A stretch of 64,000 bases of DNA from a virus, in IMG/VR virus record IMGVR_UViG_3300046791_000470, positions 23,517-87,516 of that record; one strand, 5' to 3'. The notes under the pieces are model-generated. The model had not been told where the DNA came from. It worked only from the letters and a program-made list of their open reading frames with translations, and did not search any database. Of the stretch, positions 1-64,000 are shown piece after piece (the first letter of the stretch is position 1; each line of letters starts with the position of its first letter). A program made the translations under genes and the position numbers.

Positions 1-137
1 GGGTGCAGGATCTCCGTGAAGTAGGTATCCGGCGTGGGCTCCGCGACGATGGCGCCGGCGAGGGCGGCCTCAGAGTCATCGCAGGCCGGGCAGATGCTGA
101 GCGCGAGGAGGAGCGGGATCAGGAGTCGGTTCGACAT
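1..137 (-). CDS. Phage lipoprotein, 3' end cut by window edge
   Basis: Only the first 45 codons are in the window. The visible protein starts MSNRLLIPLLLALSICPAC, a short basic n-region, a leucine-rich core and a cysteine at residue 16 or 19 that fits a lipoprotein signal peptide, followed by an acidic, Ala/Pro-rich linker. It is the most downstream gene seen on the late strand and has its own promoter-like sequence directly upstream, with the ATG 7 bp after the -10 box. It belongs with four other small lipoprotein genes in this window. The function of the missing mature domain cannot be judged. Confidence 0.7.
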   Translation of the reverse strand, partial: MSNRLLIPLLLALSICPACDDSEAALAGAIVAEPTPDTYFTEILH

Positions 138-172
138 GTCGCGAACCTATCCCGGGGTGCCCGCCTATTCAA
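138..172 (-). promoter_or_regulatory. Leaderless-type promoter for lipoprotein gene
   Basis: Reading the minus strand, TTGAAT is followed after 16 bp by ATAGGT, and the ATG of the lipoprotein gene lies 7 bp further on. Transcription would begin at or next to the start codon. The boxes are seen; promoter activity is inferred. The spacer does not match the class A or B operators found elsewhere. Confidence 0.4.
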
Positions 173-212
173 CGCGGCGAGACGTTCGCCGGCTTCACAT
201 CGCGGTGGCCGA

Positions 213-662
213 TCAGGGGTCGCCGCGACCGGCCGCGAAGTAGGACGTGGGGACCTTGTCGAGCCGGAGCCGCGGGCGCGCGTCGGCGTCTCCGAAGATC
301 GGCAGTCCGTCCACGTCGGACATCAGGCCGAGCTGGAACTGGAAGTCGATCCGCGAGTGGTGCTTGGGCTGCCAGCGCGCGCCCCACCGTCGCGTGAGCC
401 GGCGCGACTGCTTGAGCTCCTCGCGGTGCAGCGCGAACTGCGCCGGTGACCATTCCGCGCCCACACGGCCAGCGTCCTCGCCGAACATCGCCTCCGCGTC
501 CTCGCGAGTCAGCATGCAGCGGATGTCGATGTCGCCGGGCTCCGCGCTCGTGAGCATGGAGCCGACGAGGTAGAGCGGCCCGCCGAACATCATCGCGAGG
601 CCGTTGGCCTGGCCCTGGAAGATGCTCGCGAAGCTCTCGGCGCTCTGGAGATGGTCGGTCAC
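213..662 (-). CDS. Nucleotidyltransferase-fold protein
   Basis: 149 aa from a GTG that overlaps the stop of the upstream gene (GTGA), chosen for this coupling. The protein carries the pattern of the nucleotidyltransferase superfamily: G34-S35 at the end of a strand, D44-x-D46 ten residues on (GDIDIR), and a possible third acidic residue D106 in SRIDFQFQ. Family knowledge: these residues bind Mg-NTP in minimal nucleotidyltransferases, and phages often carry stand-alone copies of unknown target. It ends the late operon after membrane-protein genes. A transferase role is likely; the substrate is unknown. Confidence 0.6.
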   Translation of the reverse strand: MTDHLQSAESFASIFQGQANGLAMMFGGPLYLVGSMLTSAEPGDIDIRCMLTREDAEAMFGEDAGRVGAEWSPAQFALHREELKQSRRLTRRWGARWQPKHHSRIDFQFQLGLMSDVDGLPIFGDADARPRLRLDKVPTSYFAAGRGDP

Positions 663-1759
663 GGGCCAGCGGCCCGGTACTCGGCGCCGTCCGCGACTTC
701 GGCGCGGAACCTCTCGAAGGTCGCGCGCGCCCCGGCCTTGTCGGTGGGGCTGCCGTCGACGCCCATCTCCGGTCGCGCGAGGTAGTCGCTCATCAACCGC
801 TGGAGGGCGCATCCGCCGACGGCCATGCCCGCGGCCTTGGCGCGATCGTAGACGGCCTCCCACGCCGGCGTGGCGCCCTCGGCGAGGGGGCGCAGATCGG
901 CGGCGAGGTCCGCGATCGCCTCCTGGCTCGCGGCGGCGCAGTCGATGGTCGCCTTCCCTGCGCCGGCCTTGGGCCACGGGCCACAGCCGGCGGCGGACGA
1001 CACGATCACGGCGGACGCGAGCACGGAGACCGCCGTGATCAGCAGCATCGTGGCGATGTGCGCGCCTCGAGCTCGTGCGGCGAGGAGGACATCGCGCGCG
1101 GCCTCGTGCTGGCCGCTGGCCGCGAACCCGGTAGCGAGCGCGTCGGCCACGATGTCGAACGAGATCGACATGTCCGCGCCGAGCGCGCCGCCGAGGTAGA
1201 GCAGGGCGCTGGATCCGAAGCCCGCGACGTAGCCGCCGAGCTGCGTGCGGAACCAGGGGACGCGGCGGAACCCGTGGCGGCGGAGGAGCCACACCAGGAG
1301 GACGACGGCGGCGCCGATGGCCAGGCGGCCCTTGCCGCTCCGCGCGAAGGTCACGAGATCGGCGAGCGTGCCGGCCGGATCGTCGATGCTGGGCAGCGGC
1401 AGCGCGGGCGCAGGCTGGGCAGGCGCGGTGATGGCGTCGGGTTCGAGCGCCGACCCGGCGGCGGCCGGCGGCTCGCTCGCGGGCGGGGGGGCTGGACGGG
1501 CTACGCCTCCGGCTGGCTTGGCGGGCGGGGGAACCGCGAGCCCGGTCACGTCGCTCACCAGGAGGTCGTTATCGATCGGCTTGGCCGAGGCGACGGCGGG
1601 CGCGGCGGCCACGGCCGAGCCGGCGGCGAACGGCGCGGCGATCGCGTGGGCGCTGGCCTCGCCGGCGGTGTGGACGAGATCATCCGTGACGACGCCGAGG
1701 CCGAGGCCGAGGGCGATCACACCGACGAGCGAGGCTGCGGCTCGGAACTTGGCTCTCAT
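659..1759 (-). CDS. Multi-span membrane protein with Ala/Pro-rich linker
   Basis: 366 aa from the ATG at 1759, which overlaps the previous stop as ATGA and has GGAG 7 bp upstream; an in-frame ATG at 1771 is the alternative. The N terminus has a hydrophobic helix (SLVGVIALGLGLGVV), then about 100 residues rich in Ala and Pro, then three further hydrophobic stretches near the middle (RLAIGAAVVLLVWLL, the YVAGFGSSALLYLGGAL region, and IATMLLITAVSVLASAVIV). The C-terminal third is soluble and helical with a few cysteines. Position just behind a membrane-anchored coiled-coil gene makes a lysis role possible, but no known holin family is recognisable. Confidence 0.6.
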   Translation of the reverse strand: MRAKFRAAASLVGVIALGLGLGVVTDDLVHTAGEASAHAIAAPFAAGSAVAAAPAVASAKPIDNDLLVSDVTGLAVPPPAKPAGGVARPAPPPASEPPAAAGSALEPDAITAPAQPAPALPLPSIDDPAGTLADLVTFARSGKGRLAIGAAVVLLVWLLRRHGFRRVPWFRTQLGGYVAGFGSSALLYLGGALGADMSISFDIVADALATGFAASGQHEAARDVLLAARARGAHIATMLLITAVSVLASAVIVSSAAGCGPWPKAGAGKATIDCAAASQEAIADLAADLRPLAEGATPAWEAVYDRAKAAGMAVGGCALQRLMSDYLARPEMGVDGSPTDKAGARATFERFRAEVADGAEYRAAGP

Positions 1760-2226
1760 TGTGGTCTCCATGGTGGCGGCTTGTCGCCGAGGAGATTTTG
1801 GAGCTGGCGCCCGACGCGGCGCAACTCCTCCTCAGCGTCACGGATGATCTTCGCCTGCGCCTCGTTGCGGCGCTTCAGCTCGGCCACGTCATCGAGCAGC
1901 CGCGCTCGCTCGATCTTCTCGAGCGTCGAGGTCTCGACGCGATCGTAGAGCTGCGTGACCGCGATCTTGCCGAACGCGATCAGCGGGATCACGAGGGCGG
2001 CGATCGCCCACCGGATGTTCCGCAGCGCGCGGACGATGCCGACGAGCGGATCGGGGTCCTGGCCGAGCTGCTGCACGACCGGGCCGGTGGGCTGCCGGCG
2101 GACGTAGACATCGGGGACGCCGTCCACCGGCGTGACGCGCACCATGCGCCGCCCGCTGGACTCCTTGGCGCGCCCGTCGTCCTCGGCGAGCTGCTGGAGG
2201 AGCTTCTCGCGATCGCGTGGCCGCAT
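1756..2226 (-). CDS. Single-span membrane protein with C-terminal coiled coil
   Basis: 156 aa; start chosen at the ATG with GGAGGA 11 bp upstream. About 70 polar N-terminal residues precede one membrane segment (IRWAIAALVIPLIAFGKI), and the last 60 residues form a charged coiled coil (heptads such as LEKIERARLLDDVAELKRRN). One anchor plus a coiled coil recalls inner-membrane spanins and XhlA-like lysis proteins, and the gene sits with another membrane protein at the end of the tail operon, where lysis genes often lie. This is topology-based inference; no sequence family is recognised. Confidence 0.6.
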   Translation of the reverse strand: MRPRDREKLLQQLAEDDGRAKESSGRRMVRVTPVDGVPDVYVRRQPTGPVVQQLGQDPDPLVGIVRALRNIRWAIAALVIPLIAFGKIAVTQLYDRVETSTLEKIERARLLDDVAELKRRNEAQAKIIRDAEEELRRVGRQLQNLLGDKPPPWRPQ

Positions 2227-2231
2227 CCGGG

Positions 2232-2642
2232 TCAGGCTCCTCCGAGCGATGATCGGGCGATCACGAGCTCGGACATGGGAACGAGGATCGATCGCGCGTC
2301 GCCGCGGATCGCGAACAGGTCGTGGCAGGCGCGGCCGACGGGGAGCAGCCGGGTCTCGGCGGTGGTGAGCGTGAGCACGTAGCGGCCGGAGCCGGTCGCG
2401 CCGGCGGTGGCCTGCTTGGCGAGGAGCTTCCGGCTCGCCGGCGTGGCGAGCGACTTGGCCATCCACGCGAGGTACTCGCCAGCGCCGAGGACGACGGGCG
2501 CGCCGGCGGTGGTGACCAGCTCGACGCGGACGATCACGGTGTCGCCGGTGACGATGCGCAGCGGGCGGCGCTGGTCCTCCGGGATGCCCGGAGCGTAGGG
2601 CCGCTCGCCGTCGTCGTAGACGCATCGCCAGTCGACGTACAT
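2232..2642 (-). CDS. BppU/fibre N-terminal-like baseplate domain protein
   Basis: 136 aa. The middle reads as a beta domain opening with GDTVIVRVELVTTAGAPVVL and including EYLAWMAK and SGRYVLTLTTAETRLL. This pattern (binding of a polar quantity, G-x-P-V-x-L-x-G, then a strand ending in a Trp- or Tyr-rich edge) is typical of the small beta-sandwich used by BppU-type proteins and fibre adaptors in baseplates. It follows the PKD-like tail protein gene in the late operon, consistent with a virion role. A similar small protein is encoded at 44763-45098. Confidence 0.5.
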   Translation of the reverse strand: MYVDWRCVYDDGERPYAPGIPEDQRRPLRIVTGDTVIVRVELVTTAGAPVVLGAGEYLAWMAKSLATPASRKLLAKQATAGATGSGRYVLTLTTAETRLLPVGRACHDLFAIRGDARSILVPMSELVIARSSLGGA

Positions 2643-2678
2643 TCCGATAGCGATGGTGGCGCCGGCGCGCCGTGGGCG

Positions 2679-3905
2679 CTAGGTGACGGGCCGGACGATG
2701 GCCGTGGCGCCGGTGATGTACCGCGTGGTGGCCGCGGCGCCGGTGGTGGTGAGCGAGATCCAGACCTTCTCGCCGGCCAGAACCTTGACCGGGATCTCGA
2801 GGGTCGTGAAGACGGGCGTCCACACCTGATCGCCGGCGCTGGCCGCCGAGGCGGCCGGATCGCTGAGCGTGTTCGTGCTGTTCGTGCCGGAGATGAGGGT
2901 GGCGACGAACTGCGCCGCGGCGAGGCCCTGCGCCACCTCGAGCACCACGCCCTCGAGCACCTCGCCGGGATGCACCTTGAGCGGGATCAGGAGCGGCGCG
3001 GCGGCCACGGTGTTGGCGTGCCAGCGACACGGCCCGGCGTCCGAGTGCCCGGCGAGGGTCCACGCGGCGCCGCTGTCGATCATGTCGAACGGCTGCGTGG
3101 TGCGGGTCTCCGTCGCGAACAGCGTCCCGTAGACGGTCCAGCGCCACGTCGCGCCGAAGACGTACGACACGCGGCCGACGACGCGCGGGTAGGTCCCAGC
3201 GGTGAGCGACGGCTGGCCGGAGTCGTCCACGAACACGGCGTCCCCGATCGTCGGCGTCCCCGCGCCCGCGATCGGCGCGATCCCGAACACGCGGACGATC
3301 GCCAGCGCGCCGGCCGTGAGGACGCCCGGCTCCACGCCGTCGATGATCACGCCGAGCTGGCCGCGGACGGCATCCTCGGAGCCGGTGGCGGGGGTGATGA
3401 CCGGCACCTCGTGGAGCCCGCTGACCGTCGTCGTCATACCGCTGACCTTGACGATGGTTCCGGCCGCGAGGCCGCCGGGGGTCTCGGCGGTGATGAGCGG
3501 GCCGCCGCACGCCAGATCGTCGAGCGCCTTGATCATGTTGCGGTTCACCGCGAGCGCCCACCCCTTCACGGAGCTCGCCTCGGTGGTCTCGGACGCCGCG
3601 GGGATGCGCGCGTAGTCCAGCTCGCGGAGCACGCTGATCGCGCAGGTGTCGATCGCCTCGGAGCCGAGGCCGGCGTCCACCACGAGCCGGAGCTGGTAGG
3701 TGCCCTCCTTGAGCGGCGTGAACTGCGGGTTCTCGATCGTCGTGTTCGAGAGCGCGTCGGCGGCGCCCTCGGGCTGATCGACGATGCTCCACGCGTAGGA
3801 GACCTCGTCGCCCACGTCGTCGTTCGAGAGGAGCACGGGCGTGGCGGTCTGGACGTTCACGGCCGAGACGGAGACGGTGTTCACTTCGATTCTTGCTCTG
3901 GACAT
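2679..3905 (-). CDS. Tail-associated protein with PKD/Ig-like N-terminal domain
   Basis: 408 aa. Residues about 20-80 form a PKD/Ig-like domain (SYAWSIVDQPEGAADAL, then EGTYQLRLVVDAG). The central part has glycine-rich loops of the type G-L-A-A-G-T-I-V-K-V-S-G, and the C-terminal 150 residues are beta-rich (EVLEGVVLEVAQGLAAAQFVATLISG, a Thr/Ala-rich end). Such modular beta proteins at the end of tail operons usually decorate fibres or baseplates and bind cell-surface sugars. The receptor and attachment point are unknown. Confidence 0.55.
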   Translation of the reverse strand: MSRARIEVNTVSVSAVNVQTATPVLLSNDDVGDEVSYAWSIVDQPEGAADALSNTTIENPQFTPLKEGTYQLRLVVDAGLGSEAIDTCAISVLRELDYARIPAASETTEASSVKGWALAVNRNMIKALDDLACGGPLITAETPGGLAAGTIVKVSGMTTTVSGLHEVPVITPATGSEDAVRGQLGVIIDGVEPGVLTAGALAIVRVFGIAPIAGAGTPTIGDAVFVDDSGQPSLTAGTYPRVVGRVSYVFGATWRWTVYGTLFATETRTTQPFDMIDSGAAWTLAGHSDAGPCRWHANTVAAAPLLIPLKVHPGEVLEGVVLEVAQGLAAAQFVATLISGTNSTNTLSDPAASAASAGDQVWTPVFTTLEIPVKVLAGEKVWISLTTTGAAATTRYITGATAIVRPVT

Positions 3906-3950
3906 GCCCCGGAAATTACATGCTCGGGGCGCGCCGTGGGAGCCGAAGCG

Positions 3951-4274
3951 TCAGGACGCCGCGGTCGCCGCAGCTTCGTCGCGCCGCGGCCGGCGCACGT
4001 AGCCGTCCCCGAGCTTCGTCGCGTGATCGCGCGCGATCAGCCACGCGATGGCGTCTGCGACCTGGTGGCGCTTCGTCGGTCCGCTCTCCGCCTCCACCAG
4101 CCGGATCACCTGGATCTGCCGCTTGGGGATGGTCTCGTGGAGCTTCCCGAGGACGAGCGCCCGGAACCAGGACATCTCCTCGTCGGAGCGGACGGGTCGC
4201 GCGGCCTCGGCGGCGAGGCGCGCGGCTTGGGCCTTGAAGAATCGGGCGGCGGACGCGGCGGAGGTGTCGTGCAT
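3951..4274 (-). CDS. Small helical protein, paralogue of 4290-4604
   Basis: 107 aa, unknown family. It is clearly related to its upstream neighbour: both begin with DTSAASAARFF, share an acidic/aromatic helix (DEExxxxRxxVL), and share RHxVxxAIxWLxAR near the C terminus. The conserved end looks like a small helix-turn-helix or winged-helix fold, which is inference. The duplication includes about 35 bp upstream of the start. Confidence 0.6.
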   Translation of the reverse strand: MHDTSAASAARFFKAQAARLAAEAARPVRSDEEMSWFRALVLGKLHETIPKRQIQVIRLVEAESGPTKRHQVADAIAWLIARDHATKLGDGYVRRPRRDEAAATAAS

Positions 4275-4289
4275 CCGTCTAGCCTCGCT

Positions 4290-4604
4290 TTACCGGGCGC
4301 CGCCCGTCAAGACAGAACAGGCAGCAGCGAGCGTCTCGCGCACGAAGCCTGCGCCCCGCCTGGCGAGCTCGCCGCGAGCTGCGAGCCAGTCGATCGCGTT
4401 CATGACGTGGTGCCGAGGCGTCCCGGGCCGCTCTGCGCAGACGAGGCGGAGCACCTCGGAGCGCCGGCGGGGGACGGTCGGATCGAACATCGCGAGCACC
4501 CACAGGCGGTACTCGTTAACCTCGTCGTCGGTGCGGTTCCCGCGGGCAGCGAGGAGCCTGAAGAACCGGGCCGCGGAGGCCGCCGACGTGTCGCGCTGTG
4601 ACAT
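4290..4604 (-). CDS. Small helical protein, paralogue of 3951-4274
   Basis: 104 aa from ATG at 4604 (MSQRDTSAASAARFF). Its length and motif order match the downstream paralogue, except that it lacks five residues after the first helix. The shared core is R-L-V-C/E-A-E, then T-x-R-H-x-V, then A-I-x-W-L-x-A-R. It stands between fibre/lipoprotein genes and the PKD-like tail protein gene. No function is recognised. Confidence 0.6.
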   Translation of the reverse strand: MSQRDTSAASAARFFRLLAARGNRTDDEVNEYRLWVLAMFDPTVPRRRSEVLRLVCAERPGTPRHHVMNAIDWLAARGELARRGAGFVRETLAAACSVLTGGAR

Positions 4605-4662
4605 GAGCGCCCACTCTCGCCTTTGCGGGGACACCCGGTCAACGGCAGTAAGCGGCAGCCGG

Positions 4663-5266
4663 TCAGTGTCGGATGTCGACTTCGGCATTCATGGCGCGGT
4701 CACCAGGCTGCCAGTTGCCGTACACCCTGATCGAGTAGGCAGTACCGGACTGCACCGGCACCGAGAGCCCGCCCGCTTCGAGGGTGACGATTCCGCTGGG
4801 GTGCGTCGTGGACACCTGATCGCCGATGGACTCGTGGTAGCCACGCACGCCAACGTGCTGCTCGAGGAACGCGGAGACGGGGTTCGGAGGTGTGCTTGTC
4901 GACGAACACGCGGAACCCGACGATCGTGTCTCCGGCCTGCACGTGGAACGGGTACCGCACCGGGATCAGGCCGGTGCCGAACGTCCACGAGTTCCCGTCG
5001 AACACCGGGCCGTTCGCGTAGCCGGCACCAACGTGCCCTTCAGCCGCATCGATCTGGATCGAGATCGGCGCGGGCGGCGGGGGAGGAGGTGCCGGCTCAC
5101 AGCACCCGTCCGCCGTGACACCGGCCGATTCGCAGATGGCGGGGCATCCGTCGTCCGCGGCGGTCTGTGTTTGGGAGCTGGTGGCGGTCGCCGTATCGGC
5201 GACGCAGGCGCCGGCCAGCGCGAGGAGGATGGCTGCGAGGGTGAACTTGATCGGTGGGCTGAACAT
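4663..5266 (-). pseudogene. Lipoprotein gene interrupted by a +1 frameshift
   Basis: The first part reads MFSPPIKFTLAAILLALAGAC, a lipoprotein-type signal peptide with cysteine at residue 21, then a Cys/Pro-rich linker (CCEPAPPPPPP), then a beta domain (GPVFDGNSWTFGTGL, QAGDTIVGFRVFVDKHT). At about 4890 the frame breaks; the matching continuation (SAFLEQHVGVRGYHESIGD to GNWQPGDRAMNAEVDIRH) is one frame away and ends at 4663. The intact relative at 36351-36872 shows the same order: SWDGDVWS, VGDTLTEWAVFARR, then a Tyr-rich edge and a short C-terminal strand. The total of 604 nt is one base over a whole number of codons. Either an assembly error or true decay. Confidence 0.6.
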
Positions 5267-5280
5267 GCGGTGCGCATGTT
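5262..5280. promoter_or_regulatory. Dyad at the start codon of the lipoprotein gene
   Basis: AACATGCG and its complement CGCATGTT flank a GTG centre and overlap the ATG at 5266. It could be an operator or a translation-blocking hairpin. It shares the CGCATG core with the class A operators but lies at the start codon rather than between -35 and -10. Confidence 0.3.
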
Positions 5281-5313
5281 GACCCAGCGCCACGCGTGAT
5301 CGCCAGCCCAAGA

Positions 5314-5907
5314 TCAGAAGGCGGCGGCGCCGAACGTGAGCGAGCCGCTCGCCCAGATCATCGCGTCCTCGAGCGCCGGATCGGTGTCGTTCACCGTCCC
5401 GGTGTTCGTGATCATTCGCGAGATGATCCGGCCCTGGAGAGCCAGGGAGCCGAGCGGCGCGCTGATCGGCGGCGAAGCTGCGGCGAGCCGAGCTTGAACC
5501 AGCGCGTCCACCGTCACGAGCTGGCTGCCCATCCCGGCAGCCGCCTGGAGGCCGAGGCTCACCCGGTCGAGGTAGTCGTGGCCGTGGTTGTGCGCTGCGT
5601 GCAGCAGCACGGTGCCGCCGTTGGTCTCATCCGCGCTGACCGCGTAGAACGAGGCGGCACCGCGGAGCCCGAGCTGGCCAAGACCGATCTGGACGCCGGC
5701 CGGTGCATCGAGAGCCAGCGGTGTGATGATCGGAGAGCCGGCGTTCCACTGCACGCGCCAGGTGCCCGTGAAGTGAGCCGGGCCAGCGGCGTGGGGCGAC
5801 ACGACCGGCGATTGGACGATCGTGTCGGTGTCGTCGGTGACGCAGGCACCAGCGAGCGTCAGAAGGAGAAGGAGGGCCGCGGCGGGGATTTTCTGGTCGG
5901 TGGTCAT
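5314..5907 (-). CDS. Lipoprotein carrying a copy of the tail-fibre C-terminal domain
   Basis: 197 aa. Residues 1-22 are a lipoprotein-type signal peptide (ALLLLLTLAGAC, Cys 22), followed by a 25-residue linker. Residues 49-197 align end to end with residues 250-394 of the adjacent fibre protein (5961-7145): both contain WRVQWNAG, LALDAPAG, LRGAxSFY, VTxVDA, LQGRIISR, TNTG and LEDA. In a tail fibre the C-terminal domain is normally the receptor-binding tip. A membrane-anchored copy made by the infected cell could occupy the receptor and block superinfection, as T5 Llp does for FhuA by a different fold. An AT-rich stretch upstream (5908-5945) may hold its own promoter. Homology is seen; the exclusion role is inferred. 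Confidence 0.7.
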   Translation of the reverse strand: MTTDQKIPAAALLLLLTLAGACVTDDTDTIVQSPVVSPHAAGPAHFTGTWRVQWNAGSPIITPLALDAPAGVQIGLGQLGLRGAASFYAVSADETNGGTVLLHAAHNHGHDYLDRVSLGLQAAAGMGSQLVTVDALVQARLAAASPPISAPLGSLALQGRIISRMITNTGTVNDTDPALEDAMIWASGSLTFGAAAF

Positions 5908-5960
5908 GTGCGTGTATTTCTAATCCACGCAAAACCAGATGGCTAGCCCTGCATGTATTC

Positions 5961-7145
5961 TTACGCCAGGTAAGATACCGTAGCGACTCCCTGAACGATT
6001 GCGTCCTCAAGCGAGGTGTCGGTGTTGTCCGAGGCGCCGGTGTTGGTCAGGTAGCGCGAGATGATCCGGCCCTGGAGAACCTTGGTTCCGATTCCCACGT
6101 CGATCGGCGGGGTTGCGGCTGCCAGCGCCGTCTGGAGGCTCGCATCGACCGTCGTCACCGGCACGCCAGTGCCAACCACACCCTGTAGGCCGATGGCGTA
6201 CGCGTTGGTGTTCGAGTGTCCGGTCTGGTGTGATGCGGTCAGGTTGCAGGTGCCGCGCGTGATCTCGCCGCCGACGACGTAGAACGAACCAGCTCCGCGC
6301 AGCGACAGCGGCCCGAGCGCGACCTGAAGGCCGGCCGGCGCGTCGAGCGCGAGCAGGGTGTGGATCGGAGCCCCGGCGTTCCACTGGACGCGCCACGAGG
6401 CGCCCACGGGCAGCATGCCGCCATGGCCGAGCAGCGGGCGGCGGTCCACGAGCGCGTCCGTGTCGATCGTGACCACGCTCGGCGCGACGTTGATCCGTCC
6501 GATCTTGACGTAGCCGGAGGTAGTCGACGGCTCGACCTCGGCGCCAGTAGCCGCCTCCGCGCCGATCTTGTAGCTGAGCCCCACCGTCGAGGCGCTCGGG
6601 CTGGAGACGAAGCCGGTCCGGCCGTCGAGGCTGAACGCGAGCGTCTTGTAGAACATGTGGTCCAGGAAGGACTTCGTGGCCGTGTCGAGCTGTCGACGCG
6701 TCACCAGGTTCTCGAGCCGCCGGTCCACCTTGACCTCGATGATGTCGATGCGCGACAGGCCGGGGCCGGGCGCCGTCGGGACCGTGAAGATCGCAGGCGC
6801 GTTGAGGTAGACCGGCTTGAAGCTCGACCGATCGTCAACGCCCTCGAGGTCCGTCGCGCCGATGTCGAACGGCAGATCGAGCGCGTCGTAGATGAAGCCG
6901 AAGCCCGCACTGACCTGCACGGACATCGCGATCGGGCTCGCGGGGACGACGCGCATCCCGTCGCCGATGAAGCCGCTGTGCGAGGTGATCGCGGAGGTGC
7001 CTCCACCGGCGACACCGGAGCCGCCGACGAGCGCGCGCAGCACGTCGCGGAGCGTCCGGTCGAGCTGCGACTCGAGGCGGTTGAAGTCGCTGGAAAGGGG
7101 CCGCTCGCGCAGGCCGAGATTGACGCGGTCAAATGGATTGTTCAC
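5961..7145 (-). CDS. Tail fibre protein, likely receptor-binding C-terminal domain
   Basis: 394 aa. The N terminus (NPFDRVNLGLRERPLSSDFN) is polar and helical, typical of a baseplate-docking segment; residues about 45-110 are Gly/Ser-rich with aromatic beta strands (VSAGFGFIYDA). Residues 250-394 are a compact beta domain that is also found as a separate lipoprotein next door. The gene follows the baseplate-J and baseplate I-like genes directly, the usual place for the adsorption fibre. No chaperone gene is obvious. The receptor is unknown. Confidence 0.7.
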   Translation of the reverse strand: MNNPFDRVNLGLRERPLSSDFNRLESQLDRTLRDVLRALVGGSGVAGGGTSAITSHSGFIGDGMRVVPASPIAMSVQVSAGFGFIYDALDLPFDIGATDLEGVDDRSSFKPVYLNAPAIFTVPTAPGPGLSRIDIIEVKVDRRLENLVTRRQLDTATKSFLDHMFYKTLAFSLDGRTGFVSSPSASTVGLSYKIGAEAATGAEVEPSTTSGYVKIGRINVAPSVVTIDTDALVDRRPLLGHGGMLPVGASWRVQWNAGAPIHTLLALDAPAGLQVALGPLSLRGAGSFYVVGGEITRGTCNLTASHQTGHSNTNAYAIGLQGVVGTGVPVTTVDASLQTALAAATPPIDVGIGTKVLQGRIISRYLTNTGASDNTDTSLEDAIVQGVATVSYLA

Positions 7146-7149
7146 GGGG

Positions 7150-8292
7150 TTAGCTCTCCTGCTCTTGAATGTGGATGACCCAGTAGACGCCCCCGGCCGC
7201 GATCTTCTCGAGCAGGGTCGCGAGGTCGAACATCAGTTGCTCCGCCACGAAGTCGACGCCATCGAGCGCAGGCTCGATCACCGGCTCGGGGAGACCGTCG
7301 GGCACGTCGAACGCCGAGAACGCCATCTCGCCGTCGTGCTCGTAGGGTGGCGTCGGCGCGGACATCGGATCGTCGAAGGCGAAGCCGTAGTCCTCCATCA
7401 CGCGCGGCGACTCCATCTCGAGGATGAACGAGCCGAGGTGATCCTGCTCGCCGAGGAGCCGGTTCTGGATCGGCGTGCGCGGGCGCGGATCGTCGAAGCT
7501 GAAGAGGTTGGCGTCGTACGCCTCGTAGATCGTGGCCGGCTCGTCGGGCGCGTCGAAGCACTCCTGATACTCGTGCTCGCACGGCTCGACCAGGCGCCAC
7601 GCGAGACCGTAGGGCCGGAAGAAGTTGGTGAGCTCCAACGTGATCGCGGCGGGCGTCACCGCGTTGGGCACGGCGCGGATCCGGAGCCGATAGCTGTGGT
7701 CGCTCTCGAGCGGCTGCCGCAGCACCTCGCGCTCGGCCCCGATCGCGTCGAGGGTGGCGGGCCGTCCGAGCCCGTCGGCGTCGGCGTCGTTCCTCACCAG
7801 GACCGTGCGATCCCAGTAGGGCGGATCCATGAGCGGCAGATCGATCGTGTCGAGCTCGCCGGGCCACACCGCGCCGGCCGGATCGGTGAACGGCCCCTTG
7901 ATGTTCCACTCGTAGCCGTAGCCGATGGCCACGGCATCCACGCTGACCTCGAGGTCCAACGCGCCGAAGATGGCGTCCTCGGTCGTGCGGAACACCTGCC
8001 CGCCCCGCGAGCAGCGGACGAGCGACCCGATCAGCACGGTGCCCGCGCCGGCCGCGGCGTGCTCGCGGTAGAACGTCGCCACCACGGTGGCCTGCGCTGG
8101 CCCCTGCGACGAGCGGATGTAGCCGTCGTCCTCGAACCGCTGCACCGCGAGCGAGGCGCGCGCCCCGATCGCCGCCTGGCCGCGGATCATCTCGTAGCCG
8201 TCACCCGTGACCTTCATCGGGTCCAGGTACGAGTCCGGGATCGCCCGGTCGATCGCGTCTAGGAAGTCCTGGTCGGTGAGCTGCTTGGCCAC
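7150..8292 (-). CDS. Baseplate protein in gpI position
   Basis: 380 aa. It begins with a helical segment (LTDQDFLDAIDRAIPDSY), then long beta stretches with features like baseplate-J N-terminal regions (GTVLIGSLVRCSRGGQVFRT), then an acidic C-terminal half rich in Asp/Glu/Pro and aromatic residues. It lies between baseplate J and the fibre, the position of P2 gpI-type proteins that join wedge to fibre. The assignment rests mainly on position; the sequence itself is not a clear gpI match. Confidence 0.55.
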   Translation of the reverse strand: MAKQLTDQDFLDAIDRAIPDSYLDPMKVTGDGYEMIRGQAAIGARASLAVQRFEDDGYIRSSQGPAQATVVATFYREHAAAGAGTVLIGSLVRCSRGGQVFRTTEDAIFGALDLEVSVDAVAIGYGYEWNIKGPFTDPAGAVWPGELDTIDLPLMDPPYWDRTVLVRNDADADGLGRPATLDAIGAEREVLRQPLESDHSYRLRIRAVPNAVTPAAITLELTNFFRPYGLAWRLVEPCEHEYQECFDAPDEPATIYEAYDANLFSFDDPRPRTPIQNRLLGEQDHLGSFILEMESPRVMEDYGFAFDDPMSAPTPPYEHDGEMAFSAFDVPDGLPEPVIEPALDGVDFVAEQLMFDLATLLEKIAAGGVYWVIHIQEQES

Positions 8293-8299
8293 GGGGTCC

Positions 8300-9496
8300 T
8301 CACTGGATCAGCGAGGCGGCCTGGCTCTGAAGGGTCGCCTGCGAGTCGAACGTGATGTTGGAGAGCGCGGTGCGGAGCACCTGGTACTTCGAGACCGGGA
8401 TGATCGGGCCGACGGGCGAGGCCACCTCGTCGCCGAACGTCTCGAGGCCGGGCACGCCGCGCAGCAGCGTCGTGATCGCCGCCGGGTCGAACGTCGCGCC
8501 GGGCGCCAGCTCGTTGATGTGCTGCACCACCAGCACCCGCACGTAGAGCGCGAGCGCGTCGGTGTTGCTCACGTCGGCGGTGAACCGCAGCCGGAGCACG
8601 ACCTGGATCATCCGCACCGCCGCCACGACGACGGTCACCGGGATCCCATACGCCCGGTACTCGATGAGGGCGTTCTTCACGACGTGCGCGAGCGCCTGGC
8701 TCTGCGTCTCGTACGCCGGCACCTCGATCCCCTGCTTGACCAGCGCGTCCGTGAAGGCGTCCGCGATCACAAGCGTGACCGAGCGCGTCGGGTAGCCGTA
8801 CGACTGCAACCCCTCGAACGCGAGCACGCGCTGCACGCCGGGGACCGCGAGCGCGCCGGTCTCGATCGCGCCCTTGGTCCCGCGGCGCAGCGAGGCCCAG
8901 AAGCGCCGCCCGCGCGCCTTGTAGTCGTCGTCGCTCTCGACGTTCGCGGCGCCGCTCGAGGCTTCAGCGTTCGTCACCGTGAGCCCGACCGGCGACAGCT
9001 CGATGGAGGTCGTGATGCTCTTGATCGCCCCCGGCCCGATCGCCTGATCGATCCCCGCGAGCAGCGAGCGCGCGAGCACCTGAACCGGCCCGACGGAGGC
9101 CGCCGGATAGGTCGTGGTGACGAGCGTCGTGAACTCGCGCCCGTCCGAGGTCGCCACGCGCGTCCCCGAGGGGATCGAGAACGCCACGCTGGGGGCCGGG
9201 CTGCACGAGAACTGGACGTAGACGAACGCCGGCGCGGCCGGCTTGCGGGTGAGTCCCCACCGATCGGACATCCACTTGTCGAGCTTCGCGCCGCGCGCCG
9301 AGTCGAGCCAGAAGCCCTCCTCCACGTCGGCGAGCTGGCCGATCACTTCCTCGCCGACGACGGCGGCGCCGGCGGCCATGATGTTCGCGTCGGTGCCGTC
9401 GCGATCCACGGCGTTGACGGTCAGACGCTCCGATCGGCTCACCGCCTCGTCACGGAACGTGCGGTGGAAGTCGGCGAACTTCGGGAAGTCGGGCAC
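8300..9496 (-). CDS. Baseplate J-like wedge protein
   Basis: 398 aa. It carries the baseplate-J signature: an N-terminal helical segment, the strand-turn IPSGTRVATSDGREFTT, then VESDDDYKARGRRFWASLRRGTKGAI-type sequence (residues about 200-225) leading into VPGVQRVLAFE. Family members (P2 gpJ, T4 gp6) form the wedge ring of the contractile-tail baseplate. It sits directly downstream of the gp25-like gene, as expected. Confident family call. Confidence 0.92.
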   Translation of the reverse strand: MPDFPKFADFHRTFRDEAVSRSERLTVNAVDRDGTDANIMAAGAAVVGEEVIGQLADVEEGFWLDSARGAKLDKWMSDRWGLTRKPAAPAFVYVQFSCSPAPSVAFSIPSGTRVATSDGREFTTLVTTTYPAASVGPVQVLARSLLAGIDQAIGPGAIKSITTSIELSPVGLTVTNAEASSGAANVESDDDYKARGRRFWASLRRGTKGAIETGALAVPGVQRVLAFEGLQSYGYPTRSVTLVIADAFTDALVKQGIEVPAYETQSQALAHVVKNALIEYRAYGIPVTVVVAAVRMIQVVLRLRFTADVSNTDALALYVRVLVVQHINELAPGATFDPAAITTLLRGVPGLETFGDEVASPVGPIIPVSKYQVLRTALSNITFDSQATLQSQAASLIQ

Positions 9497-9497
9497 G

Positions 9498-10319
9498 TCA
9501 GAACTCCACGAGCCGGCCGTTGGCCGCCCCCATGCGGATGGTGAACGCCGCGCCGACCTTCGGGCGCGCGTTGAGCTGCACGATCAGCACGCCGGAGCGG
9601 TCCATCACGAGCCGCGCCTGCGCGGCTGCCACGTCTGGCTCCTCGAGCGACTGGCTCTCGATCTCGGTGCGCAGCGCCACGAGGTCGCCCGAGCTCGCGA
9701 CCGGCTCCTTGACGATCAGCCCCACGCCGTAGTTGGGCAGGTGGCGGATCGCGCCGCGCGGCGTCCCCAGCCTACGCAGCAGCAGCTTGCGGATCAGCGC
9801 CGGCCCGGCCTCGGTGTCGTAGTCGCCGTCCGGGCCGATCATCAGCGCGCCGGCGGCGCCGAGCCCGCGGCCGAGCTGGAACGGCGGGTTGGCGAGGTCC
9901 CGATCGCGGAACCCCTCGACGGTCACCGCGTCGATCGGATCCATCGTCTGCACGACGCCAAGGAAGGTCGCGGCGTACGGCGAGGTGATCGCGAGGCCGT
10001 CGACGCTCAAGAGGCCGATCGCCGTCACCTCGTGCAGCACGGTGTGATTCCCGAGCGGCTCGAGCAGCGTCAGGTTCAGCGCGGTGTCGCTGTGCATCTC
10101 GACGCCGATCACCGTGCGCGGCACGCCGCCGATCGTGTCGACGGTCCACGTCTGCGTGTTGAACGCGTCGCCCTCGACGAACGGGCTGGAGTGCATCGGC
10201 TCGCCCGTGAGGTTCACCCGGACGCCGTGCGTCGAGATCGCCCACGCGCTCGCCACGGAGATCGAGCCCAGCACGCCGCCGTACGAGCTGAGACCGTAGG
10301 GAGAGAGGCCGTACCCCAT
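9498..10319 (-). CDS. gp25/gpW-like baseplate wedge protein with extra N-terminal domain
   Basis: 273 aa. The C-terminal 110 residues match the gp25-like lysozyme-fold wedge family: ALIRKLLLRRLGTPRGAIRHLP-like start, NYGVGLIVKEP, an ALRTEIE helix, EEPDV, then an alternating strand pair. Family members trigger sheath contraction at the wedge. The N-terminal half is an additional beta domain beginning MGYGLSPYGLSSYGG, longer than in P2 gpW (about 115 aa). It stands between spike and baseplate-J genes. Confidence 0.8.
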   Translation of the reverse strand: MGYGLSPYGLSSYGGVLGSISVASAWAISTHGVRVNLTGEPMHSSPFVEGDAFNTQTWTVDTIGGVPRTVIGVEMHSDTALNLTLLEPLGNHTVLHEVTAIGLLSVDGLAITSPYAATFLGVVQTMDPIDAVTVEGFRDRDLANPPFQLGRGLGAAGALMIGPDGDYDTEAGPALIRKLLLRRLGTPRGAIRHLPNYGVGLIVKEPVASSGDLVALRTEIESQSLEEPDVAAAQARLVMDRSGVLIVQLNARPKVGAAFTIRMGAANGRLVEF

Positions 10320-10364
10320 CGCCGTCGATGGTCCGCGTGCGGATCCGACCGCACAAGGCGACGC

Positions 10365-10991
10365 TCAGGCGAGCTTGACGAGCAGGGACTTGTAGCTCGC
10401 GGCGGCGTTCTGGAACGTCGTGAGCGCCGTCGTGATCGCCGTCGCCGCCGCCCCGCCGCCGGGGATGGTGCCCACCGCCGTGCTGATCGCCGCCACCAGC
10501 ACGCCGAGCTGCGCGAGGAACGTGGTGGTCAGGAGCGCCTGGTGGGACGCGGACTCGTCGCCGAGCTTCACGAGCCCGCCGGCCGCCGCGATCACCGCGT
10601 CGCCGCCGCCGCTCACCAGGATCCGGATCGTGCGGCCCGGCTCGACCACGAGCGCCACGTCCTGGGGGTTGGCGACCGCCTCGTCCGGCGGCGGCGTCCC
10701 CTCGTCCCAGACCTGCGCGAGGATGCGCGCGCCGGCGTTCCAGTCCCCCTCCGGGATCCCGATTAACACCCAGTCGTCGACAGCGACCGGGCAGTAGAAG
10801 CCGAAGCCCGCGCCGCCGTACGCCGTGGGCAGGGAGACCGTCTCCTCGGCGCCGGCGATCGTCGTCACGTCGCAGTAGATGCCCTTCGCGGTCACGTTCA
10901 CCGCGGTCACGATCGCCAGCGTCGTCCACGTGCGCGGATCGATGCCCGGCCTCGAGACAGCTTCGCCGATGCGCAGCGGATCGATCGTCAT
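10365..10991 (-). CDS. Baseplate spike protein, gpV-like
   Basis: 208 aa from the ATG overlapping the hub stop (ATGA). Residues about 20-110 form an OB-like beta domain with the usual entry-exit pattern (TLAIVTAVN, VSLPTAYGGAGFGFYCPVAVDDWVLIGI, AQVWDEG), followed by a stretch like a short beta helix and a C-terminal helical tail rich in Ala/Thr. Spike proteins of this group sit under the hub and puncture the cell envelope. Order hub, spike, gp25-like, J supports the call. Confidence 0.75.
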   Translation of the reverse strand: MTIDPLRIGEAVSRPGIDPRTWTTLAIVTAVNVTAKGIYCDVTTIAGAEETVSLPTAYGGAGFGFYCPVAVDDWVLIGIPEGDWNAGARILAQVWDEGTPPPDEAVANPQDVALVVEPGRTIRILVSGGGDAVIAAAGGLVKLGDESASHQALLTTTFLAQLGVLVAAISTAVGTIPGGGAAATAITTALTTFQNAAASYKSLLVKLA

Positions 10992-13105
10992 GGGACGCCG
11001 AACTCCTCGTCCTCGTCGGCCCTGGCCTTGCCCACGGACACGGTGGGCTGGAGGTTCCGCGGGCGCGTGGGCTTGTCGCAGTTCGCGAGCGGACCTGCCT
11101 TGATACAGCCGGTTACGTTGCCCGCGTCGTAGTCGCCGAAGTTGTGATTTTCGGGCGCGGGTTCCTCGATCATCCGCGCGTTGAGGATCGAGGAGCTGCT
11201 CACCGGCGTGACCTTGGCCTTGTTGTGATCGCCCGCCTTGTCGACGGGGGCGGTCCGCACGATGCGCTTCTTTGGGATCTCCTGCGCCATCACGCCATGG
11301 CGCGGCACGATGTAATTCTGGAACGCGATCGAGGTGCGGATGCCCGTGGACCACTCGTACTCGACGCCCGAGACCTGGTAGACGGCGAGCAGCTCGTGCA
11401 CCGCGCCGCGCGCGAGCGCGACCAGCGCGCGCGCCACCAGCCGATCGCCGAGGCGCCGGTGGAGCACGTCCACCTCCTCCGAGAACGTGCGCCGCGCGGC
11501 GTCGTTCACCTCGGACACGACGGGCGCGATCGAGCGCAGCGCCGTCGCGTCCACCACGAACTCGATCGGCTCGGTGGGGCGCAGGCGCAGGATGTCCGGA
11601 TCGGTGTTGTCGCCGCCGAACGTCGCCAGGTTCCGGGTCTCGGCCTGGCCGCCGGTCTCGCCGCGGCCGATCTCCTCGTAGATGCCGTGTGCGATCCGCG
11701 TGAGCTGCTCCACCGATCGCACGCCGTACATCGGCACGCGGAGCACCTCGTCGGCGCCCTTGGTCTTCGCGGTCACGGTGTCGGTGGTGGGCCACTGCCC
11801 GAAGATCAGCCGCTGCTTACCGGCCGCGCGATCGTCGTACGAGATGCACTGGATGGTAGGGACCACGGCGCCGGCGAACTTCCGCTCAAACGAGAGCCGC
11901 TTCACGTCGCGGCCATACACCAGCCGGCGGATCCGGATCGACTCGCTGCCGACCTGACGCGCGAGCCCGCCGGCGAACGGCGTGGCGATCGTGGAGCGCT
12001 TCGAGGCGATGTCGAAGATCCGCCGCACGGGCCGGATCCACAGCGTGGAGCCGACGATCTGAGGCATCGCGCCGACGATCGTGCAGTAGTTCGTGATGAG
12101 GTCCCAGTAGCTCGTCTTGTTGCCGGTGGACGGCGTGGAGCTCGAGCCACCGCCGGCGGCCTTCTGGCGCACGCGCGTCATGCCCTCGGCGTCGCCCGGG
12201 GACGGCACCTCGCCGTCCTCCCACTCGGCGGTGTCGACGGCGACCGCCATGCGGAGATCCGCGTCGGTGCCCATCGTCCGGAGGATCTGCTGGACCACCT
12301 CGTGGATCGGCTTGGTGAGATCGAGCGCCGAGATCTTGGCGGGCGGCGGCTTGCCATCGATGAGGATGCCGCGGATGTCCCGGCCCTTGATCTGGATCGT
12401 CGAGCGCCCCTCGTCGAGGTCCACGCTCCACGTGTCGGCGGTCCCGTAGAACAGCAGGGTGGCGTTGTTGACGCCGGCGCGGCCGGTCACCGGGTCTACC
12501 TGATCTGTCGTCGTCTTGAGGATCGAGAACGGGCGCCCGGTCGGATCCTTGTCGCCACGCATGCCGCGCGCGTAGTCGTCGGCGGACACCGTGCCGAGGT
12601 GGATCTCGACGCCCACGGCCCGGATCATCCGCGGGTCCACCGGGAACTCGAGGAAGTCGAACACGAGCGTGAAGGTGGCGGCGGTGCGGATGTGCGGCAG
12701 CGTGAACACGCCGCGCTTCGGAACGCGGTTGGCGATCACCGTGAAACGATCCGTGCCGTACGTGAGCGGCACGCCGTCACCCGGCCGGCCTGGGATGTCG
12801 CCGCCGGTGACCGCCGGAGAGTCGTTGCCCGGCAGCCCCACCGCCGAGAACTCCGGCCGGGTCTCGTCGAGCTCGGCCAGCGCGTCGTTCGCGATCGCGC
12901 GCGCCACGCCGATGGTCACCGTCGGCTCGTGGACGCCGCGGCGCGGGCGCTTGCCCTGCTGGGCACGGCTCTCCTGCGTCGTGGCGTCGATCTGGCGCGC
13001 CGTGACGGACTCGCCGGTGCCCGAGATCTGGAGGCTCTCGTCGAAGCGGATCGTGAGCTTCACGACGCAGCTCGGGAACCACGAGTTGTCCAGCGGGTTC
13101 ATCAT
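10988..13105 (-). CDS. Baseplate hub protein, gpD/gp27-like position
   Basis: 705 aa; the ATG at 13105 overlaps the upstream stop. It is long for a gpD-type hub (about 350-390 aa) and contains several beta domains: FTLVFDFLEFPVDPRMIRAVGVEI, STIQIKGRDIRGILIDGKPPPAKI, then a Ser/Gly-rich linker (about residue 400) and RRLVYGRDVKRLSFERKF. The module GRDIRGxLIDG and the central long strands fit late-control D-type hubs. Two short P-T-V-T/S-I/V-G-x-A motifs occur, near the N terminus and at the very C terminus, as in the LysM neighbour. Position between LysM protein and spike supports the hub role. Confidence 0.75.
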   Translation of the reverse strand: MMNPLDNSWFPSCVVKLTIRFDESLQISGTGESVTARQIDATTQESRAQQGKRPRRGVHEPTVTIGVARAIANDALAELDETRPEFSAVGLPGNDSPAVTGGDIPGRPGDGVPLTYGTDRFTVIANRVPKRGVFTLPHIRTAATFTLVFDFLEFPVDPRMIRAVGVEIHLGTVSADDYARGMRGDKDPTGRPFSILKTTTDQVDPVTGRAGVNNATLLFYGTADTWSVDLDEGRSTIQIKGRDIRGILIDGKPPPAKISALDLTKPIHEVVQQILRTMGTDADLRMAVAVDTAEWEDGEVPSPGDAEGMTRVRQKAAGGGSSSTPSTGNKTSYWDLITNYCTIVGAMPQIVGSTLWIRPVRRIFDIASKRSTIATPFAGGLARQVGSESIRIRRLVYGRDVKRLSFERKFAGAVVPTIQCISYDDRAAGKQRLIFGQWPTTDTVTAKTKGADEVLRVPMYGVRSVEQLTRIAHGIYEEIGRGETGGQAETRNLATFGGDNTDPDILRLRPTEPIEFVVDATALRSIAPVVSEVNDAARRTFSEEVDVLHRRLGDRLVARALVALARGAVHELLAVYQVSGVEYEWSTGIRTSIAFQNYIVPRHGVMAQEIPKKRIVRTAPVDKAGDHNKAKVTPVSSSSILNARMIEEPAPENHNFGDYDAGNVTGCIKAGPLANCDKPTRPRNLQPTVSVGKARADEDEEFGVP

Positions 13106-14340
13106 CGGTTGGCGTCCAGCGCCGGGATGATGACGATGGTCCCCGCGGGGGCCGTGTTCGAGTCGAGGGCGTTGAACAGCCGGATGCGCGCCGCCTCCTC
13201 CGGGGTCCCGTAGAAGCGCATCGAGAGCGCCTGGCAGTCCTCGTCCTGCTTGAGGAGCACGATCGCGATCACGTGCGCGTCCATCTCGCGGAGCGTGTCG
13301 TAGCGCTGGCGCGCGGCCAGGTGCTTGACGGAGCGCGCGGCGCGGACCGACTGTCGGATCGCGCACGCGGCCTGGATCATCTTGCCGATCGGGACCGTCA
13401 GGAGGTCCGCCGGATCCTCCACCGCCGTCATCGCCGCGTAGGAGAGCCCGTCGAGCTCGCCGATCAGCGTGGCCGCCTCGTCGCGCACGAGCGAGCTGAT
13501 CGACATCAGCCGCCGCAGCGCATCGGCCGTGCCGGTCACGCTCTCGATGCGGGTCCGCGCCGCCTCCTGCGCCCGGAGGATGCCGCGCTTGATCCGACCC
13601 ACGCGGTTATCGATCCGGTCCGCGAGCGACGGCTCGAGGTCCACGCCGTCCAGGGCCGTCTTGTCGTAGAGGTTCGTGAACGCGGCGGACATCCGCTGCG
13701 AGAACTCCAGCGATCCCGTGCCGACGCCGCCGAGCGCCGGCACGCCGGCGTCCTCGTCGCGGCCGATCCACTTGAACTTGATCGTCCACTCGCAGTCGTG
13801 CGCCGTGAGCCAGTTCGGGACGAACTGCTCGATGCGGCCGACGCGCACGATGTGGCGCCACTGCACGCGGAGCACCTGCCCCTTGAGCGCGATGTCCTCG
13901 AACAGCGCGACTACCTCCTCCGTCGTGCGGAGCCGGCTGTTGTCGACGCTGATCGCCTCCACGCCGTCCACGATCTCGGACGCCGCCTGGCCGACCTCGA
14001 CCATGCGGGCGCTCGTCTCGCCGATGAACCGCGTTTTCCAACACCCCTTGATCTCGGTCGGGTCCCACTTCCCGCCGAGCGCCTGCTGGCTGGTCTGGGA
14101 GAATCCGGGGTAGTCGGTCTCGTCGATCCGGTGCGAGATGCCGAACGCGACGCCCTTGTAGGGAAGCGCGCGCTCGGTGAGCCGCACGGTCCGCTGATCG
14201 GGGCCGGTGAGTTCCTTGAACGTGAAGGCGGCGGCGCCGTTGTCGGTCTGGCCGTAGGCGCGGCCGACCGTGACCTTTGGGATCTTCTGGCCGGTCCCTG
14301 TGGCCTGGCCGATCGTGACGGTGGGCGTGCGTCCGGCCAT
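13102..14340 (-). CDS. LysM-domain baseplate protein
   Basis: 412 aa. The C-terminal 55 residues form a LysM-like domain (RFYGTPEEAARIRLFNALDSN, then AGTIVIIPA), as in XkdP/gp53-type proteins that link tape measure, tube and hub in the baseplate. The N terminus has two copies of a short motif (PTVTIGQA and PKVTVGRA). Residues about 250-290 are basic and helical. It lies between tape measure and hub, the classical place. Confidence 0.8.
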   Translation of the reverse strand: MAGRTPTVTIGQATGTGQKIPKVTVGRAYGQTDNGAAAFTFKELTGPDQRTVRLTERALPYKGVAFGISHRIDETDYPGFSQTSQQALGGKWDPTEIKGCWKTRFIGETSARMVEVGQAASEIVDGVEAISVDNSRLRTTEEVVALFEDIALKGQVLRVQWRHIVRVGRIEQFVPNWLTAHDCEWTIKFKWIGRDEDAGVPALGGVGTGSLEFSQRMSAAFTNLYDKTALDGVDLEPSLADRIDNRVGRIKRGILRAQEAARTRIESVTGTADALRRLMSISSLVRDEAATLIGELDGLSYAAMTAVEDPADLLTVPIGKMIQAACAIRQSVRAARSVKHLAARQRYDTLREMDAHVIAIVLLKQDEDCQALSMRFYGTPEEAARIRLFNALDSNTAPAGTIVIIPALDANR

Positions 14341-14343
14341 GGA

Positions 14344-15981
14344 TCACCGCATCGAGTAGAGCGGCCGGAGCCCGCTGTCGAGGCGGCGCTCGCCGAGCGC
14401 GGCGAGCTCGTCGCCGAACGCGACCGCGACGCGCCCGCCGTCGATGCCCTCGGGGAAGTTGTTGTTGATGTCGAAGCTCGAGCCGCGGAAGTCCTGGTAG
14501 ACCGCCGCCGCCGGCTTGCCCTCGGGGTCCTTGCCGCTGCCGGCCACCTTGGCTTTCGTCCCACCCCCCATGTCGATGTAGTCGATCTTCAGTCCTGGGA
14601 TCTGGTTGATCGCCCAGATCACGCCGTTCAGCAGCGCCACGAGGCCGATCATCACCTTTTCGACTACCCACATCAGCTTGTCCATCCACCAGGCGAACAT
14701 CAGCAGCGTCACCAGCAGCGCGCCGCCGAGGATCGCGAGGATCGGCTTGATGGCCTCGAACAGCTTCCCGAGGACGCCGAACACCATCATCGCGATGTTC
14801 TTCATCTTCTCGATGAGCGGCCCGAGGACACTCACGAACATGTCGCGAATGCCAAAGACGTTGCGGCGCAGCAGCTCGAACGCGGCGATCACGATGCTGA
14901 TCACCAGGCCGATGACGCCGAGGCGCCCCACCACCGTGCTCAGGATGCGCATCATCGGCCCGCCGGCGGAGGCGAACATGCCGATGCCTGGATTGGCCGC
15001 CTTCGCGGCGAAGTAGTCCATGCCGCCGGACGCCGCGGCCTTGCCGGCCATCATCCGGTTTGCGCCGCCGATCACCTGCTTGCCGCGATCGAGGAGCCCC
15101 ATCGAGCCGCCGGGCATGAAGACGTTGGCCGCCTTCGCGGCGAGCATCAACGCGAGGTAGGTCTTCGCGAGCCCGACGACGATTCCCATGTGCTCGGCGA
15201 GGAAGCGGCCGATGCTGGCCGTGATCGGCTCGATCGCTTTGAACGCCGAGGTGATCTCGTTGAGGATCATCGTCACGGCGGGCATCAGGTTCTTGTAGAG
15301 CGTGCCGATCATCGAGCTCCACGCGCTCGCGAGCCCGCGCCGGACGGCCAGCATCTCCTTGTGCATGGCCAGCGCGCGCCCGTCGATCAGGTTGGCGCCG
15401 CCGAGGGTCTCCGTCTTGATCTTGCGCAGCCGCTCCGCGCCGCCCTGCAGCATCTCCATCATCTGGCCGGCCTGCGTCGCCGGGATGTTGAAGCTCTTGA
15501 TCAGGTCGTGGATGTGCAGCCGGCCGGCCTTCGCGGCGTCGGCCATCTGGTAGAGCCGCTGCTCGGGGCCGGCCTTCACGCTCACCCCGAGCCTGGTCAT
15601 GAGCTGGGAGAGGGTCTGCGACTGCGTGCCGGCCATGGCCAGCTTCGCCGAGAGCCTCGACATGCTGAGGATCGTTTTCTCGGCCGCCTCCTGACCGATC
15701 CCGCTGCTCTCGAACATCTCGAACATCGAGTGCGCCGAGGACGCGGCCATGCCGGTCATGGCGTGCACGCGGCCGACGGCCTGGTAGAGCCGATCGGTGT
15801 CCTGGATCGCGGTGCCGACCTGCCAGATCCCAGCGAGCCCGCCGACCGCGCCGCCCCACGCGCCGACCGCCCCGAAGCCCTTGGCCAGCCGATCGGCGGC
15901 GCCGGCGAGCCCGTTCAGCTTGCGCGTCCCGTCCTCGGCGCCCTCGATCTTGATCCGCTGGTTGAGCTCGGTCTCGGTCAT
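14344..15981 (-). CDS. Tail tape measure protein
   Basis: 545 aa. It starts with a tape-measure-type region (RIKIEGAEDGTRKLNGLAGAADRL), continues with long helices, and has several strongly hydrophobic segments between about residues 240 and 450 (IGLVISIVIAAFELL, ILAILGGALLVTLLMFAWW). It follows the two tail-chaperone reading frames directly. At 545 aa it is short for a myovirus, which suggests a short tail since tape-measure length sets tail length. It also overlaps the chaperone frame by 4 bp. Confidence 0.9.
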   Translation of the reverse strand: MTETELNQRIKIEGAEDGTRKLNGLAGAADRLAKGFGAVGAWGGAVGGLAGIWQVGTAIQDTDRLYQAVGRVHAMTGMAASSAHSMFEMFESSGIGQEAAEKTILSMSRLSAKLAMAGTQSQTLSQLMTRLGVSVKAGPEQRLYQMADAAKAGRLHIHDLIKSFNIPATQAGQMMEMLQGGAERLRKIKTETLGGANLIDGRALAMHKEMLAVRRGLASAWSSMIGTLYKNLMPAVTMILNEITSAFKAIEPITASIGRFLAEHMGIVVGLAKTYLALMLAAKAANVFMPGGSMGLLDRGKQVIGGANRMMAGKAAASGGMDYFAAKAANPGIGMFASAGGPMMRILSTVVGRLGVIGLVISIVIAAFELLRRNVFGIRDMFVSVLGPLIEKMKNIAMMVFGVLGKLFEAIKPILAILGGALLVTLLMFAWWMDKLMWVVEKVMIGLVALLNGVIWAINQIPGLKIDYIDMGGGTKAKVAGSGKDPEGKPAAAVYQDFRGSSFDINNNFPEGIDGGRVAVAFGDELAALGERRLDSGLRPLYSMR

Positions 15982-16253
15982 TTCTTCCTCGCGTTCTCAG
16001 CAGCTTGGCGTTCTTCGTCGAGGATCTCGTCCAGCGCTTCGATCCATCCCAGCACGGTCACGGTCGGGGTGTTCTCGATCACCGCCATGTCCTGGCGCCC
16101 GTAGCGTGCGAGCCAGGCCGTCCGCTTGTTGATCCGTCGGATGTACTGGCCTACGTCGTTGCCGTACTGCCGCACGAACTCGATCGCGTACAGGGGGCCG
16201 AATGGCACCCTGATTCGGTTTACGCTCGGGTCCGCCGGCTCTTGAGAAAAACC
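15978..16253 (-). CDS. Tail assembly chaperone, -1 frame extension (GT-like)
   Basis: This reading frame has no start of its own that fits, runs from the slip site into the tape-measure start, and encodes about 90 residues (QEPADPSVNRIRVPFGPLYA to DEERQAAENARKK). A -1 shift near 16246-16253 would fuse it to the upstream 139-aa chaperone, giving a longer form as in lambda gpG/gpGT and P2 E/E'. Both forms are known to coat the tape measure before tube assembly. Position between tube and tape measure is exactly where such a pair is expected. Confidence 0.75.
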   Translation of the reverse strand, partial: GFSQEPADPSVNRIRVPFGPLYAIEFVRQYGNDVGQYIRRINKRTAWLARYGRQDMAVIENTPTVTVLGWIEALDEILDEERQAAENARKK

Positions 16254-16639
16254 TGCTGGGAGTTCTCCGACGGCGCGGCGATGTCCGCGTAGCCCTGCAT
16301 GACGAGCGAGCGGATCGCCGGGTGCATCTGCGACCACAGCGAGTCGAGGCCGCCGTCGTGCGAGCGGACCTCGAACTCCTTGCCGTCGGCGTTGATGACG
16401 CCCGCGATCGAGGCGCGGCTCAGCTCGTAGGGCACCTGGATCGCATCGCCCTTGGCGCGGGACGCGGCGTGCTTCTCCTCGAGCGGCTTCAGCAGCTTGA
16501 GGAGGATGGTGCGCAGCTCGCCGTAGGTCTCCGTGGAGCTCTGCGGATAGAGCTCCTCGGGGATGTCGAACTCCTCGAGCGCGCGGGGGGCCCCGGATCG
16601 GTCGGGGATGGGAAGTGCGGTGGGGCGTGCGGTGGACAT
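16220..16639 (-). CDS. Tail assembly chaperone (G-like)
   Basis: 139 aa. Acidic N-terminal region, then a helical body (ELRTILLKLLKPLEEKHAAS, LDSLWSQMHPAIRSLVMQGY). Its last codons (QQVFLKSRRTRA) lie over the slip site; the zero-frame product stops at 16220, while a -1 shift would add the GT-like tail. It is expected to act in the cytoplasm with the tape measure and is not usually part of the virion. Confidence 0.8.
   Translation of the reverse strand: MSTARPTALPIPDRSGAPRALEEFDIPEELYPQSSTETYGELRTILLKLLKPLEEKHAASRAKGDAIQVPYELSRASIAGVINADGKEFEVRSHDGGLDSLWSQMHPAIRSLVMQGYADIAAPSENSQQVFLKSRRTRA
16246..16253 (-). promoter_or_regulatory. Programmed -1 ribosomal frameshift site (predicted)
   Basis: The minus-strand sequence is GGTTTTTC with zero-frame codons GTT TTT CTC. 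Slipping back one base at TTT keeps pairing and continues as TCT CAA GAG, which is the frame of the GT-like extension. It lies 10 codons before the zero-frame stop, the usual place for tail-chaperone frameshifts. Confidence 0.65.
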
Positions 16640-16689
16640 GGTGATTTCTCCTTGCCGGCGTGGGTCGCGGCCGGCGGCGCGTTGGTGCC

Positions 16690-17127
16690 TCAGCGCGAGA
16701 TGACGGCGGCGTCGCTCGCTTCGTACGAGAGCGTCATCCGGCCGTACTCGGTGCGCCCGCCGATGGTGAGCGGGATGTCCGAGAAGAACGCGTCGGGGAC
16801 GTTGATCATCGCCCGATCGCCGTTGGGGAACTGCAGGACCGTCTTGAACCCGATCCGGACGCTGATGTTCCGGTTCTGCGCGCGGGTCTTGATGGCCTCG
16901 GCCAGCTCGAGCGCCTCCTGGCCCTCGAGATCGATCTCCATGCGGCCGGACACGCCCGAGAAGAACTCGTCATACCGAGGGGCGGTCTCGCCCAGGTACT
17001 CCTCGTTCTTCAGCGTGAACTTCCACGTGAAGTCGCACGACTTCACGGCGGTGACGTTGAGTACCGCCTCGTTGTCGACGGTGACGGTGATTTCGGTGTC
17101 CTGACCGGAGAGGCGTGGGCTGGCCAT
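16690..17127 (-). CDS. Tail tube protein
   Basis: 145 aa, a normal length for a myovirus tube subunit. It has the tube pattern of a long beta strand pair (TEITVTVDNEAVLNVTAVKSCDF), an acidic loop, a helix (LEGQEALELAEAIKTR) and a closing strand with GRTEYGRMTLSYEA. The gene lies between sheath-side genes and the chaperones, as in P2-like and Bcep-type phages. Tube subunits stack as hexamers inside the sheath. Confidence 0.8.
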   Translation of the reverse strand: MASPRLSGQDTEITVTVDNEAVLNVTAVKSCDFTWKFTLKNEEYLGETAPRYDEFFSGVSGRMEIDLEGQEALELAEAIKTRAQNRNISVRIGFKTVLQFPNGDRAMINVPDAFFSDIPLTIGGRTEYGRMTLSYEASDAAVISR

Positions 17128-17150
17128 GATGTGAGTCCTCCGAAACGACG

Positions 17151-17193
17151 TAGGGCGCGCTCTGCGGCCGACTGCCGCGGGGAGCGCGCCCTA
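17151..17193. terminator. Strong nested hairpin between small gene and tube gene
   Basis: TAGGGCGCGCTC (17151-17162) is perfectly complementary to 17182-17193, and the loop itself contains GCGGC/GCCGC. There is no T tract, so it may be an RNA processing or attenuation structure rather than an intrinsic terminator. It would separate tube mRNA from the sheath part of the operon. Confidence 0.5.
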
Positions 17194-17251
17194 TCCCTGC
17201 TCGTGTGAGTGGTGCGGCGCTGTCGATCGGACGCCCCGATCTGCGGTCAGG

Positions 17252-17419
17252 CTACCGCTCGGCCGCCGGCTGCCGCAAGGCGCCGCGCGGGCGCCAGTCT
17301 CCGCTCGGCCCGTCCACCAAGAGCTCGACGGCCATCGCCCGAACGGCGCGGCGGTGGCGCAGCCGGCGGAACCAGCCGGCCCACCGGGGCTCGCGCTCGA
17401 GGAAGTCCGCCCGGCTCAC
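17252..17419 (-). CDS. Small basic protein between sheath and tube genes
   Basis: 55 aa from a GTG overlapping the upstream stop (GTGA). The protein is basic and Trp-rich (REPRWAGWFRRLRHRRAVRAM), with no recognisable family. The overlap and the intact frame to TAG at 17252 support it as real. Function unknown; position suggests tail assembly. Confidence 0.5.
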   Translation of the reverse strand: MSRADFLEREPRWAGWFRRLRHRRAVRAMAVELLVDGPSGDWRPRGALRQPAAER

Positions 17420-17724
17420 GAGTCGACGTGGACGATTTCGCTCAGGCAGACCACGGCGTTCGTGCCGCCCTCGCGGATCACCGAGACGGCGGTGCGCGTG
17501 GCGATCGCGGCGATCTCGACCACGCCGCCGGGCGCCAGGTAGTGGCTGCCCGCGGTGGCCACGGCGGCGATGTTAACCAGATCGCCGGGGGTCACGATCC
17601 GGAACCAGATGCCCGCCGCCGGGGACGCTGCCAGCCGGTACTGGCGCTTGCCCATCGCGAGCGCGATCTCCGAGGCGGAGGAGCCCGCCGTCGCGACCGC
17701 CGAGGTATCGAGGGAGAAGATCAT
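17416..17724 (-). CDS. Small beta-sandwich virion protein (putative)
   Basis: 102 aa. Alternating hydrophobic strands (RQYRLAASPAAGIWFRIVTPGD, SHYLAPGGVVEIAAIA, VSVIREGGTNAVVCLSEI) predict a compact beta sandwich like small head- or tail-decorating proteins. It lies directly downstream of the sheath gene and is likely translationally linked to the next small gene. No named family recognised. Confidence 0.5.
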   Translation of the reverse strand: MIFSLDTSAVATAGSSASEIALAMGKRQYRLAASPAAGIWFRIVTPGDLVNIAAVATAGSHYLAPGGVVEIAAIATRTAVSVIREGGTNAVVCLSEIVHVDS

Positions 17725-17732
17725 GGGGCTCC

Positions 17733-19739
17733 TTACGCGGACGCGTCGGTGATGTCGATGACGCCGAGGCCGATCCGCGCCTGCTGCACGATGGTCCGTG
17801 CGATCGGGATCATCTCGACGGCGTACTTGACCACGAAGATGCCGGCCTGCTCGGTGGCCGGGGTGTTGCCGCTCTTGGCGTCGACGATGAACGCCCGGAT
17901 GCGGGCGGCGCCCTTGTTGGGCACCGACGCCATCCCCATGAAGAACCCGTGGAGGCCGGTCGTGATCTGGTCCTTGAACTGCTCCGAGACCGGCTCCTTG
18001 CTGAAGGGCAGCAGGAACGCGGCCACCGAGTCCTCGACGAAGAACGAGAACCGGCGGACGTTGATCTCCTTCTCGCCGGCCTGCAGCGAGCGGGTCACGC
18101 CGCTCTGGAAGATCCGGCCGACCTGGCGATCGTTGCGCGGACCCATCACGCCCGACCGCTTCAGCGCCTTGTACGCCTCGATCCCGAGGCCGGTCACGCC
18201 GCGCTGGATGCCGAGGGTGAGCGCCATCGTGGTCTTCACGGGGTCGCGTGCCTGGCCCGGATCGCGCTCCGGCACGAGCTTGCTCATGATCGCGCAGGCC
18301 CACGAGGCCGAGGGCGTGTCGAGGATGCCGTCCGTGTAGAGCAGCCCGTCCGCGCCCTTCACGGAGATGCCGACGGCCTCGCGAACGAACGTCGTGAGAC
18401 CGGGCCAGCAGTAGATCCCCTCGCGGTAGCGGTTCGAGCCGACGCCCACGCCGGTGTCCGCGATCGCGGTGGCCAGCACGAGCGTGTCGAGGGGCGGCGA
18501 GAACACCGCGATCCGGCCCACGCCGTTCGCCTTCTGGGCGAGCGCGTGCGCCTTCAGCGTGGTGTCGATCGTCGTGGAGCTCCGCGAGCACCACACGATG
18601 TTGACCTCGCGCTCGGGGAGATCGTCGTCGATCAGCGACTCGATCGCGGTGACGTACAGCGCGTCGAGGGCCGAGCTGTTCACGGCGTTGGCCGCCTGGA
18701 CGGCGGCGGTGTAGACGATGCCCGTCGTCGGCGCGCTGCGGAGCGCGAGCCCGGACAGCGGATCGGCGCCCTGCGCGGTCAGCGCCTCGGGGACCGTCAC
18801 CGGCGTCAGGTTCACGTCCACGGCGATCGACGCGTCCAGCGCGCGGACCGGGATCCGGTAGCCGGCCTGCGTCCCGATGTGATTCTCGCCGCCGGTGTCG
18901 GCGCACTCGGCCGGGTGGATGCGCCACGGCTGCGCGGTGCCCGTCGTCCAGTCGAACGAGGCCCCGTTCATCTTCTCGACGACGATCGCCGTAGCGCCGG
19001 TGACCGACCGGACGCGGTAGGTATCGGCGTTCGCGCCGAGCGCGCCCGCGCCGTCGATCACGCCGAGCACGAGGATGTCCCCCACCTGGACGCCGGTGTT
19101 GATGCCGTCGGGGCGAAGCCGCGTGGTGAACAGGCCGCCCGCGGAGCTGAAGGACTGGAACGCCGCGGGCGCGCCGGCCGCCGTGATCGCGCCGTCGACG
19201 CCCGACGCGAACTCGCCGAGCTCGGAGAACTGGACGCGCTGCGCGAGGTGGACGCGATCGGATCCGCTCACGAACTCGCGCCCGGCGGTGACGACGCCGC
19301 CGACGAGCGGCACGACCGGCGATGGGTCCGTGGCGCTCGTGTTCGTGGGCAGCTTCCGCCACACCCGGGCGCCCTGCGAGCTGCACAGGTTGATCGCCAC
19401 GATCACGAGCCGGGCGAACGTCTTGTTGACGGTGTCCAGGAAGCCGGATCCGCCGTCGCCGCCAAACTCGCCGATCGTCGAGTCGAAGCCACCGAACCGA
19501 TCGCGCAGGTCCTGCCCCGAGAGCACCTCCGTGGGCTGGGGACTGGTGGAGACCACGCCGTTGCTCGTGATGGCGACGGCGTGGGTCATGTCGGCGAACT
19601 CACCGACGCAGCACGCCACGCCGGCGCTGATGCCGTCGATGGTGCCGGGCGGATCGCCATCGACCGTGACGACACCCTCGATCTCCTGCAGAACCTCGAT
19701 CGAGGGGAAGTCGCTATAACGACGCGTGAACCCAGCCAT
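17733..19739 (-). CDS. Tail sheath protein
   Basis: 668 aa. The C-terminal 250 residues carry the sheath pattern: ITFxLGIQRGVTGLGIEAYKAL-like helix, a NDRQVGRIFQSGVTRS turn, INVRRFSFFVEDSVAAFLLPFS and KDQITTGLHGFFMGM. The N-terminal half is a beta insertion region with many Gly/Asp turns. Start chosen at ATG 19739 (MAGFTRRYSDFP). The protein forms the contractile tube around the tail; its presence defines the phage as a myovirus type. Confidence 0.92.
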   Translation of the reverse strand: MAGFTRRYSDFPSIEVLQEIEGVVTVDGDPPGTIDGISAGVACCVGEFADMTHAVAITSNGVVSTSPQPTEVLSGQDLRDRFGGFDSTIGEFGGDGGSGFLDTVNKTFARLVIVAINLCSSQGARVWRKLPTNTSATDPSPVVPLVGGVVTAGREFVSGSDRVHLAQRVQFSELGEFASGVDGAITAAGAPAAFQSFSSAGGLFTTRLRPDGINTGVQVGDILVLGVIDGAGALGANADTYRVRSVTGATAIVVEKMNGASFDWTTGTAQPWRIHPAECADTGGENHIGTQAGYRIPVRALDASIAVDVNLTPVTVPEALTAQGADPLSGLALRSAPTTGIVYTAAVQAANAVNSSALDALYVTAIESLIDDDLPEREVNIVWCSRSSTTIDTTLKAHALAQKANGVGRIAVFSPPLDTLVLATAIADTGVGVGSNRYREGIYCWPGLTTFVREAVGISVKGADGLLYTDGILDTPSASWACAIMSKLVPERDPGQARDPVKTTMALTLGIQRGVTGLGIEAYKALKRSGVMGPRNDRQVGRIFQSGVTRSLQAGEKEINVRRFSFFVEDSVAAFLLPFSKEPVSEQFKDQITTGLHGFFMGMASVPNKGAARIRAFIVDAKSGNTPATEQAGIFVVKYAVEMIPIARTIVQQARIGLGVIDITDASA

Positions 19740-19783
19740 GGCGTGTGCCTCCGTGTAGCGGGCCGCCGGCGGGGCGCGCGCCG

Positions 19784-20515
19784 CTACGTGATGGTGCCCG
19801 ACGCGATCGGACGGGCCAAGGGCAGCACGTGGGGGCGGTACGTCGGGCAGTGCGCGCGGAGCCGGAGCCGGAGCGGCCACAGGCTCTGCTGCGCCGTGAG
19901 CTCGGAGTCCGGGAACGCCGCGGCGAGCAGGAGGAAGCTGGCGACCGCGCTGTGGTAGCGCGGCAGCACGAGCCGGAACCCGGCCATCCACGTGACGGGC
20001 GAGAACCCCTGCTCGAGCATGCGGCGCACGCCAGCTCGGAGCACCTTGTCGGGGCACATCACGTCCACGCGGACCTCGAGCTCGAAGTTCCCCGTGCCCG
20101 TGACGGTGACCATCTGACCGCGATCGGTGCCGATGGTGAGCGGCTTGCCCACGCTCAGGCCGGAGTCCGTCTTGTAGTCGCCCTCCTCGGTGCTGTACAC
20201 GGCAGCCGAGGGGAGCGGGCGCTGGCCGGTGGCGTGATCGGCCCAGTCGGGCACCACCGACTGCAACATGCACGACCGGCCCGCGATCGCACCGTCGAGA
20301 TCGAGGAGGTAGTTCGCGAGCCCGTGCGTGATCGCCGTGTGCACGTCGGTGTCCTGGCGCTCGGTCAGCGGGTACTTCCGCGTGGGGAACTCGACGAGGA
20401 ACGAGACCTCCGGATCGGGCACGTCGAGCCAGTCCTCGCCGACGCCCTCGAGCTGGGGCTCCTCGCGCTCAACCTGGCCAGCGGCGCATTCCGGGTTGCC
20501 GTCGAGGTCGCTCAC
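19784..20515 (-). CDS. Tail terminator / completion protein candidate
   Basis: 243 aa, no clear family. The body has an entry strand-helix pattern (VHTAITHGLANYLLDLDGA) and strands around TVTGTGNFELEVRVDVMC, which fits small tail-terminator folds that measure about 150-250 aa. Position between the virion-morphogenesis-type gene and the sheath gene is the usual place of the tail terminator. Assignment rests mainly on position. Confidence 0.5.
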   Translation of the reverse strand: MSDLDGNPECAAGQVEREEPQLEGVGEDWLDVPDPEVSFLVEFPTRKYPLTERQDTDVHTAITHGLANYLLDLDGAIAGRSCMLQSVVPDWADHATGQRPLPSAAVYSTEEGDYKTDSGLSVGKPLTIGTDRGQMVTVTGTGNFELEVRVDVMCPDKVLRAGVRRMLEQGFSPVTWMAGFRLVLPRYHSAVASFLLLAAAFPDSELTAQQSLWPLRLRLRAHCPTYRPHVLPLARPIASGTIT

Positions 20516-20546
20516 CCGCGGATCGTCCGCGGTCCGCGCCGCGCGC

Positions 20547-21068
20547 TCAAGGTCGGCGCTTCAGCTCGAGGTTGATCTCATGGATGATCTCATTGCGGAT
20601 CAGCCACTCGATCCGGGTCTGCGCCTCGGGGGCGGTCATGATCTTCCGACCGATGAGCCCCCGGCGGCCGATGGCGCGCGCGACGAGGAACGCCACGCTC
20701 ATCGCCTCGGTCTCCGACAGCCCGAGCCGGCGGCGCGCCCACTGCGCGATCGGATCCCGCGGCGGACGCTTCCCGGGCCGGCGCCCGTGCTCGATCGTCG
20801 GGGACGCCGGGTGATCGTTCGTGACGACGGCGCCGTCCGGCAGCGGCCGAGCTCGCCAGCGCCGGCGGAAGTCGCCGGTGTTCACGGCCCCGCCGCCGCC
20901 GATGCCCGCGGGGTTCGCCGGCGGCGCGCTCGTCGTCCGCTCGATCATGAGCGCCACCACGCGCTGCGCGCCGGCCTGCACGCCACGGAGCAGGATGGGC
21001 GTGAAGCGCTGCGCTAGCTTGTGCTGGTACAGCGCGAACTGCTTGGGGTCCATCCGCAGGACCGCCAT
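20547..21068 (-). CDS. HK97 gp10-like / tail completion protein
   Basis: 173 aa from ATG overlapping the upstream stop (ATGA). Pattern: N-terminal helix with basic residues (FALYQHKLAQRFTPILLRGVQAGAQRVVALMIERT), an ARPLPDGAVVTND strand, the motif HGRRPGKRPPRDPIAQW, and a helical C terminus (RNEIIHEINLELKR). This is the fold order of gp10/virion-morphogenesis proteins that close the tail or join it to the head. Located just upstream of the terminator candidate. Confidence 0.65.
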   Translation of the reverse strand: MAVLRMDPKQFALYQHKLAQRFTPILLRGVQAGAQRVVALMIERTTSAPPANPAGIGGGGAVNTGDFRRRWRARPLPDGAVVTNDHPASPTIEHGRRPGKRPPRDPIAQWARRRLGLSETEAMSVAFLVARAIGRRGLIGRKIMTAPEAQTRIEWLIRNEIIHEINLELKRRP

Positions 21069-21631
21069 CAGCGCGGCGCTCCTCGCCGATCGCGATCGAT
21101 CGGCGCGCGGGCGAGGGTGATCACCCACTCGGCGGTCTCGCTGCGCGCGAACGGCGCCGAGGCCGGCACGAACCGCCGGCGCTGCGTCTCGCGGCCCTGG
21201 CTGTCGAGGAACCGCACCTCGTAGAACACCACCTCGTCGGACGGGATCGGCGATCCGTCGGGGCCGCGGCCGAGGAGCACGTCCTCGCTGTACGTGAGCG
21301 AGATCTCCGAGAGCAAGATCGTCCCCATCTCGCGGAGCTGATCGGACGCCACCACCTCCTGCAGCCCGGTGAGGTCGCCCATCTTCGGCGTGGGGAGGAT
21401 CGGCCACTCGTGGACCACGTCCGTGATGCCGTCGCCGCGGCGGCGCGCGCCGGCGGAGCGCACGCGGACGATCGCCACCGAGTAGGGTCGCAGCCCGGCG
21501 CGGGTCTTCATGTCGCGCGCGCGGTCCCACATCCGGTTGATCCGGCACGCCTTCGCCGCGGCTCGGCCCGCCGGCGTGAAGCGCTGGCAGCCCGTGCCCG
21601 AGCTGCAGCCGGTGCAGCCGCAGCCGCTCAC
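21068..21631 (-). CDS. Head-tail region protein with Cys-rich N terminus
   Basis: 187 aa. It begins MSGCGCTGCSSGTGCQRF, four cysteines in 15 residues, then a basic helix and a beta-rich C-terminal half (ILLSEISLTYSEDVLLG, VVFYEVRFLDSQGRE, AEWVITLARA). No family is recognised; the C-terminal half could be a connector or decoration beta domain. The cysteines could bind metal or form disulfides in the virion. It overlaps the next gene by 1-4 bp. Confidence 0.55.
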   Translation of the reverse strand: MSGCGCTGCSSGTGCQRFTPAGRAAAKACRINRMWDRARDMKTRAGLRPYSVAIVRVRSAGARRRGDGITDVVHEWPILPTPKMGDLTGLQEVVASDQLREMGTILLSEISLTYSEDVLLGRGPDGSPIPSDEVVFYEVRFLDSQGRETQRRRFVPASAPFARSETAEWVITLARAPIDRDRRGAPR

Positions 21632-21634
21632 GAG

Positions 21635-22042
21635 CTATCGCCCGATCCGGATGTTGCCGACGCCGCCGCCCATGAGCGACTTGAACCGGGGCGCGAACGG
21701 GTAGGGCATCACGCCGAGCATGTCGGCCAGGCGCTGCGCCCACCGCGCGTACTCGATCTCGAGGGCGTCGGGCTGGCCGAGGTTCATCTCCAGGTCAGCG
21801 ACGCGCACCGCGAACAGATCGCCGTGGGCCTGGAACAGCGCCTCGTCGATGCAGTCGAGCCGATCGAGCAGCTTCACCACGTCCGCCTCGGCGACGGCCA
21901 TCACGCGCTCGATCGCGCTCTCGAGCATGTACTGCGTGGTGGTGAGCTGCGGCACCCCGAACGCGAAGGAGCTCGCGACGGTCACACCCATGTAGCCGAG
22001 GTGCTTCCGGGCGCGCTGCTTGTCGGCGTCGGAGATCGCCAT
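21635..22042 (-). CDS. Head-tail connector, helical adaptor
   Basis: 135 aa, mostly helical: DADKQRARKHLGYM at the N terminus, a long helix pair in the middle (MLESAIERVMAVAEADVVKLLDRL), and a C-terminal Trp/Arg-rich helix ending GGVGNIRIGR. Length and all-helical make-up match gp6-like connector proteins. Position just after major capsid and linker genes supports this. Confidence 0.55.
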   Translation of the reverse strand: MAISDADKQRARKHLGYMGVTVASSFAFGVPQLTTTQYMLESAIERVMAVAEADVVKLLDRLDCIDEALFQAHGDLFAVRVADLEMNLGQPDALEIEYARWAQRLADMLGVMPYPFAPRFKSLMGGGVGNIRIGR

Positions 22043-22045
22043 GGC

Positions 22046-22714
22046 TCAGACCTCGTCCGGCTCGAGCGCTTCGAGCTCCACGCCCTGATCCGCCATCGAG
22101 TCGACGGCGCCGGCGTTGTAGTGGCGCTGATCGATGATGGAGCCGGGGCGGAGGTTGCAGACCTGGCCGCCCACGGAGATCTGCTTGGTGGTCTGGTTGA
22201 CCACGCGCCACTTCCCCGTCTGGCTCTCCGGGGCGCCCGGCGGGCGACGCTTGCCGGGCGCCGGCGGCGCGGGCGGCTGCAGCGGCACCGGCGGCGACGG
22301 CGCGATCGGGCGGGCGCCGATGCCCACGCTGATGTGCGGCTGGCTGACGAGCTTGAGGTGACCCCAGTGCAGCACGAGGCGCAGCTCCTCGGCGGTGTAG
22401 AGCGGCCCGAACGGCATCTGCGCCGTGGCCGCGAGCTGCAGCATCGCGTCCCGATCGAGCTTCGCGATCGGCGAGTCCTCGGGCACGCCACGGGGCAGAT
22501 CGGACTGCACGCGCCCGAGGAACTCGGCGGCCTGCGCGCGTGGATCGCCGGAGTCCAAGGGCGCGCCGTCGCCCTTGATCTTCGCCGCCTCGAGCGGGTC
22601 TTTAGCGGTGTTCTTCGCCATGCCGTCGATGATGCGTGGCGGCCAACGGAGGCACAACCCGACGTCCGGAACGGCGAAGGCCGCCACCTTGCGATGACGG
22701 CCTTCGAACTCCAT
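22046..22714 (-). CDS. Head-associated protein with Pro-rich linker
   Basis: 222 aa from ATG 22714; an internal ATG at 22621 is an alternative. The N-terminal part is MEFEGRHRKVAAFAVPDVGLCLRWPP, the middle is Pro/Ala-rich, and the C-terminal 60 residues form a small beta domain (KWRVVNQTTKQISVGGQVCNLRPGSIIDQRHY) of a type common in phage head-end proteins. It sits directly downstream of the major capsid gene. Function unknown. Confidence 0.5.
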   Translation of the reverse strand: MEFEGRHRKVAAFAVPDVGLCLRWPPRIIDGMAKNTAKDPLEAAKIKGDGAPLDSGDPRAQAAEFLGRVQSDLPRGVPEDSPIAKLDRDAMLQLAATAQMPFGPLYTAEELRLVLHWGHLKLVSQPHISVGIGARPIAPSPPVPLQPPAPPAPGKRRPPGAPESQTGKWRVVNQTTKQISVGGQVCNLRPGSIIDQRHYNAGAVDSMADQGVELEALEPDEV

Positions 22715-22744
22715 CCGCGCTGGGCGGCCGAGCTGGGGCGCTGA

Positions 22745-24151
22745 CTACTCGGTGAATTCCAAGACGCACGCGCGCTTGTAGACCGCGGAGTCCCCGGTCG
22801 CGCCGTCGGTGCGGACCGTGAAGTCGCCCTGGAACTTCCAGGTCTGCGCGACCCACTCCTGCAGGCGGTCCTGCGGAGCGCGCATCACGACGTGGATCCG
22901 CGCCACGTCCATCTCGATCCCGTTGTTGACGATGCGCGCGCCCGACTCCATCCGACCCGACACGCCGGCCTCGGTGATCATCTGGCCCTGGTTGAAGTAG
23001 TACTCCTTCAGGCACTCCGAGCCGATGATCAGCGCCCGGCGCACGCGCGCGCCGGCGGTGGTGCCGCCCACGTAGAGCTCGCCCGCGAACGGCTCGTCCT
23101 GCGTGAAGGTCGCCGTGGAGCCGCCCTCGACGTTCTCGACCACGGGGCACTCGTTGTTGCGCATCACGATGCAGCCGAGGATCCGCTTGATGACGAAGTC
23201 CTTGTAGGCCATGCCCTCGGGCAGCGACTCCTGCAGCCGCTGGAACTCGTTGTCCGAGTAGAGCTGCTTGATGCCCGTGGGATCGACGTGCATGTGGTAG
23301 CTGCCGTCGCCGAGCGGCATCACGTTGGTGCTCTGCAGCCGCGCCACGCCGTCGCGGATGTCGCTCAGGTGCAGGAGGTCCGTGCCGGCGGTCAGCGCGT
23401 CGACGCTGTTGCCGCCGCCCGCGCGCACGATGTACGTCCGCGAGGAGGCGTAGACCGGATCGCGGCTGGCGACCGTGATCGCCGTGTCGATCGTGAGCGA
23501 GCCCGGCCCGGTCTCGTCACCGGCGGTGTCCGGCGTGAAGCCGGTGACGTTGACGACGACGGCGCCGCCGACGGTGCGGACGACGGTGATCGGCAGCGGG
23601 TTGCTGGTCGAGACCGGCTCGTAGCGGACCGGCGATCCGGTGCTGAGATCCGGGCGCCGCGCGCGGGTGAAGCCGTTCAGCCGCTTGACCGGCAGCGTGG
23701 TGGCCGTGGTGATCGCCGCCGAGGCGACGGTCCAGCCGGCGACGCCCGCGTTGTACAGCGCGAGGCGCGTCAGGCGGTTCAGCGTCTGGCCGGCGTTGAG
23801 CCCCAAGGTCTTCAGATCCTCGGTGACCTTGTTGACCGGCGTGACCGTCGCGCTCGCGAGGTTCGTGTCGATCGTGTCGGCCCACTTGTGCATGACCGCG
23901 CGCCACTGCTCGAGGCGGTAGTCGCTCGGCGCGGGGTCCTGGCCCGGGGTGAGGGGCCGCAGCTTGGGCTTCATCAGGCCCTTGCCGGAGAAGAACTTCT
24001 CGTCCCCCTCGTTCGCGGCCCACTCCTCGTCGGCGGCCTCCGCGCGGAACTGCATGAGGGGGAAGAGGGCGTCGTGGAAAAAGCGGTCCAACGCCTTCTC
24101 CTGGACGAGCTGTCGCATCGCGGGGGTCTGGAGAATGACGCTGAAGTCCAT
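22745..24151 (-). CDS. Major capsid protein
   Basis: 468 aa. The sequence shows HK97-fold capsid features: an N-terminal helical arm (ALDRFFHDALFPLMQF), a spine helix region with KVTEDLKTLGLNAGQTLNRL, the E-loop/P-domain stretch GSYHMHVDPTGIKQLYSDNEFQRL, and a C-terminal strand set (VVENVEGGSTATFT, LEFTE). The segment DGxYHMHVDP-xGIKQLYSD is seen in N4-like/phage capsids that bind their own P-domain loops. A scaffold-type gene precedes it. Normal length for an uncleaved capsid protein. Confidence 0.85.
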   Translation of the reverse strand: MDFSVILQTPAMRQLVQEKALDRFFHDALFPLMQFRAEAADEEWAANEGDEKFFSGKGLMKPKLRPLTPGQDPAPSDYRLEQWRAVMHKWADTIDTNLASATVTPVNKVTEDLKTLGLNAGQTLNRLTRLALYNAGVAGWTVASAAITTATTLPVKRLNGFTRARRPDLSTGSPVRYEPVSTSNPLPITVVRTVGGAVVVNVTGFTPDTAGDETGPGSLTIDTAITVASRDPVYASSRTYIVRAGGGNSVDALTAGTDLLHLSDIRDGVARLQSTNVMPLGDGSYHMHVDPTGIKQLYSDNEFQRLQESLPEGMAYKDFVIKRILGCIVMRNNECPVVENVEGGSTATFTQDEPFAGELYVGGTTAGARVRRALIIGSECLKEYYFNQGQMITEAGVSGRMESGARIVNNGIEMDVARIHVVMRAPQDRLQEWVAQTWKFQGDFTVRTDGATGDSAVYKRACVLEFTE

Positions 24152-24240
24152 GGTGTGTCGTAGCTCCTTTTACAAAACGCTACCGACGTGTCCGCCGGCT
24201 GCGCAAGGGCAGCCACACCAGCGCGAGCCCCGCGGGCGGG

Positions 24241-25197
24241 CTACGAGCGCATCGGGGGGCCGCCGCCGCGCGACGCCGACCCGATGTTCCGGTACCGCTC
24301 CTCGAGCTGCTGCGGCGTCAGGGTGCGTGCGTCGACGGCGGACGCGTCACCCGCGGCGCCGGCGACGGCGCTCGGCGCGGGGACCGGCGGTGCGCCGTTG
24401 CCGGCCGTTGCCGCCGCGGTCTGCGCCGGGACGACGGCCTCGCCGTAGAGGTACGGGCGCGCCTTGCGGAGATCGGCGGACCACGCGGCGAGATCGAACG
24501 CCTTGAGCGCGGCCTCGCCGGCGGGCGTCTTGTCGGCGGCGAGCTGGCCGAGGTGCTGCTGCAGGAGGTGCCACGAGAAGTCGAGCTCCTTGACGCCGGC
24601 GCGGATCAAGTCCTCGCGCATGCTCTGCTGCGCCTGGAACTGCGCGAGCTGCGCCTGGTAGGTGGCCGCCTGCGCCTCGGCGGCGATCCGCTGCTGATCG
24701 GCCGCGCTGGTCTTCTGGCGCATCTCCTCGCGGGCGGCGCGGAGCTTCTTGCGGACGGCGTCTGGGATGCGGCGATCGTCCTCGGGCGCTTCGCCGGGCG
24801 CGGGCGGGACGACGGGCGGCGGCGCCGCTGCTGCGGCCGGCGGGATGGGTGCGGGCGGGACGTACGCGGGCGCGGGCGGAACGTACGGCGCCGGGGCAGG
24901 CGCGACCGGCGGCGGAGCGGCGGCGGCCGGAGCCGGAGCGGCGGGCGGGGTGGCGGCGGGCGCCGGCGGGGTGCCAGCGGCGGGGGTCGGGACGATCGGA
25001 TCGGGCATGAGGTTCTCCTTGGGGTCAGTATCGCTGCCACGCTCCGCTTCCTCCAAGGCGTCCAGCACGTCCTGGAGGGAGGTGAAGCCCAGCGCGAGCG
25101 CGCGCCGGTCCATGTCGCTTACCGGAGGACTGGCTACCTCCGGTCCGTTACCCGGGACCGGCTGTTCTTCTGGAGTGGGAGTGATCGGATCAGGCAT
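24241..25197 (-). CDS. Scaffold-like protein with nested internal start
   Basis: 318 aa. Residues 1-63 are acidic and helical; residues 64-150 are a Pro/Ala-rich linker (repeats of PAPAPYVPPAPA type); the C-terminal 170 residues hold a charged helix (RKKLRAAREEMRQKTSAADQ) and a Gln-rich coiled coil, then ARTLTPQQLEERYRNIG. A second ATG at 25008 (MPDPIVPTP) has AAGGAG 7 bp upstream and repeats the first start (MPDPITPTP), so a 255-aa form is likely as well. Scaffolds sit directly upstream of capsid genes, as here. Function by context. Confidence 0.7.
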   Translation of the reverse strand: MPDPITPTPEEQPVPGNGPEVASPPVSDMDRRALALGFTSLQDVLDALEEAERGSDTDPKENLMPDPIVPTPAAGTPPAPAATPPAAPAPAAAAPPPVAPAPAPYVPPAPAYVPPAPIPPAAAAAPPPVVPPAPGEAPEDDRRIPDAVRKKLRAAREEMRQKTSAADQQRIAAEAQAATYQAQLAQFQAQQSMREDLIRAGVKELDFSWHLLQQHLGQLAADKTPAGEAALKAFDLAAWSADLRKARPYLYGEAVVPAQTAAATAGNGAPPVPAPSAVAGAAGDASAVDARTLTPQQLEERYRNIGSASRGGGPPMRS

Positions 25198-25231
25198 GGC
25201 CCGATCATCCTCGGTCGCCGCCGGCCGGCGA

Positions 25232-25708
25232 TCAATCCTGACGCCGACGAGCCGCGCGCGTCGCAGTCACCTTCTCGACGAGCGAACTGGCCGCGTCGGA
25301 TCTGCTTGGTGGCGCCGTCGTCGCGTCGGAGCCATCGAGCGCGCCGGATCTGTGGAGGTCTTTGGCCGCGTTCCTGAGCAGCGCGCCCACCGGCATGTCC
25401 AGCTTTGAACGCACGCTCGCACCCGCCCGGATCAACTGCTCCTGGCTGAGCCCGGTCGCCTCGCGGATCTGCTTGTCAGTCTTCTTGGTCGCGAGCGCGA
25501 CCATCATCTTGTGCTCGTCGGGGGTGAACTTGGACACGGGTCCGCCGGCGGCAGGCGCGGTGCGCTTCTCGCGGACCTTCGCGATCAGCGTGCGAGCCTT
25601 CGCGGAACGCGCCGGCTTGTCGCCAGCGCCTCCGTCGGATCCGCCGCTGCCCTCGCCGAACTTGCCGTTCTCGGCGCGCGGATGCTTGCTCTCGTCCCAG
25701 TCACCCAT
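25232..25708 (-). CDS. Head protein tail peptide fused to GerE-like HTH (putative)
   Basis: 158 aa. The N terminus DESKHPRAENGKFGEG matches a short peptide common at the end of phage head morphogenesis proteins. Residues about 60-110 have GerE/LuxR-like helix-turn-helix pattern: FTPDEHKMMVALATKKTDKQ, GLSQEQLIRAGASVRSKLD. The same pattern occurs in the early-region protein at 41325. A DNA-binding protein in the head operon is unusual; it could be packaged, or regulate late genes. Domain homology is seen, role is inferred. Confidence 0.5.
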   Translation of the reverse strand: MGDWDESKHPRAENGKFGEGSGGSDGGAGDKPARSAKARTLIAKVREKRTAPAAGGPVSKFTPDEHKMMVALATKKTDKQIREATGLSQEQLIRAGASVRSKLDMPVGALLRNAAKDLHRSGALDGSDATTAPPSRSDAASSLVEKVTATRAARRRQD

Positions 25709-25771
25709 CGTGGACTCCGCTGTCGGGTTGGACCGGCAGCGCGGACCGCGGGCGCCGGTGAAGCTGCGAGA

Positions 25772-26233
25772 TCAGGCCGAGGGCGCGAACTCGGCGTCCC
25801 ACTGCGTCGTCGACAGCACGCGCGGGATGTACTCGATCACGAACGCGGTCACGTCCGTGGACAGGAACGTGATCGTCTTGCCGTCGTCGGACAGCTTCGC
25901 GAGCCCCACCACCGTGCTGTTCAGCGGGTTGAGCCCGGTGCCGCTGGCGTCGGTGATCGCGTACGAGCCGGTCGCGTCCGTGCCCGTGGTTTCGGCGGTC
26001 ACGCGGAGCGAGGTGACGGTCAGCGCCGCGAGGCGGTTGGTGTTCGCCGCCCCGGTGGTCTCGCCGGTGCCGTCGATCGTGGTCAGGTCGAACTCCCCGG
26101 CGGCGGTGAGCCCGGTGAACGTCCGCTTGAGCGGGTACAGCGTGGTCCCGAGCAGCGTCTTGTGGAGCGCGTCGGGAACATCGTTCGGGTTGGCGTCGTC
26201 GAGAACGGAGCGGACGGTGCGGGGAGTCGTCAT
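25772..26233 (-). CDS. Virion beta protein, decoration candidate
   Basis: 153 aa; ATG at 26233 chosen for AGGAGG 9 bp upstream. After a helical N terminus (MTTPRTVRSVLDDANPNDVP) the rest is Thr/Gly-rich beta structure (RTFTGLTAAGEFDLTTID, NTNRLAALTVTSLRVTAE, KTITFLSTDVTAFVIEYIPR). Composition and place in the head cluster suggest a capsid-decorating or stabilising protein. No family recognised. Confidence 0.5.
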   Translation of the reverse strand: MTTPRTVRSVLDDANPNDVPDALHKTLLGTTLYPLKRTFTGLTAAGEFDLTTIDGTGETTGAANTNRLAALTVTSLRVTAETTGTDATGSYAITDASGTGLNPLNSTVVGLAKLSDDGKTITFLSTDVTAFVIEYIPRVLSTTQWDAEFAPSA

Positions 26234-26237
26234 CGGA

Positions 26238-26594
26238 TCATGCCTCCTGGCCAAGGGTGAGAGTCACCGTCGCGCTCTGGCCAGCAACGCGAACGAGGGA
26301 GAGCGCCGTGATCGGCGTCGCCCTGGAAACAAGCAGGAGGAGATCGTCGACGGGGATGTCCTTGTCGGTCCCGTCGGCGCTGGTGATGCGCGCGGTGATC
26401 TTGGTGTCGCTCTCGATCACCAGCACGTTGATGCCCGTCCATCCGTCGAGGTTCACGACCACGGCGGAGTCGCTCGTCAGGGGAATCACGCGCCGCTCGG
26501 CCGCGCGGGCGAGCGCGACGCGCAGATCGATCACGCGCGCCACGCCGGCGGCGGGCAGCTCCGTGATCGTCCCCTCGATGGCAAGCGTCGACAT
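26238..26594 (-). CDS. Small head-region beta protein
   Basis: 118 aa, predicted all-beta (VARVIDLRVALARA, SAVVVNLDGWTGINVLVIESDTKITARI, ATVTLTLGQEA). It fits the small beta-sandwich proteins encoded in phage head clusters. Neighbours are an acidic coiled-coil gene and a decoration candidate, spaced by few bases. Function unknown. Confidence 0.5.
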   Translation of the reverse strand: MSTLAIEGTITELPAAGVARVIDLRVALARAAERRVIPLTSDSAVVVNLDGWTGINVLVIESDTKITARITSADGTDKDIPVDDLLLLVSRATPITALSLVRVAGQSATVTLTLGQEA

Positions 26595-26600
26595 CGGGGC

Positions 26601-26990
26601 TCAGTCTTCGTCGCCGCTGACCATCTTGGCGTGCTCGCCGGCCGCGGCCTCGAGCCCCTCGCAGAGCGCCTCGCACTCCTCGTCGAGGGTGGTCAGCATC
26701 TCGGCGGCCTTCGCGATCGTCTTCTCGGACTTCGGATCGACGGTCTCCGCCATCTCGGCGAAGGCGCTCAGATCGTCGAACGCCGCGCGGGCGGCGGCGA
26801 GCGCCTCCTTCGCCTTCGCGGCGAGCTCGGCGAGCTGCTCGGGCTCCGACTTCGCGGGCTCCGCGCCCGGTGCGCCGCCCGGCGCTGGGGGCGCCGGCGG
26901 TCCGCCACGATCCACGGGGTTCGGCGGCGAGCCCGGGTAGGCGGTCGGGTTGGCGGCGATCGCGCGCAGCGTGCTCGGGTCGTAGGCCAT
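26601..26990 (-). CDS. Acidic coiled-coil head-region protein
   Basis: 129 aa. A Pro/Gly-rich N-terminal 40 residues (NPVDRGGPPAPPAPGG) precede a long acidic coiled coil (EPEQLAELAAKAKEALAAARAAFDD, KTIAKAAEMLTTLDEECEALCEGLEA). It could be an accessory scaffold. The start MAYDPSTLRA at 26990 was chosen because the upstream extension is low complexity. Confidence 0.5.
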   Translation of the reverse strand: MAYDPSTLRAIAANPTAYPGSPPNPVDRGGPPAPPAPGGAPGAEPAKSEPEQLAELAAKAKEALAAARAAFDDLSAFAEMAETVDPKSEKTIAKAAEMLTTLDEECEALCEGLEAAAGEHAKMVSGDED

Positions 26991-27028
26991 GAGCGGATGG
27001 TAGGCGCGGCGCGCGCGCTGCTGCAACC

Positions 27029-28018
27029 TCACCCCGCGCGGCGGCGCTGGCGCTGGCCGGTCATCTCCTCCACCAGCTTCTCGGTGGCGGGTGTGCGCCG
27101 ACCCTCCAGCCAGATCCAGCCTGGCACGCCCCAGTGCGCGCGCCACGGCATGAGCACGCTGCGATCATTCGGACGGTTCGGAGGGTGGCTCCACGACTGC
27201 CCGGCGAGCCCGGCCGCCACGTCCTCGCCGTCGGGCGCGGCCGGCGGCTGCGTGAACATCCCGCCGGGCGGCGTCACCTGGCCGTGCATCGCCTCGGAGT
27301 CGACGCCCACGCGATCGTCCAGCGCCTGGCCGTCGTCGCTCACGTGCTCGGTCCAGCGCATCCAGAGATCGCCGTCGAGTTCCTCGCTCTGCGCCTCGAT
27401 GGCCTCGCGGGTGCTCGCGCTCGTGCTGTACGCCAGCTCGGTTCGCACGATGCGCTCGCCCTGCCACCACTCCATCTCGCCGGTCGCCGTGATCCGGTCG
27501 ATCGCCTGCGTCGTGGTCTCGCCGGCGGCGATGGACGCGCCGAGCGCCTGCTCCATGCGGCCGACCATCCGCGTCCCGTACCGAGCGATCGAGATCTCGT
27601 GGGCGGTGAGCAAGCTGGAGGTCTGCCCCTTCACCAGGCCGTTGAGCCGCGCCGTCTCGAGGAGCGGCAGCGGGACGAGCGCGCCGGTGAACTGGCGCTC
27701 GAGCCGGGCCACGGCCTCGAGCGAGGCGCGCGCGCCGGCGAGCGCCGTCTGGAACGCGGCCTCGTTGAGCGCGCCGGCGGCCGGGTGCTGGATGGTGGCG
27801 AGCCCGAGCTTGATCTGCGCGAGCATCCCGCGGAGCTGCACGTCCGAGAACGAGCCGGCGGCGCTCACGCCGAGCTTGCGGGTGACCTCGGCGAGCATGT
27901 CCTCGTAGAGCTTCTTGATCGGCGCGATGCCGTTCTGCCGGACGAGGCGCGCGAGCTGGCGCTGCTGGTCCAGCACGAAGGCTCGGTAGGTGTCAGGCAG
28001 CGCCATCGGCGGGGCCAC
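27029..28018 (-). CDS. Head morphogenesis protein (Mu F / SPP1 gp7-like)
   Basis: 329 aa from a GTG at 28018; an ATG at 28006 is equally possible. Residues about 150-300 match the MuF minor head domain: ERIVRTELAYSTSASTREAI, WMRWTEHVSDDGQALDDRVGVDSEAMHGQV, WRAHWGVPGW near the C terminus with paired Asp/His/Cys-poor active-site-like loops. These proteins enter the capsid with DNA. The gene lies behind portal and terminase genes, separated by the methylase cassette. Confidence 0.8.
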   Translation of the reverse strand: MAPPMALPDTYRAFVLDQQRQLARLVRQNGIAPIKKLYEDMLAEVTRKLGVSAAGSFSDVQLRGMLAQIKLGLATIQHPAAGALNEAAFQTALAGARASLEAVARLERQFTGALVPLPLLETARLNGLVKGQTSSLLTAHEISIARYGTRMVGRMEQALGASIAAGETTTQAIDRITATGEMEWWQGERIVRTELAYSTSASTREAIEAQSEELDGDLWMRWTEHVSDDGQALDDRVGVDSEAMHGQVTPPGGMFTQPPAAPDGEDVAAGLAGQSWSHPPNRPNDRSVLMPWRAHWGVPGWIWLEGRRTPATEKLVEEMTGQRQRRRAG

Positions 28019-28042
28019 GATCGCACGCGGCGGCGGCGCGGG

Positions 28043-28273
28043 CTACGCGCGGCGCTTCGGTCGGATCTCGTCCAGCGCCGCCTTCATCTCCTTCGCCTCG
28101 TCCTTCGTGATCGCGGCGAGGTAGGCGGCGAGGTACACGTCCATCTCGCTCGGGCTCACTCCGCCGCTGGCCACGGCGCTCGCGCGGGCACGCTCCTCGG
28201 CGGTCCGCAACCGCTCGGCCGCGGCGTCGAGCCGACGGATCGCGGCCTCGAGCCGGGCGCGGGCGGCGGTCAC
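28043..28273 (-). CDS. Small coiled-coil protein
   Basis: 76 aa from GTG 28273, overlapping the upstream stop (GTGA). A heptad-repeating helix (RARLEAAIRRLDAAAERLRTAEERARAS) is followed by an acid-base helix (KDEAKEMKAALDEIR). No family recognised. It is in the tight chain between the methylase cassette and MuF. Confidence 0.5.
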   Translation of the reverse strand: MTAARARLEAAIRRLDAAAERLRTAEERARASAVASGGVSPSEMDVYLAAYLAAITKDEAKEMKAALDEIRPKRRA

Positions 28274-28581
28274 GCGGACCTCTTGGCGCGACGCGGGCGG
28301 AACATATCGGCGAGCGCGGCCACGCCGGCGCGGGCGATCGCGATGTCGGCGCCGAGCCGGCCGGCGATGAACGCGTACCGCTCGAACGCGCCCACCGCGG
28401 ACTCGTCGGCGGCAGCCGCGGCGCGCTTCTCGGCGGTCGCGAGCCGCTCGTCGATCCTCGCCAGCTCCTCGAGCGCCATCGTGCGGAGGCTCATCCTCGG
28501 CACGCGCGGCTTGCGCACCGGCGCCGCGATCGCGCGCTCCCACGGGCCGTCGATGCCGTCCTCGTCGGTGAGGCGCGCCAT
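28270..28581 (-). CDS. Small basic helical protein
   Basis: 103 aa, ATG at 28581. Basic ends and a central helical region (LEELARIDERLATAEKRAAAAADE) with a C-terminal basic tail (MFRPRRAKRSA). It overlaps its downstream neighbour by GTGA. Function unknown. Confidence 0.5.
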   Translation of the reverse strand: MARLTDEDGIDGPWERAIAAPVRKPRVPRMSLRTMALEELARIDERLATAEKRAAAAADESAVGAFERYAFIAGRLGADIAIARAGVAALADMFRPRRAKRSA

Positions 28582-28583
28582 GA

Positions 28584-29009
28584 CTACGCTCCCTTCAGGT
28601 GACGCGCCCCGACACAGACGGTGTGCGGCGGAGCAGTCGGATCGAGAACGAGATGATCGGCGCACGCCAGCGACACGCGTCCGGAGCCATCCAGCCACAC
28701 GATTCGATGCGTGGCTGCGGAGCCACACCGCGGGCCAGTCGGGACGTCGCGCTCCACGTCGTGGTCAGGGTGCCAGTCGCATGTCAGATCGGGCTCCACC
28801 GTCGCCATGACCGTGAGCCCGAGACCCGCAATCGCGACCACGCGGTAGCCGAGCGCCTCGAGCTGCGCCTGCGCGCTCTCGAGCGGGGCGAAGTCGTCGG
28901 GCACCTCGTCCGGCGCGACCGCGATCCGCGCCAGCTCCTCGGCGGTCCATGCTCGGCCCTGCTCGGTCACGTGGAGGGTGATGGCCGGCGGCGCGTCGGG
29001 TGTCTGCAT
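28584..29009 (-). CDS. Hypothetical protein with Cys/His pairs, under class A promoter
   Basis: 141 aa. An acidic N-terminal segment precedes a stretch with CDWHPDHDVERDVPTGPRCG and a later CADH, which could form one zinc site. It is the first gene after a start-associated promoter, so its mRNA should begin at or next to the ATG at 29009. No family recognised; it leads the genes that run into MuF. Confidence 0.55.
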   Translation of the reverse strand: MQTPDAPPAITLHVTEQGRAWTAEELARIAVAPDEVPDDFAPLESAQAQLEALGYRVVAIAGLGLTVMATVEPDLTCDWHPDHDVERDVPTGPRCGSAATHRIVWLDGSGRVSLACADHLVLDPTAPPHTVCVGARHLKGA

Positions 29010-29044
29010 GCCGTGAGTGTGCACATTCACGTGCACATCGTCAA
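29010..29044 (-). promoter_or_regulatory. Class A leaderless promoter with TGTGCAC dyad
   Basis: TTGACG, 17 bp, CACACT, 6 bp, ATG. The spacer and -10 contain TGTGCAC-N6-GTGCACA, a perfect 7-bp inverted repeat and the best copy of the class A operator in the window. The weak -10 suggests low or regulated activity. Confidence 0.6.
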
Positions 29045-29058
29045 GCACGCGGCATGCG

Positions 29059-29457
29059 TCAGACGATGAGACCGGGCACGGACACGAGCGGCTTCTCGGC
29101 GCCCGGGGAGCGCATGATGTCCACGATCGCGTACGACGGCCCCCGCGCGGCGGCGCGCTCGGCGGCGGGCGAGCAGAGCCGGCACGCGTGCACGCGGCTG
29201 TACATGATCGCCATCCCCGTCGCGAGCTTCACCGGCTTGATCATCCCGAGCCGGATGCCCTCCTCCACCGCGATCCGCTCGCTCGGGTTCATGTCCACGA
29301 TCCGGATGAACACCTGGATCCGGATCGACACGTGCGGGCTCTTGCAGCCGTCGCAGGCGGCGCCGTGGAACGCGAGCTTGGCGTGGAGCTCCTCGGCGGT
29401 GGCGCGCCCGCCGAACAGCTTCTCGCGATGGATGATCGGGGTCGAAGCGTTGCCCAT
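29059..29457 (-). CDS. Putative zinc-binding protein
   Basis: 132 aa. CDGC and CRLC (residues about 36-39 and 94-97) are spaced like a four-cysteine zinc site with long intervening helix/strand (SIRIQVFIRIVDMNP). It follows the methylase operon. No family recognised. Confidence 0.5.
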   Translation of the reverse strand: MGNASTPIIHREKLFGGRATAEELHAKLAFHGAACDGCKSPHVSIRIQVFIRIVDMNPSERIAVEEGIRLGMIKPVKLATGMAIMYSRVHACRLCSPAAERAAARGPSYAIVDIMRSPGAEKPLVSVPGLIV

Positions 29458-29496
29458 GGCCGATCATGCTCAGCGGCGGGCTGCGGAGGCGCAAGG

Positions 29497-29766
29497 CTAC
29501 GAGCTGCGAGCTCCGGCCTCCGCCATGGCCCTCGCCACCCGCGCGGTCACGCGCCCGGCGCCGCAGCACCACTCGCAGTGCCCGTTGGCATCACGACCGC
29601 TGGCCGGGCACGGACACGGGACCAGGAACGCGACGCATGGACCATGCGAGTGCGCCCCGCCTGGCACCTTGGCGTTCCAGATCTTCTCGACGAGTTGCAT
29701 CACCCGGCCGTAACCGATGCGCTCGCCGAGATCGCGCACCGCTCGCTCCTCGTCGTTCGAACTCAT
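29497..29766 (-). CDS. Small DnaJ-type zinc-finger protein
   Basis: 89 aa, ATG overlapping the methylase stop (ATGA). The C-terminal part has CPCPASGRDANGHCEWCCGAG, a C-x-C-x2-SG-x5-C-x2-C-x-G-x-G arrangement like one half of a DnaJ zinc domain. Small proteins with one such motif are common in phages and bind partner proteins or RNA. Co-transcribed with the methylase. Confidence 0.5.
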   Translation of the reverse strand: MSSNDEERAVRDLGERIGYGRVMQLVEKIWNAKVPGGAHSHGPCVAFLVPCPCPASGRDANGHCEWCCGAGRVTARVARAMAEAGARSS

Positions 29767-30542
29767 ACGCTCTCCTGGCGCAGCCTCACCACGACGGTCT
29801 CGACGCCAGTGCCGCTCTCCTTGAACGAGCCCGAGGGCAGCGGCCGGATCCCGCCGCGCTCCTCGCACCACTCGCGGAACTCGAGGTAGCGCCGATCGCG
29901 GCGGAACGTGACCGAGGCCGGCAGCACGCTCACCAGGATACCGCCCTCGACGAGCATGCCGAACGCGTGGCGCACGTGGTCCAGGTGATCGCCGAGGCCG
30001 ACGCGGCAGAACGGCGGGTTCATGACCACGCGGTCGAAGCCGCCCGTGGCGGGGTACGTCATGAAGTCCTCGCACTGCCCGACGTGCAGGGCTCCGCGGT
30101 GCCCCATGGCGCCGGCGCGATCGCTCAGGCTCTGCCGTCGCGCGGCGTCGCGCTCGACCGCGTACACCTGCACGTCGCCGATCTCGAGCACCGCGTCCAC
30201 GATCCGGCCGGTGCCAGCGCTCGGCTCAAGCACGTGCTGCTTGGGACGCACGTCGGCCATCTCGACGAGCCGGCGCGCCAGCGGCGCGGGCGTTGGGAAG
30301 TGCCCAACGTCCTGGCCGGTCTCCACCTCGCCGGTGGTGATCGCGATCTCGATGCGCGCGCGGGCGTCCGAGTCGAACACGTGCGCCTTCGCGCTGCGGT
30401 TCCACTTCCCGCCGAGTGCCTCGAGCACCTTGTTGACGCGCGCGTACGTCGCGCGGTCGAGCTGCTCGGCGATTCGCACGGAGGTCGCGCTCGGATACTC
30501 GAGCATCGAGAGGAACGAGAGCACCTGAGGATCAATGCGCAT
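29763..30542 (-). CDS. N6-adenine-type DNA methyltransferase (NPPF class)
   Basis: 259 aa. Motif I LEPSAGTGRI lies at residues 105-114 and motif IV NPPF at 175-178, with HFPTPAPLARRLVEMA as the usual lead-in. The N-terminal 60 residues include RVNKVLEALGGKWNRSAKAHVF, a lead domain seen in phage methylases of this type. It likely protects phage DNA against restriction; target unknown. It is third in an operon behind two RHH regulators and overlaps the second of them. Confidence 0.85.
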   Translation of the reverse strand: MRIDPQVLSFLSMLEYPSATSVRIAEQLDRATYARVNKVLEALGGKWNRSAKAHVFDSDARARIEIAITTGEVETGQDVGHFPTPAPLARRLVEMADVRPKQHVLEPSAGTGRIVDAVLEIGDVQVYAVERDAARRQSLSDRAGAMGHRGALHVGQCEDFMTYPATGGFDRVVMNPPFCRVGLGDHLDHVRHAFGMLVEGGILVSVLPASVTFRRDRRYLEFREWCEERGGIRPLPSGSFKESGTGVETVVVRLRQESV

Positions 30543-30689
30543 CAGATGGCTCCGGCAGGGTCTCGATCGCGGCCTCGATGAGCTTGGCCATCGGCATGCC
30601 GCGCCGCTCGGCCTCGGCCTTCAGCCGCACGTAGAATGCGGCGCTTACCGACACCTTGCACCCGTTGGGCTTCTTGGGGGGGGGCTCAT
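30532..30689 (-). pseudogene. RHH regulator gene, frame broken at a G9 tract
   Basis: ATG at 30689 overlaps the previous stop; the downstream frame encodes a clear ribbon-helix-helix core (CKVSVSAAFYVRLKAEAERR, PMAKLIEAAIETL) and stops at 30532, overlapping the methylase start. With nine G (30676-30684) the two parts are out of frame; ten would restore 52 codons. Either a homopolymer error or a phase-variable tract. If read intact it is a CopG-like DNA-binding protein. Confidence 0.6.
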
Positions 30690-30979
30690 CACGCCGCCGC
30701 CATCAGGAGCTGCTCGACCAGATTCTCCGGGGAGATGCCCTGGCGCTCGGCCGCGGCGCGGAGTCGGTCGGACACGTGGCGACCCAGCGTGACCGGGCCG
30801 TCCGCCTGATCCTCCGCAGCGGCGCGCAGCGAGTGGGCGAGCATCCAGCTCGAGCGGTCGCTACCCGCCTGCGCGGCGGCCTCGGCGAGGATCTTGGCCT
30901 GCTCGGCGGAGGCCAGAACCTGGATGCGGGCGGGTGGGGTGACGGCCGGGCGGCCGGACTTACGTGGCTTCTTGGGCAT
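30689..30979 (-). CDS. RHH (CopG-like) transcription regulator with two putative RHH units
   Basis: 96 aa; ATG at 30979 chosen because it is 6 bp behind a strong promoter. A basic N terminus (PKKPRKSGRPAVTPPAR) leads into IQVLASAEQAKILAEAAAQA and SSWMLAHSL, a DUF1778/CopG pattern, and then LGRHVSDRLRAAAERQ and ENLVEQLLMAAA, a second RHH-like unit. It overlaps the following RHH gene. As the first gene of the cassette, with an operator in its own promoter, it is a candidate class A repressor. That link is inferred. Confidence 0.65.
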   Translation of the reverse strand: MPKKPRKSGRPAVTPPARIQVLASAEQAKILAEAAAQAGSDRSSWMLAHSLRAAAEDQADGPVTLGRHVSDRLRAAAERQGISPENLVEQLLMAAA

Positions 30980-31014
30980 GCACTGACTATGCACATGCGC
31001 GTGCACAGTGTCAA
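30980..31014 (-). promoter_or_regulatory. Class A leaderless promoter of methylase cassette
   Basis: TTGACA, 17 bp, CATAGT, 6 bp, ATG. The class A dyad TGTGCAC-N6-GTGCATA lies in the spacer and -10. It drives RHH1, the broken RHH2, the methylase and two Zn-type genes. Confidence 0.7.
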
Positions 31015-31046
31015 CCGGGCGACCGTGCACCCGACCGAGTGAGCGG

Positions 31047-31583
31047 TCAGATCGGGTGGTCGTAGGTCAGCCGCACGGCGCCGATGCAGAGCCCGGCCTG
31101 GTCCGCGGCGAGCTCGAACCAGTGCACGGCGCCGCCCTCGACGATCGTGTCCACCAGATCGAACGGCACGTCGTGCCACAGGTCCGGCACGTTGAAGACC
31201 GAGACCGGAGCCAGTGGACCGGGCACGCTGCCGCCGTTCGGGGCGATGCTGACCGACCGGATCGCCAGATCGGCCGAGCGGTTGCCGGCCATCGCGATCG
31301 TCATCGACAGCATCCGATCGCCCTCGACGAGGGTTGGCAGGACGGCGAACCGGCCGGCGCCGTAGCTCAGCATGCAGCCGTCGGAGGTGCCCGTGAAGCC
31401 GTTGAAATCCGGCGTCCAGTTGGTGTGCACGACACCACCGATCGCGCTGATCACCTCGGTGGCCGGCGGTTTGGGCGCGGGCGGCGGCGCGACGGCCTGA
31501 TCCGGCGGCGCGGCGGTGGCGCTCGGCGTGGCCGTGCAGGCGGGGGCGAGGAGGAGGGCGAGGAACAGAAGGGAGGCGCGCAT
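31047..31583 (-). CDS. Phage lipoprotein
   Basis: 178 aa. The signal peptide MRASLLFLALLLAPAC ends in cysteine 16; the next 30 residues are Pro/Ala-rich, and the rest is a beta domain (GVVHTNWTPDFNGFTGTSDG, LSMTIAMAGNRSADLAI, WFELAADQAGLCIGAVRLTYD) with two cysteines. It sits downstream of the portal and a 59-codon gene. It is similar in plan, not in clear sequence, to the lipoprotein at 36351. The likely site is the outer face of the membrane. Function unknown. Confidence 0.6.
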   Translation of the reverse strand: MRASLLFLALLLAPACTATPSATAAPPDQAVAPPPAPKPPATEVISAIGGVVHTNWTPDFNGFTGTSDGCMLSYGAGRFAVLPTLVEGDRMLSMTIAMAGNRSADLAIRSVSIAPNGGSVPGPLAPVSVFNVPDLWHDVPFDLVDTIVEGGAVHWFELAADQAGLCIGAVRLTYDHPI

Positions 31584-31627
31584 GCACCAGAGCGTACAGC
31601 GCGCCGATCCGACGCTACAGGCGGGCG

Positions 31628-31807
31628 TCAGGCGGGCGGGACGATGCGGACGCTCATCCCGGCGATCCGCCCGGCGAGCTGCACGAGCTTCAGCGCGATC
31701 CACCGGCGCCAGCGGCGGCGCGGCGCGGGCGCCACGAACTGGATCTCCAGCACGGCGCACGGGCCGGCGAGCCGCACGATCTCCGTCCGAACCACGCGCT
31801 CCTTCAT
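31628..31807 (-). CDS. Small basic amphipathic protein
   Basis: 59 aa, ATG overlapping the portal stop (ATGA). Short strand at the N terminus (RTEIVRLAGPCAVLEIQFV), then a basic patch (PRRRWRRW) and one helix. No family recognised; the tight coupling to the portal suggests a head-assembly or DNA role. Confidence 0.5.
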   Translation of the reverse strand: MKERVVRTEIVRLAGPCAVLEIQFVAPAPRRRWRRWIALKLVQLAGRIAGMSVRIVPPA

Positions 31808-33744
31808 GCGGGCGGGGCCTCGGCGGGCGGGACGGCGGGCGGAGCGACCGGCGATGCCGGCGCGGGCTTCACGAGCATCGACTGCGCCTCCACGATCGAG
31901 ATCGCCACGTCGAGCGGCATGCCGGCGAGGAACGCGAGCAGGTGCGCCGCGGCAGCGGGCGCGAGCTCGCCGCCGGTGACGCGCACGACCAGCGCCACGA
32001 GCGCCTCCATCTGCGGCCCGGCGATCATGGCGTCGGCGGCCTTCCCCGACGGCGGATGGCCGGCTGGCGCTGCTGGCGCCGACGGAGGGGCGGCGATGTC
32101 CGCGGGCGCGCCGGGGCTCGATACCTGTCGCCCGAGCAGGTCCGCCATCAGCGCCTCGTCGCCGCCGGCGCGCTCCATGCGGATGCGCTTCAGCGCCTCG
32201 GCCGGGTCGGACACGCCGAAGAACGGCGCCAGGTACTGGACCGCGCTCTCGAGATCGATCGCCTGCGCCAGCCGCGCCTGCGAGATCGCGCTCGCGGCGT
32301 CGCCGGCGTCGGACGGGCCGCGCTGCACCCACTCGGGCCACACGAGCTCGAGATCATCGGCCGTGATCGTCGTGACCGTCGGCGGCAGCTCGCGCTCGAC
32401 CGGCTGACCGTCCGGCCCCTCCACCGGAGGCAGGCTCACGGCTCCGACCAGCCGGAGCCCGGTCTGCGGATCCGTCGGCCCGGACGTGCGCACTTTGATC
32501 GCGGCGCGGATCATCTTCGCGAGGAGCGGCTTCACGCCCTGCTCTCCGTACTGCTCGCGGAACAGGTCCCCGCGCTCGTGCATCGACGAGTAGCGCCGCT
32601 CCACCTCGGTGGCCGTCATCGGGCCGGCGGTCTGCTCGGCATCGAGCACGCACTGCACCACCTCCAGGAAGTTGCGGCGGTGGACCTCCACCATCTTCAG
32701 CCCGGCCTCGATGCCGGCGCCGACGATCTCGAGGTACGTGGCGCCGGCGCCCTTCTCGACCTGGATCGCGTTGCGCGAGCCCTTTTTCAGGCTCGCCAGC
32801 TTGAGCTGATCGCTCTCGATGAGGAGCGTCGGATCGAGGTTCTCGACGGCGGCCTGATCGGCCTGGCTCAGGAGCCGATCGATCGCCTCCTGCGTGTCGT
32901 ACTCGCCGAGGCAGTCCGGATCGCCGTCCTGCTGATCGGTGAGCGTGTTGCGGATCCACACGCCGGGGAACTCTCCGAGGCCGTGGTCCACGCGGGTCTG
33001 CGCTTGCCACACTGGCTCGTCGCCCTCGCCGACGGGCGCCGGCACGAACACCACGTCCGAGGTCTGATCGATGATCCGCCGGTACCAGAACCACACCTCG
33101 CGGAGGATGCCGTCGCCGCCGTACTGCTCCGTCGGGAACATGTAGCGGATCTCGAGCGCGCTCACCTCGCCGCTCGAGCGGTTGATGAAGGTCGGCGTGC
33201 ACCACCGCGGATCGTGCACCTCGACGACGGGCCGCCCGCCCTGGAACGCGAAGGTCATCACCGCCGTGCCCTGGCCGCCGCCGAACATCCGGCCGTGCGC
33301 GAATCTGATCCACATCCGGCACGACGCGATGACGCCCTCGATCCACGCCTGGACCGCGGGGTTCCGGTGCTTCACCGACGGGTGTTTCTTCGCCGAGAAC
33401 AGGAGCCCGGTGAATCGGTTGACCACGGCGCGCACGAGGTGGAACGGCGCCGTGGGCCGGCGCATCGAGAGCGGCATGTCGTCGGTGCCGCTCGGATCCC
33501 AGAATCCCGGCGGCAGCACCTGCGTGCGCGCGATGTTCTCGCGCTCGAGCTCGCCCATCACCTTCCGGCCGTCCCAGCCGACGGAGCGCGCGGCATACGG
33601 CTCGGCCTCGTAGAAGGACCAATAGCGGTTGAGCTCGAGCTGCCGGGCCGTCATGCCCTGGCGCTGGAGGCGCGCCATCTGCTGATCGTGCAGCGCGACG
33701 CCCGCCTGGAAGGCATTCCCCGGTCCGTACGCGAGCATCGGCAT
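31804..33744 (-). CDS. Portal protein
   Basis: 646 aa. After a basic N-terminal helical region (residues 1-60) come portal features: VVNRFTGLLFSAKKHP, a segment around FPGVWIRNTLTDQQDGDPDCLGEYDTQEAIDRL, the stem-helix-like stretch GAGIEAGLKMVEVHRRNFLEVVQC, and the wing helices in the last 200 residues with a Pro/Ala-rich C terminus. It is preceded by terminase and followed by MuF-type genes, in the standard order. The portal ring is the DNA entry pore of the head. Confidence 0.85.
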   Translation of the reverse strand: MPMLAYGPGNAFQAGVALHDQQMARLQRQGMTARQLELNRYWSFYEAEPYAARSVGWDGRKVMGELERENIARTQVLPPGFWDPSGTDDMPLSMRRPTAPFHLVRAVVNRFTGLLFSAKKHPSVKHRNPAVQAWIEGVIASCRMWIRFAHGRMFGGGQGTAVMTFAFQGGRPVVEVHDPRWCTPTFINRSSGEVSALEIRYMFPTEQYGGDGILREVWFWYRRIIDQTSDVVFVPAPVGEGDEPVWQAQTRVDHGLGEFPGVWIRNTLTDQQDGDPDCLGEYDTQEAIDRLLSQADQAAVENLDPTLLIESDQLKLASLKKGSRNAIQVEKGAGATYLEIVGAGIEAGLKMVEVHRRNFLEVVQCVLDAEQTAGPMTATEVERRYSSMHERGDLFREQYGEQGVKPLLAKMIRAAIKVRTSGPTDPQTGLRLVGAVSLPPVEGPDGQPVERELPPTVTTITADDLELVWPEWVQRGPSDAGDAASAISQARLAQAIDLESAVQYLAPFFGVSDPAEALKRIRMERAGGDEALMADLLGRQVSSPGAPADIAAPPSAPAAPAGHPPSGKAADAMIAGPQMEALVALVVRVTGGELAPAAAAHLLAFLAGMPLDVAISIVEAQSMLVKPAPASPVAPPAVPPAEAPPA

Positions 33745-33784
33745 CGCCCGAGGATCACGCCCGGCCCGAGGCCGAGCAACCCGC

Positions 33785-35347
33785 TCACGTCCGGCGCGGG
33801 CGCTTGCCCTGCTGGATGCCGGTCGCCAGCCGCACGCCCTCGCGAGCGAACCACATCGCCATGAGCCGATCGCCGGTGTGGCTCCGGGGGTCGTAGCGCA
33901 GCATCTCGTTGATCAGCGCCAGCACCTCCGGATCGATGGTGCCCTCGAGCGTGCCGCCCTGGTTCGGCAACACCCACTTGCCGGCGGACATCTCGACGGC
34001 GATCGACTCGAGCCCGAAGGTGGGATCCACCTTGTTCTTGCCCGTGTAGAAGGCGCGAACCGGGACCGCGCTCCCCTCCTCCACGAACTGCTTGATGTAC
34101 GCCTGCGCCGCGTTCGACTCGACGATCATCAAGGAGTTGTACCGGCGGTGCAGGTCCTTGATCGCCGCCACGATCTCGGGGCCGCTGAGCTTGCCCGAGG
34201 TCACGTCGAGGAGCTGGCGCCGGCCGGTCCGCTCCTCGACGGCGATCGTCACGAACGCTGTGAGGTCGGACTTTTTCTTCTTGGTGGCGCCGAGGTCAAC
34301 GCCGGTGATCGTGCGGTACCCCGGCGGCACCACTGACAGCGCCCACGCCAGCTCGAGGCCGTTCCCCTCGCGCAGCGCGCGCAGGATGTACGCCGCCTTG
34401 AACCGGCGCTCCGCGTCGGCGACCGGATCGCAGAACAGCGAGCGGCGCGACTCGATGGGTCCGCGGTTCGCGATCTCCTTGTCGATGCGCGCGTCCGGCC
34501 ACACCTCCGGCCACGAGCTCCGCCCCTCGGCGTCGCGCACCGGATACTTGCGGTGCGCGGTCGCGGGCTCCTTCGCGTAGCGGTGCGCGGCGTCGTCGTG
34601 GTGCCACGCGTTGCCGATGAACCACAGCCGCGCGCTGTCGGTTCGCCGGCCCTCGATCGTGCTCTTGAGCCAGGAGTGGTACTTCTCCCTGAGGTGCTCT
34701 GAATACGTGTTCTCGGGCGTGAGGTAGTCGTCAATGATGATCAGGTCGTAGCGGGCACCGAGGATCGCACCCTCGAAGCCCGACGCCTGGACCGTTGGAT
34801 CTTTCGAGATCGTCGAGCGCGCGACGTGGAACGCGTCGGCGCGCCACAGCCCGGTGGTGTCGCTCTTGTCGGGGCGAACGTGCGGGAACACGGCTCGGTA
34901 CTCGGCCGAGTTCTCGATGTACGTCTTGAGCGTCTTGACGATCCGCTTCGACGCCCCGGCCGCCGACGACAGGATCAGGATCCGGATGTTCGGGTTGGTC
35001 CCGATCTCCCACAGCACGCGGCCGACGGAGAGCTGGCTCGTTTTCCCGCTCTCCGTGTGACACGTGAGGACCACGCGCTCGCTGGAGTCGATGAGGTCGT
35101 GCCACTCGACGTGCATCGGCGCGAGCAAGATCGGCGCGCCGGTCTGCTCGTGCCTGAGCACGAACTGGCAGAACACCGCCGGGTCGGTGCGCGAGACCTC
35201 GGCCAGCTTCGCCATCGCCGGCGCGAGATCGGCGGCGGCCTTGGTCAGCGCGTGGCGGCGCTTGAAGTTCCCGCCACCGCGGCGCGCCGTCTCCCTGCGC
35301 TCCGCCCGCGGCTGAATGGCCGCTCGTCTCGCGGGTCTAGTTCGCAT
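33785..35347 (-). CDS. terL: Terminase large subunit
   Basis: 520 aa. Walker A-like CHTESGKT at residues 96-103; Walker B DLIIIDD at about 201-207; nuclease region begins with TGVDLGATKKKKSDLTAFVTI near residue 337, with further acidic residues to match the RNase-H-type active site, and DPRSHTGDRLMAMWFA near the C terminus. It cuts concatemers and pumps DNA into the head. Overlaps the TerS stop by 11 bp. Confidence 0.93.
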   Translation of the reverse strand: MRTRPARRAAIQPRAERRETARRGGGNFKRRHALTKAAADLAPAMAKLAEVSRTDPAVFCQFVLRHEQTGAPILLAPMHVEWHDLIDSSERVVLTCHTESGKTSQLSVGRVLWEIGTNPNIRILILSSAAGASKRIVKTLKTYIENSAEYRAVFPHVRPDKSDTTGLWRADAFHVARSTISKDPTVQASGFEGAILGARYDLIIIDDYLTPENTYSEHLREKYHSWLKSTIEGRRTDSARLWFIGNAWHHDDAAHRYAKEPATAHRKYPVRDAEGRSSWPEVWPDARIDKEIANRGPIESRRSLFCDPVADAERRFKAAYILRALREGNGLELAWALSVVPPGYRTITGVDLGATKKKKSDLTAFVTIAVEERTGRRQLLDVTSGKLSGPEIVAAIKDLHRRYNSLMIVESNAAQAYIKQFVEEGSAVPVRAFYTGKNKVDPTFGLESIAVEMSAGKWVLPNQGGTLEGTIDPEVLALINEMLRYDPRSHTGDRLMAMWFAREGVRLATGIQQGKRPRRT

Positions 35348-35915
35348 CTGCGGGCCGCTCCGCCGGTGGCTCGTCCTCGGACTCCTCCGGCGAGGGCTCG
35401 ATGTCGATCACCGTGGGCTGCGCCGGCGCTACGAGCGACCCGCGCGCGCGCGCCAGCGCCAGCGTCGCCGCGGCGTGATCGATCAGGCGCGCCGCCTCGG
35501 CCTCGGTACTGGACGAGGTGATCGCTGGTCCGCTGATCGAGCTGGGGTCATAGCTGCCGTCGATCTTGCAGATCTGGTCGGCCGCCTTGATCGCCGCTCG
35601 GAGCGCGTCGACGGAGCCGATCGCGAGCAGCCGCTGGACGATCATCATGTGCAGCCCGCGGTTCCGCGCGCGCTTCCGATCGGTCAGCTCCGCATCGGCG
35701 TCGCCGAGCTCCTCGAGCGCCTTGTTGACGTAGACGCGAGCCTGCTGCCGGTTGACGGTCCACGTCTTGGCCGGGATGTTCTTGTCGGGGTCGGCCTCCT
35801 GCGTGGTCTGGCACCAGTCGATCACCCACTTCGGATCAGAGCCGGTGACGAGCAGGCTCTTGATCGCGACGATCCGCGCGGACACCTCCGGCGTGTGCTT
35901 GCCCTTGGCCATCAC
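35337..35915 (-). CDS. Terminase small subunit (putative)
   Basis: 192 aa from GTG 35915, with ATG at 35912 next to it; either overlaps the upstream stop. A helical N terminus (EVSARIVAIKSLLVTGSDPKWVIDWCQ, an HTH-like segment) is followed by a long helix set (QQARVYVNKALEELGDAD, GLHMMIVQRLLAIGSVDALRAAI) and an acidic, Pro-rich tail. HTH plus coiled oligomer plus acidic tail matches small terminases that bind pac or cos DNA. Position directly upstream of TerL supports it. Confidence 0.7.
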   Translation of the reverse strand: MMAKGKHTPEVSARIVAIKSLLVTGSDPKWVIDWCQTTQEADPDKNIPAKTWTVNRQQARVYVNKALEELGDADAELTDRKRARNRGLHMMIVQRLLAIGSVDALRAAIKAADQICKIDGSYDPSSISGPAITSSSTEAEAARLIDHAAATLALARARGSLVAPAQPTVIDIEPSPEESEDEPPAERPADAN

Positions 35916-36169
35916 CGCACCCGGGGCACGGCAGCGGAGGCGAGCAGCTCACGCCGCGCAGCGTCCGTGCGGATCGTCCAGCCGACGAGCTCGGCCAGCC
36001 AAACCGCGTGGAGCTCGCAGTATCCGGCGCGCGCGGCGGCCAGGATCGCCTCGGCCTGGACCATGGCCACGTCCACCACCTGGCGCCAGCACGGGCCGAC
36101 GATCGCGCCGATCAGACCCTCGAGGTCGGGATACTCACGCGTCCGGCAGGTGCTGCACGTGTATCCCAC
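35912..36169 (-). CDS. Small Cys/His protein at operon start
   Basis: 85 aa from GTG 36169. CSTC and a later CELH suggest one zinc site joining N terminus and helix 2. It is the first gene of the late operon, 9 bp behind a -10 box. No family recognised. Confidence 0.45.
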   Translation of the reverse strand: MGYTCSTCRTREYPDLEGLIGAIVGPCWRQVVDVAMVQAEAILAAARAGYCELHAVWLAELVGWTIRTDAARRELLASAAVPRVR

Positions 36170-36175
36170 GACCCG

Positions 36176-36207
36176 GCCACTATACCCGGGCAGGTCACGG
36201 AAATCGT
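36176..36207 (-). promoter_or_regulatory. Candidate late-operon promoter
   Basis: TATAGT stands 9 bp before the GTG at 36169, preceded by GGG. No TTGAC-type -35 box occurs at 17 bp; the upstream part reads CGATTT. An activator-dependent promoter is possible. Neither class A nor class B operator is present. Confidence 0.35.
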
Positions 36208-36350
36208 AGGTGGCGCGCCGGCGGGGCCGTGACCGGCCGGAGAAACGGAGACGGCTCGGGCCGCCGCCGGCGTCGTCACGGTCCGAGGCTACCGCGCGAG
36301 CTGGCCGGGCGTCAGGCGCTCACCGGAGTGGCGTGTGCTACCAGATCTGC

Positions 36351-36872
36351 ATGTTCCGACTCCTGAGCGCGCTCGTCGTCCTCCTCGCCGCCTGCAATCA
36401 GCCCGATCTCCACTCGGAGCCGAGCGCGCTCATCGCCCCGGCGCCCCCGCCCGCCGGCACCCTCACGATCCTACCGATCAGCCCGGCGGCTGCGATCACT
36501 ACGGCCTTCGGTCCCTCGTGGGACGGCGATGTCTGGTCCATCACCAAGAGCGGCGACGCGCTCCGATACCCGGTGCCGGTGATCGTCGGCGACACCCTCA
36601 CGGAGTGGGCCGTGTTCGCGCGCCGATCCACGGTGGGCGCCGTCCTGTCGGCGCAGCTACAGGTGTTCGACGCGGTGGACCTGCGTCACTACGACGTTGG
36701 GCCGATGGTCACGAACGGCGATCCGGTCACCGGCTACTTCCCGCTCGAGACCGCGATCCCGCCGGTGTTCGTGCACGAGGACTTCTCGGTCTCGGTGCTC
36801 GTGATCGGCGAGGGCACGCCCGGCGACATCGTGGGGACCGCGAACGTTTACGTGATGCGGCAGTGGCAGTGA
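36351..36872 (+). CDS. Phage lipoprotein, intact relative of 4663-5266
   Basis: 173 aa. MFRLLSALVVLLAAC is a compact lipoprotein signal peptide (Cys 15), followed by a Pro-rich linker and a beta domain: SWDGDVWSITKSGDALRYPV, VGDTLTEWAVFARR, LSAQLQVFDAVDLRHYDVGP, SVSVLVIGEG, ending ANVYVMRQWQ. It is on the opposite strand to the late operon and alone between two minus-strand blocks, like a moron gene. It matches the plan of the frameshifted lipoprotein at 4663. Possible surface or exclusion role; not proven. Confidence 0.65.
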   Translation: MFRLLSALVVLLAACNQPDLHSEPSALIAPAPPPAGTLTILPISPAAAITTAFGPSWDGDVWSITKSGDALRYPVPVIVGDTLTEWAVFARRSTVGAVLSAQLQVFDAVDLRHYDVGPMVTNGDPVTGYFPLETAIPPVFVHEDFSVSVLVIGEGTPGDIVGTANVYVMRQWQ

Positions 36873-36883
36873 CGGGCGCGCGC

Positions 36884-36936
36884 GAACCGTTCAGCCCAGG
36901 CGAACAGTTCACGTAGGCGGCCGGGGCGAGCCCCGG
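36884..36936. repeat. Two GAACnGTTC palindromes and a GC hairpin between convergent genes
   Basis: GAACCGTTC (36884-36892) and GAACAGTTC (36902-36910) are spaced 18 bp centre to centre, and CCGGGG-CGAG-CCCCGG follows at 36921-36936. The hairpin may end transcripts from both sides; no T tract is present. The palindromes could also be an operator pair. Confidence 0.4.
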
Positions 36937-36946
36937 AAGGCGGGGA

Positions 36947-37336
36947 TCAGGGAGCGGACCGCGACGCGTGGCGCTCGTTCCAGCGCTGCACCTCGGCGAT
37001 CCGCTCGGCGCCGGCGGCGTACTCCTCGGTGGAGGTCCAGGCGAGCACCTCGGCCTCGGTCGCCGGACGCGCCGCATCGGGGCAGTAGTCGGCCACGTGC
37101 TCGATGCACGCCGCGAGATCGTCGCGCGTCACGTGGCAGCGCGGACCGTCCGGGGCGAGGTAGGTCACGCGGATCCGGCCCGGCTCGGACGGATCGCCGG
37201 AGCGGATCGCGAGGTCGCTGGGGCTGCCGCGGTAGGTCAGGAGGATCGCGGGCGAGGAGGCGAAGGCGGCGGCGATCGTCTCGATCGTGGCGGATCGCCT
37301 CGAGAGGGTCTCGTCGGCGAGGGCGTCGAGATCCAT
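36947..37336 (-). CDS. Hypothetical early protein
   Basis: 129 aa, ATG overlapping the upstream stop (TGATG). The middle is a mixed helix/strand domain (AILLTYRGSPSDLAIRSG, CHVTRDDLAACIEHVADY) and the C-terminal helix ends in basic residues. It is the second gene of the class A operon that starts at 37767. No family recognised. Confidence 0.5.
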   Translation of the reverse strand: MDLDALADETLSRRSATIETIAAAFASSPAILLTYRGSPSDLAIRSGDPSEPGRIRVTYLAPDGPRCHVTRDDLAACIEHVADYCPDAARPATEAEVLAWTSTEEYAAGAERIAEVQRWNERHASRSAP

Positions 37337-37767
37337 CACTGCGCCTCCGCGTGCGCCGCCTCGTAGCCGCGCTTGAACGCCGCGATCCACTCGTCGCTGA
37401 TGTCGTCCCACGCGTCCGCGTAGAGACCGCACGCCTCGCAGATGCCGCTCGGCATGACCGCGTTGATGTAGGCTTCGTCGGCACCGACGAGCGGCCACGC
37501 CCACGACTCGGGCTCGGCGCCGCGGTCCACGTCGGCCGCGCGCCCCTCGTAGTCTTCGCGACCTTCCCGCTCGCCGTGCGCCGAGACCACGGCGGCCACG
37601 GCCAGGTACACGAGCGACGGATCATGCTTGGCGATCTCGTACGCCTTGCTGACCGACAACCCCTCGCGAGCGTCCTCCGTGGGATCGGCGTGCTTGGAGA
37701 GCGTGAGGCCGAGATCCTCGGCGATCTCGATAGCGGCGGTGCCGGTGATGGTCGCGGTGTTCGTCAT
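37336..37767 (-). CDS. Hypothetical early protein with Cys pair
   Basis: 143 aa; ATG at 37767 chosen because it follows a class A promoter by 9 bp. The N-terminal part reads GTAAIEIAEDLGLTLSKHAD and VSKAYEIAKHDPSLVYLAVAAVVSA, mostly helical; a CEACGLYAD segment follows near residue 118. No family recognised. Confidence 0.5.
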   Translation of the reverse strand: MTNTATITGTAAIEIAEDLGLTLSKHADPTEDAREGLSVSKAYEIAKHDPSLVYLAVAAVVSAHGEREGREDYEGRAADVDRGAEPESWAWPLVGADEAYINAVMPSGICEACGLYADAWDDISDEWIAAFKRGYEAAHAEAQ

Positions 37768-37805
37768 CTTGAAGCCAGGATACGCATGCTCGTGCACACT
37801 GTCAA
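37768..37805 (-). promoter_or_regulatory. Class A promoter, 9-bp gap to ATG
   Basis: TTGACA, 17 bp (GTGTGCACGAGCATGCG), TATCCT, 9 bp, ATG. The transcript should have a leader of only a few bases. Confidence 0.75.
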
Positions 37806-37849
37806 GCGCATGGCCATGCGCCTCGTAAACGCGCGTCAGGATGTCCGGA

Positions 37850-38233
37850 TTACCCGGCCAGATCGTCGACAGTGATCTCCGAGGTGCGCCGCCACCCCTC
37901 GCCCCGGCGGCCCCCGGCGAAGATCTGCGCGATCAGCGGGTCGGCCTCGAGCTGGAACCCGCCCTCCTGGTCCACCAGGCGGAACGTGATGGATGGCCGG
38001 CCGAGATCGAGGGCGTCCCGGATCCCGAAGTAGCGGAACGCCCCGCCCTCGGCGAGCGCCGCGAGATCGAGCTGCATGGCGGACTCCGCCCGCGCGAGGC
38101 CGGCGTGGTCGGCGTCGAGGCCGGCGAGCGGGGCCATGGCGTGGCGGAACGCGGCGTGGAGCAGCGCGTAGAGCGGCGGGCGGGCGGTGGCGCGCCGCTG
38201 CTGCCGCAGCCGGCGCAGGTCCGCGGCGATCAC
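37850..38233 (-). CDS. Hypothetical protein
   Basis: 127 aa from GTG overlapping the upstream stop (GTGA). Helical N-terminal half (IAADLRRLRQQRRAT, LYALLHAAFRHAM), then a beta edge (GGAFRYFGIRDALDLGRPSITFRLVDQEG). No family recognised; last gene of an accessory minus-strand run. Confidence 0.5.
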   Translation of the reverse strand: MIAADLRRLRQQRRATARPPLYALLHAAFRHAMAPLAGLDADHAGLARAESAMQLDLAALAEGGAFRYFGIRDALDLGRPSITFRLVDQEGGFQLEADPLIAQIFAGGRRGEGWRRTSEITVDDLAG

Positions 38234-38457
38234 GGCGCGCGCTTCCCCAGCCGCGCGCGGCGCTCGAGGGCGGACGCATCGACGATGCGCTGGAGGTACG
38301 CCGAGCTGATGACGCCGTCCCCGTGCGACCGGGGCTCCGGCAGCTCGATCTCCGGCTCGGGCGCCAGCATCCGGGCGAGGTAGTCGGCGTCGACGATCAT
38401 CGTCTCGCCCTCCTCGTAGGCGGCGAACGGCGGGGAGATGGTCGGGGCCGGCCTCAT
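38230..38457 (-). CDS. Small hypothetical protein
   Basis: 75 aa. Acidic centre (EEGETMIVDADYLARMLAPEP) with a basic C-terminal helix (IVDASALERRARLGKR). Joined to its neighbours by 4-bp overlaps. No family recognised. Confidence 0.45.
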   Translation of the reverse strand: MRPAPTISPPFAAYEEGETMIVDADYLARMLAPEPEIELPEPRSHGDGVISSAYLQRIVDASALERRARLGKRAP

Positions 38458-38843
38458 CGGGTGATCGCCCCGATCCGCGCGTAGTGCTCGGCCTGCGCCC
38501 GGCTGTCGGCCTGGCCGTCCCAGCGCGCGCCGGTCCAGTAGTACCAGCCCGGCGCGGTCTGCCCGATCGCGTCCGTGGGGCAGTCGGCGTCGGCCGCGGT
38601 GAACTCGCGGACCGTGCCGGTGGCGATCGGCGGCTCCGTGGGCTCGACCCTCGCGCTCGCGGCCAGGACCCGCAACGGCTTGGCGTCGCAGTCGTGATCG
38701 TTGATGGCGTCCTGGAACACCCCGGCGTCCAGAACAGCATCGACCACGTGCTGTGCCGAGGCCGGGTCGCCGAGCAGCTCGAGGGTGACGATGACCCGGA
38801 CGGGACGACGGGCGAGGCGGACGGTGGTGGATGTGTCGATCAC
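38454..38843 (-). CDS. Hypothetical protein
   Basis: 129 aa; the GTG at 38843 overlaps the membrane-protein stop (GTGA). The N-terminal half looks like a small alpha/beta domain (RPVRVIVTLELLGDPASA, VVDAVLDAGVFQDAIND), the C-terminal half has APGWYYWTGARWDG. No family recognised. Confidence 0.5.
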   Translation of the reverse strand: MIDTSTTVRLARRPVRVIVTLELLGDPASAQHVVDAVLDAGVFQDAINDHDCDAKPLRVLAASARVEPTEPPIATGTVREFTAADADCPTDAIGQTAPGWYYWTGARWDGQADSRAQAEHYARIGAITR

Positions 38844-39556
38844 GGGCACTCCTTGGTGGTGGTGGTGGTGGTCCGCCCGGCCATCCGTCGCTCGATGTCG
38901 GCCGCGGCCCCGCGCAGCGCCGCCGCGGCGTGGTCGTGCTGCTCCGATTCGGCCTCCTGGCGCTCGTGAGCTGCCGCCATCAAGCACGACGCCGCGGCGC
39001 GCTCCTCCAGGTCCGCCAGTTCGCGTAGGTGGGCGACCGCCTCATCCATCGTGAGCCCGCGGCCGGTCACCGCGCGGCGCCGGCGTTCCTTGGCGCCCTC
39101 CGACGCGCCGGCCAGGTAGGCCCGCCGCCACCGCGCGTAGAGCTCGCTGACCACGAGCTGGACGATCGCGACCCACGCGCCCGCGAGGATCGCCGCGAGC
39201 CCGCCGAGCGCCATCGCGCCCCACGTGTACCAGCGCTGGACGGCGAGGCACTCCACGGCGTGCGCGTCCCCGCCGGGCAGCGCGACGAGCCGCGCGTAGG
39301 CGGTCCCGACGCGGGCGCCGATCGAGGCGCGCCCGTGCGCGAGTAGCGCCGCGCCGTAGGCGATCCAGCCGATCGGGGTGTCGGCCGCGGCGCGCGTGGC
39401 CAGCGCGAAGATGATCCCGACCACGACCGTCTCGAGCTGCCACGTCTGCAGCTCGAGTCCGACGATGAGGCGCCGGACCACGGACCAGAGGAGCACGAAC
39501 CAGGGCACGATGGCGGCGGCGATGGAGAGGAGCGCGAGGGCGTCGGATGTGGTCAT
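38840..39556 (-). CDS. Multi-span membrane protein
   Basis: 238 aa with about four membrane segments: residues 6-28, VVGIIFALATRAAA, IGWIAYGAALLAHG, and MALGGLAAILAGAWVAIVQLVV. The C-terminal 80 residues are charged and helical and end in six threonines encoded by a GGT/ACC repeat. No holin or exclusion family is recognised. Confidence 0.55.
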   Translation of the reverse strand: MTTSDALALLSIAAAIVPWFVLLWSVVRRLIVGLELQTWQLETVVVGIIFALATRAAADTPIGWIAYGAALLAHGRASIGARVGTAYARLVALPGGDAHAVECLAVQRWYTWGAMALGGLAAILAGAWVAIVQLVVSELYARWRRAYLAGASEGAKERRRRAVTGRGLTMDEAVAHLRELADLEERAAASCLMAAAHERQEAESEQHDHAAAALRGAAADIERRMAGRTTTTTTKECP

Positions 39557-39577
39557 GATGGTCTCGGTGGTGAAGGG

Positions 39578-40000
39578 TTAGGCGGGGGAGCGCGGCGGCG
39601 GATCGAGCTGCAGCGTCGGGTGCTCGTGGTAGGTCACGTCGTACCGGCGGGTCACGCGCCAGCCGCGGGTCAGCGCCAGCTTGCGGATCGTGTGCTGCTC
39701 GCTCACCGAGCAGCACTCCTCGAGCACGAGCGGTCCGCCGATCATGGCGGCGGCCAGCTCGTGGATCTGCGAGCCGTAGCCGCGCGCGCGATGCCGCTCG
39801 AGGACGTGCACGAAGCCGATGAAGGCGACGGGCGCGGCGGCGGAGATCGCGAGCACGATCTCTCCGATCTCCTCTCCGGCGAACTCGAATCGGTACCGTG
39901 CCTGGGAGGCCGGCCCGAACCCGGCGAGGGCGGACCACCCGTATCCTCGGGGCCAGAGGGGCATCGGCTCCACGCTGGCGACCGAGAGCACGGAGGTCAC
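39578..40000 (-). CDS. GNAT-family acetyltransferase
   Basis: 140 aa. The acetyl-CoA binding motif lies in FIGFVHVLERHRARGYGSQI (R-x-R-G-Y-G, residues about 60-78), followed by a helix and the strand/helix order of GNAT proteins (VLEECCSVSEQHTIRKLALTRGWRVTRRYDV). Phage GNATs can modify host proteins or antibiotics; the substrate cannot be told. It is followed by an overlapping 64-codon gene. Confidence 0.65.
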   Translation of the reverse strand: MTSVLSVASVEPMPLWPRGYGWSALAGFGPASQARYRFEFAGEEIGEIVLAISAAAPVAFIGFVHVLERHRARGYGSQIHELAAAMIGGPLVLEECCSVSEQHTIRKLALTRGWRVTRRYDVTYHEHPTLQLDPPPRSPA

Positions 40001-40191
40001 GACCGCGCCGCCTGGTCCGCGGCGGCGGCCATCATGGAGAGGGCGAGCGAGCCGGTCTGGACGGCGGCGGCGTGGAGCCGGGTCGCCATGGCGCGGTGCC
40101 AGCGGGCCGACAGCGCGGCGCCGCGGCGAGCGGCGCTCTGCATGCCGGCGGTCCAGCGGGCGGCGGCGAGAGTGACGTAGGGGGCGTGCAC
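39997..40191 (-). CDS. Small Ala-rich protein
   Basis: 64 aa, its stop overlapping the GNAT start (ATGA). Helical, Ala/Arg-rich, with a C-terminal AVQTGSLALSMMAAAADQ stretch. No family recognised. Confidence 0.45.
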   Translation of the reverse strand: MHAPYVTLAAARWTAGMQSAARRGAALSARWHRAMATRLHAAAVQTGSLALSMMAAAADQAARS

Positions 40192-40205
40192 GGCGGGCTC
40201 CGGGA

Positions 40206-40424
40206 TCAGGCGCAGTTGGCGGCGAGAGACGTGTACGCGGCGCGGAAGCGCGCCGGCAGGCAGGGGACCGCGGCGGCCTTGGTCGCGAACGTCCGCACGT
40301 CGTCGCTGGACTTCGCCCCCTCGGCGAGGGCGACCGTCAGGCAGCCGTAGACCTCGGCGTCCCGGAAGGCTTCCTGGCTACGCCACTGGAAGGGGTGCGG
40401 TGCGGCTGCGGTGCTCGTTTCCAT
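40206..40424 (-). CDS. Small early protein under class A promoter
   Basis: 72 aa. METSTAAAPHPFQWRSQEAFRD, then DAEVYGCLTVALAEGAKSSD and a C-terminal helix. The ATG at 40424 stands 7 bp behind a strong -10 box, so the mRNA is expected to be leaderless. It leads the GNAT operon. No family recognised. Confidence 0.55.
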   Translation of the reverse strand: METSTAAAPHPFQWRSQEAFRDAEVYGCLTVALAEGAKSSDDVRTFATKAAAVPCLPARFRAAYTSLAANCA

Positions 40425-40460
40425 GCACAAGACTATACGCACGCTCGTGCACACTGTCAA
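40425..40460 (-). promoter_or_regulatory. Class A leaderless promoter, near consensus
   Basis: TTGACA, 17 bp (GTGTGCACGAGCGTGCG), TATAGT, 7 bp, ATG. It is the closest of the set to sigma-70 consensus. Confidence 0.8.
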
Positions 40461-40471
40461 GCGCTCGGACA

Positions 40472-40807
40472 TCAGGCCGTGATCGCCTTGGAATCTGCGT
40501 ACATGGCAGCGATAGCCGAGCGCTCCTCGTCGGTCAGCGCGCCGATCATCGCCTCGAATACCCGCCTCGCGACCCTGGCAGAGGATTCCCACTGCCACAC
40601 CGGGCGGCGACTCATCGGCCCCACGCACGGCCGGACCACGGCGGATCCGGTGAAGCTGCAGGCCACCCGCCGGCCGTAGTGCTCGACCAGCACCGACAGG
40701 CCAGAGCCGTCCGCGAACAGCTCGCAGGCCAGCACCGAGACAGCGGGGAACGCCTCGGCGGCGGCGAGTAGGTGCTCCACCGGCAGCCGGGTCGCGTCCG
40801 CCGACAT
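40472..40807 (-). CDS. Hypothetical protein
   Basis: 111 aa from ATG 40807, overlapping the upstream stop. Mixed: EHLLAAAEAFPAVSVLACELFADGSGL, then a basic region (RRPVWQWESSARVARR), ending in an acidic helix. No family recognised. Confidence 0.5.
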   Translation of the reverse strand: MSADATRLPVEHLLAAAEAFPAVSVLACELFADGSGLSVLVEHYGRRVACSFTGSAVVRPCVGPMSRRPVWQWESSARVARRVFEAMIGALTDEERSAIAAMYADSKAITA

Positions 40808-41328
40808 CACGCCACCGCCCCGGCGGCGAACATCGTGAAGCGCCGCGCCGGCGCCGCCCGGCCGGCGAACGCCGCGATCACGTCCCGCCCGTGCGCCCGG
40901 AAGCCCGGCGAGCGCGCCTCCATGGAGATGGCCACGATCTCGCGGTCCCGCTCCTCCGCAGCCCGCTGCGCGCGGGGCGAGCGGCCCTCGGCGTGGGCGC
41001 GCATCTTCAGCTCGAGCGCCCGCACGCGCGCGGCGCAGCGCCTCGAGAGGGCGGCCGAACGACGGAGCGCCCGGTAGCGAACCCACGCCCCGGCCAGCGC
41101 CTCGATCGCCTCGCGGTGCGTCCGGCCGACCTTCGGGGCGCCCGCCCACCGGGCCAGGTCGCGCGCGTGGCGGAGGTTGTACTCGTCCAGGCACGCCAGA
41201 TCGAGCCGGTCTGCCAGTTCGCGCGTGGGGTTCTGCGGACACTCGCGCTCCGCCCGGATCGCGAGCAGCTCGATCTTGAGGCGCTTGCCGCGGTAGATGG
41301 TCGGATCGTAGGAGGCGGGGTGGATCAC
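40807..41328 (-). CDS. Basic helical protein
   Basis: 173 aa from GTG 41328 overlapping the stop of the GerE-like gene (GTGA). Long charged helices (LAIRAERECPQNPTRELADRL, ARVRALELKMRAHAEGRSP). It may bind nucleic acid, by composition only. Confidence 0.5.
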   Translation of the reverse strand: MIHPASYDPTIYRGKRLKIELLAIRAERECPQNPTRELADRLDLACLDEYNLRHARDLARWAGAPKVGRTHREAIEALAGAWVRYRALRRSAALSRRCAARVRALELKMRAHAEGRSPRAQRAAEERDREIVAISMEARSPGFRAHGRDVIAAFAGRAAPARRFTMFAAGAVA

Positions 41329-41552
41329 GTGAGGCTCCCTGCGGTGTAGAGCGCGATCGCGGCATCGCGCAGGCTCTCGGTGGCATCGACGCCGAGCTTG
41401 ATGCGGGCGGCGTTGGCGAGCTGCAGCGCCTCGCCCTGGCTCAGGCCAACGGCGCGGAGCACGCGGCTATCGCTGCCGCGCTGCTTGGGCGTGGTCGCCA
41501 TCGCGACCAAGAGCCGGCGCTCGTCGGGGGTGAGGGTGGTGACCGCGTCCAT
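41325..41552 (-). CDS. Small GerE-like HTH protein
   Basis: 75 aa. LTPDERRLLVAMATTPKQRG, then VGLSQGEALQLANAARIKLG and an amphipathic helix resemble the GerE/LuxR-type helix-turn-helix, and match the HTH part of the head-region protein at 25232. It has its own leaderless class A promoter and starts the operon 41325-40472. A regulatory role is likely; its operator could be the class A dyad. This is inference. Confidence 0.6.
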   Translation of the reverse strand: MDAVTTLTPDERRLLVAMATTPKQRGSDSRVLRAVGLSQGEALQLANAARIKLGVDATESLRDAAIALYTAGSLT

Positions 41553-41588
41553 GTGTCTATCTATACGCATGACCGTACGCATCGTCAA
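41553..41588 (-). promoter_or_regulatory. Class A leaderless promoter (minus strand)
   Basis: TTGACG, 17 bp, TATAGA, 7 bp, ATG. It stands back to back with the plus-strand promoter at 41658. Confidence 0.7.
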
Positions 41589-41657
41589 GCGCATCCGCTC
41601 TAGCCCGGTCCGATTCCGCCACTCCGGACGCCGGCGGCGATTCACGCGTCCAGTCAC

Positions 41658-41693
41658 TTGACGGTGTGCATGGTCATGCGTATCATCTCTCTC
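41658..41693 (+). promoter_or_regulatory. Class A leaderless promoter (plus strand)
   Basis: TTGACG, 17 bp (GTGTGCATGGTCATGCG), TATCAT, 7 bp, ATG. Same design as the minus-strand copies, so the arrangement follows the gene start and not one strand. Confidence 0.75.
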
Positions 41694-42245
41694 ATGGTCG
41701 ACACCACGAACGCCCCGCCGACGGTCGCCGAGTTCCTCGCCTCCCTGCCCGCGGCCATCGACTGCCATGCCAAGTACGTGCCCGGCAAGGATCTCACGGC
41801 CCGGGTCCGCAAGGAGCTTGCGCTCGCGGTCACCGCGGGCGTGTTCCCCGCCGGCACCACGTTCTCGGTCACGATCCGCCCCGGCGGCCACACCAAGTCG
41901 ATCGCCGTCGATCTGCTCACGTGGGACGGCGTGGTCTTCAGCGACGCGTACTACGTGGCGTGCCTCGAGTCGTACGCCGACAACCGCGAGCCGGACTGGC
42001 GCGGCATGAACGCGTCGCGCTACTCGCCGACGTTCAACGCGGCGCTCGCCGCCATGAAGGCGATCGCGGACCGCCACAACTTCGAGTCCCTGCCCGCCAA
42101 CCTGGTGAAGTACCACGCCCCCGACGGGATCGAGCACGCGGAGCGGTACACGCTCGAGCAGATCCTGAAGTGGGCCGAGCGCGCCAAGCGCGGGCCGATC
42201 GTCCATGACAAGCGCCTCGGCTGGACCGTGCAGGCGGCGGCGTGA
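41694..42245 (+). CDS. LPD29-like accessory protein
   Basis: 183 aa. The middle, DLTARVRKELALAVTAGVFPAGTTFSVTI then KSIAVDLLTWDGVVFSDAYY, resembles the large polyvalent-protein-associated domain 29 pattern (charged helix, F-P-x-T-x-F-S-V strand, W-x-D-G turn) found in phage and plasmid entry proteins. First gene of a leaderless plus-strand operon. Family link is by pattern only; a role in early infection is possible. Confidence 0.45.
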   Translation: MVDTTNAPPTVAEFLASLPAAIDCHAKYVPGKDLTARVRKELALAVTAGVFPAGTTFSVTIRPGGHTKSIAVDLLTWDGVVFSDAYYVACLESYADNREPDWRGMNASRYSPTFNAALAAMKAIADRHNFESLPANLVKYHAPDGIEHAERYTLEQILKWAERAKRGPIVHDKRLGWTVQAAA

Positions 42246-42589
42246 CGGCGACGGTGAAGCACCCCGCCATGAAGGCGCGCCGCGACGAGCTCCGCGCGGC
42301 CAAGCGTTGCATCAACGGCCCGATGGAGGGCACGCGCGGCGCCGGCGGCATCGAGCACGGTCCGCCCGTTTCCGGCGGGAAGTGCGCCCGGTGCGTCGAG
42401 GTGCACGACGGCCCGCGCCCCACGAACCCGGGGATCACGGTCCCCTGCCCGGTGTGCAGCTCGAGGGCGGGCGTGCAGTGCCGCTCGCGCTACGGCGCGG
42501 GGCCGTTCACCAGGATGCACGCCGAGCGCGTCGCTGCTGCCACCGCCAAGGAGACCCCATGTCCAACCTCCAACCCGCCGTCAGTCTGA
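42242..42589 (+). CDS. Phage zinc-ribbon protein
   Basis: 115 aa from GTG overlapping the upstream stop. Cysteine pairs CARC and CPVC, then C and HAERVAAA, follow the C-x2-C...C...H-x2-R order of small phage zinc-binding domains. An earlier CINGP...GG segment is repeated in outline. It may bind nucleic acid. Overlaps the next gene by 31 bp. Confidence 0.5.
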   Translation: MTATVKHPAMKARRDELRAAKRCINGPMEGTRGAGGIEHGPPVSGGKCARCVEVHDGPRPTNPGITVPCPVCSSRAGVQCRSRYGAGPFTRMHAERVAAATAKETPCPTSNPPSV

Positions 42590-42894
42590 TCTACCCACGT
42601 CACCCCGGCTGCAACGTCTGGATGTCCACAGGCGGCGGTGGTGGCTGGCGCTGCGGCGACATGGACGGCGCGCTCGTCGTCCACCTGTGTGCGTCGTGCG
42701 CGGCTCAGGTGGCGCCTGAGGATGCTGGCGAGCGGGACGCGCTGATCGCCGAGTGGGTCTCGATGCTCGATCCCGAGGGCTGGACGCAGGAGGACCGCGC
42801 CGAGGTGGCCGCCGGGCTGCGCTCGGATCTGCCGCCGATCGCCGGGCTGCGCGCGCTCGTGGACCGCCACCGGCGCTGGCGCGCGAACCGCTGA
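42559..42894 (+). CDS. Hypothetical protein with Cys pairs
   Basis: 111 aa; AAGGAG 6 bp before ATG 42559. Contains GCNVWMSTGGGGGWRCGDMDG and VHLCASCAAQ, suggesting one metal site. The C-terminal half is helical and acidic/basic. No family recognised. Confidence 0.5.
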   Translation: MSNLQPAVSLIYPRHPGCNVWMSTGGGGGWRCGDMDGALVVHLCASCAAQVAPEDAGERDALIAEWVSMLDPEGWTQEDRAEVAAGLRSDLPPIAGLRALVDRHRRWRANR

Positions 42895-42939
42895 CCAGGA
42901 ACCACCACTCACCGATTCCACTCTCGACAAGGAAATGAC

Positions 42940-43722
42940 ATGCCGAACCAGAAGATCGATTTCATCATCAAGCTTCGCGACTTCGCCGCCGCCGACGGCC
43001 GCGGGTTCCCCGACGAGTACGGGCACGCGGATTACCAGCCGTCGCGCGGGCAGACCGTCCTCGTTGCGGCCATCGCTGACTACCTGACGCGCCCCGAGGT
43101 CGTGTGCGACACGCACACCAACTGGTTCGCGTACCTCGGCAAGCACCTGGTCGATGCGTTCGCGGAGTTCCGCGACGGCCCTCGGTGGGCCGACATGCGC
43201 GACCGCTACAAGGCGACCGGGGCCGGCGCGATTCCCGATCTGCTCGACGCGTACGCCGGTGGCTCCGATCGCCAGCTCGTGACGTACGATCTCGCGCGGC
43301 TGATGCCGTTGCTCGCCGCGCAGCCGTGGCTCCGCGCTGATCTGGAGTGCCGGTTCGGCGCGCAGTCGATGGTGATCGATCACGCGTGGCGGCGCTTCGT
43401 GCGCGTCGCCTATCGCAAGCTGATGGCGCGCATCAAGGAGGAGCGCCACCGCGGCAACGCCGGGACGTTCGGATCCACCGACCTGCTGACCTACGCGATG
43501 GCCGGGCGGGTGATGTTCACGTTCCGGCGGGATGAAGTGGGGGGGGGCGACGACGGCCCCAACATGACCTTCGTGGCAGACGACGGCGACCCGCATGGAC
43601 ATCGCTCGGGACCGAACTGGCCCGGCGCGCCCTACCACGTCTGCGTCGCGATGATCGACGAGGTGACCGACCACTGGGACATCGACAAGCTGACCCGCAG
43701 CGACACGACCGGACTCGGGTGA
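42940..43722 (+). CDS. Hypothetical protein
   Basis: 260 aa; AAGGAA before the ATG supports the start. The protein is largely helical with a conserved-looking core VVCDTHTNWFAYLGKHLVDAF and AWRRFVRVAYRKLMAR, and a G9 tract (43549-43557) that stays in frame (VGGGDD). Nothing recognisable. Confidence 0.5.
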   Translation: MPNQKIDFIIKLRDFAAADGRGFPDEYGHADYQPSRGQTVLVAAIADYLTRPEVVCDTHTNWFAYLGKHLVDAFAEFRDGPRWADMRDRYKATGAGAIPDLLDAYAGGSDRQLVTYDLARLMPLLAAQPWLRADLECRFGAQSMVIDHAWRRFVRVAYRKLMARIKEERHRGNAGTFGSTDLLTYAMAGRVMFTFRRDEVGGGDDGPNMTFVADDGDPHGHRSGPNWPGAPYHVCVAMIDEVTDHWDIDKLTRSDTTGLG

Positions 43723-43726
43723 TCCG

Positions 43727-43987
43727 ATGAGCCGCCGTAAGCCGGTCGAGATCCGCGCGTGCGTGCAGGTCAAGCTGCACCTCCCCACGGCCGCGATGGT
43801 GGCGCTGAGCCGGTACCTCTCCGACGCTGGCATCTGCGGCGAGCGCGCCGGTGGATCCGCTCCGGACCCCGACCGGCCGGGCTACAGCTTCAGCACGGCC
43901 TACTACCTCGCCGAGTACGAGCACGCGATCCGCGAGTGGCTCGCGGCCAACGTGCGCCCGGCCCGACGCTCGAAGCGGTACCCGTGA
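43727..43987 (+). CDS. Small hypothetical protein
   Basis: 86 aa. EIRACVQVKLHLPTAAMVALSRYLSDAG, then AYYLAEYEHAIREWLAANV. It precedes the Dam-like methylase and overlaps it by GTGA. No family recognised. Confidence 0.45.
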   Translation: MSRRKPVEIRACVQVKLHLPTAAMVALSRYLSDAGICGERAGGSAPDPDRPGYSFSTAYYLAEYEHAIREWLAANVRPARRSKRYP

Positions 43988-44690
43988 CCGCGCTCCGGCC
44001 GTTCTTCCGCTACCACGGCGCGAAGTGGCGAGCGACCGCGGCCGGGCTGTACCAGGCGCCGCAGCTCGACGTGATCATCGAGCCGTTCGCCGGCGCGGCT
44101 GGTTACGCGCTGCACCATCCAGAGCGACAGGTGATCCTCGTCGAGAAGTACCCGGTGATCGCCGAGATCTGGCGCTGGCTCATCAGCGCGAGCGTCGACG
44201 AGATCATGGCCATCCCGCCCGTCGACGACGTGGCGGACCTGCCACCCCAGACCGCGCTCGGCGCGCGCTATCTCGTGGGCTTCGCGATGAACGCCGCCTG
44301 CACGTCGCCGCGGCGCAGGATCGCGAGGTCCGGGCTCGCGTTGCGCGCCGCCGGCCGCCGCTTCTACGGGTGGACCGAGGCGTTCCGAGAGCGCGTGGCC
44401 TCGCAGGTGCCGCACATCCGGCACTGGCGCGTGATCGAGGGCGACTACACCGAGGCGCCGGACGTTGCCGCAACGTGGTTCGTTGACCCGCCGTACATCC
44501 TACAGGGGGGGGGTATATGCATGGTCCGAGGGGACTCGACTACACAGATCTGGCGAGGTGGTGCCGCGCGCGGCGCGGGCAGGCGGTGGTGTGCGAGGGC
44601 GCCGGGGCTGACTGGCTGCCGTTCCGACAGCTCGGCAAGGTCAAGTCCGGGCCAAGGTCGCGCGCTTCCGTCGAAGTCGTATGGCCCTAG
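43984..44690 (+). pseudogene. Dam-like adenine methyltransferase, frame broken at a G9 tract
   Basis: GTG at 43984 starts VTALRPFFRYHGAKWRATAA; motif I is in DVIIEPFAGAAGYALHHP and the catalytic DPPY in WFVDPPYIL. After CAG and nine G (44506-44514) the frame changes; the correct continuation (YMHGPRGLDYTDLARWCR, then GADWLPF, and a final VEVVWP) is one frame away and ends at TAG 44688-44690. Ten G restore 236 codons. Family knowledge: D12-class enzymes methylate GATC-type sites and protect phage DNA. Sequencing error or phase variation. Confidence 0.75.
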
Positions 44691-44762
44691 CGTGCGCCAC
44701 TGAGGCGGACCGCGATCGCCATCTCGTCGAGGAGGCGCGCGTGCTGAGCGAGGGCCGGGGCT

Positions 44763-45098
44763 CTACGCCGGCTCGACGAACACCGTGATGTTGCCGCGCG
44801 CGGGGAATGTGCGCTGCACGGCCTCGGGCGACGTGCCGACGATCCACGCGGCGTACGCGCCGGGCACGTCGGTGTCACCCGCCGCCCACGAGTAGCTGAT
44901 CGCGCCCTCCTCGTCTCCGACGGCCACCCCGGTGACCTCGACGGGCCCGCTCATCCGGAACTCGAGGGTCCAGTCCGTGAAGTCGAACGCCTCGCCGCAG
45001 TCCTCCGCGGCGTCGGCCTCGAACGCGGGGAGCAGGTCGCCCTGACGGATCGTGAAGTCGGTGCCGGTGCAGCGCGTGCGGAGGGTGACGCAGGACAT
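44763..45098 (-). CDS. BppU-like small beta protein
   Basis: 111 aa. FTIRQGDLLPAFEADAAEDCG, FTDWTLEFRMSG, SYSWAAGDTDVPGAYAAWIVG follow the same edge-strand pattern as the baseplate-type protein at 2232-2642. Its place beside the methylases and Tad2 is odd for a virion protein; it may be a moved fibre adaptor. Pattern-based call. Confidence 0.45.
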   Translation of the reverse strand: MSCVTLRTRCTGTDFTIRQGDLLPAFEADAAEDCGEAFDFTDWTLEFRMSGPVEVTGVAVGDEEGAISYSWAAGDTDVPGAYAAWIVGTSPEAVQRTFPARGNITVFVEPA

Positions 45099-45139
45099 GG
45101 CGCCGATCCTCGCCGAGCTCGGCGGCGGGCGCTACTCGG

Positions 45140-45442
45140 TCAGGCGCCGGTCGCGTCGAGGTCGAGCCAGTCCTCGGCGAGCATGTCGGTCTGCGACGCG
45201 AGCCAGCCGATCTGGAGTTCGCCGTCGACCGTCTTCATATCGATGTGCGCGCGGATCGTGACCTTGACGGGCACCGGCGCGGGCTGCGCGACGTAGACGG
45301 CGAGCGCGCCGCGGATCGGCGTGTTGCTCGTGTCCACGACGCTGCCTGGCGTCAACGCGAGCCACATGCCCTTGCCGTTCCAGCCCGTGCGGGCGACGCG
45401 GTGGCCGTTCTTCAATGCCTCGAGAGCTTGTCCGAAGTTCAT
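45140..45442 (-). CDS. tad2: DUF2829 / Tad2 anti-Thoeris protein
   Basis: 100 aa. The family signature is clear: NFGQALEALKNGHRVARTGW-NGKGMWLAL at the N terminus and MKTVDGELQIGWLASQTDML-AEDW at the C terminus, with the usual Pro/Val insertion between. Tad2 proteins bind and sequester the cyclic ADP-ribose-type signal made by Thoeris TIR proteins, so the effector is not triggered. Cytoplasmic. It lies among methylase genes, an anti-defence cluster. Confidence 0.88.
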   Translation of the reverse strand: MNFGQALEALKNGHRVARTGWNGKGMWLALTPGSVVDTSNTPIRGALAVYVAQPAPVPVKVTIRAHIDMKTVDGELQIGWLASQTDMLAEDWLDLDATGA

Positions 45443-45474
45443 GCGGGCATCATCGGCGAGCTCGCGAGCTGGCG

Positions 45475-45729
45475 CTACGGCTCGAGCGGCGGCAGCTTCG
45501 CCGGGTCGTATTCGAACCAGAGCATCCCCTGCGACGTGCCGAGGTAGCGGAGGAGCTTCGCGAAGCGCCGTCCGGCCAACAACGCCAGTGCCTCGCGCTG
45601 ATCGATGCCCCGCCCATCGACGGTGGTTGGCACCTTCACGGGGATGCAGCCCGGCGTGCGCTTGAACGCCCGGCACGGCGCCGTCAGGCGGTCGCGGCGC
45701 GTGCGCTCCTCGTCGATTGGTCTGGTCAC
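45475..45729 (-). CDS. Small hypothetical protein
   Basis: 84 aa from GTG overlapping the C5 methylase stop (GTGA). VTRPIDEERTRRDRLTAPCR, then REALALLAGRRFAKLLRYLG and MLWFEYDPAKLPPLEP. No family recognised. Co-translated with the methylase. Confidence 0.5.
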   Translation of the reverse strand: MTRPIDEERTRRDRLTAPCRAFKRTPGCIPVKVPTTVDGRGIDQREALALLAGRRFAKLLRYLGTSQGMLWFEYDPAKLPPLEP

Positions 45730-47690
45730 GCGGCCCTCGCGTACTCGATGGTCCGGATCGCGGCGCGGCCGACGGCGCGCATCAGGTGGGGCGGGACGCT
45801 GTTGCCCACGCACTTGATCTGCGCCGTCTTGGTGAGCGGCTTCCCGTTGAACTCGAGATCGATTCTCCAGCTCGGCGGGAACCCCTGGCAGAGGAACAGC
45901 TCGCGGGCCGTGAGCATGCGGAACCCGATGTCGACGAGCACCCACTGCTCGCCGTCGATCTCGAGCACGATCGGCGCGTCGTATCCGAGGAACGCGGCGA
46001 CCCGCATGGCGCGCTCGCTGACCTCCCGGTCGAGCGTGAGGGTGATCAGCGCGAAGCGGTCTTTCGTGTCGATCGTCGAGAGCGGCTTGCCCAGCGCCTC
46101 GGGGCCGCTCGTGCCGTTGTAGCGGATCAGGAACGCGGCCACCTCGGCGAAGTGCGTGCCCGACGCTGAGATCGTGGGGAGCGGCTCGTTGAGCGGATGC
46201 GACGACGCGGCTACGTGCGCATCGCTCGTGCCGCGCAGCTTCAGCAGGTGCAGCATCGCGAGCGAGTGGTGGTCGCGCTGCGTGATCGTCCCGATCGGCG
46301 CGTCGATGCGCGAGCCGCCGGCGAACCCGCCCTCGCGCTCGCTGTAGTTCTTCACGAGCACGGGCATCGCGAGCCCGTGCTTCTGGCCCTGCGCCACGAT
46401 GGTCCCGAGCGGCTGCTGTGCGTCGTACACGCGCGGGGACTGCGCCTTCGTGGTCTCGGTCGCGCCGCGCTCGCCGTTGGAGCGGTGGACCAGGTAGGGC
46501 GTGGCGATCGCGAAGTCGGTTCCGCCCGCCGTGATGGCGCCCAGCGGCAGCTCGACGCTGTGGGCGCCCTGGCCGCGCCGTTTCCCGCTGTGGTCGATGT
46601 CGCCGTGCGCCGTTCTCACCACGATCGGCGACACCACCGCGTGGCCGTCGCGGTTGCCGCAGATCGTGGAGAGCGGCTGGTCCACGCTCGCGCCGCGCCC
46701 GTCCTCGCGTCCCTTGTCACCGTACGAGGTCGGCACGACGAAAGGACGCGGCACGGTGAAGGGCCTGGGGACGTTGAACACGAACCGCTCGAGCCCGGCG
46801 CGGATGCGCGCGAGCGTCTTGTCCGCGAGCGGCTTGGCGCGCTCGAAGATCGACGGGCACTCGATCGAGAAGTCGATGCACTCGGCCGCCGTCCTCCACG
46901 GCTGCGCGCGCCCGGGGCCGTGCGTCGGCTCGGGCCACTCCGCTGGCGTGTCACTCGCGATCAGGAAGAACCGCTCTCGGCTCGTCGGAGACCCGTAGTT
47001 GCTGGCCTTCAGGACTCGATAGGAGACGTAGCGGTAATACTTGCCCAGGCGGGCGATGAACGCGTTGAACAGGGAGCCGATCCGCGCCTTGATCGGGCGC
47101 AGGTAGTTGCAGCCCCTTAGGCACTTCGGGCGGACCTGGCCGCGCTTGCCGACCGTGCCGCGCGCCGCGGCGAGCTCGGCGCTGCAGCCCTGCGAGTGGT
47201 GGCGGTGCAGCGGTCCCCACTTCATGAACGGCTTGACGTTCTCGAGGGACATCGCCCGCGGGCGCACGATGGACGCCGCCCACGACACCGCGAGCCACGC
47301 GAGCCCGCGGACCTTGGTAGCCTCCTCGCCGAGCGGGCCGCCCTTGGCCTGCGAGAAGAAGATGCACGTGGGCGAGAAGTGCGCGTAGGCGATGCGCTTC
47401 CCGCCGCTCGCCACGACCGGATCCACCTTGACGATGTCCTCGCAGAACACGCGGCACTCGGGGTGGTTCGCGGCGTACATCGCCAGCGCCTCGGGCCAGT
47501 GATTGACCGCGATGCCAGGCGCGCGGCGCTCGATGCCGAGATCCTGATACGCCTGCTTGATGCCGAGTCGGGCGCCGCCGCCGCCGGAGAAGTTGTCCGC
47601 GTCCGGTTCGTCGGGATCCACCCAGACGGTGAGCGGTGGACGCGCCTCCTCGCGCGCGCTGAACATGTTGAGCTGACCGCGGATCTTCAT
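45726..47690 (-). CDS. C5-cytosine DNA methyltransferase
   Basis: 654 aa; ATG overlaps the UDG-like gene stop (ATGA). Motif I is NFSGGGGARLGIKQA (residues 33-47), motif IV carries the catalytic cysteine as SPTC (Cys 109) in place of PPCQ, motif VI is ENV (150-152), motif VIII is in SRERFFLIA, motif X is GNSVPP near the C terminus. Residues about 325-555 hold six repeats of h-x2-P-L-x-T-I-x5-H/F-A, a repeated target-recognition region. Length is well above the usual 350-450 aa because of these repeats. Confidence 0.9.
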   Translation of the reverse strand: MKIRGQLNMFSAREEARPPLTVWVDPDEPDADNFSGGGGARLGIKQAYQDLGIERRAPGIAVNHWPEALAMYAANHPECRVFCEDIVKVDPVVASGGKRIAYAHFSPTCIFFSQAKGGPLGEEATKVRGLAWLAVSWAASIVRPRAMSLENVKPFMKWGPLHRHHSQGCSAELAAARGTVGKRGQVRPKCLRGCNYLRPIKARIGSLFNAFIARLGKYYRYVSYRVLKASNYGSPTSRERFFLIASDTPAEWPEPTHGPGRAQPWRTAAECIDFSIECPSIFERAKPLADKTLARIRAGLERFVFNVPRPFTVPRPFVVPTSYGDKGREDGRGASVDQPLSTICGNRDGHAVVSPIVVRTAHGDIDHSGKRRGQGAHSVELPLGAITAGGTDFAIATPYLVHRSNGERGATETTKAQSPRVYDAQQPLGTIVAQGQKHGLAMPVLVKNYSEREGGFAGGSRIDAPIGTITQRDHHSLAMLHLLKLRGTSDAHVAASSHPLNEPLPTISASGTHFAEVAAFLIRYNGTSGPEALGKPLSTIDTKDRFALITLTLDREVSERAMRVAAFLGYDAPIVLEIDGEQWVLVDIGFRMLTARELFLCQGFPPSWRIDLEFNGKPLTKTAQIKCVGNSVPPHLMRAVGRAAIRTIEYARAA

Positions 47691-48196
47691 GACGGCCACA
47701 GCTCCGGTGCGACTGCTCGCACGAGACCACGAGCAGCCTCGACGACGGCCGGCTTGTTGTACGTGGTGTTGCGCCGGCTCGGGTGACCGATGCGCACGAG
47801 CTCGATGCCGGCCCGGGTCACCGCCTTGCGCACGTCGGCGTGGCCGAACGCGCTGCTGACCTTCACGCCGAGCGCCACGACGATCCTCCACGGCGTGTCG
47901 TGGCCGGCGGTCAACGCCAGCGCACGGGCGCGGGCCGCCTTCGCGGACCATCCGCCCGTGCAGAGGTTCGCGCGCCAGATGCCGAGGTAGTCGGCCCGCG
48001 GGATGCCGAGCACGTGGCTCTGCAGCCGGTGGCCGGCGCAGCCCGTGGGAGCGCAGTAGAGCGCGAACTCGGGCTCCGACCCGTAGGGGTTGTCTTCGCC
48101 GAGGAGCAGCACGCGGCAGCTCTCGGGCGTGGCCGGGAAGCGCTGGCGCACCGCGCCAAGGTGGGTCTCGAGGCCGACCCGTGTTGATTCACCCAT
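47687..48196 (-). CDS. UDG-superfamily-like protein
   Basis: 169 aa; ATG at 48196 behind a class B promoter. VLLLGEDNPYGSEPEFALYC resembles the uracil-DNA-glycosylase motif A region and VRIGHPSRRNTTYNKPA the motif B H-P-S loop, with the alpha/beta order between. The catalytic Asp of classical UDG is Asp/Glu-Asp-Asn in this motif A, so activity is uncertain. It could remove or sense modified bases beside the C5 methylase. Confidence 0.6.
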   Translation of the reverse strand: MGESTRVGLETHLGAVRQRFPATPESCRVLLLGEDNPYGSEPEFALYCAPTGCAGHRLQSHVLGIPRADYLGIWRANLCTGGWSAKAARARALALTAGHDTPWRIVVALGVKVSSAFGHADVRKAVTRAGIELVRIGHPSRRNTTYNKPAVVEAARGLVRAVAPELWPS

Positions 48197-48231
48197 CAAC
48201 GATTTATCGGGGATTTCCGGATAATCGTCAA
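48197..48231 (-). promoter_or_regulatory. Class B leaderless promoter
   Basis: TTGACG, 17 bp, GATAAA, 6 bp, ATG. Directly behind the -35 box lies TTATCCGGAAA, and TTATC pairs with GATAA of the -10. Drives UDG-like, C5 methylase and following genes. Confidence 0.7.
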
Positions 48232-48238
48232 GCGCTCT

Positions 48239-48493
48239 CTACGTCCGCGGCGGCTCGAGCGTCCGCGCGATCATGTCGTGCACGGTGGTCTGCGACGCGC
48301 CGATCAGCCGCGCGGCGTTGGCCATCACGGTCGGCACGAGGCGCCCATAGCAGCCGTCGGCGAACACCAGCGTGATGGCCACGCCCTCGAGCTTGCGCTC
48401 CTTGGCCATCGCGAGCGCGCGCTCGAGCATGGTCACCGCCTCGGCGTGGAAGTCCTCGCGCTCCTGCTCCTCCTTCGTGACCACCTCGATCAC
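48239..48493 (-). CDS. Small helical protein
   Basis: 84 aa from GTG overlapping the upstream stop. VTMLERALAMAKERKLEGVA, then MANAARLIGASQTTVHDMIART looks like a helix-turn-helix. Possibly a small regulator. No family named. Confidence 0.5.
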   Translation of the reverse strand: MIEVVTKEEQEREDFHAEAVTMLERALAMAKERKLEGVAITLVFADGCYGRLVPTVMANAARLIGASQTTVHDMIARTLEPPRT

Positions 48494-48678
48494 AGCTCCT
48501 CCGTGCAGCCGAGCAGCTCGGGGTTGACGGTGTCCATGTCCCGGCCCTCGATCTCGTCCTCCTCGCTCCGGCGGGGGCGGTCGAAGCTCACCCGGCGGAT
48601 GGGGAGCCCGGCGCGCTTGCGGTGGCACCGGCGGATCAGGCGGAGTCGTCGTCGCTTGGCGTTGGAGGTGAGGGGCAC
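48490..48678 (-). CDS. Small basic protein
   Basis: 62 aa, GTG start at 48678. N-terminal basic cluster (KRRRLRLIRRCHRKRAG) and an acidic C terminus. A TAATAT box stands 6 bp before the start. It may bind nucleic acid by charge. Overlaps the next gene. Confidence 0.45.
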   Translation of the reverse strand: MPLTSNAKRRRLRLIRRCHRKRAGLPIRRVSFDRPRRSEEDEIEGRDMDTVNPELLGCTEEL

Positions 48679-48724
48679 GCGCCGATATTACGGGCGGTTG
48701 CGGTTGTGGCGTATGGTCGTGCGC
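48679..48724. promoter_or_regulatory. Back-to-back leaderless promoters (candidate)
   Basis: Minus strand: TAATAT, 6 bp, GTG at 48678, with no good -35. Plus strand: TTACGG, 18 bp, TATGGT, 7 bp, ATG at 48725. The two overlap within 46 bp, so only one may fire at a time. Confidence 0.4.
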
Positions 48725-49102
48725 ATGGAGAACGACATCACCAAGATCTACGCCGTGCTCGTGGAGTACGGCGCCGCCGAGCGCGACCAGCCGCCGACCC
48801 TCGAGGCCGTGCTCGATGGAGTCCGATGGCTCGGCCGTCATAGAGACGAAGCCAGCAAGGCAGCAGCCGCATGGGAGAACGCTCGCTCAGGGACGGCGGC
48901 GACCGTGCGGATCGATGGCCCCGACGACATGCGGACGAAGATGTCCGAGCTCGCCGCGGCGCGCCTGTTTCGCGCCGAGGTCGAGGCGCTGTGCTCGCCC
49001 GAGTCAGAGGCGATGCGCCGCCATGAGGTCGGTGACCGTGTGCGCCAGCTCGGTGAAACGGTCGTGCGGTTGGCACCGCCTATCGTCCCCTCGGCCTCGT
49101 AG
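48725..49102 (+). CDS. Acidic helical early protein
   Basis: 125 aa. Almost fully helical: MENDITKIYAVLVEYGAAER, HRDEASKAAAAWENAR, AARLFRAEVEALCSPESEAM. The only plus-strand gene between 45 and 64 kb. Function unknown. Confidence 0.5.
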   Translation: MENDITKIYAVLVEYGAAERDQPPTLEAVLDGVRWLGRHRDEASKAAAAWENARSGTAATVRIDGPDDMRTKMSELAAARLFRAEVEALCSPESEAMRRHEVGDRVRQLGETVVRLAPPIVPSAS

Positions 49103-49103
49103 C

Positions 49104-49289
49104 TCACGCTTCCCCGCCGAGGTCCGCGCCCTCGTGGATCTCGCGGTTCGCCCGCCGGCGCCGCACGGAGCGGAAGGCGCGCAGCGTGGCCATCGCCCGG
49201 TCGAAGGCGCCCGGCGTCAGGGTGCGGCGACGGAAGCACGCCGCCACCGCGTCCAGCGCCGCTCGCTCCATGTCCGAGTGGGGTCTCAC
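49104..49289 (-). CDS. Small basic protein
   Basis: 61 aa from GTG overlapping the upstream stop (GTGA). Helix with MERAALDAVAACFRRRTLTP and a basic run (RSVRRRRANREIH). No family recognised. Confidence 0.45.
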   Translation of the reverse strand: MRPHSDMERAALDAVAACFRRRTLTPGAFDRAMATLRAFRSVRRRRANREIHEGADLGGEA

Positions 49290-49664
49290 GCTGCCCGCGC
49301 CGGGTCGAGCGGCACCAGCACGATCGCGTCGCGGCGGTCGGCCAGCCCGGCGCGCGACGGGTGCGGGTCGTGAACGATCTCGCGCCCGCGGGCGATCACG
49401 CTGTGCAGGTGCTTCATCGGATCGCCGCCTCCGCGCGGGCTGAGACCGCTCAGGATGTGGAGCCCGGCCGGCGCCCACGCGGCGTCGACCTCCAGGCACA
49501 GCACCCACAGCCCGCGCGGTTCGAGCCAGTCGCGGAACCGGCTAAACCACTCGTCCTCCGGGGCGTGCATGAAGTACGGCACGGCGTCTAGATCCATCTC
49601 CAGCAACGAGGCGACGCACGCGCTGAAGCAGTTGCCGCCCGGGAAGCCGAACGATCGGCTTCAC
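49286..49664 (-). pseudogene. Conserved phage/bacterial protein, frameshifted after codon 4
   Basis: GTG at 49664 overlaps the upstream stop and gives V-K-P-I, then the frame runs wrong; the real body, FGFPGGNCFSACVASLLEMD, VPYFMHAPEDEWFSRF and HDPHPSRAGL, is one frame away and ends at 49286. This matches a common family (roughly MKPVxQTxFGxPxGNCFxAxVASLL) of unknown function. 379 nt is one base too many. Indel at about 49650. Confidence 0.6.
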
Positions 49665-50083
49665 GACGGCCTCACCCGCGACGTGGCGGCGTCCAGCCTG
49701 GAGAGCACCACCTCGTGGAGCAGCTCCGTGGCGATGGCCACCAGGCAGATCTCGTCGTCGCGATCGCTGATCGACCGCATGATCTGGTGGATCTCGCCTC
49801 GATGAACGATCTGCGCCTCGAGATCGAGCACGTGCTTCGTCGGGCAGCGCACCGTGAGCAGCGGCGCCAGCGGGAAGGCGGGCGACACCACGATCGACTC
49901 GATGATGTCGACGATGCGACCGTAGCCTTTCACGCGGGCGAGCCGGTGCTCGACCACCCGGAGGCACCTGGACACCGCGCGCGCCATCGCGTCGGGCTCG
50001 TCCTGGATGCTCGCCTGGCACACCGCCGGGTCGCCGTCGTGGCTCGCCCTGATCGGCCGGCCGCACCGCTTGCAGCCCCGCAT
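49661..50083 (-). CDS. Hypothetical protein with N-terminal zinc ribbon
   Basis: 140 aa. GCKRCGRPI and a later Cys make a C-x2-C...C site, followed by helices (RVVEHRLARVKGYGRIVDII) and strands (APLLTVRCPTKHVLDLEAQIV). Overlaps both neighbours. No family recognised. Confidence 0.5.
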   Translation of the reverse strand: MRGCKRCGRPIRASHDGDPAVCQASIQDEPDAMARAVSRCLRVVEHRLARVKGYGRIVDIIESIVVSPAFPLAPLLTVRCPTKHVLDLEAQIVHRGEIHQIMRSISDRDDEICLVAIATELLHEVVLSRLDAATSRVRPS

Positions 50084-52167
50084 CACCGGCTCCGTCCCAG
50101 CAGCACGTTCGCGATCATGGCCGCCGCCATCTCCTCCACCCTGGCGATCGAGTCGGTGTCGGCCTCGAGCGGCAGCGCGTCGCGCTCGTTCAGCTCCTCG
50201 GCATCCCACGGATCGCCGTCCTCTCCTTCGATCGCGTCGAGGATCGCTCCGAACAGGAAGTCCCGCGTGTCCCCGTCCAGCGTCCGCCCGGTGTAGCGGT
50301 TCAGCACCGCGTGGATCCGATCGTTGCGGTCCTGCACGTCAACCGGCGCGGCGAGCTCAGGCTCGATCGTCACCTCGTCGTCACCGCGGAGCCCGATCAC
50401 CGCGTCGATCAGCCGCTCGAGCACCTCCTTCGTGAGCCGCCACCCCTCGAACTGCCGCAGCCGGTGGCGGACCAGCCGAGCGTTCGACAGGTGCCGGCCC
50501 ACCTCCTCGAGCACGGGCGTCACCGCCGGCGCGTGCCCGGTCACCCGGTCCACGGCGGCTTTGAGTTCGCGAGCCTCTTCATCGGTGAGCGCGCTGTCCT
50601 CTCGTGCGTCGGAGATCGCGTCCTTGATGGCCTCGGCCTCGCCGGGCGAGAGGCCCCGAGGGTCGCACTCGGCCGCCGGCGGGGCGGAGCGATGCCCGAG
50701 GGCGGCGTCCACGTCCTGCTTGTACAGCCGCTCGATCAGCTCGTGCTCCACGTTCACCTCCTCGTGGGTGACCCGCGCCCGGAGCGCCTCGTGGACGATC
50801 CGCAGCACCTCGTGGAGGGTGGCCGGCGTGATGTCGAGCGGGTCGCGCTCGAGGACGGCGCGGCTGCTCTCGAGCCCGGTACGGATCCGGCGCATCACCG
50901 CGGCGTGGTGGGCCAGCTCGGCGATCGGCTCCTCGTCCAGCGCCTGGTCCGCCTGCGCCGCGAGCGTGACCACGGCCTCGCCTACACGTGAGGAGTCGAC
51001 GTTTTGGAGCATCTCGGCGGCCATCTCCGAGACTTGCTTACGTATGGAGTCGCGCTCGGCGATGACGCTCTCCACCCTCTGGGCGAGGAAGTTCGAGGCG
51101 ACGCCGGCGGCGTTGAGCACCTGGTGCGCGGCAGCGTACGCCGTGCCGCTCTGGTAGGAGGCGAGCTCGGCCATGCGCTTCCGGACCAGGGTGATCACGG
51201 ACTCCGGCGAGTTGTCGCCCTCCTCCGCGCGCAGGGCGTCCAGGACGTTGCTCCGGTCGCGCTCGTCCTTCTTGACGTGGAGCTCGAGCTGCTTGGTGAG
51301 CGACTGTACCTCCGCCACGACCAGGCGGGCGGCGTCCACCAGCGTGGTCCCCGGCCAAGCCTCGAGCACCTCGCGCAGCTCCACGGCCTCCTGCACGAGC
51401 GCTGGACGCCGGCGGATGTTCTCGAGCACGGCTGCCAGGTCGTCCTTCTCGCGGAGTTCGTCGGCGATGGCCTGGAGGTAGAGCGGCTGCTTGCGGAGCG
51501 CCACCACCTCGGTCTCGAGGCGGTCGATTGAGATGCCGTCCTGCTCGCGACCGTGCCGTACGATCGACGCACGCGCCGCGAGGGCCGCTGGCGTCGCGCG
51601 CTCGAGCGGCCCCCCGAAGCCGTCGGCCCACGCCGTGGCCCACTCGCGATCCCGCGCTGCAAGGGCGTCCGCGAGCGACGCATCGGCCGCCGGGGTCATG
51701 GGGTGCCGCTCCTGGCCTACGAAGTCTGGGGGCGAGGCTCGCAGCGCGGCGTTGGCCGCCTTCAGCGCCCCAACCTCGGCGGCGTACTGGTCGCGCAGCT
51801 CGCGCGCCTCGGCGAGCTGCGCCAGCACGGCGGCCGGGGACTGCGCTTGCCGGCCGGGGTAGCGCTCCTCGTGAGCCGGAACCCCCTGGAGGAACCGGAG
51901 CCAGCCGCGCCGGCTGTTCCAGATCTCGCCGGCCTCCGCGCGAGACACCGGCTTCTCGACGCGCAGGTCCCACGGCGACAGCCGGGCCACCGGGATCGTG
52001 AACTCGCCGCCACCGCAGGCGTGGCCGCTGCCGTCCTCGTCCGCGGCGATCGTCGTCCACAGCGGGACCAGTACCTGCGCCGGTTGCGGCGCCAGCGCGC
52101 CGAGGTCAGCGGTCGGGATGGCCAGTACACGAAGCAACGCGAACCATTGACCAGTCGTCGGGTTCAT
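50083..52167 (-). CDS. Long coiled-coil protein (694 aa)
   Basis: ATG at 52167 overlaps the 73-aa gene stop. N-terminal 170 residues contain beta/aromatic stretches (SPWDLRVEKPVSRAEAGEIW, RGWLRFLQGVPAHEERYPG); from there to the C terminus it is mostly charged helices and coiled coil (ETEVVALRKQPLYLQAIADE, RLVVAEVQSLTKQLELHVKK). The C terminus is acidic. It belongs to a class B operon. Similar in make-up to the 1481-aa protein at 56017, but clear homology could not be settled by eye. Confidence 0.6.
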   Translation of the reverse strand: MNPTTGQWFALLRVLAIPTADLGALAPQPAQVLVPLWTTIAADEDGSGHACGGGEFTIPVARLSPWDLRVEKPVSRAEAGEIWNSRRGWLRFLQGVPAHEERYPGRQAQSPAAVLAQLAEARELRDQYAAEVGALKAANAALRASPPDFVGQERHPMTPAADASLADALAARDREWATAWADGFGGPLERATPAALAARASIVRHGREQDGISIDRLETEVVALRKQPLYLQAIADELREKDDLAAVLENIRRRPALVQEAVELREVLEAWPGTTLVDAARLVVAEVQSLTKQLELHVKKDERDRSNVLDALRAEEGDNSPESVITLVRKRMAELASYQSGTAYAAAHQVLNAAGVASNFLAQRVESVIAERDSIRKQVSEMAAEMLQNVDSSRVGEAVVTLAAQADQALDEEPIAELAHHAAVMRRIRTGLESSRAVLERDPLDITPATLHEVLRIVHEALRARVTHEEVNVEHELIERLYKQDVDAALGHRSAPPAAECDPRGLSPGEAEAIKDAISDAREDSALTDEEARELKAAVDRVTGHAPAVTPVLEEVGRHLSNARLVRHRLRQFEGWRLTKEVLERLIDAVIGLRGDDEVTIEPELAAPVDVQDRNDRIHAVLNRYTGRTLDGDTRDFLFGAILDAIEGEDGDPWDAEELNERDALPLEADTDSIARVEEMAAAMIANVLLGRSR

Positions 52168-52388
52168 CAGTAACACTCCAGGTATTCGGTTAGATGGACG
52201 ATTTCGTCGCCGCGGCGGGCGGCGTTGAAGGCCGATTCCGTCGCGTGCTTGAGCTTGCTGACCGCCTCGCGCAGGGACTCGCGATCGATCAGGCCGGCGC
52301 GCACGGCGGCGCGCATCGCATCGATCTCGGCGCCCTCGACGGGGATCCCGATCTCCTTGCGCCACTCCTCGTAGGTGAGGGTGGACAT
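52167..52388 (-). CDS. Small helical protein
   Basis: 73 aa, ATG overlapping the upstream stop (TGATG) and its own stop overlapping the next start. MSTLTYEEWRKEIGIPVEG, AMRAAVRAGLIDRESLREAVSKL. No family recognised. Confidence 0.55.
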   Translation of the reverse strand: MSTLTYEEWRKEIGIPVEGAEIDAMRAAVRAGLIDRESLREAVSKLKHATESAFNAARRGDEIVHLTEYLECY

Positions 52389-52797
52389 CAGTTATCCCGT
52401 GGCTTGGTGAAGTCCATGCCGCCGGACGCGCGCGCGCCTCGGCGAGCTTCGAGAGCCCGTCCGCGGCCTCGTCGGCGGTCACGCCGGCGGCGCGGAGCGG
52501 GTTGGCGTCGCGCTCGCGGAGCGCCGCGGCGAGCTTGTCCAGCCCGCGGTTCCACTGCGCGCGCTCCTCGTCGGTCCGTGGACCCTTCAGCCGCTCGGAG
52601 ATCGCGGCGCGCAGCTTGGAGCGGACAGCGGCGTCGCTCTCATCGGGCGCGAACTCGACGCCCCAGCTCCGGGCCGTCGTGCGGAGGCGCTCGCCGGCGT
52701 GGAGCTCGTTGCGGCGGGCGCGGCGCTGGCGTCGCCACAGCACGAACAGGAGGACTAGGATCAGGAGGCCGGGGAACGTGACCGCGAAGAGGAGCAT
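52388..52797 (-). pseudogene. Membrane-anchored helical protein, frame broken near a GC repeat
   Basis: ATG 52797 starts MLLFAVTFPGLLILVLLFVL-W, a single N-terminal membrane anchor, then basic and helical sequence ending SKLAEA; after this the zero frame runs on without a stop into later genes, while the other frame ends ASGGMDFTKPRDN with TGA overlapping the next ATG. The break is in GCGCGCGCGCG near 52430, consistent with one extra GC unit. The gene has a class B leaderless promoter. Real reading is probably 135-137 aa. Confidence 0.6.
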
Positions 52798-52832
52798 CCA
52801 CTCTTATATGGACGTTACCCGGTAATGGTCAA
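52798..52832 (-). promoter_or_regulatory. Class B leaderless promoter
   Basis: TTGACC, 17 bp, ATATAA, 6 bp, ATG. TTACCGGGTAA is a perfect dyad directly after the -35 box. Confidence 0.7.
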
Positions 52833-52853
52833 GCTTCTTACAGCGCCCGGAGA

Positions 52854-53705
52854 TCAGTTCGCGATCGCCACGGCGGCCGAGGCGACGTGCGCCCCGATCG
52901 CGACGTTCACATACCACGTGGTCGGCCCAACCCCGCTCTCCGTGAGGGCCACGGTGAAGTCGCCGGCCTCGCCGGAGACCAGGTCGAAAACCTTGTTGGC
53001 CGTGATGGTTGCGATGGTAACGCCGTCACCGATCCCGGTTCCGCCGTTCGGTGCAGTGGCCGTAGGGGCGCCCGCTGCCACGTCGCTCACCCACACCCGG
53101 ACGTGCGCCTTCGCGGCGAGGTCCCCGCCGGCGATGTTCTTGAGCTGGACCGTCGAGGTGCGCGTGGTGCCGATCTGCGCGTCGACGGAGATGGTCGGGG
53201 TCCCTGGGATCGCGGCCACGACGGTGGCGGCGAGCTTCGCGGCGGTCACGTTCGCGTCCAGGATCTTGGCGGTGGTCACCGCATCCGCGGCCAGCTTCGC
53301 ATCCGTCACTGCGAGGGCGGCGAGCTTTCCGGTCGTGACGTTGAGATCGAGGATCTTCGCGGTGATCACCGCGTTGGCCGCAAGCTGGGCGTCCGTCACC
53401 GAGAGCAGCGCCAGCTTTGCGGTGGTGACGGCCAGCGCCGCGAGCTTGCCCGTGGTGACCGCCAAGTCTTCGATGTCCGCGGTGGCGACGCCGCCGGTCG
53501 GCCCCTCGGTGCCGCTGAACACCGGCTCCCACTCCGTGGGCTCGGTGCCGTGCTTGATCATCGGGTAGGCGCGCTCGGTGTCGGCGTCGACCCAGATCAG
53601 GAACGATCCAGGCAAGCCGGGGCGCCCTGCTCCCTCCACCCGTGGATCGTTGTAGGTGACGACAAAGTCGCGGAGGAGAGCGTCGGTCTGCCGGATGTGC
53701 GCCAT
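52854..53705 (-). CDS. Tail fibre protein with decapeptide repeats
   Basis: 283 aa. The N-terminal 65 residues (DFVVTYNDPRVEGAGRPGLP, WVDADTERAYPMIKHG) match the N terminus of the fibre at 54072. Residues 81-160 are eight decapeptide repeats of the type LAVTTGKLAA, which form trimeric shafts. The C terminus is a beta domain (PTISVDAQIGTTRTSTVQLK). It lies outside the late operon, next to early coiled-coil genes. A fibre or side fibre is likely; the partner is unknown. Confidence 0.65.
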   Translation of the reverse strand: MAHIRQTDALLRDFVVTYNDPRVEGAGRPGLPGSFLIWVDADTERAYPMIKHGTEPTEWEPVFSGTEGPTGGVATADIEDLAVTTGKLAALAVTTAKLALLSVTDAQLAANAVITAKILDLNVTTGKLAALAVTDAKLAADAVTTAKILDANVTAAKLAATVVAAIPGTPTISVDAQIGTTRTSTVQLKNIAGGDLAAKAHVRVWVSDVAAGAPTATAPNGGTGIGDGVTIATITANKVFDLVSGEAGDFTVALTESGVGPTTWYVNVAIGAHVASAAVAIAN

Positions 53706-53757
53706 GCAGTGAGGCTCGCACGACGCCGAGCGGTGCCGCTACCCAGGCGTCGACGAG

Positions 53758-54060
53758 TCAGGTCACGTTGCGAGCAGACCCGTACAGGTACTTGGCGTCA
53801 TAGACCGCCGGGATGTTCCAGCCGTCGGGGTCGGCCAGCGCGGCCACGGCGGCGGCCAGGACCGCAGCGTCCACCTGCTCCGACGTTTTGTAGGCCCCCT
53901 GATCGCGGACCTGGATCGTGACCGTGAAGCCGTCGATCACCGGCGCACCGTCGGATCGGTAGACCGCCGCCTCGATCCGGATCTTGATCGCGCCATCTTC
54001 CGCGCTGGAGATGCCGCAGAGACACACGTGCAATTCCCGATATGTAGTGATGAACGCCAT
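53758..54060 (-). CDS. Small tail-accessory protein (putative)
   Basis: 100 aa. IKIRIEAAVYRSDGAPVIDG, then QVRDQGAYKTSEQVDAAVLA and a C-terminal edge. Composition is like small beta proteins that cap fibres. It sits between two fibre genes. Confidence 0.45.
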   Translation of the reverse strand: MAFITTYRELHVCLCGISSAEDGAIKIRIEAAVYRSDGAPVIDGFTVTIQVRDQGAYKTSEQVDAAVLAAAVAALADPDGWNIPAVYDAKYLYGSARNVT

Positions 54061-54071
54061 GGGAGCCGATG

Positions 54072-54926
54072 CTACAGGGTCCACGCCATTCCGAAGGAGC
54101 CCCGCCGCACGGTGATCGTCGCCGACGATCCGGTCTCGATCCTCGCCTGCAGGGTCATCCGGCCGTTGGCGTTGGGGACGATGATGCCCTCGATCGCGAA
54201 CACGTAGTCCAGCCCAGCCGTGTCCACGCTGGACGCCACTGCCGGCCCCTGGCTTGTAGTGATCGGCGTGGCAAACATGACCGTCGGCCCGGCGACGATC
54301 TGGCCGATCATCGTCGCCGAGGCGCCGAACACCGAGTAGGTCGGAGTGACCACGGTGAGCCCCGGGCCGATGTTGGCGTTCGTCGATCGGACGAGCGTAA
54401 CGAAACGGAAGTAGTAGCTGCGGTCGGCGAGGAGATCGAACCCGACGGTTGGCGACCCGGACACCCCCACAGCAACGTCGGCGTAGCTCGTCGACATGAA
54501 CGGTGAGTCTGCCGTCTTCGCGACCACCTGCAGGCCGAGCACGCCTCGCGCCTGCGTCGAGGTCAGCGCGGTCACCGGCCCGGTGGCGTCGGTCGCGTTG
54601 CCGAGCAACCTCGGCCCCGCGATCGGCAGGAGCTGGGTGATGGGCAGGAACCCACCGACGAAGCCGCCTGGCTCCGGCGGCTCTGCCCATCGCAGGTCCG
54701 CCCTGAGGAACTCATCCTCGTTTCCCGTCGGCGGCGGAATGAACGCCACCCAGTCGTTCGGGCCGTCGCCCTGCTTGGCCATCAGCACCGCGGCGCCGTC
54801 GCCGTTGACGTAGACGAGCATCGCTCCGCGCTGCGCTGCGCGTCCCTGCGTCGGGATGCGCGGATCGTTGTACGTCGTGACCATGACCGGCGTGGGAGCG
54901 TCCGACTGCGGGAAGATTGACGGCAT
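54072..54926 (-). CDS. Tail fibre protein, N-terminal paralogue of 52854-53705
   Basis: 284 aa. The first 65 residues (VTTYNDPRIPTQGRAAQRGA, LVYVNGDGAAVLMAKQGDGP) align with the other fibre; then a Pro-rich hinge and a beta-rich C terminus with long strands (STSYADVAVGVSGSPTVGFD, MTLQARIETGSSATITVRR). Lacks the decapeptide shaft. Exchange of C-terminal domains on a common base is typical of fibres. Confidence 0.6.
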   Translation of the reverse strand: MPSIFPQSDAPTPVMVTTYNDPRIPTQGRAAQRGAMLVYVNGDGAAVLMAKQGDGPNDWVAFIPPPTGNEDEFLRADLRWAEPPEPGGFVGGFLPITQLLPIAGPRLLGNATDATGPVTALTSTQARGVLGLQVVAKTADSPFMSTSYADVAVGVSGSPTVGFDLLADRSYYFRFVTLVRSTNANIGPGLTVVTPTYSVFGASATMIGQIVAGPTVMFATPITTSQGPAVASSVDTAGLDYVFAIEGIIVPNANGRMTLQARIETGSSATITVRRGSFGMAWTL

Positions 54927-54958
54927 TGTCCGATGATGGCGGACGCCGCCGCGCAACG

Positions 54959-55324
54959 TCAGGGCGTCGGCATGGCCACGAGCCGCCCGACGAGCTCGGC
55001 CAGCCGGGCCGCGCCATCCACGGAGATCTCGCCGGCCTCGGCCGCCGAGGCGATGGCTCGCTGCAGGTGCTCCACAGCGCTCCGCGCCCGCTGCCGTGCC
55101 TCGCTCCACTGCGCCTCCAGCTCCACCAGGGCGGCGAGCTCGAGCACGTGGTGGCCGGTCCCGGAGCCAGATCGAGCGTTCTCGCCGATCCGCTTCTCGA
55201 GCCAGGCGCACCGCTCGGCGATCAGCCGGCGCATCCGGGCGCGCTCGGGCACCGGGTAGCCGCGGAGCGACTCGCACGGGTGATCCTCGGGGAACGTGGG
55301 GCGCTCGCCCTGGCTACCGCTCAT
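54959..55324 (-). CDS. Helical protein
   Basis: 121 aa from ATG 55324, 11 bp into the upstream gene's end. Charged helices (MRRLIAERCAWLEKRIGENA, LVELEAQWSEARQRARSAVE). No family recognised. Confidence 0.5.
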   Translation of the reverse strand: MSGSQGERPTFPEDHPCESLRGYPVPERARMRRLIAERCAWLEKRIGENARSGSGTGHHVLELAALVELEAQWSEARQRARSAVEHLQRAIASAAEAGEISVDGAARLAELVGRLVAMPTP

Positions 55325-55580
55325 CGCGAACTCTCCGGATGGCGCGCTGCCGGGCGAGCCTGGACTCGATGCGGTTCGCGGCGAAGAAGTCCGGCGAGAC
55401 CGAGCGGCTACCATCGGGTCGCACCGGGCACCGCGTCTGCCACGACTTGCGCAGCCGGAGCTCAGCGCGCCGGAGCTGCTCCTCGGTGTAGACCGTCCAC
55501 CACACGCGCTTGTCGCGATCGGCGCGCGCCCATTGCTTCCACGAGCCGAGGTCCATCTTGCGTGCGATGCGGAGCTTCAC
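55314..55580 (-). CDS. Small basic protein
   Basis: 88 aa from GTG overlapping the upstream stop. Trp/Arg-rich helix (SWKQWARADRDKRVWWTVYT), then a basic run ending RQRAIRRVRDER. May bind nucleic acid by composition. Confidence 0.5.
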   Translation of the reverse strand: MKLRIARKMDLGSWKQWARADRDKRVWWTVYTEEQLRRAELRLRKSWQTRCPVRPDGSRSVSPDFFAANRIESRLARQRAIRRVRDER

Positions 55581-56017
55581 CGGCGCAGCTCCTGGCCGCG
55601 CTCGCTCCACCGCTCGCGCGCGCATCGGTCGCACGATGCTACGTCGCACCGCCGCGCGTAGCCGCCGAACAGGGAGCGCTCGTGGTCCGTGACCGGGATG
55701 CGGACGAACCGGGCGTTGAACCAGCGTACCTCGCCGTCGTCAGTGTCGACGATCCAGTAGCGCTCCGTCGCCCCGTCGGCGGCCGGCTTGCCATCCTCGC
55801 CGACGATCGGCTCGTCCTCCACCCGGAGCAGAACCCCGATCGCCTTCGCCCACTGCTCGTTCGCCAGCGTCCCCGTCGATAGCTCGACCACGGTGTCGCC
55901 CGGTCGAATCTCCTCCATCCACAGCGAACTGTGGAGCTGGCGCGGGGTGCCGTTGCCGAGCAGCGCCGAGTAGAGCGTCCGGCCGAGCTGCAGCTCGAGC
56001 TCCGTGAAGCGCGACAT
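55577..56017 (-). CDS. Hypothetical protein with Cys-rich end
   Basis: 146 aa, ATG overlapping the stop of the 1481-aa gene. A beta/helix body (GDTVVELSTGTLANEQWAKA, YWIVDTDDGEVRWFNARFVR) ends with CDVASCDRCARERW, a zinc-site-like cluster. No family recognised. Confidence 0.5.
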   Translation of the reverse strand: MSRFTELELQLGRTLYSALLGNGTPRQLHSSLWMEEIRPGDTVVELSTGTLANEQWAKAIGVLLRVEDEPIVGEDGKPAADGATERYWIVDTDDGEVRWFNARFVRIPVTDHERSLFGGYARRCDVASCDRCARERWSERGQELRR

Positions 56018-59000
56018 CACCCACCCTCGCTCGGCCTGCTCGCGATCTCCGCCCACCTGCATTCAGCATTTGCGCATTCGACGCCGCCACCGGCGCGCGG
56101 CCTGGTCTCGTGGCCACACGACGGGCAGTGTTCCGGTCGCGCGCGCGCCACGATCGGCCCGGCGGGCACCTCCACGACACCGCTTCCGACCTCGATTCGG
56201 ATCTCGGTTGGACGAGTCGCCGTAGGCGGCAACGTCACGGTGTGGTGGACCGTCTGCTCGAACCGACGCCGGTTCGCTAGCCCCGGATCGAGCACCTCGG
56301 GATGCAGCCCGCTCGGCGCCTCGTGGTCGATGACCACCGACTCGGCCGGTGACACCACCACCGCCTGCTCGATGTCCGTGTTCGAGTACACCGCACCGCC
56401 GTTCCACGTGGACGCGCGGACGATGGCGCCGAGAACGTACGGCGGCGGATCGATGTCGCTGGAAAGCTTCCCGCGAGAGCGGGCGAACTCGGCGCGAAGG
56501 ATCATCAGCGCCTGCTCGTACGTCATCGGCGTCTTGTTGCGCTGTCCCCGGTCCACCACGCCCTGCAGGAGCTGCTCGTCCGTGAAGGTGCCAACCACCC
56601 ACCCGAGCGAGAACACCAGGCCGGAGCGCAGTCGCACGAGCGCCGTCCGATGAACGTCGGCGGTTCCCAGCGCGCCGTCGAGCTGGCCGAGCAGCCACGC
56701 CACCAACTCCGCGCGCGTCGGCGGCAGCAGCGACAGGTGCGGGCTGTTGGCCGCGCGCCACCGCTTCACACCGTCGTCGTGGGCCGCCTTGATGCGCACC
56801 CGATCCTCGCGGAGTCGGCGCGCCTCCTCGGCTGCGGCGCGGACGCGATCCTCGAGCTTCACGCCCTCGAAGCCGTGGACCAGGCCCGCGAGCATCCGCG
56901 CCTCGGCCGCGACGCTCTGGGCGTGCGCGATGATGTACTCGAACGGCGCGCTCGGGGACATCCCGAGCACCTCGCGGAGCCGCGCGCAGAACGCCCCGGC
57001 CTTGTTGCGCTCCGCCTCCAGCGCCTCGAGCTGCGGCCGGAGCTTGCCCACCTCGCCCTGCCACTCGGCGGATGACCGCATGTGCCTGTCGCGCTCCACC
57101 CTGTAGCCGCCGAGGTCGGCCACGCCGGCGAGCACCTGCTGGACCAGCGTGCCCCCGGCGGGCATCACCGCGCCGTGATGGACGAGCCTGTCGCGGACCG
57201 TCTGCAGCTCGTTGATGTACTCCGCCGTAGGCCGCCCGATGAGATCGGAACGCGCCGGCGGCCGGCGCAGCCTCAGAACCCACCGGCCATCCAGCCGCCG
57301 CAGCCACTCGCCGGCGTGGACGCTCTTGCCGTCCGTCGTCTCGGTCTCGACGAAGCGCGGAGCCTCGGGACCGGGCGGGCCGTCGAACACGATGTCCACG
57401 TTGACGGTGGAGGTCTCGAGCCGCTCGACGATCGAGCGCAGGTCGGTGAGCTTGGAGAGCGCGGCTGCCATCGCTCCGGAGTTCTTGATCCCGTGCGGGA
57501 ACGCGGCGCCAACCCATCCCTGATACGCCTCGCTGAGCACGTCGCGAGACTTCACGAGGGCGCGCACGCACTCGAGGACGCTGCCTCCCTCCACCGTGGA
57601 GCATGCCTTGCTGATCGCGTCGATCTCCGACCGCGCAGCTTCCAGCGCCGTCCGCTGGTCGATCGTCGCGGCTGCGGCGCGCTCGGCCATCTCGCCGAGT
57701 GCGCGCACGTCATCGCCCTTGGCGAGTTCGGCAGCGGCCACCGCGCGCACCCCGTCCACGATCGCGGTGTCGGAGACATCGCCGCGGCGCTGCCAGCCGA
57801 GCGCGGTCATCACCTCGCGGCGCCACCAGCCGACGCTGACGAACCGGGCCGATCGGACACCGACCTCGCGCACGATTGTCGCGTCCATCTCCTCACCCTC
57901 CATCCCGACATTCTCCTTACCGAGGCTGCTGAACCCCATCACGTTGAGGATGTCTCCGCGCAGCTTCGCCAGCATGGGCAGTGCCTTGGCACCGCACGCC
58001 ACGAGCGCCAGCAGGCCGGCGTTCGTCGGCACCGCCATCGGCTCCACGCCCAGCGCCTGCAGCAGCTCCCTGCGCCACCAGTCCTCACGCGCCGTCCCCG
58101 GCAGCGTCCGCGCCGCGCGCTCGGCCAGCGTGTCGATGCCGCCGAGCACGGCCTCGAGCATCGGCCCCTCGGCCATCGGCACACCGTGCTGCACCAGCCG
58201 GGCGTCGATGGTGCGGAGGCTCGCCTCCAGCGCCGCAGACGCCGTCTCTGCGTCCTTCGCGCGCTCGATCGCTGCCTCGGCCTTGGCGCGCTCGGCGGTG
58301 ACCTGGTTGGTCGCCTTGGCGTACGCCTCGTTGGCCAGCCCCAGCTCCGAGACCAGGCTGGCCACATGCGACTTAGCCGCGCGCAGCTCGGCCGCGTGGC
58401 ACCTCGCGGCGAGCTCGTCGAGGCTATCCGCGATCGCCACCCACGTGCGCGCCGCTACGGGGACGCCGGACGCGACGAGCTTCGTCGTCATGCGGTCGGC
58501 CGCCGCCTCGCGCTTCGCGATCCCGGTCGACATCGCCTCGCCGTCCTCCTCGGCCTGATCGAGAGAGTGCCGCGTCATCTCGAGGTCGTGCGCCAGCTTC
58601 TTGGCACCAGCCTCCGTGGTCGAGAGCTTGCCCTCCGCATAGGCCAGGTCCGCGCGCGCCCGTCCGATCTCCTCGGTGTGCGCCGCCTCGGCCGCCGCGA
58701 GCTTCGCCTCCATCTCCTCGATCCGAGTCTGGAAGGACCGCCGGTTCGATTCGATCACCTCGAGCGCCCGGTCCAGCTCCTTGCGAACGTGGAGCTCGGC
58801 GCCGGCGCGCGCCTGATCGCGCATCTCCTTCACAGCCCGCAGCAATTCGGCCACGCCCTCGACGAGATCCGGGTCCTTGTGCTCCACGAGCCGAGACCAC
58901 CCGAGCGCGTCGATGAGGTAGTGGCGGAGCAGGGTGTGCTTTCGCTCCACGTCCACCCCGCGGGCGCCCGCGGCGAGCAGCTCCTTGATGGTCGCGAGGA

Positions 59001-60462
59001 TCCGGATCTCCGACTGCTCATCGGCAGACAGCCCAGCGGACAGGGCCACGCGCGACCGGAGGGCGCGGTAGCCGCTCTGCGCCACGAGCAGGTCGCGTGC
59101 ATCCCGACGCGCGATCACGATGGCGCCGATGATCGCCTCGTCCGATCGCCCGCTGCCGTCGGGCTCGCCCTGATCGTTCGTGATCCCGACGGCCCGCGCG
59201 ACGCTGGCGCGGAAGGCGGCGTGCGCGGCGCCGGCGCGCAGGTCCGCCACCACCGGCCGGCCGCGCAGCTCGGCCACCTCCGCGAGCAGCCGCTCCTCGC
59301 GGTCCTGCTTGGCCTCGAGAGCGGCGATCCGCTCGTGCGCGGCGTTGAGCTTGTGGTCCAGGTCCGCGGCGCGAGCGCGGGCGCGTGTTGTGAGCCGCTC
59401 CTGCATCTCGAACCGCGCGCGGACCGCGGCCCATTCGCGATCCTTGTCCGGCGGCAGCCCAAGCAGCTCCGAGGCGTCGGCCACCAGCTCGGAGATCGCG
59501 ACCTTCCGGCCGGCCGCGTAGCCCGTGTCCCACTGACGGGTGAGGGGATCGATCGCTTCATCCTGGTTCGCGGCGGCGGCGTCGATCGCGTGCCCCTCCG
59601 CCACCATCTGCACCATGCGGTGCCGCGGCGAGCTCCACGAGAAGCCCTGCGCCGCGGCGAGCTCGTTGAGCGGCGTGGACTTCACGTCGACGATGGGTGC
59701 GTCGGTCACGAGCTTGCTGCCCATCGCCGCGGCGGTCATCTCGGGCGAGAGCGTCAACGGCGCGGCGGACGGCGGCTTGCCCGTCACGCCGGCCGACTTC
59801 ATCACGGCGGTCACGTAGCTAACCGCGGCGTCGCGAGCCTCGGGGTCGAGAGCGACGGGCGCGGCGTTCATCGCGGCCACGCGGCGATCGTGATCCTCGC
59901 GCACCGAGGTGGCGTCGTTTGCGTCGATCAGGTTCTCTGCCTCGCGTCGGCGCAACCACGCGAGCGCTTGGCGAGCGCACGCGCGCCGCGAGTGATCGGG
60001 GTCCCCACCCTGGATCGACGAGCCGGCGGTGGGGTGCGCGTCGGAGCCGGACGAGGGCCACACAGACCAGCCGTAGATCACCTCGCCATCGGCCTTCGTT
60101 TCCTCACTCCATTGGAGGCCGAGGTCGAGCCGGTCGGCCACGACCTGCGCCCCGGCCCGCAGACGCTCGGCCATCGTGGCGTCGTTGCGCGATGACCGCG
60201 ACTCCGCCAACCACGCCGGCGGGTCGCCCAGGACCAAGACGCGGTCCGCCGGTCGGCCGAACTCGGCCTCCTGCGCGGCGGTCAACCCGGGCCCCTGGCC
60301 GTCAACCACGCGCGCGCCGGTGCCGATCAGCTCGGTACTCAGCGAGCCGTCTGACCCCTCGAGCAGCGCCCAGAAGGCGGCACCGCCCTCGGCGATCAGG
60401 CCCACCTCGCGCACCAGGTACCGAACGCCTCGTAGATCGATCGTCTTTCCTCGTAGTGACAT
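56017..60462 (-). CDS. Giant coiled-coil protein with C-terminal zinc ribbon (1481 aa)
   Basis: ATG 60462 has GGAGGG in front, unlike the leaderless genes. N-terminal 90 residues are a beta-type domain (TIDLRGVRYLVREVGLIAEG). The rest is almost continuous charged helix and coiled coil, with a recurring module in which W-R-x2 or R-x3 is followed by h-x-A-L-G-W and then about 15 residues to D-x2-h-h-x-G-V: near residues 416, 512, 792, 876 and 1277. The C terminus has CPSCG...CANAEC (about 1446-1468). It is the longest gene in the window, nearly three times the tape measure. Role unknown; a structural or DNA-organising protein is possible. Confidence 0.65.
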   Translation of the reverse strand: MSLRGKTIDLRGVRYLVREVGLIAEGGAAFWALLEGSDGSLSTELIGTGARVVDGQGPGLTAAQEAEFGRPADRVLVLGDPPAWLAESRSSRNDATMAERLRAGAQVVADRLDLGLQWSEETKADGEVIYGWSVWPSSGSDAHPTAGSSIQGGDPDHSRRACARQALAWLRRREAENLIDANDATSVREDHDRRVAAMNAAPVALDPEARDAAVSYVTAVMKSAGVTGKPPSAAPLTLSPEMTAAAMGSKLVTDAPIVDVKSTPLNELAAAQGFSWSSPRHRMVQMVAEGHAIDAAAANQDEAIDPLTRQWDTGYAAGRKVAISELVADASELLGLPPDKDREWAAVRARFEMQERLTTRARARAADLDHKLNAAHERIAALEAKQDREERLLAEVAELRGRPVVADLRAGAAHAAFRASVARAVGITNDQGEPDGSGRSDEAIIGAIVIARRDARDLLVAQSGYRALRSRVALSAGLSADEQSEIRILATIKELLAAGARGVDVERKHTLLRHYLIDALGWSRLVEHKDPDLVEGVAELLRAVKEMRDQARAGAELHVRKELDRALEVIESNRRSFQTRIEEMEAKLAAAEAAHTEEIGRARADLAYAEGKLSTTEAGAKKLAHDLEMTRHSLDQAEEDGEAMSTGIAKREAAADRMTTKLVASGVPVAARTWVAIADSLDELAARCHAAELRAAKSHVASLVSELGLANEAYAKATNQVTAERAKAEAAIERAKDAETASAALEASLRTIDARLVQHGVPMAEGPMLEAVLGGIDTLAERAARTLPGTAREDWWRRELLQALGVEPMAVPTNAGLLALVACGAKALPMLAKLRGDILNVMGFSSLGKENVGMEGEEMDATIVREVGVRSARFVSVGWWRREVMTALGWQRRGDVSDTAIVDGVRAVAAAELAKGDDVRALGEMAERAAAATIDQRTALEAARSEIDAISKACSTVEGGSVLECVRALVKSRDVLSEAYQGWVGAAFPHGIKNSGAMAAALSKLTDLRSIVERLETSTVNVDIVFDGPPGPEAPRFVETETTDGKSVHAGEWLRRLDGRWVLRLRRPPARSDLIGRPTAEYINELQTVRDRLVHHGAVMPAGGTLVQQVLAGVADLGGYRVERDRHMRSSAEWQGEVGKLRPQLEALEAERNKAGAFCARLREVLGMSPSAPFEYIIAHAQSVAAEARMLAGLVHGFEGVKLEDRVRAAAEEARRLREDRVRIKAAHDDGVKRWRAANSPHLSLLPPTRAELVAWLLGQLDGALGTADVHRTALVRLRSGLVFSLGWVVGTFTDEQLLQGVVDRGQRNKTPMTYEQALMILRAEFARSRGKLSSDIDPPPYVLGAIVRASTWNGGAVYSNTDIEQAVVVSPAESVVIDHEAPSGLHPEVLDPGLANRRRFEQTVHHTVTLPPTATRPTEIRIEVGSGVVEVPAGPIVARARPEHCPSCGHETRPRAGGGVECANAECRWAEIASRPSEGG

Positions 60463-60507
60463 GAACCCTCCGCGCTCCATTTATCGGGATTGCCCGCAAA
60501 CTGTCAA
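60463..60507 (-). promoter_or_regulatory. Class B promoter of the giant gene
   Basis: TTGACA, 16 bp, GATAAA, then 17 bp including GGAGGG to the ATG. TTGCGGGCAA is the dyad behind the -35. Unlike the others it leaves room for a short leader with a ribosome site. Confidence 0.7.
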
Positions 60508-60522
60508 GGTCCGCGCTCGGAG

Positions 60523-60888
60523 TCACGGACCGCGTGAAGTACCGCCCGGCGTCACCTTTCGTTGGCGTCGTCTTTGTCGACCGGAATAAGATCGGAATAT
60601 TCCCGCTCTATTCCGCCCGAGCTTTGCGAGTGATTCAGTGCGCTTGAGCCGACGGTTGGTGAGCACGGCCACCGAACAAGCGCCTTGGAAATTCCCAGGA
60701 CCAGCCACGAGCGAACTCGTAGCTAAGACGTGAACATCACAGGGAATGGACGATTTTGTCCTTTTTCGGACCTGGCCCCGCGTGTTTCCACCGCCGGCCC
60801 GACATACAAGGCCGTCGGGGCGTCGGGGCGTCCGGCCGCACCTGGGGCACGGCTTGGGGGTCTCGTCGATCTCGGGTGGGGGCGTCAT
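60523..60888 (-). CDS. Zinc-ribbon protein, C-terminal end uncertain
   Basis: ATG 60888 overlaps the upstream stop. The first 35 residues (MTPPPEIDETPKPCPRCGRT) hold a C-x2-C and a later Cys. The printed frame runs to 60523 over a probable operator; another frame (WKHAGPGPKKDKIVHSL, stop at 60737) gives a more natural end, so a sixth indel near 60800 is possible. Small zinc-ribbon proteins of this kind are common phage hypotheticals. Confidence 0.4.
   Translation of the reverse strand: MTPPPEIDETPKPCPRCGRTPRRPDGLVCRAGGGNTRGQVRKRTKSSIPCDVHVLATSSLVAGPGNFQGACSVAVLTNRRLKRTESLAKLGRNRAGIFRSYSGRQRRRQRKVTPGGTSRGP
60583..60614. promoter_or_regulatory. 32-bp symmetric operator GGAATA-N5-GGAATATTCC-N5-TATTCC
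   Basis: A central 10-bp palindrome is flanked on each side by 5 bp and an inverted half site, giving exact dyad symmetry over 32 bp. It lies upstream of the giant coiled-coil gene's promoter. Four half sites suggest binding of a dimer of dimers. Confidence 0.55.
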
Positions 60889-61205
60889 CGCTTCGCGTCC
60901 ACGCCGTGCTCGAAGGTGTCGAGCTCGAGCCCAAGCCTCCGCGCCGCGGCACGCAGCGGATCGCGGTGGTGATGGCTGTCCGAGGTACGCCACAGCACCC
61001 GCAGCCGCTCGCGGATCACGTCGTCGCTCTCCTCGATCAGCTCGGCGGTGACGCGGTAGCGACGGACGCTGACCACCCCGTTCCAGACCCGGGGGCCGGA
61101 GCCGTCGAGACCGTTGAGCACGTGCGTCAGGTTGTCGGAGAACGTCTCGACCACGCGCGGGAACGCGGGCGGCGCCGGCGGCGCGGGTTTCTTCTTCGGT
61201 GGCAT
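60885..61205 (-). CDS. Hypothetical protein
   Basis: 106 aa, ATG overlapping the LuxR-type gene stop. Pro/Lys-rich N terminus, then HVLNGLDGSGPRVWNGVVSV and RRYRVTAELIEESDDVIRER with a His-rich run (SDSHHHRDPL). Co-transcribed with the regulator. No family recognised. Confidence 0.5.
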   Translation of the reverse strand: MPPKKKPAPPAPPAFPRVVETFSDNLTHVLNGLDGSGPRVWNGVVSVRRYRVTAELIEESDDVIRERLRVLWRTSDSHHHRDPLRAAARRLGLELDTFEHGVDAKR

Positions 61206-61537
61206 CACGCCGCCGATCGCTCGTACGTGACGATCGCCAGCGACACCAGCTCGTTGCGGATCGCCCACCTCGCCAGCGCGATCGTGCTGCGGAGCCCGAG
61301 CTTGCGGAGGAGGCGCATCCGGTGGCAGTCCACCGTCTTGGTGCTCGACCCACGCGCGGCGGCGATCTCCCTGCAGGTCGCACCGAGCGCCAGCAGCCCG
61401 GCCACCTCGGTCTCCGTAGGCGTGAGACCGGGCCACGGGACGGTGGTGGTTTCGGCCTCGGGCGATCGATCGGGCGTGACCAATTCATTTGGCCCAAGCC
61501 GACCATTTGGAACATGTGGTGATGACTCGTGGTTCAT
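61205..61537 (-). CDS. LuxR/GerE-type HTH regulator
   Basis: 110 aa; ATG 61537 has AAGGA 7 bp upstream. The C-terminal 65 residues are a clear GerE domain: LTPTETEVAGLLALGATCRE, IAAARGSSTKTVDCHRMRLL, RKLGLRSTIALARW. The N-terminal part is short and has no receiver or ligand domain, so DNA binding is probably constitutive or controlled by level. A 34-bp repeat overlaps its start and lies upstream. Best candidate master regulator of the right-end operons; inferred. Confidence 0.8.
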   Translation of the reverse strand: MNHESSPHVPNGRLGPNELVTPDRSPEAETTTVPWPGLTPTETEVAGLLALGATCREIAAARGSSTKTVDCHRMRLLRKLGLRSTIALARWAIRNELVSLAIVTYERSAA

Positions 61538-61592
61538 GCTGTTTTCCTTCTCGCTCAACCAATTCGTTTGGCCCAAACCGGCCATTTGGAAC
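61480..61592. repeat. 34-bp direct repeat pair at the LuxR-type gene start
   Basis: 61480-61513 and 61559-61592 agree at 31 of 34 bases and lie 79 bp apart. Each contains CCAA-N5-TTGG and TTTGG elements with partial dyad symmetry (TTGG-C-CCAA). One copy is inside the first codons of the regulator gene, one upstream. Likely operator pair or a local duplication. Confidence 0.55.
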
Positions 61593-61605
61593 TACCTGAG
61601 ATCGC

Positions 61606-61845
61606 TTACGCGCCTTTGCGCGCCGCGATCGCCTCGGCCAGCCACCCGCGGGCGCGCGCGAGGTCCGCGTGCTGGCCCGCCGTGAGGGCGCGTGCCGGCT
61701 GCAGCTCGGCGATGGTCAGCGCCAGCTTCAGCCCGCGCAGCACCTGCTTGGTGGTGAACGGCGCGATCCGCTCGCTACGTGAACGGCCAGCCCCGGCTCG
61801 GTGGGATCCGCGGGGAGCGGGCGGGGGTGCCGTCTTGCTGCGCAT
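61606..61845 (-). CDS. Small basic helical protein
   Basis: 79 aa. Basic Pro-rich N terminus, then a helical part (KQVLRGLKLALTIAELQPAR). It overlaps its upstream neighbour by 71 bp if the first ATG is used, so the true start may be internal. No family recognised. Confidence 0.4.
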   Translation of the reverse strand: MRSKTAPPPAPRGSHRAGAGRSRSERIAPFTTKQVLRGLKLALTIAELQPARALTAGQHADLARARGWLAEAIAARKGA

Positions 61846-62101
61846 CGGTCTCCTGGGGTTCGTCGGGGTAGACGCCGTGGGCGTGGAGGATCTCGTCCAG
61901 CACCTCGAGCTCGGCCCGGTGATCGCCGCCCTGGTCCTCCACCAGGGCGCGGACGCTCTCGAGGGAGCGGAGCTTCGCGGGGGTGAGACTGTCGGCCTGG
62001 CGCCTCGTGCGGATCTCGGCGACGGCGCGGCCGACGGGCGAGCCGCGGCGCGCCGTCTGCTCGAGCTGGCGTAGCTCGGTGCCTGTGAGCTGCCTCGTCA
62101 C
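61775..62101 (-). CDS. Hypothetical protein
   Basis: 108 aa from GTG overlapping the upstream stop (GTGA). LTGTELRQLEQTARRGSPVG, then TRRQADSLTPAKLRSLESVR and an acidic C terminus. No family recognised. Confidence 0.5.
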   Translation of the reverse strand: MTRQLTGTELRQLEQTARRGSPVGRAVAEIRTRRQADSLTPAKLRSLESVRALVEDQGGDHRAELEVLDEILHAHGVYPDEPQETDAQQDGTPARSPRIPPSRGWPFT

Positions 62102-62655
62102 CGGCGCCTGCCCCTGCGCTTCGAAGGCGGGCGCGGCTTGCGGTGCGCCTGCACCTCCTGCACGACGGCGGCGAGGAACTCCGCGCGCGTGAGCGGCGGC
62201 TGTCGGTCGAGCGGACGGATCGCGAGGTCGATGACGCGGATCTCCTCCGTGAGCGCCTGGCGCTCGGCGCGGTACTTCGTCGCGTAGCGCACCGCCAGCG
62301 CGAGCGCTGACTCGAACTTGAGGGCCCGCGATCGCCACTCCATCGGCGGGTTCGTGCAGACATCGCCCTCGAGCTTGCGGCGGCAGAGCAGCGGGTACTC
62401 GAGCTCGGGCCGCTCGCGCTGCTCATCCGTCGCGTACGTGCAGTCGCAGTCCGGACAGCGCTCCTCGGGGTGGCGAACCGACTCGGCGCCCTCGGCGAGC
62501 AGCGACGCGTGATCGGCCAGCGCGGCGCGCAGGCGCACGATCTCGCGGACCGCCCGGATCGCGAGCAAGTGCACGTCCATGTTGAGCCCGTTGAGCACCC
62601 GAAGTCCATCGAGCTCGGCCTCGCTGAGCTGCTCGTCGAGGATGTCCTCGCTCAC
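62098..62655 (-). CDS. Hypothetical protein with Cys cluster
   Basis: 185 aa from GTG overlapping the upstream stop. N-terminal helix (LSEAELDGLRVLNGLNMDVH), then CPDCDCTYATDEQRERP with a later C, a possible zinc site, then long helices and a very basic end (KPRPPSKRRGRRR). May bind nucleic acid. Confidence 0.5.
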   Translation of the reverse strand: MSEDILDEQLSEAELDGLRVLNGLNMDVHLLAIRAVREIVRLRAALADHASLLAEGAESVRHPEERCPDCDCTYATDEQRERPELEYPLLCRRKLEGDVCTNPPMEWRSRALKFESALALAVRYATKYRAERQALTEEIRVIDLAIRPLDRQPPLTRAEFLAAVVQEVQAHRKPRPPSKRRGRRR

Positions 62656-62885
62656 GCGGCACTCCGCTCCGCCTTGAGGCGCGGCGCCAAGACGTTGAGG
62701 TACTCCCAGAGGTACACGCCGAAGAACCGCGCGGCCTCGCTGTAGCCCATCGCGCGCACGCGGCGGTTCGGGCTCCATCCCGCATCGAGCTGCGCGAGCC
62801 ACCACGCGCAGCGCGGCGAGCGTGTCGGCGGCGGCGCCGTCCAGAACTCCTCGGCGCTGGCGACCCGTGGAGGCTTCACGGCCAT
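62652..62885 (-). CDS. Small hypothetical protein
   Basis: 77 aa, ATG at 62885. AWWLAQLDAGWSPNRRVRAM then EAARFFGVYLWEYLNVLAPR. Overlaps both neighbours. No family recognised. Confidence 0.5.
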   Translation of the reverse strand: MAVKPPRVASAEEFWTAPPPTRSPRCAWWLAQLDAGWSPNRRVRAMGYSEAARFFGVYLWEYLNVLAPRLKAERSAA

Positions 62886-63040
62886 CAGCGCGCTCCGACG
62901 CAGACGGCCAGCACGATCGCGAGACCGTAGGCGGCGATCGCGATCGCCGTGGCCAGGTCCCGCCACACCTCGATCGAGCTGGGCGGCGACGGCAGCCGGC
63001 GGGGGCGGGTGTACAGGTCTCGGATCGGGTCGAACGTCAT
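62885..63040 (-). CDS. Small single-span membrane protein
   Basis: 51 aa, ATG overlapping the upstream stop (ATGA). N-terminal basic region, then one membrane segment (TAIAIAAYGLAIVLAVCVGA) at the very C terminus. Too small to assign; tail-anchored topology. Confidence 0.5.
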   Translation of the reverse strand: MTFDPIRDLYTRPRRLPSPPSSIEVWRDLATAIAIAAYGLAIVLAVCVGAR

Positions 63041-63657
63041 GGCGCGAAAGCCTCCTCGGGGAAGTAGGGCAGGGTGAAGCGGGCGGCCTCGATGGCTGCG
63101 TCGTGGGTATCGGCGCGGACCGAGACGCCGGTGACGCGCCCGTCCGGGTGCTGCTGCAACACGCGCCACGTCGAGTCACACGCAGCGTTGCTGGCTTCCA
63201 GGTCGATCCGCGCCACTCGCCGCGGCCACACCTTCACGAGGCGGAGCAGCGCCTCGCGCTCGGCCGTGCTGCGCGCGAGCCCGGCCGCCGTGTCGTCGAG
63301 ATCGCGGGTGCGGGCGTTGATGCGCGCGCAGGCGTCGAGGAGCACGGCGCGGGTCTCGCGGACCAGCCGCGGGCCGTCGGCCTCGGGCGCGATCGGCCGC
63401 TCGAGCGCCTTCAGCGCGGTGTCGATCTCCGAGAACCGGAGCGCCATCGGCAGCGGTGGATCATCGGCGGTCCGCTCGAGAGCCCACGTCGCGACGTTGC
63501 GCAGGCCGTTGATGGGGCCGGAGCTCGCGGACGCGCGCACCTTGCTGTCGTAGTGGTGCAGCGCGCTCTGGTGGAGCATCTCGGCGTGCAGCTTGGGGAG
63601 CCACACCTCCACCGAGACCGTGTAGCCGAACTCGCCTACCGACGGCGCCGTGGTCAC
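63037..63657 (-). CDS. Hypothetical protein
   Basis: 206 aa, GTG at 63657 overlapping the upstream stop. Helical with a late beta part (WRVLQQHPDGRVTGVSVRAD); helix LHAEMLHQSALHHYDSKV near the N terminus. No family recognised. Confidence 0.5.
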   Translation of the reverse strand: MTTAPSVGEFGYTVSVEVWLPKLHAEMLHQSALHHYDSKVRASASSGPINGLRNVATWALERTADDPPLPMALRFSEIDTALKALERPIAPEADGPRLVRETRAVLLDACARINARTRDLDDTAAGLARSTAEREALLRLVKVWPRRVARIDLEASNAACDSTWRVLQQHPDGRVTGVSVRADTHDAAIEAARFTLPYFPEEAFAP

Positions 63658-64000
63658 TGCGGCTTCCGAACGAGCTTGCCGCTCGCGTCGAGGATGTACG
63701 GTACGTTGGCCTCGATGCCGCCTTCACCCACCTCCCCGATCACCCATCTGTATCGCCGCGCGGACGGATCCCAGCGCTTGATGAGGACCGTGCCTCTGTA
63801 GCCCGCCGTCGCCGTGCCGCTGTCGCCCGCCGTCGCCGTGCCGCTGTCGCCCGCCGTCGCCGTGCCTCTGTCGCCCGCCGTCGCCGTGCCTCTGTCGCCC
63901 GCCGTCGCCGTGCCTCTGTAGCCCGCCGTCGCCGTGCCGCTGTCGCCCGCCGTCGCCGTGCCTCTGTCGCCCGCCGTCGCCGTGCCGCTGTCGCCCGCCG
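63654..64000 (-). CDS. Octapeptide-repeat protein, N terminus outside window
   Basis: The visible part is nine or so repeats of G-[D/Y]-[S/R]-G-T-A-T-A followed by VLIKRWDPSARRYRWVIGEV, GEGGIEANVPYILD and a short charged end. The repeat resembles eight-residue beta-solenoid units such as those in ice-nucleation proteins. From memory, proteins with such repeats before a similar basic C-terminal module occur in phages and gut bacteria; this could not be checked. Stop at 63654 overlaps the next start. Confidence 0.65.
   Translation of the reverse strand, partial: AGDSGTATAGDRGTATAGDSGTATAGYRGTATAGDRGTATAGDRGTATAGDSGTATAGDSGTATAGYRGTVLIKRWDPSARRYRWVIGEVGEGGIEANVPYILDASGKLVRKPQ
63790..64000 (-). 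repeat. 24-bp tandem repeats in coding frame
   Basis: About 8.8 copies, period 24 bp, each differing at one or two positions (C/T and G/A within CTG or TAG contexts). They encode the octapeptide repeats of the gene above and run to the window edge. Such arrays change copy number by slippage or recombination. Confidence 0.85.

Follow-up and report, generated by a model that had tools for sequence, protein, structure and literature searches.

A predicted phage lipoprotein composed of a lipobox signal and the terminal domain of the neighbouring putative fibre, and its possible part in receptor interference

Introduction

Why would a phage carry the end of one of its own fibres a second time, placed behind a lipoprotein signal? 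The question is raised by a 64,000-nucleotide stretch of viral DNA (the window; bases 23,517-87,516 of the 87,516-base record IMGVR_UViG_3300046791_000470, GC 71%), in which the predicted lipoprotein gene lip1 adjoins a putative fibre gene. Genes for exclusion lipoproteins adjoin receptor-binding genes in many phages (PMC9586334). One known product of this kind, Llp of T5, works from the periplasm by an allosteric effect on FhuA; such lipoproteins also occur where the phage receptor has no known allostery, and for these the blocking mechanism is stated to be open (PMC9586334). A simple answer to receptor blocking of the non-allosteric kind, namely competition for the same site, is suggested by a lipoprotein that carries the tip of the phage's own fibre.

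The lip1 gene and the end of the fibre

The relevant genes lie on the minus strand in the order baseplate J protein (8300-9496; Pfam E 7.8e-21, PHROG baseplate wedge E 1.7e-41), second baseplate protein, fibre, lip1, lip2, two small open reading frames and a PKD-domain protein. The 394-aa product of 5961-7145 is taken as a putative baseplate-proximal fibre (tail protein) from its place after the two baseplate genes and from its orthologues in three relatives (G305, G316 and G317, described below). Between this gene and that of the PKD protein (2679-3905), which appears to be a second fibre, an insert at 3906-5960 holds lip1 (5314-5907), lip2 (4663-5266) and the small frames at 4290-4604 and 3951-4274, and it does not occur in G305 or G317. 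The two small minus-strand frames resemble each other by eye, and so two alike proteins of about 105 aa are encoded beside the lipoprotein genes.

A sequence-only reading of this DNA had described lip1 as a 197-aa lipoprotein consisting of a signal and the C-terminal domain, of about 145 aa, of the adjacent fibre, and alignments together with PROSITE PS00013 bear this out. The signal and lipobox (MTTDQKIPAAALLLLLTLAGA/C22, at 5842-5907, lipobox LAGAC) fit the PS00013 pattern and have a hydrophobic core of mean 2.66. The tip domain inside lip1 extends over 150 aa (5317-5766) and its template in the fibre, the C-terminal domain, is encoded at 5964-6407. Lip1 and the fibre C-terminus share 47% of residues in a BLASTP alignment of 177 aa (pair E 2e-50), by BLASTN the two DNAs are 67% identical over 403 nt, and within the domain of about 145 aa the identity is 51-52%. 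The Smith-Waterman Z of lip1 against the fibre is 58, a score reached by none of 300 shuffles, and the blocks WRVQWNAG, LALDAPAG and LQGRIISR said to be common to both proteins were all found. The linker of lip1 shows a marginal homology to the fibre stretch that precedes the tip (p 0.02).

Under a strict lipobox filter lip1 was the sole pass among the 121 called genes of the window's phage; these counts cover called genes, and lip2 and a further lipoprotein, protein B, fit the rule but are uncalled or called with a wrong start. Lip1 has no family match in Pfam, PHROG, NCBIfam or PADLOC. Similarly, 50,697 phage records gave no tblastn match to the fibre, the domain of lip1 or protein B, and single-query scans of viral or genome contigs with lip1, the fibre, a two-tip alignment or the baseplate J protein found none either. 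When 289 genomes, all from the phylum of one match, were searched by HMM, the matches were at chance level only; the route to that phylum was a widespread gene, and the host may belong elsewhere.

Recurrence in related phages

Relatives were reached by a terminase scan and then by scans with alignments of orthologues, and the comparison set comprises four phages with this fibre: that of the window, G305, G316 and G317. The terminase scan gave G305 (IMGVR_UViG_3300046740_000431, 92,026 bases), a collinear relative whose fibre is 44-47% identical to that of the window and is directly followed, after a 6-nt gap, by the PKD protein; none of the four insert genes stands in that gap, and none of 130 called genes passes the strict lipobox filter. 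G317 (IMGVR_UViG_3300032397_000794), a 29-kb fragment found by a scan with five tips, has the fibre and then, after 10 nt, the PKD protein, with no lipoprotein between. Other contigs reached through the terminase hold few lipobox genes, and those checked, from G313, match no fibre.

A search for the pair of fibre tip and lipoprotein in other phages had been proposed, and the pair was found in a second, divergent phage, G316 (IMGVR_UViG_3300005365_000022, 88,170 bases; baseplate scan). Here the orthologous fibre gene (86016-87194, minus strand) is convergent with the gene of a 338-aa lipoprotein (MKMRNLYRVLLFCSLSWFIG/C; 85013-86029, plus strand), the two meeting tail-to-tail with a 14-nt overlap. 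The same tip domain makes up the C-terminal half of this lipoprotein (HMM E 7e-46; Smith-Waterman Z 35 against the fibre tip of its own phage), a different domain stands ahead of the tip, and the strict filter passes this protein alone among 113 called genes. On the other side of that fibre lies a plus-strand gene for a protein that is PAS-domain-like by eye (87282-87701).

A tip-bearing lipoprotein is found in two of the four phages with this fibre, both times in the gap between the fibre and PKD genes. That the other two have the fibre and an empty gap marks the lip1 region as an accessory cassette. Overall the pairing of lip1 with the fibre is, from these comparisons, a real and conserved architecture, undescribed as far as the searches reached, and one for which a function is plausible.

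Age and origin of the pair

Synonymous divergence between lip1 and the fibre tip (dS 0.79) equals that obtained in simulations that draw codons at random according to the usage of the phage (median 0.81), dN is about 0.43 and roughly half of the residues are kept. Saturated synonymous sites with a retained protein indicate that the copy is old and has been kept as a protein, and on this codon evidence lip1 is an old, divergent paralogue of the fibre tip. The word "copy" as used in the sequence-only reading therefore holds in the sense of homology and not in that of a recent duplicate, which the codon simulation rules out. The codon evidence also bears on the idea that lip1 is a by-product of domain shuffling with no selected function. 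The broken frame of the neighbouring lip2 would fit such an idea, but the conservation of the protein in the face of saturated synonymous sites and the recurrence of the pair in a second phage speak against it, and we consider it very improbable.

As to how the pair came about, the signal-coding DNA of lip1 resembles that of lip2 (none of 1,000 codon shuffles reaches the score), and lip1 may thus have arisen when a signal of the lip2 type was joined to the end of a fibre. Tip identities are 51% between lip1 and its own fibre, 50% between lip1 and the G316 fibre, and 45% both between lip1 and the G316 lipoprotein and within the G316 pair. In the tip tree a grouping by phage (AU p 0.0185) and a grouping of fibres against lipoproteins (AU p 0.013) are both disfavoured. 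The former value gives no support to the proposal of a lipoprotein changing in step with the fibre of its phage, and lip1, being no nearer to its own fibre tip than to that of G316, shows no sign of doing so. The tree is compatible with a single ancient origin with losses and with two separate origins.

The tip domain and the second fibre

An AlphaFold2 model built on six aligned tips is mostly beta, with a mean pLDDT of 76 and a pTM of 0.74, that from two sequences being poor (pLDDT 35). Foldseek gave no significant match of the model in the PDB, and against viral structures weak matches, among them some tail-fibre proteins of phages (E 1.5e-2, prob 0.84, low TM-score). The fibre body of G317 weakly matches a family of virion structural proteins (E 2.5e-4). 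In five of six phage pairs the tip shows less conservation than the body, and within the fibre it is vertically inherited, at 32-53% identity between phages.

The PKD fibre behaves otherwise, in that its N-terminus is kept and its end is exchanged (2679-3905 in the window; L113:13520-14971; G316 81538-83079; L142:6455-7675 in G317). The end of the G305 PKD protein is of a Gly-rich adhesin type (Pfam Gly_rich_2; PHROG tail fibre assembly, phrog_863) and that of G316 is Gly-rich by eye, while the window's phage and G317 carry other domains. Such outright swapping is what one would rather expect of a tip that binds a receptor. With the PKD-fibre end swapped and the copied tip vertical, the PKD protein becomes the better candidate for the main receptor binder, and arguably its tip, judged on these sequences, is a better candidate than the tip copied in lip1.

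If the copied tip does not contact a receptor it may be an oligomerisation or docking domain, in which case the anchored copy would interfere with the assembly or function of virions, trapping the fibres of incoming phages rather than masking a host structure. Conservation and vertical inheritance of the tip in the fibre suit a structural domain or one for trimerisation, and Ltp of the Streptococcus thermophilus phage TP-J34, a lipoprotein that binds the tape-measure protein of the incoming virion, gives such trapping a precedent (PMC3952083). However fibre assembly is cytoplasmic, where an exported lipoprotein would not meet fibres, and the C-terminal end of a fibre is usually distal, so that trapping of this kind seems unlikely.

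Receptor interference and the known systems

Lip1 is an accessory gene that sets the terminal domain of the phage's own fibre on a lipoprotein signal. It most likely acts by receptor interference, a reading in which we have evenly balanced confidence. The tip domain would be exported and held by its lipid in the outer membrane, presumably of a diderm host and displayed at the surface. There it would occupy or mask the structure contacted by the fibre tip, probably by binding the receptor in competition with virions. Virions that arrive later, of this phage or its relatives, would then be unable to bind the infected cell or, as an alternative outcome, new virions would escape trapping by the lysed envelope. 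Lip1 follows the fibre gene on one strand, a position that suits late expression and the protection of progeny; the lipoprotein gene of G316, on the opposite strand, would require separate transcription.

Several observations count against receptor interference: the vertical inheritance of the copied tip beside a swapped second-fibre tip, the lack of a significant PDB match, the lack of tracking of the own fibre, and the default orientation of lipoproteins, which is towards the periplasm. Outward-facing lipoproteins are described as possible (PMC9586334). Gene position gives a precedent, in that on the T5 map the exclusion lipoprotein gene neighbours that of the receptor-binding protein, from which it differs in strand, and the RTP map has the lipoprotein gene rtp45 beside a candidate receptor-binding gene, probably a like case. 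Direct blocking by a receptor-binding protein also has a precedent, since purified pb5, the receptor-binding protein of T5, alone blocks T5 infection (PMC9586334).

Lipoproteins of the Llp/Cor type (T5 and T1/phi80-type phages) share with lip1 their encoding by a phage, a lipobox signal and a gene next to a receptor-binding gene, the neighbour of lip1 being a putative fibre. Unlike lip1, a 197-aa paralogue of a fibre domain, Llp has a 77-aa precursor without similarity to pb5 (Z -0.2). Nor does the putative exclusion lipoprotein rtp45, whose gene like lip1 adjoins one for a candidate receptor-binding protein, clearly resemble rtp44 (Z 1.5, a score reached by 27 of 300 shuffles) or the terminal part of the J homologue. 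The earlier statement that T5 Llp is no copy of its neighbour was thus correct, and the same applies to rtp45. In the comparison, which took in Llp and rtp45, lip1 itself is similar neither to Llp (Z 0.2) nor to rtp45 (Z -0.7), and it falls in no PHROG family.

To our knowledge there is no phage example of receptor interference by a copy of a receptor-binding protein, and to this extent the suggestion that the principle would be new still stands. Across biology it does not, as Fv4 and other endogenous retroviral Env proteins are membrane-held copies of a receptor-binding protein that block entry by receptor interference (PMC9967133). Lip1, as a predicted membrane-held homologue of the end of a putative fibre, would resemble the Fv4 type if that fibre serves for attachment. 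Fv4, however, is host-encoded and animal, whereas lip1 is carried by the virus and is a single terminal domain on a predicted bacterial lipid anchor. Ltp is a surface-exposed phage lipoprotein engaged in superinfection exclusion, as lip1 may be; it differs in targeting the tape-measure protein and in having its gene in the lysogeny module (PMC3952083). In kind lip1 would then be a variant of the phage-encoded exclusion lipoproteins, and its mode, if confirmed, would match retroviral receptor interference. A lipoprotein signal followed by the terminal domain of a neighbouring fibre could serve as a sequence rule for finding such genes, and pairs of the lip1 type may give a handle on the receptors of uncultured phages.

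Further lipoprotein-like genes of the phage

Besides lip1 the phage has four lipoprotein-like open reading frames, namely lip2 and those of proteins A, B and C. Lip2 (lipobox LAGAC), A (minus strand, G000:C1:23088-23653; the gene starts left of the window, its 3' end lying at 1-137) and B (36351-36872, plus strand, with a lipobox) are mutual paralogues at E 1e-8 to 1e-21. A and B lie far apart in the genome, and one of them is on the opposite strand. The homology of lip2 to A and B runs across a frame break near 4879-4885, the two frames jointly matching both proteins, and the break may reflect either true decay or a C run that was misassembled. A proline at lipobox position -2 in A and C makes their lipidation less sure.

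Homology links the mature domain of protein C (31047-31583, minus strand) with the end domain of the G317 second fibre (phmmer 1.2e-9 against the single target; hhalign probability 88; Smith-Waterman Z 13.7, 0 of 500 shuffles), and this pair, one among 21 compared, is still significant after correction. This second case of a fibre-type domain in a lipoprotein-like protein speaks for receptor interference. Membership of the lip2, A and B family, or of the N-terminal domain of the G316 lipoprotein, in the same superfamily as the second-fibre tips is weakly suggested (Z about 0 to 5.5). Speculatively, and we think this doubtful, lip1 with its domain from the own fibre, C with one of a relative's second-fibre type and perhaps lip2, A and B would form a set of lipid-anchored tips, a repertoire of blockers against self and competitors. 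Such a repertoire, if true, would be the bacterial-virus form of retroviral receptor interference.

Several genes for lipoprotein-like proteins in one phage, with linkers rich in Pro and domains of beta type, would also suit a surface adhesin or conversion gene, where a glycan-binding beta domain of the fibre is reused on a cell-surface lipoprotein and alters how infected or lysogenic cells adhere to one another or to other matter, the blocking of phages not being its function. The accessory position of the lip1 region and the additional N-terminal domain of the G316 lipoprotein agree with this. It fits less well that two lipoprotein-like proteins match fibre terminal domains specifically and that the tip copy lies beside the fibre gene in both phages, and an adhesin is in our view a real but minor possibility. 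A role in lysis or at the envelope, as a late-region and spanin-like outer-membrane lipoprotein whose fibre domain would only bind wall or lipopolysaccharide, appears improbable. Lip1 is indeed on the strand of the late tail genes, with a gap of 53 nt, and the N-terminus of protein C has a weak, non-significant match to an Rz-spanin (E 0.25), but PHROG holds no match for lip1, in G316 the gene runs on the other strand, and relatives lack it.

Elsewhere in the window the minus strand encodes two more fibre-like proteins (52854-53705 and 54072-54926), which have an N-terminal TYNDPR motif in common.

Follow-up and report, generated by a model that had tools for sequence, protein, structure and literature searches.

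Does one phage place two different operators in a single promoter design? The question is raised by three promoters at 48.2, 52.8 and 60.5 kb of a 64,000-nucleotide stretch (the window), which covers bases 23517–87516 of the 87,516-base viral record IMGVR_UViG_3300046791_000470; coordinates below are those of the window unless given as record positions. An earlier note had set these promoters apart, as class B, from the class A promoters of the same phage. The GC content is 70.8%. Both ends of the record consist of one 24-bp tandem repeat (window 63788–64000; record 1–309), and the frame of GTATAGD repeats that belongs to a DUF7666 gene starting at record 2406 enters this repeat from either side. 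Because the ends share the repeat and one frame runs in from both sides, the phage map is very probably circular. A first search of the phage collection for near relatives returned none; its nearest relative, IMGVR_UViG_3300046740_000431, spans 92 kb and has a terminase and a methyltransferase that are 66% and 74% identical, respectively. An equally near relative is the fragment IMGVR_UViG_3300006931_000261 (23 kb; terminase 68%). The phage helicase has relatives (50–64%) in one Myxococcales MAG and three Corallococcus genomes, so that the host of this soil phage probably belongs to Myxococcota (myxobacteria). To our knowledge, little work has been done on gene control in phages of myxobacteria; the open literature that we searched contained none, and it yielded nothing usable on the conserved inverted repeats of phiC31 or on myxophage promoters.

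All three class B promoters were found where the earlier note had placed them, on the minus strand (Table 1). Each carries near-consensus sigma-70-type boxes, with TTGAC separated by 16–18 bp from GATAAA or TATAAG. The spacing of 16–17 bp claimed previously holds at 48.2 and 60.5 kb, and the promoter at 52.8 kb reaches it only if ATATAA is taken as the –10 box. The first T of TTGAC stands 35 nt from the ATG codons at 48196 and 52797, and since the –10 box lies 5–6 nt before these codons, transcription is expected to start on the ATG or right beside it, giving leaderless mRNAs. We defined a leaderless sigma-70-type promoter by a TTGACA-like –35 box, a spacer of 16–18 bp, a TATAAT-like –10 box and a start codon 5–7 nt beyond it. 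This arrangement was found at 48231, at 52832 and at a further site described below (record 2441); the promoter at 60507 has a short leader instead, and its gene starts behind GGAGGG rather than at 60480, which falls in the –10 box. Across the record, TTGAC is located exactly 35 or 36 nt ahead of an ATG codon 10 times, compared with 1.3 expected.

Table 1. Promoters and genes of the window considered in this analysis (window coordinates)
Feature	Position	Strand	Particulars	Basis
Class B promoter 1	48197..48231	–	TTGACG-attatccggaaatcccc-GATAAA-tcgttg-ATG (48231 to 48196); spacer 17 bp; leaderless, ATG at 48196	Sequence read, pattern and PWM scans
Class B promoter 2	52798..52832	–	TTGACC-attaccgggtaacgtcca-TATAAG-agtgg-ATG (52832 to 52797); spacer 18 bp; leaderless, ATG at 52797	
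Class B promoter 3	60480..60507	–	TTGACA-gtttgcgggcaatccc-GATAAA (from 60507); spacer 16 bp; short leader with GGAGGG	Sequence read, pattern and PWM scans
Class A promoter	41553..41588	–	Leaderless; left-facing of divergent pair	
Class A promoter	41658..41693	+	Leaderless; right-facing of divergent pair	
Class A promoter	40425..40460	–	Leaderless	
Class A promoter	37768..37805	–	ATG 38 nt from TTGAC	
Class A promoter	30980..31014	–	Leaderless	
Class A promoter	29010..29044	–	Leaderless; most divergent in record	
First gene of promoter 1	47687..48196	–	169 aa	PHROG phrog_12275 (function unassigned there)
C5 cytosine DNA methyltransferase	45726..47690	–	74% identical in relative	Pfam PF00145, E 3e-18; PHROG 116
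Gene of promoter 2	50083..52797	–	904 aa, begins MLLFAVTFPGLLILVLLFVLW; hydrophobic N-terminus, membrane protein by inspection	
Gene of promoter 3	56017..60462	–	1481 aa; start corrected from 60480	
GerE/NarL-type HTH-only protein	61205..61537	–	110 aa; candidate regulator	Pfam GerE, E 7.3e-11, 42 bits (cutoff 23.5)
GerE-fold protein	41325..41552	–	75 aa; candidate class A regulator; first gene off leftward class A promoter	
Paralog of the 75-aa protein	25232..25708	–	158 aa	BLASTP E 8e-12, 35% over 71 aa; phmmer 2.4e-7

The operon behind promoter 1 had been described as encoding a UDG and a C5-methylase. The methyltransferase is borne out by its Pfam family and overlaps the 169-aa gene by 4 bp within the same operon. 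The UDG label for the 169-aa product found no match in Pfam, NCBIfam or PDB, and its fold model was poor (pLDDT 43). The ortholog of this 169-aa gene in the nearest relative adjoins the relative's GerE gene. Profile searches returned no family match for the 904-aa gene of promoter 2. Separately, one of the 28 proteins scanned between window positions 36333 and 50083 is Tad2-like (Thoeris anti-defence 2, Pfam PF11195, E 3.4e-25); by eye, 45140–45442 looks likely to be this protein.

We then compared the spacers. The class B promoters have in common the element TTnnCSGGnAA, which takes the form TTATCCGGAAA at 48224–48214, a perfect 11-bp dyad (TTACC-G-GGTAA) at 52825–52815 and TTTGCGGGCAA at 60500–60490; its centre is located near –23/–24 where the start is leaderless. 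The pattern TTGAC.{1,2}TT..CSGG.AA occurred three times in the 87.5-kb record and in none of 300 first-order Markov shuffles. Mean spacer identities were 10.3 for these three sites and 10.5 when the record 2441 site was added, compared with 5.9–6.0 for shuffled spacers; none of 20,000 shuffles reached the observed identity. Identities between class A and class B spacers averaged 6.2, i.e. the chance level. Because similarity within class B lies well above that of shuffles and similarity between the classes is at chance, classes A and B are distinct sequence families.

The symmetry of the element is less uniform than the dyad that had been proposed. The palindrome is perfect at 52.8 kb (arm matches 5/5), but only three of the five arm positions match at the three other clear sites of the record and at the site in the nearest relative, and the overall two-fold symmetry was marginal, with P values of 0.07 for three sites and 0.05 for four. 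At three sites the likeness runs beyond the dyad through AATCCC(C)G and into the –10 box: ATCCCCG stands ahead of the –10 box at both 48.2 kb and record 2441, and ATCCCG at 60.5 kb, with no counterpart at 52.8 kb. Since the similarity continues in this way, the binding unit may be larger than the dyad or asymmetric. We also considered the tail AATCCCCG as a motif and rejected it; it recurs at record 15696 with no –35 box, and its frequency is about that expected by chance.

The class extends beyond the window. A fourth, leaderless class B site at record 2441 (TTGACTtaatcggacaatccccgCATAAGggttggATG) drives the DUF7666/repeat gene and lies 3΄ of a winged-helix gene (record 2442–3065), directly after its stop codon. 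The strict class B pattern matched one site in the nearest relative, at 49227 (TTGACATTCACGGGTAAGCGACGATAAAAGGACCCATG), and this site is located at the 3΄ end of the ortholog of the same winged-helix gene. A probable fifth site of the record, at record 16129 (TTGTCCctttgcgggtgatccCATACCgtgcgggcATG), precedes the ATG codon of a conserved small gene by 35 nt. We trained a PWM on the four sites of the record and that of the relative. The four class B promoters ranked highest in the record (27.9, 26.8, 26.0 and 24.1; the shuffle maximum averages 14.8), as expected for sites used in building the matrix. The site at record 16129 was not used in training and scored 19.6, a value matched by 3 of 150 shuffles; other scores, away from known sites, were near the shuffle level. 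Class B in this record thus comprises four clear sites and one probable site. On the circular map the four clear sites occupy one arc and the six class A sites another, a separation with a chance of about 0.05 by simple counting (10/210 arrangements), and the class B arc is still uninterrupted by class A when the fifth site is counted.

Class A promoters have the same geometry as class B, with 35–38 nt from TTGAC to ATG. Class A is just as local as class B: apart from two isolated, unrelated hits, a relaxed class A pattern matched the 23-kb relative alone. The 92-kb relative has two TTGAC frames (11875 and 34251) that are faintly class A-like, and it combines the class B site and an ortholog of the GerE gene at 61205–61537 with the lack of both strict class A sites and a detectable 75-aa protein. 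The class A promoter at 31014 drives a 96-aa protein (30689–30979) that gives a weak ribbon-helix-helix signal and is conserved in both relatives.

We further searched other genomes for the class B element. The full promoter pattern had no match in 284 Myxococcota genomes, and, once the –10 box was left out, the pattern was still absent from the four host-phylum genomes in which helicase relatives occur. More distant terminase relatives contained no comparable promoter sets, and the stricter first class B pattern matched no viral contig. We rejected a wide distribution of class B among viruses, because the promoter pattern matched 86 viral contigs and its reversed-core control (GSCC) at least 120. 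Across the genomes searched, the class B element appears confined to this phage group. The spacer statistics, the fourth site, the site in the relative and the lack of matches in host-phylum genomes confirm the earlier claim of a second spacer family in the same promoter frame.

What this family does is a matter of weighing several readings. We lean towards the one in which class B is a second phage promoter family for the host sigma-70-type polymerase, and the spacer element is the operator of a dimeric phage repressor. Once bound to the spacer element, a phage-encoded dimeric DNA-binding protein would mask the polymerase site, so that the gene is repressed. We infer operator function, a phage origin of the regulator, and repression rather than activation, the last because the boxes appear strong in themselves, before any activator is invoked. 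In class A promoters, the operator inside this frame would be a different one, with its centre about 3 bp nearer the start; with different operators, the two sets could be switched independently.

It is unlikely, but deserves some weight, that there is no operator at all, and that class B simply represents the strongest sigma-70 promoters of the phage, whose spacers reflect promoter preference or the duplication of one promoter. The weak symmetry and the likeness that runs into the –10 box at three sites are consistent with this explanation, and the regulators are candidates only. However, the sites share GC-rich bases (CSGG, CCC) for which no polymerase need is known, and class A promoters of the same phage manage without them. 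Moreover, the flanks upstream of TTGAC display no visible similarity, and the pattern is missing from the 284 Myxococcota genomes.

We regard as improbable the converse possibility that the element is a positive site, at which a phage activator bound between the –35 and –10 boxes aids the host polymerase in the manner of Lpa or MerR. Its centre does lie between the boxes, near –23/–24, the –10 boxes (GATAAA, CATAAG) are imperfect, and P1 provides a precedent, in which the activator Lpa binds a 9-bp inverted repeat present in each of 11 late promoters (PMC10695390). Nevertheless, all four clear class B sites combine TTGAC with a normal spacing of 16–18 bp, so that no activator should be needed, and no MerR-like protein was present among the proteins scanned. 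Promoters of these two types also look different: Lpa-type late promoters of P1 have no standard –35 box, whereas TTGAC is kept at all four clear sites, and MerR-type promoters hold their dyad in a spacer of 19–20 bp, compared with 16–18 bp for class B. Because the –35 box, the –10 box and their spacing are already good, an activator is less likely than a repressor.

Finally, it is very unlikely that the regulator is a host protein whose regulon site the phage has borrowed: the phage boxes are of host type, and host regulators such as LexA are often exploited by phages, but the full pattern had no match in the 284 Myxococcota genomes (a count that a looser host site would escape) and the shorter pattern is absent from the four genomes bearing helicase relatives.

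If the spacer element is the operator of a phage repressor, the phage offers several proteins that could read it: a Cro-like protein, a pair of winged-helix proteins (record 2442–3065 and 7270–7854) and three or more proteins with a GerE fold. The earlier proposal of two operators read by two phage-encoded regulators, which might also define timing classes, stands as to the two spacer families, and two regulators are plausible given this set of candidates. The 110-aa protein at 61205–61537, which the earlier note had picked out as LuxR-type, is a true GerE-domain protein; in PDB it matches domains of EsrB, EL222, DosR and NarL, and the nearest relative encodes an ortholog of 83 aa. The 75-aa protein had no Pfam match, and its AlphaFold2 model (pLDDT 87) resembled the C-terminal domains of DosR, LiaR and NarL in Foldseek (probability 1.00, TM 0.69–0.77), although the best E value was 0.16. 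Its 158-aa paralog sits inside the cluster of virion-protein genes and has an N-terminus (MGDWDESKHPRAENGKFGEG) that we take to resemble phage head proteins; it may be a DNA-binding protein that the virion carries.

The small gene behind the fifth class B site (record 15705–16094) looks XRE/Cro-like by inspection. In NCBIfam it weakly matched the first part of the NsdA profile (E 3.8e-4), and nothing useful came from Pfam and PDB profiles; it lies just before a region that, also by inspection, reads like a replication gene of the lambda O type. No gene was called in this region (record 14.7–15.7 kb); it resembles an O-type initiator gene that contains internal repeats (CCATTTGGAAGTCG and AACCAATT), and may be the phage replication origin. 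Elsewhere, record 10739–11242 encodes a protein with sigma-70 region 4 only and a cysteine-containing N-terminus, which could alter the host polymerase and is a further candidate regulator.

From these observations, the likeliest candidates for the class B regulator would be the small Cro-like protein and the GerE protein at 61205–61537. The latter is weakly favoured because it co-occurs with class B in the relative, and the former because a class B site stands before its own gene. The relative that bears class B retains both genes; in front of its Cro-like gene, the leaderless-type frame is present and the class B element is missing. A broader and rather doubtful extension is that the phage has one leaderless cassette with exchangeable operators and tiny GerE-only readers, i.e. 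the 75-aa protein for class A, the 110-aa protein for class B and the 158-aa protein as a third; the control class of a gene would then depend on which insert of about 15 bp its spacer carries.

We compared this arrangement with known systems. Phage P1 has C1 operators at scattered sigma-70 promoters together with Lpa-dependent late promoters (PMC10695390, PMC8201110). Both phages thus place two cis elements at many dispersed promoters for the host polymerase, those of P1 serving two phage regulators, and the late set of P1 has promoters with a common inverted repeat. Here, in contrast, both elements lie inside an intact TTGAC/–10 frame, most promoters are leaderless and the regulators are candidates.

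The operators of lambda CI and Cro overlap strong sigma-70 promoters, as the class B elements do, and a Cro-like gene before an O-like region (record 15.7–16.1 kb) is a further resemblance. Lambda operators, however, are clustered at two promoters with three sites each, whereas class B consists of single sites scattered over tens of kilobases. The site of mycobacteriophage L5 ends in TGTCAAG, the complement of CTTGACA, and so overlaps the –35 box. Stoperators of cluster A mycobacteriophages (L5, TipsytheTRex) are 13-bp asymmetric sites that follow the direction of transcription, more than 20 per genome, with many copies in intergenic DNA and away from promoters (PMC9283540, PMC6550527). They share with class B the character of dispersed phage-specific sites, some in promoters, and serve one small phage DNA-binding protein; unlike them, the clear class B sites (all four of the record) are found only at promoters, number 4–5 per genome and have their conserved part downstream of the –35 box. 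As to the proteins, 61205–61537 and, by predicted fold, 41325–41552 have the GerE-type domain of the GerE/NarL HTH family, but they differ from that family in being domain-only candidates without receiver or ligand domains.

Class B is thus real, phage-specific and somewhat larger than the window alone shows, and its likeliest function is that of a second operator family, of a kind already known in general terms. Should each of the two classes have its own regulator, this phage would offer a compact and readable control code, in which a single promoter frame is combined with two operators and several very small genes for regulators. If true, it would also provide leaderless regulated promoter parts for high-GC hosts.
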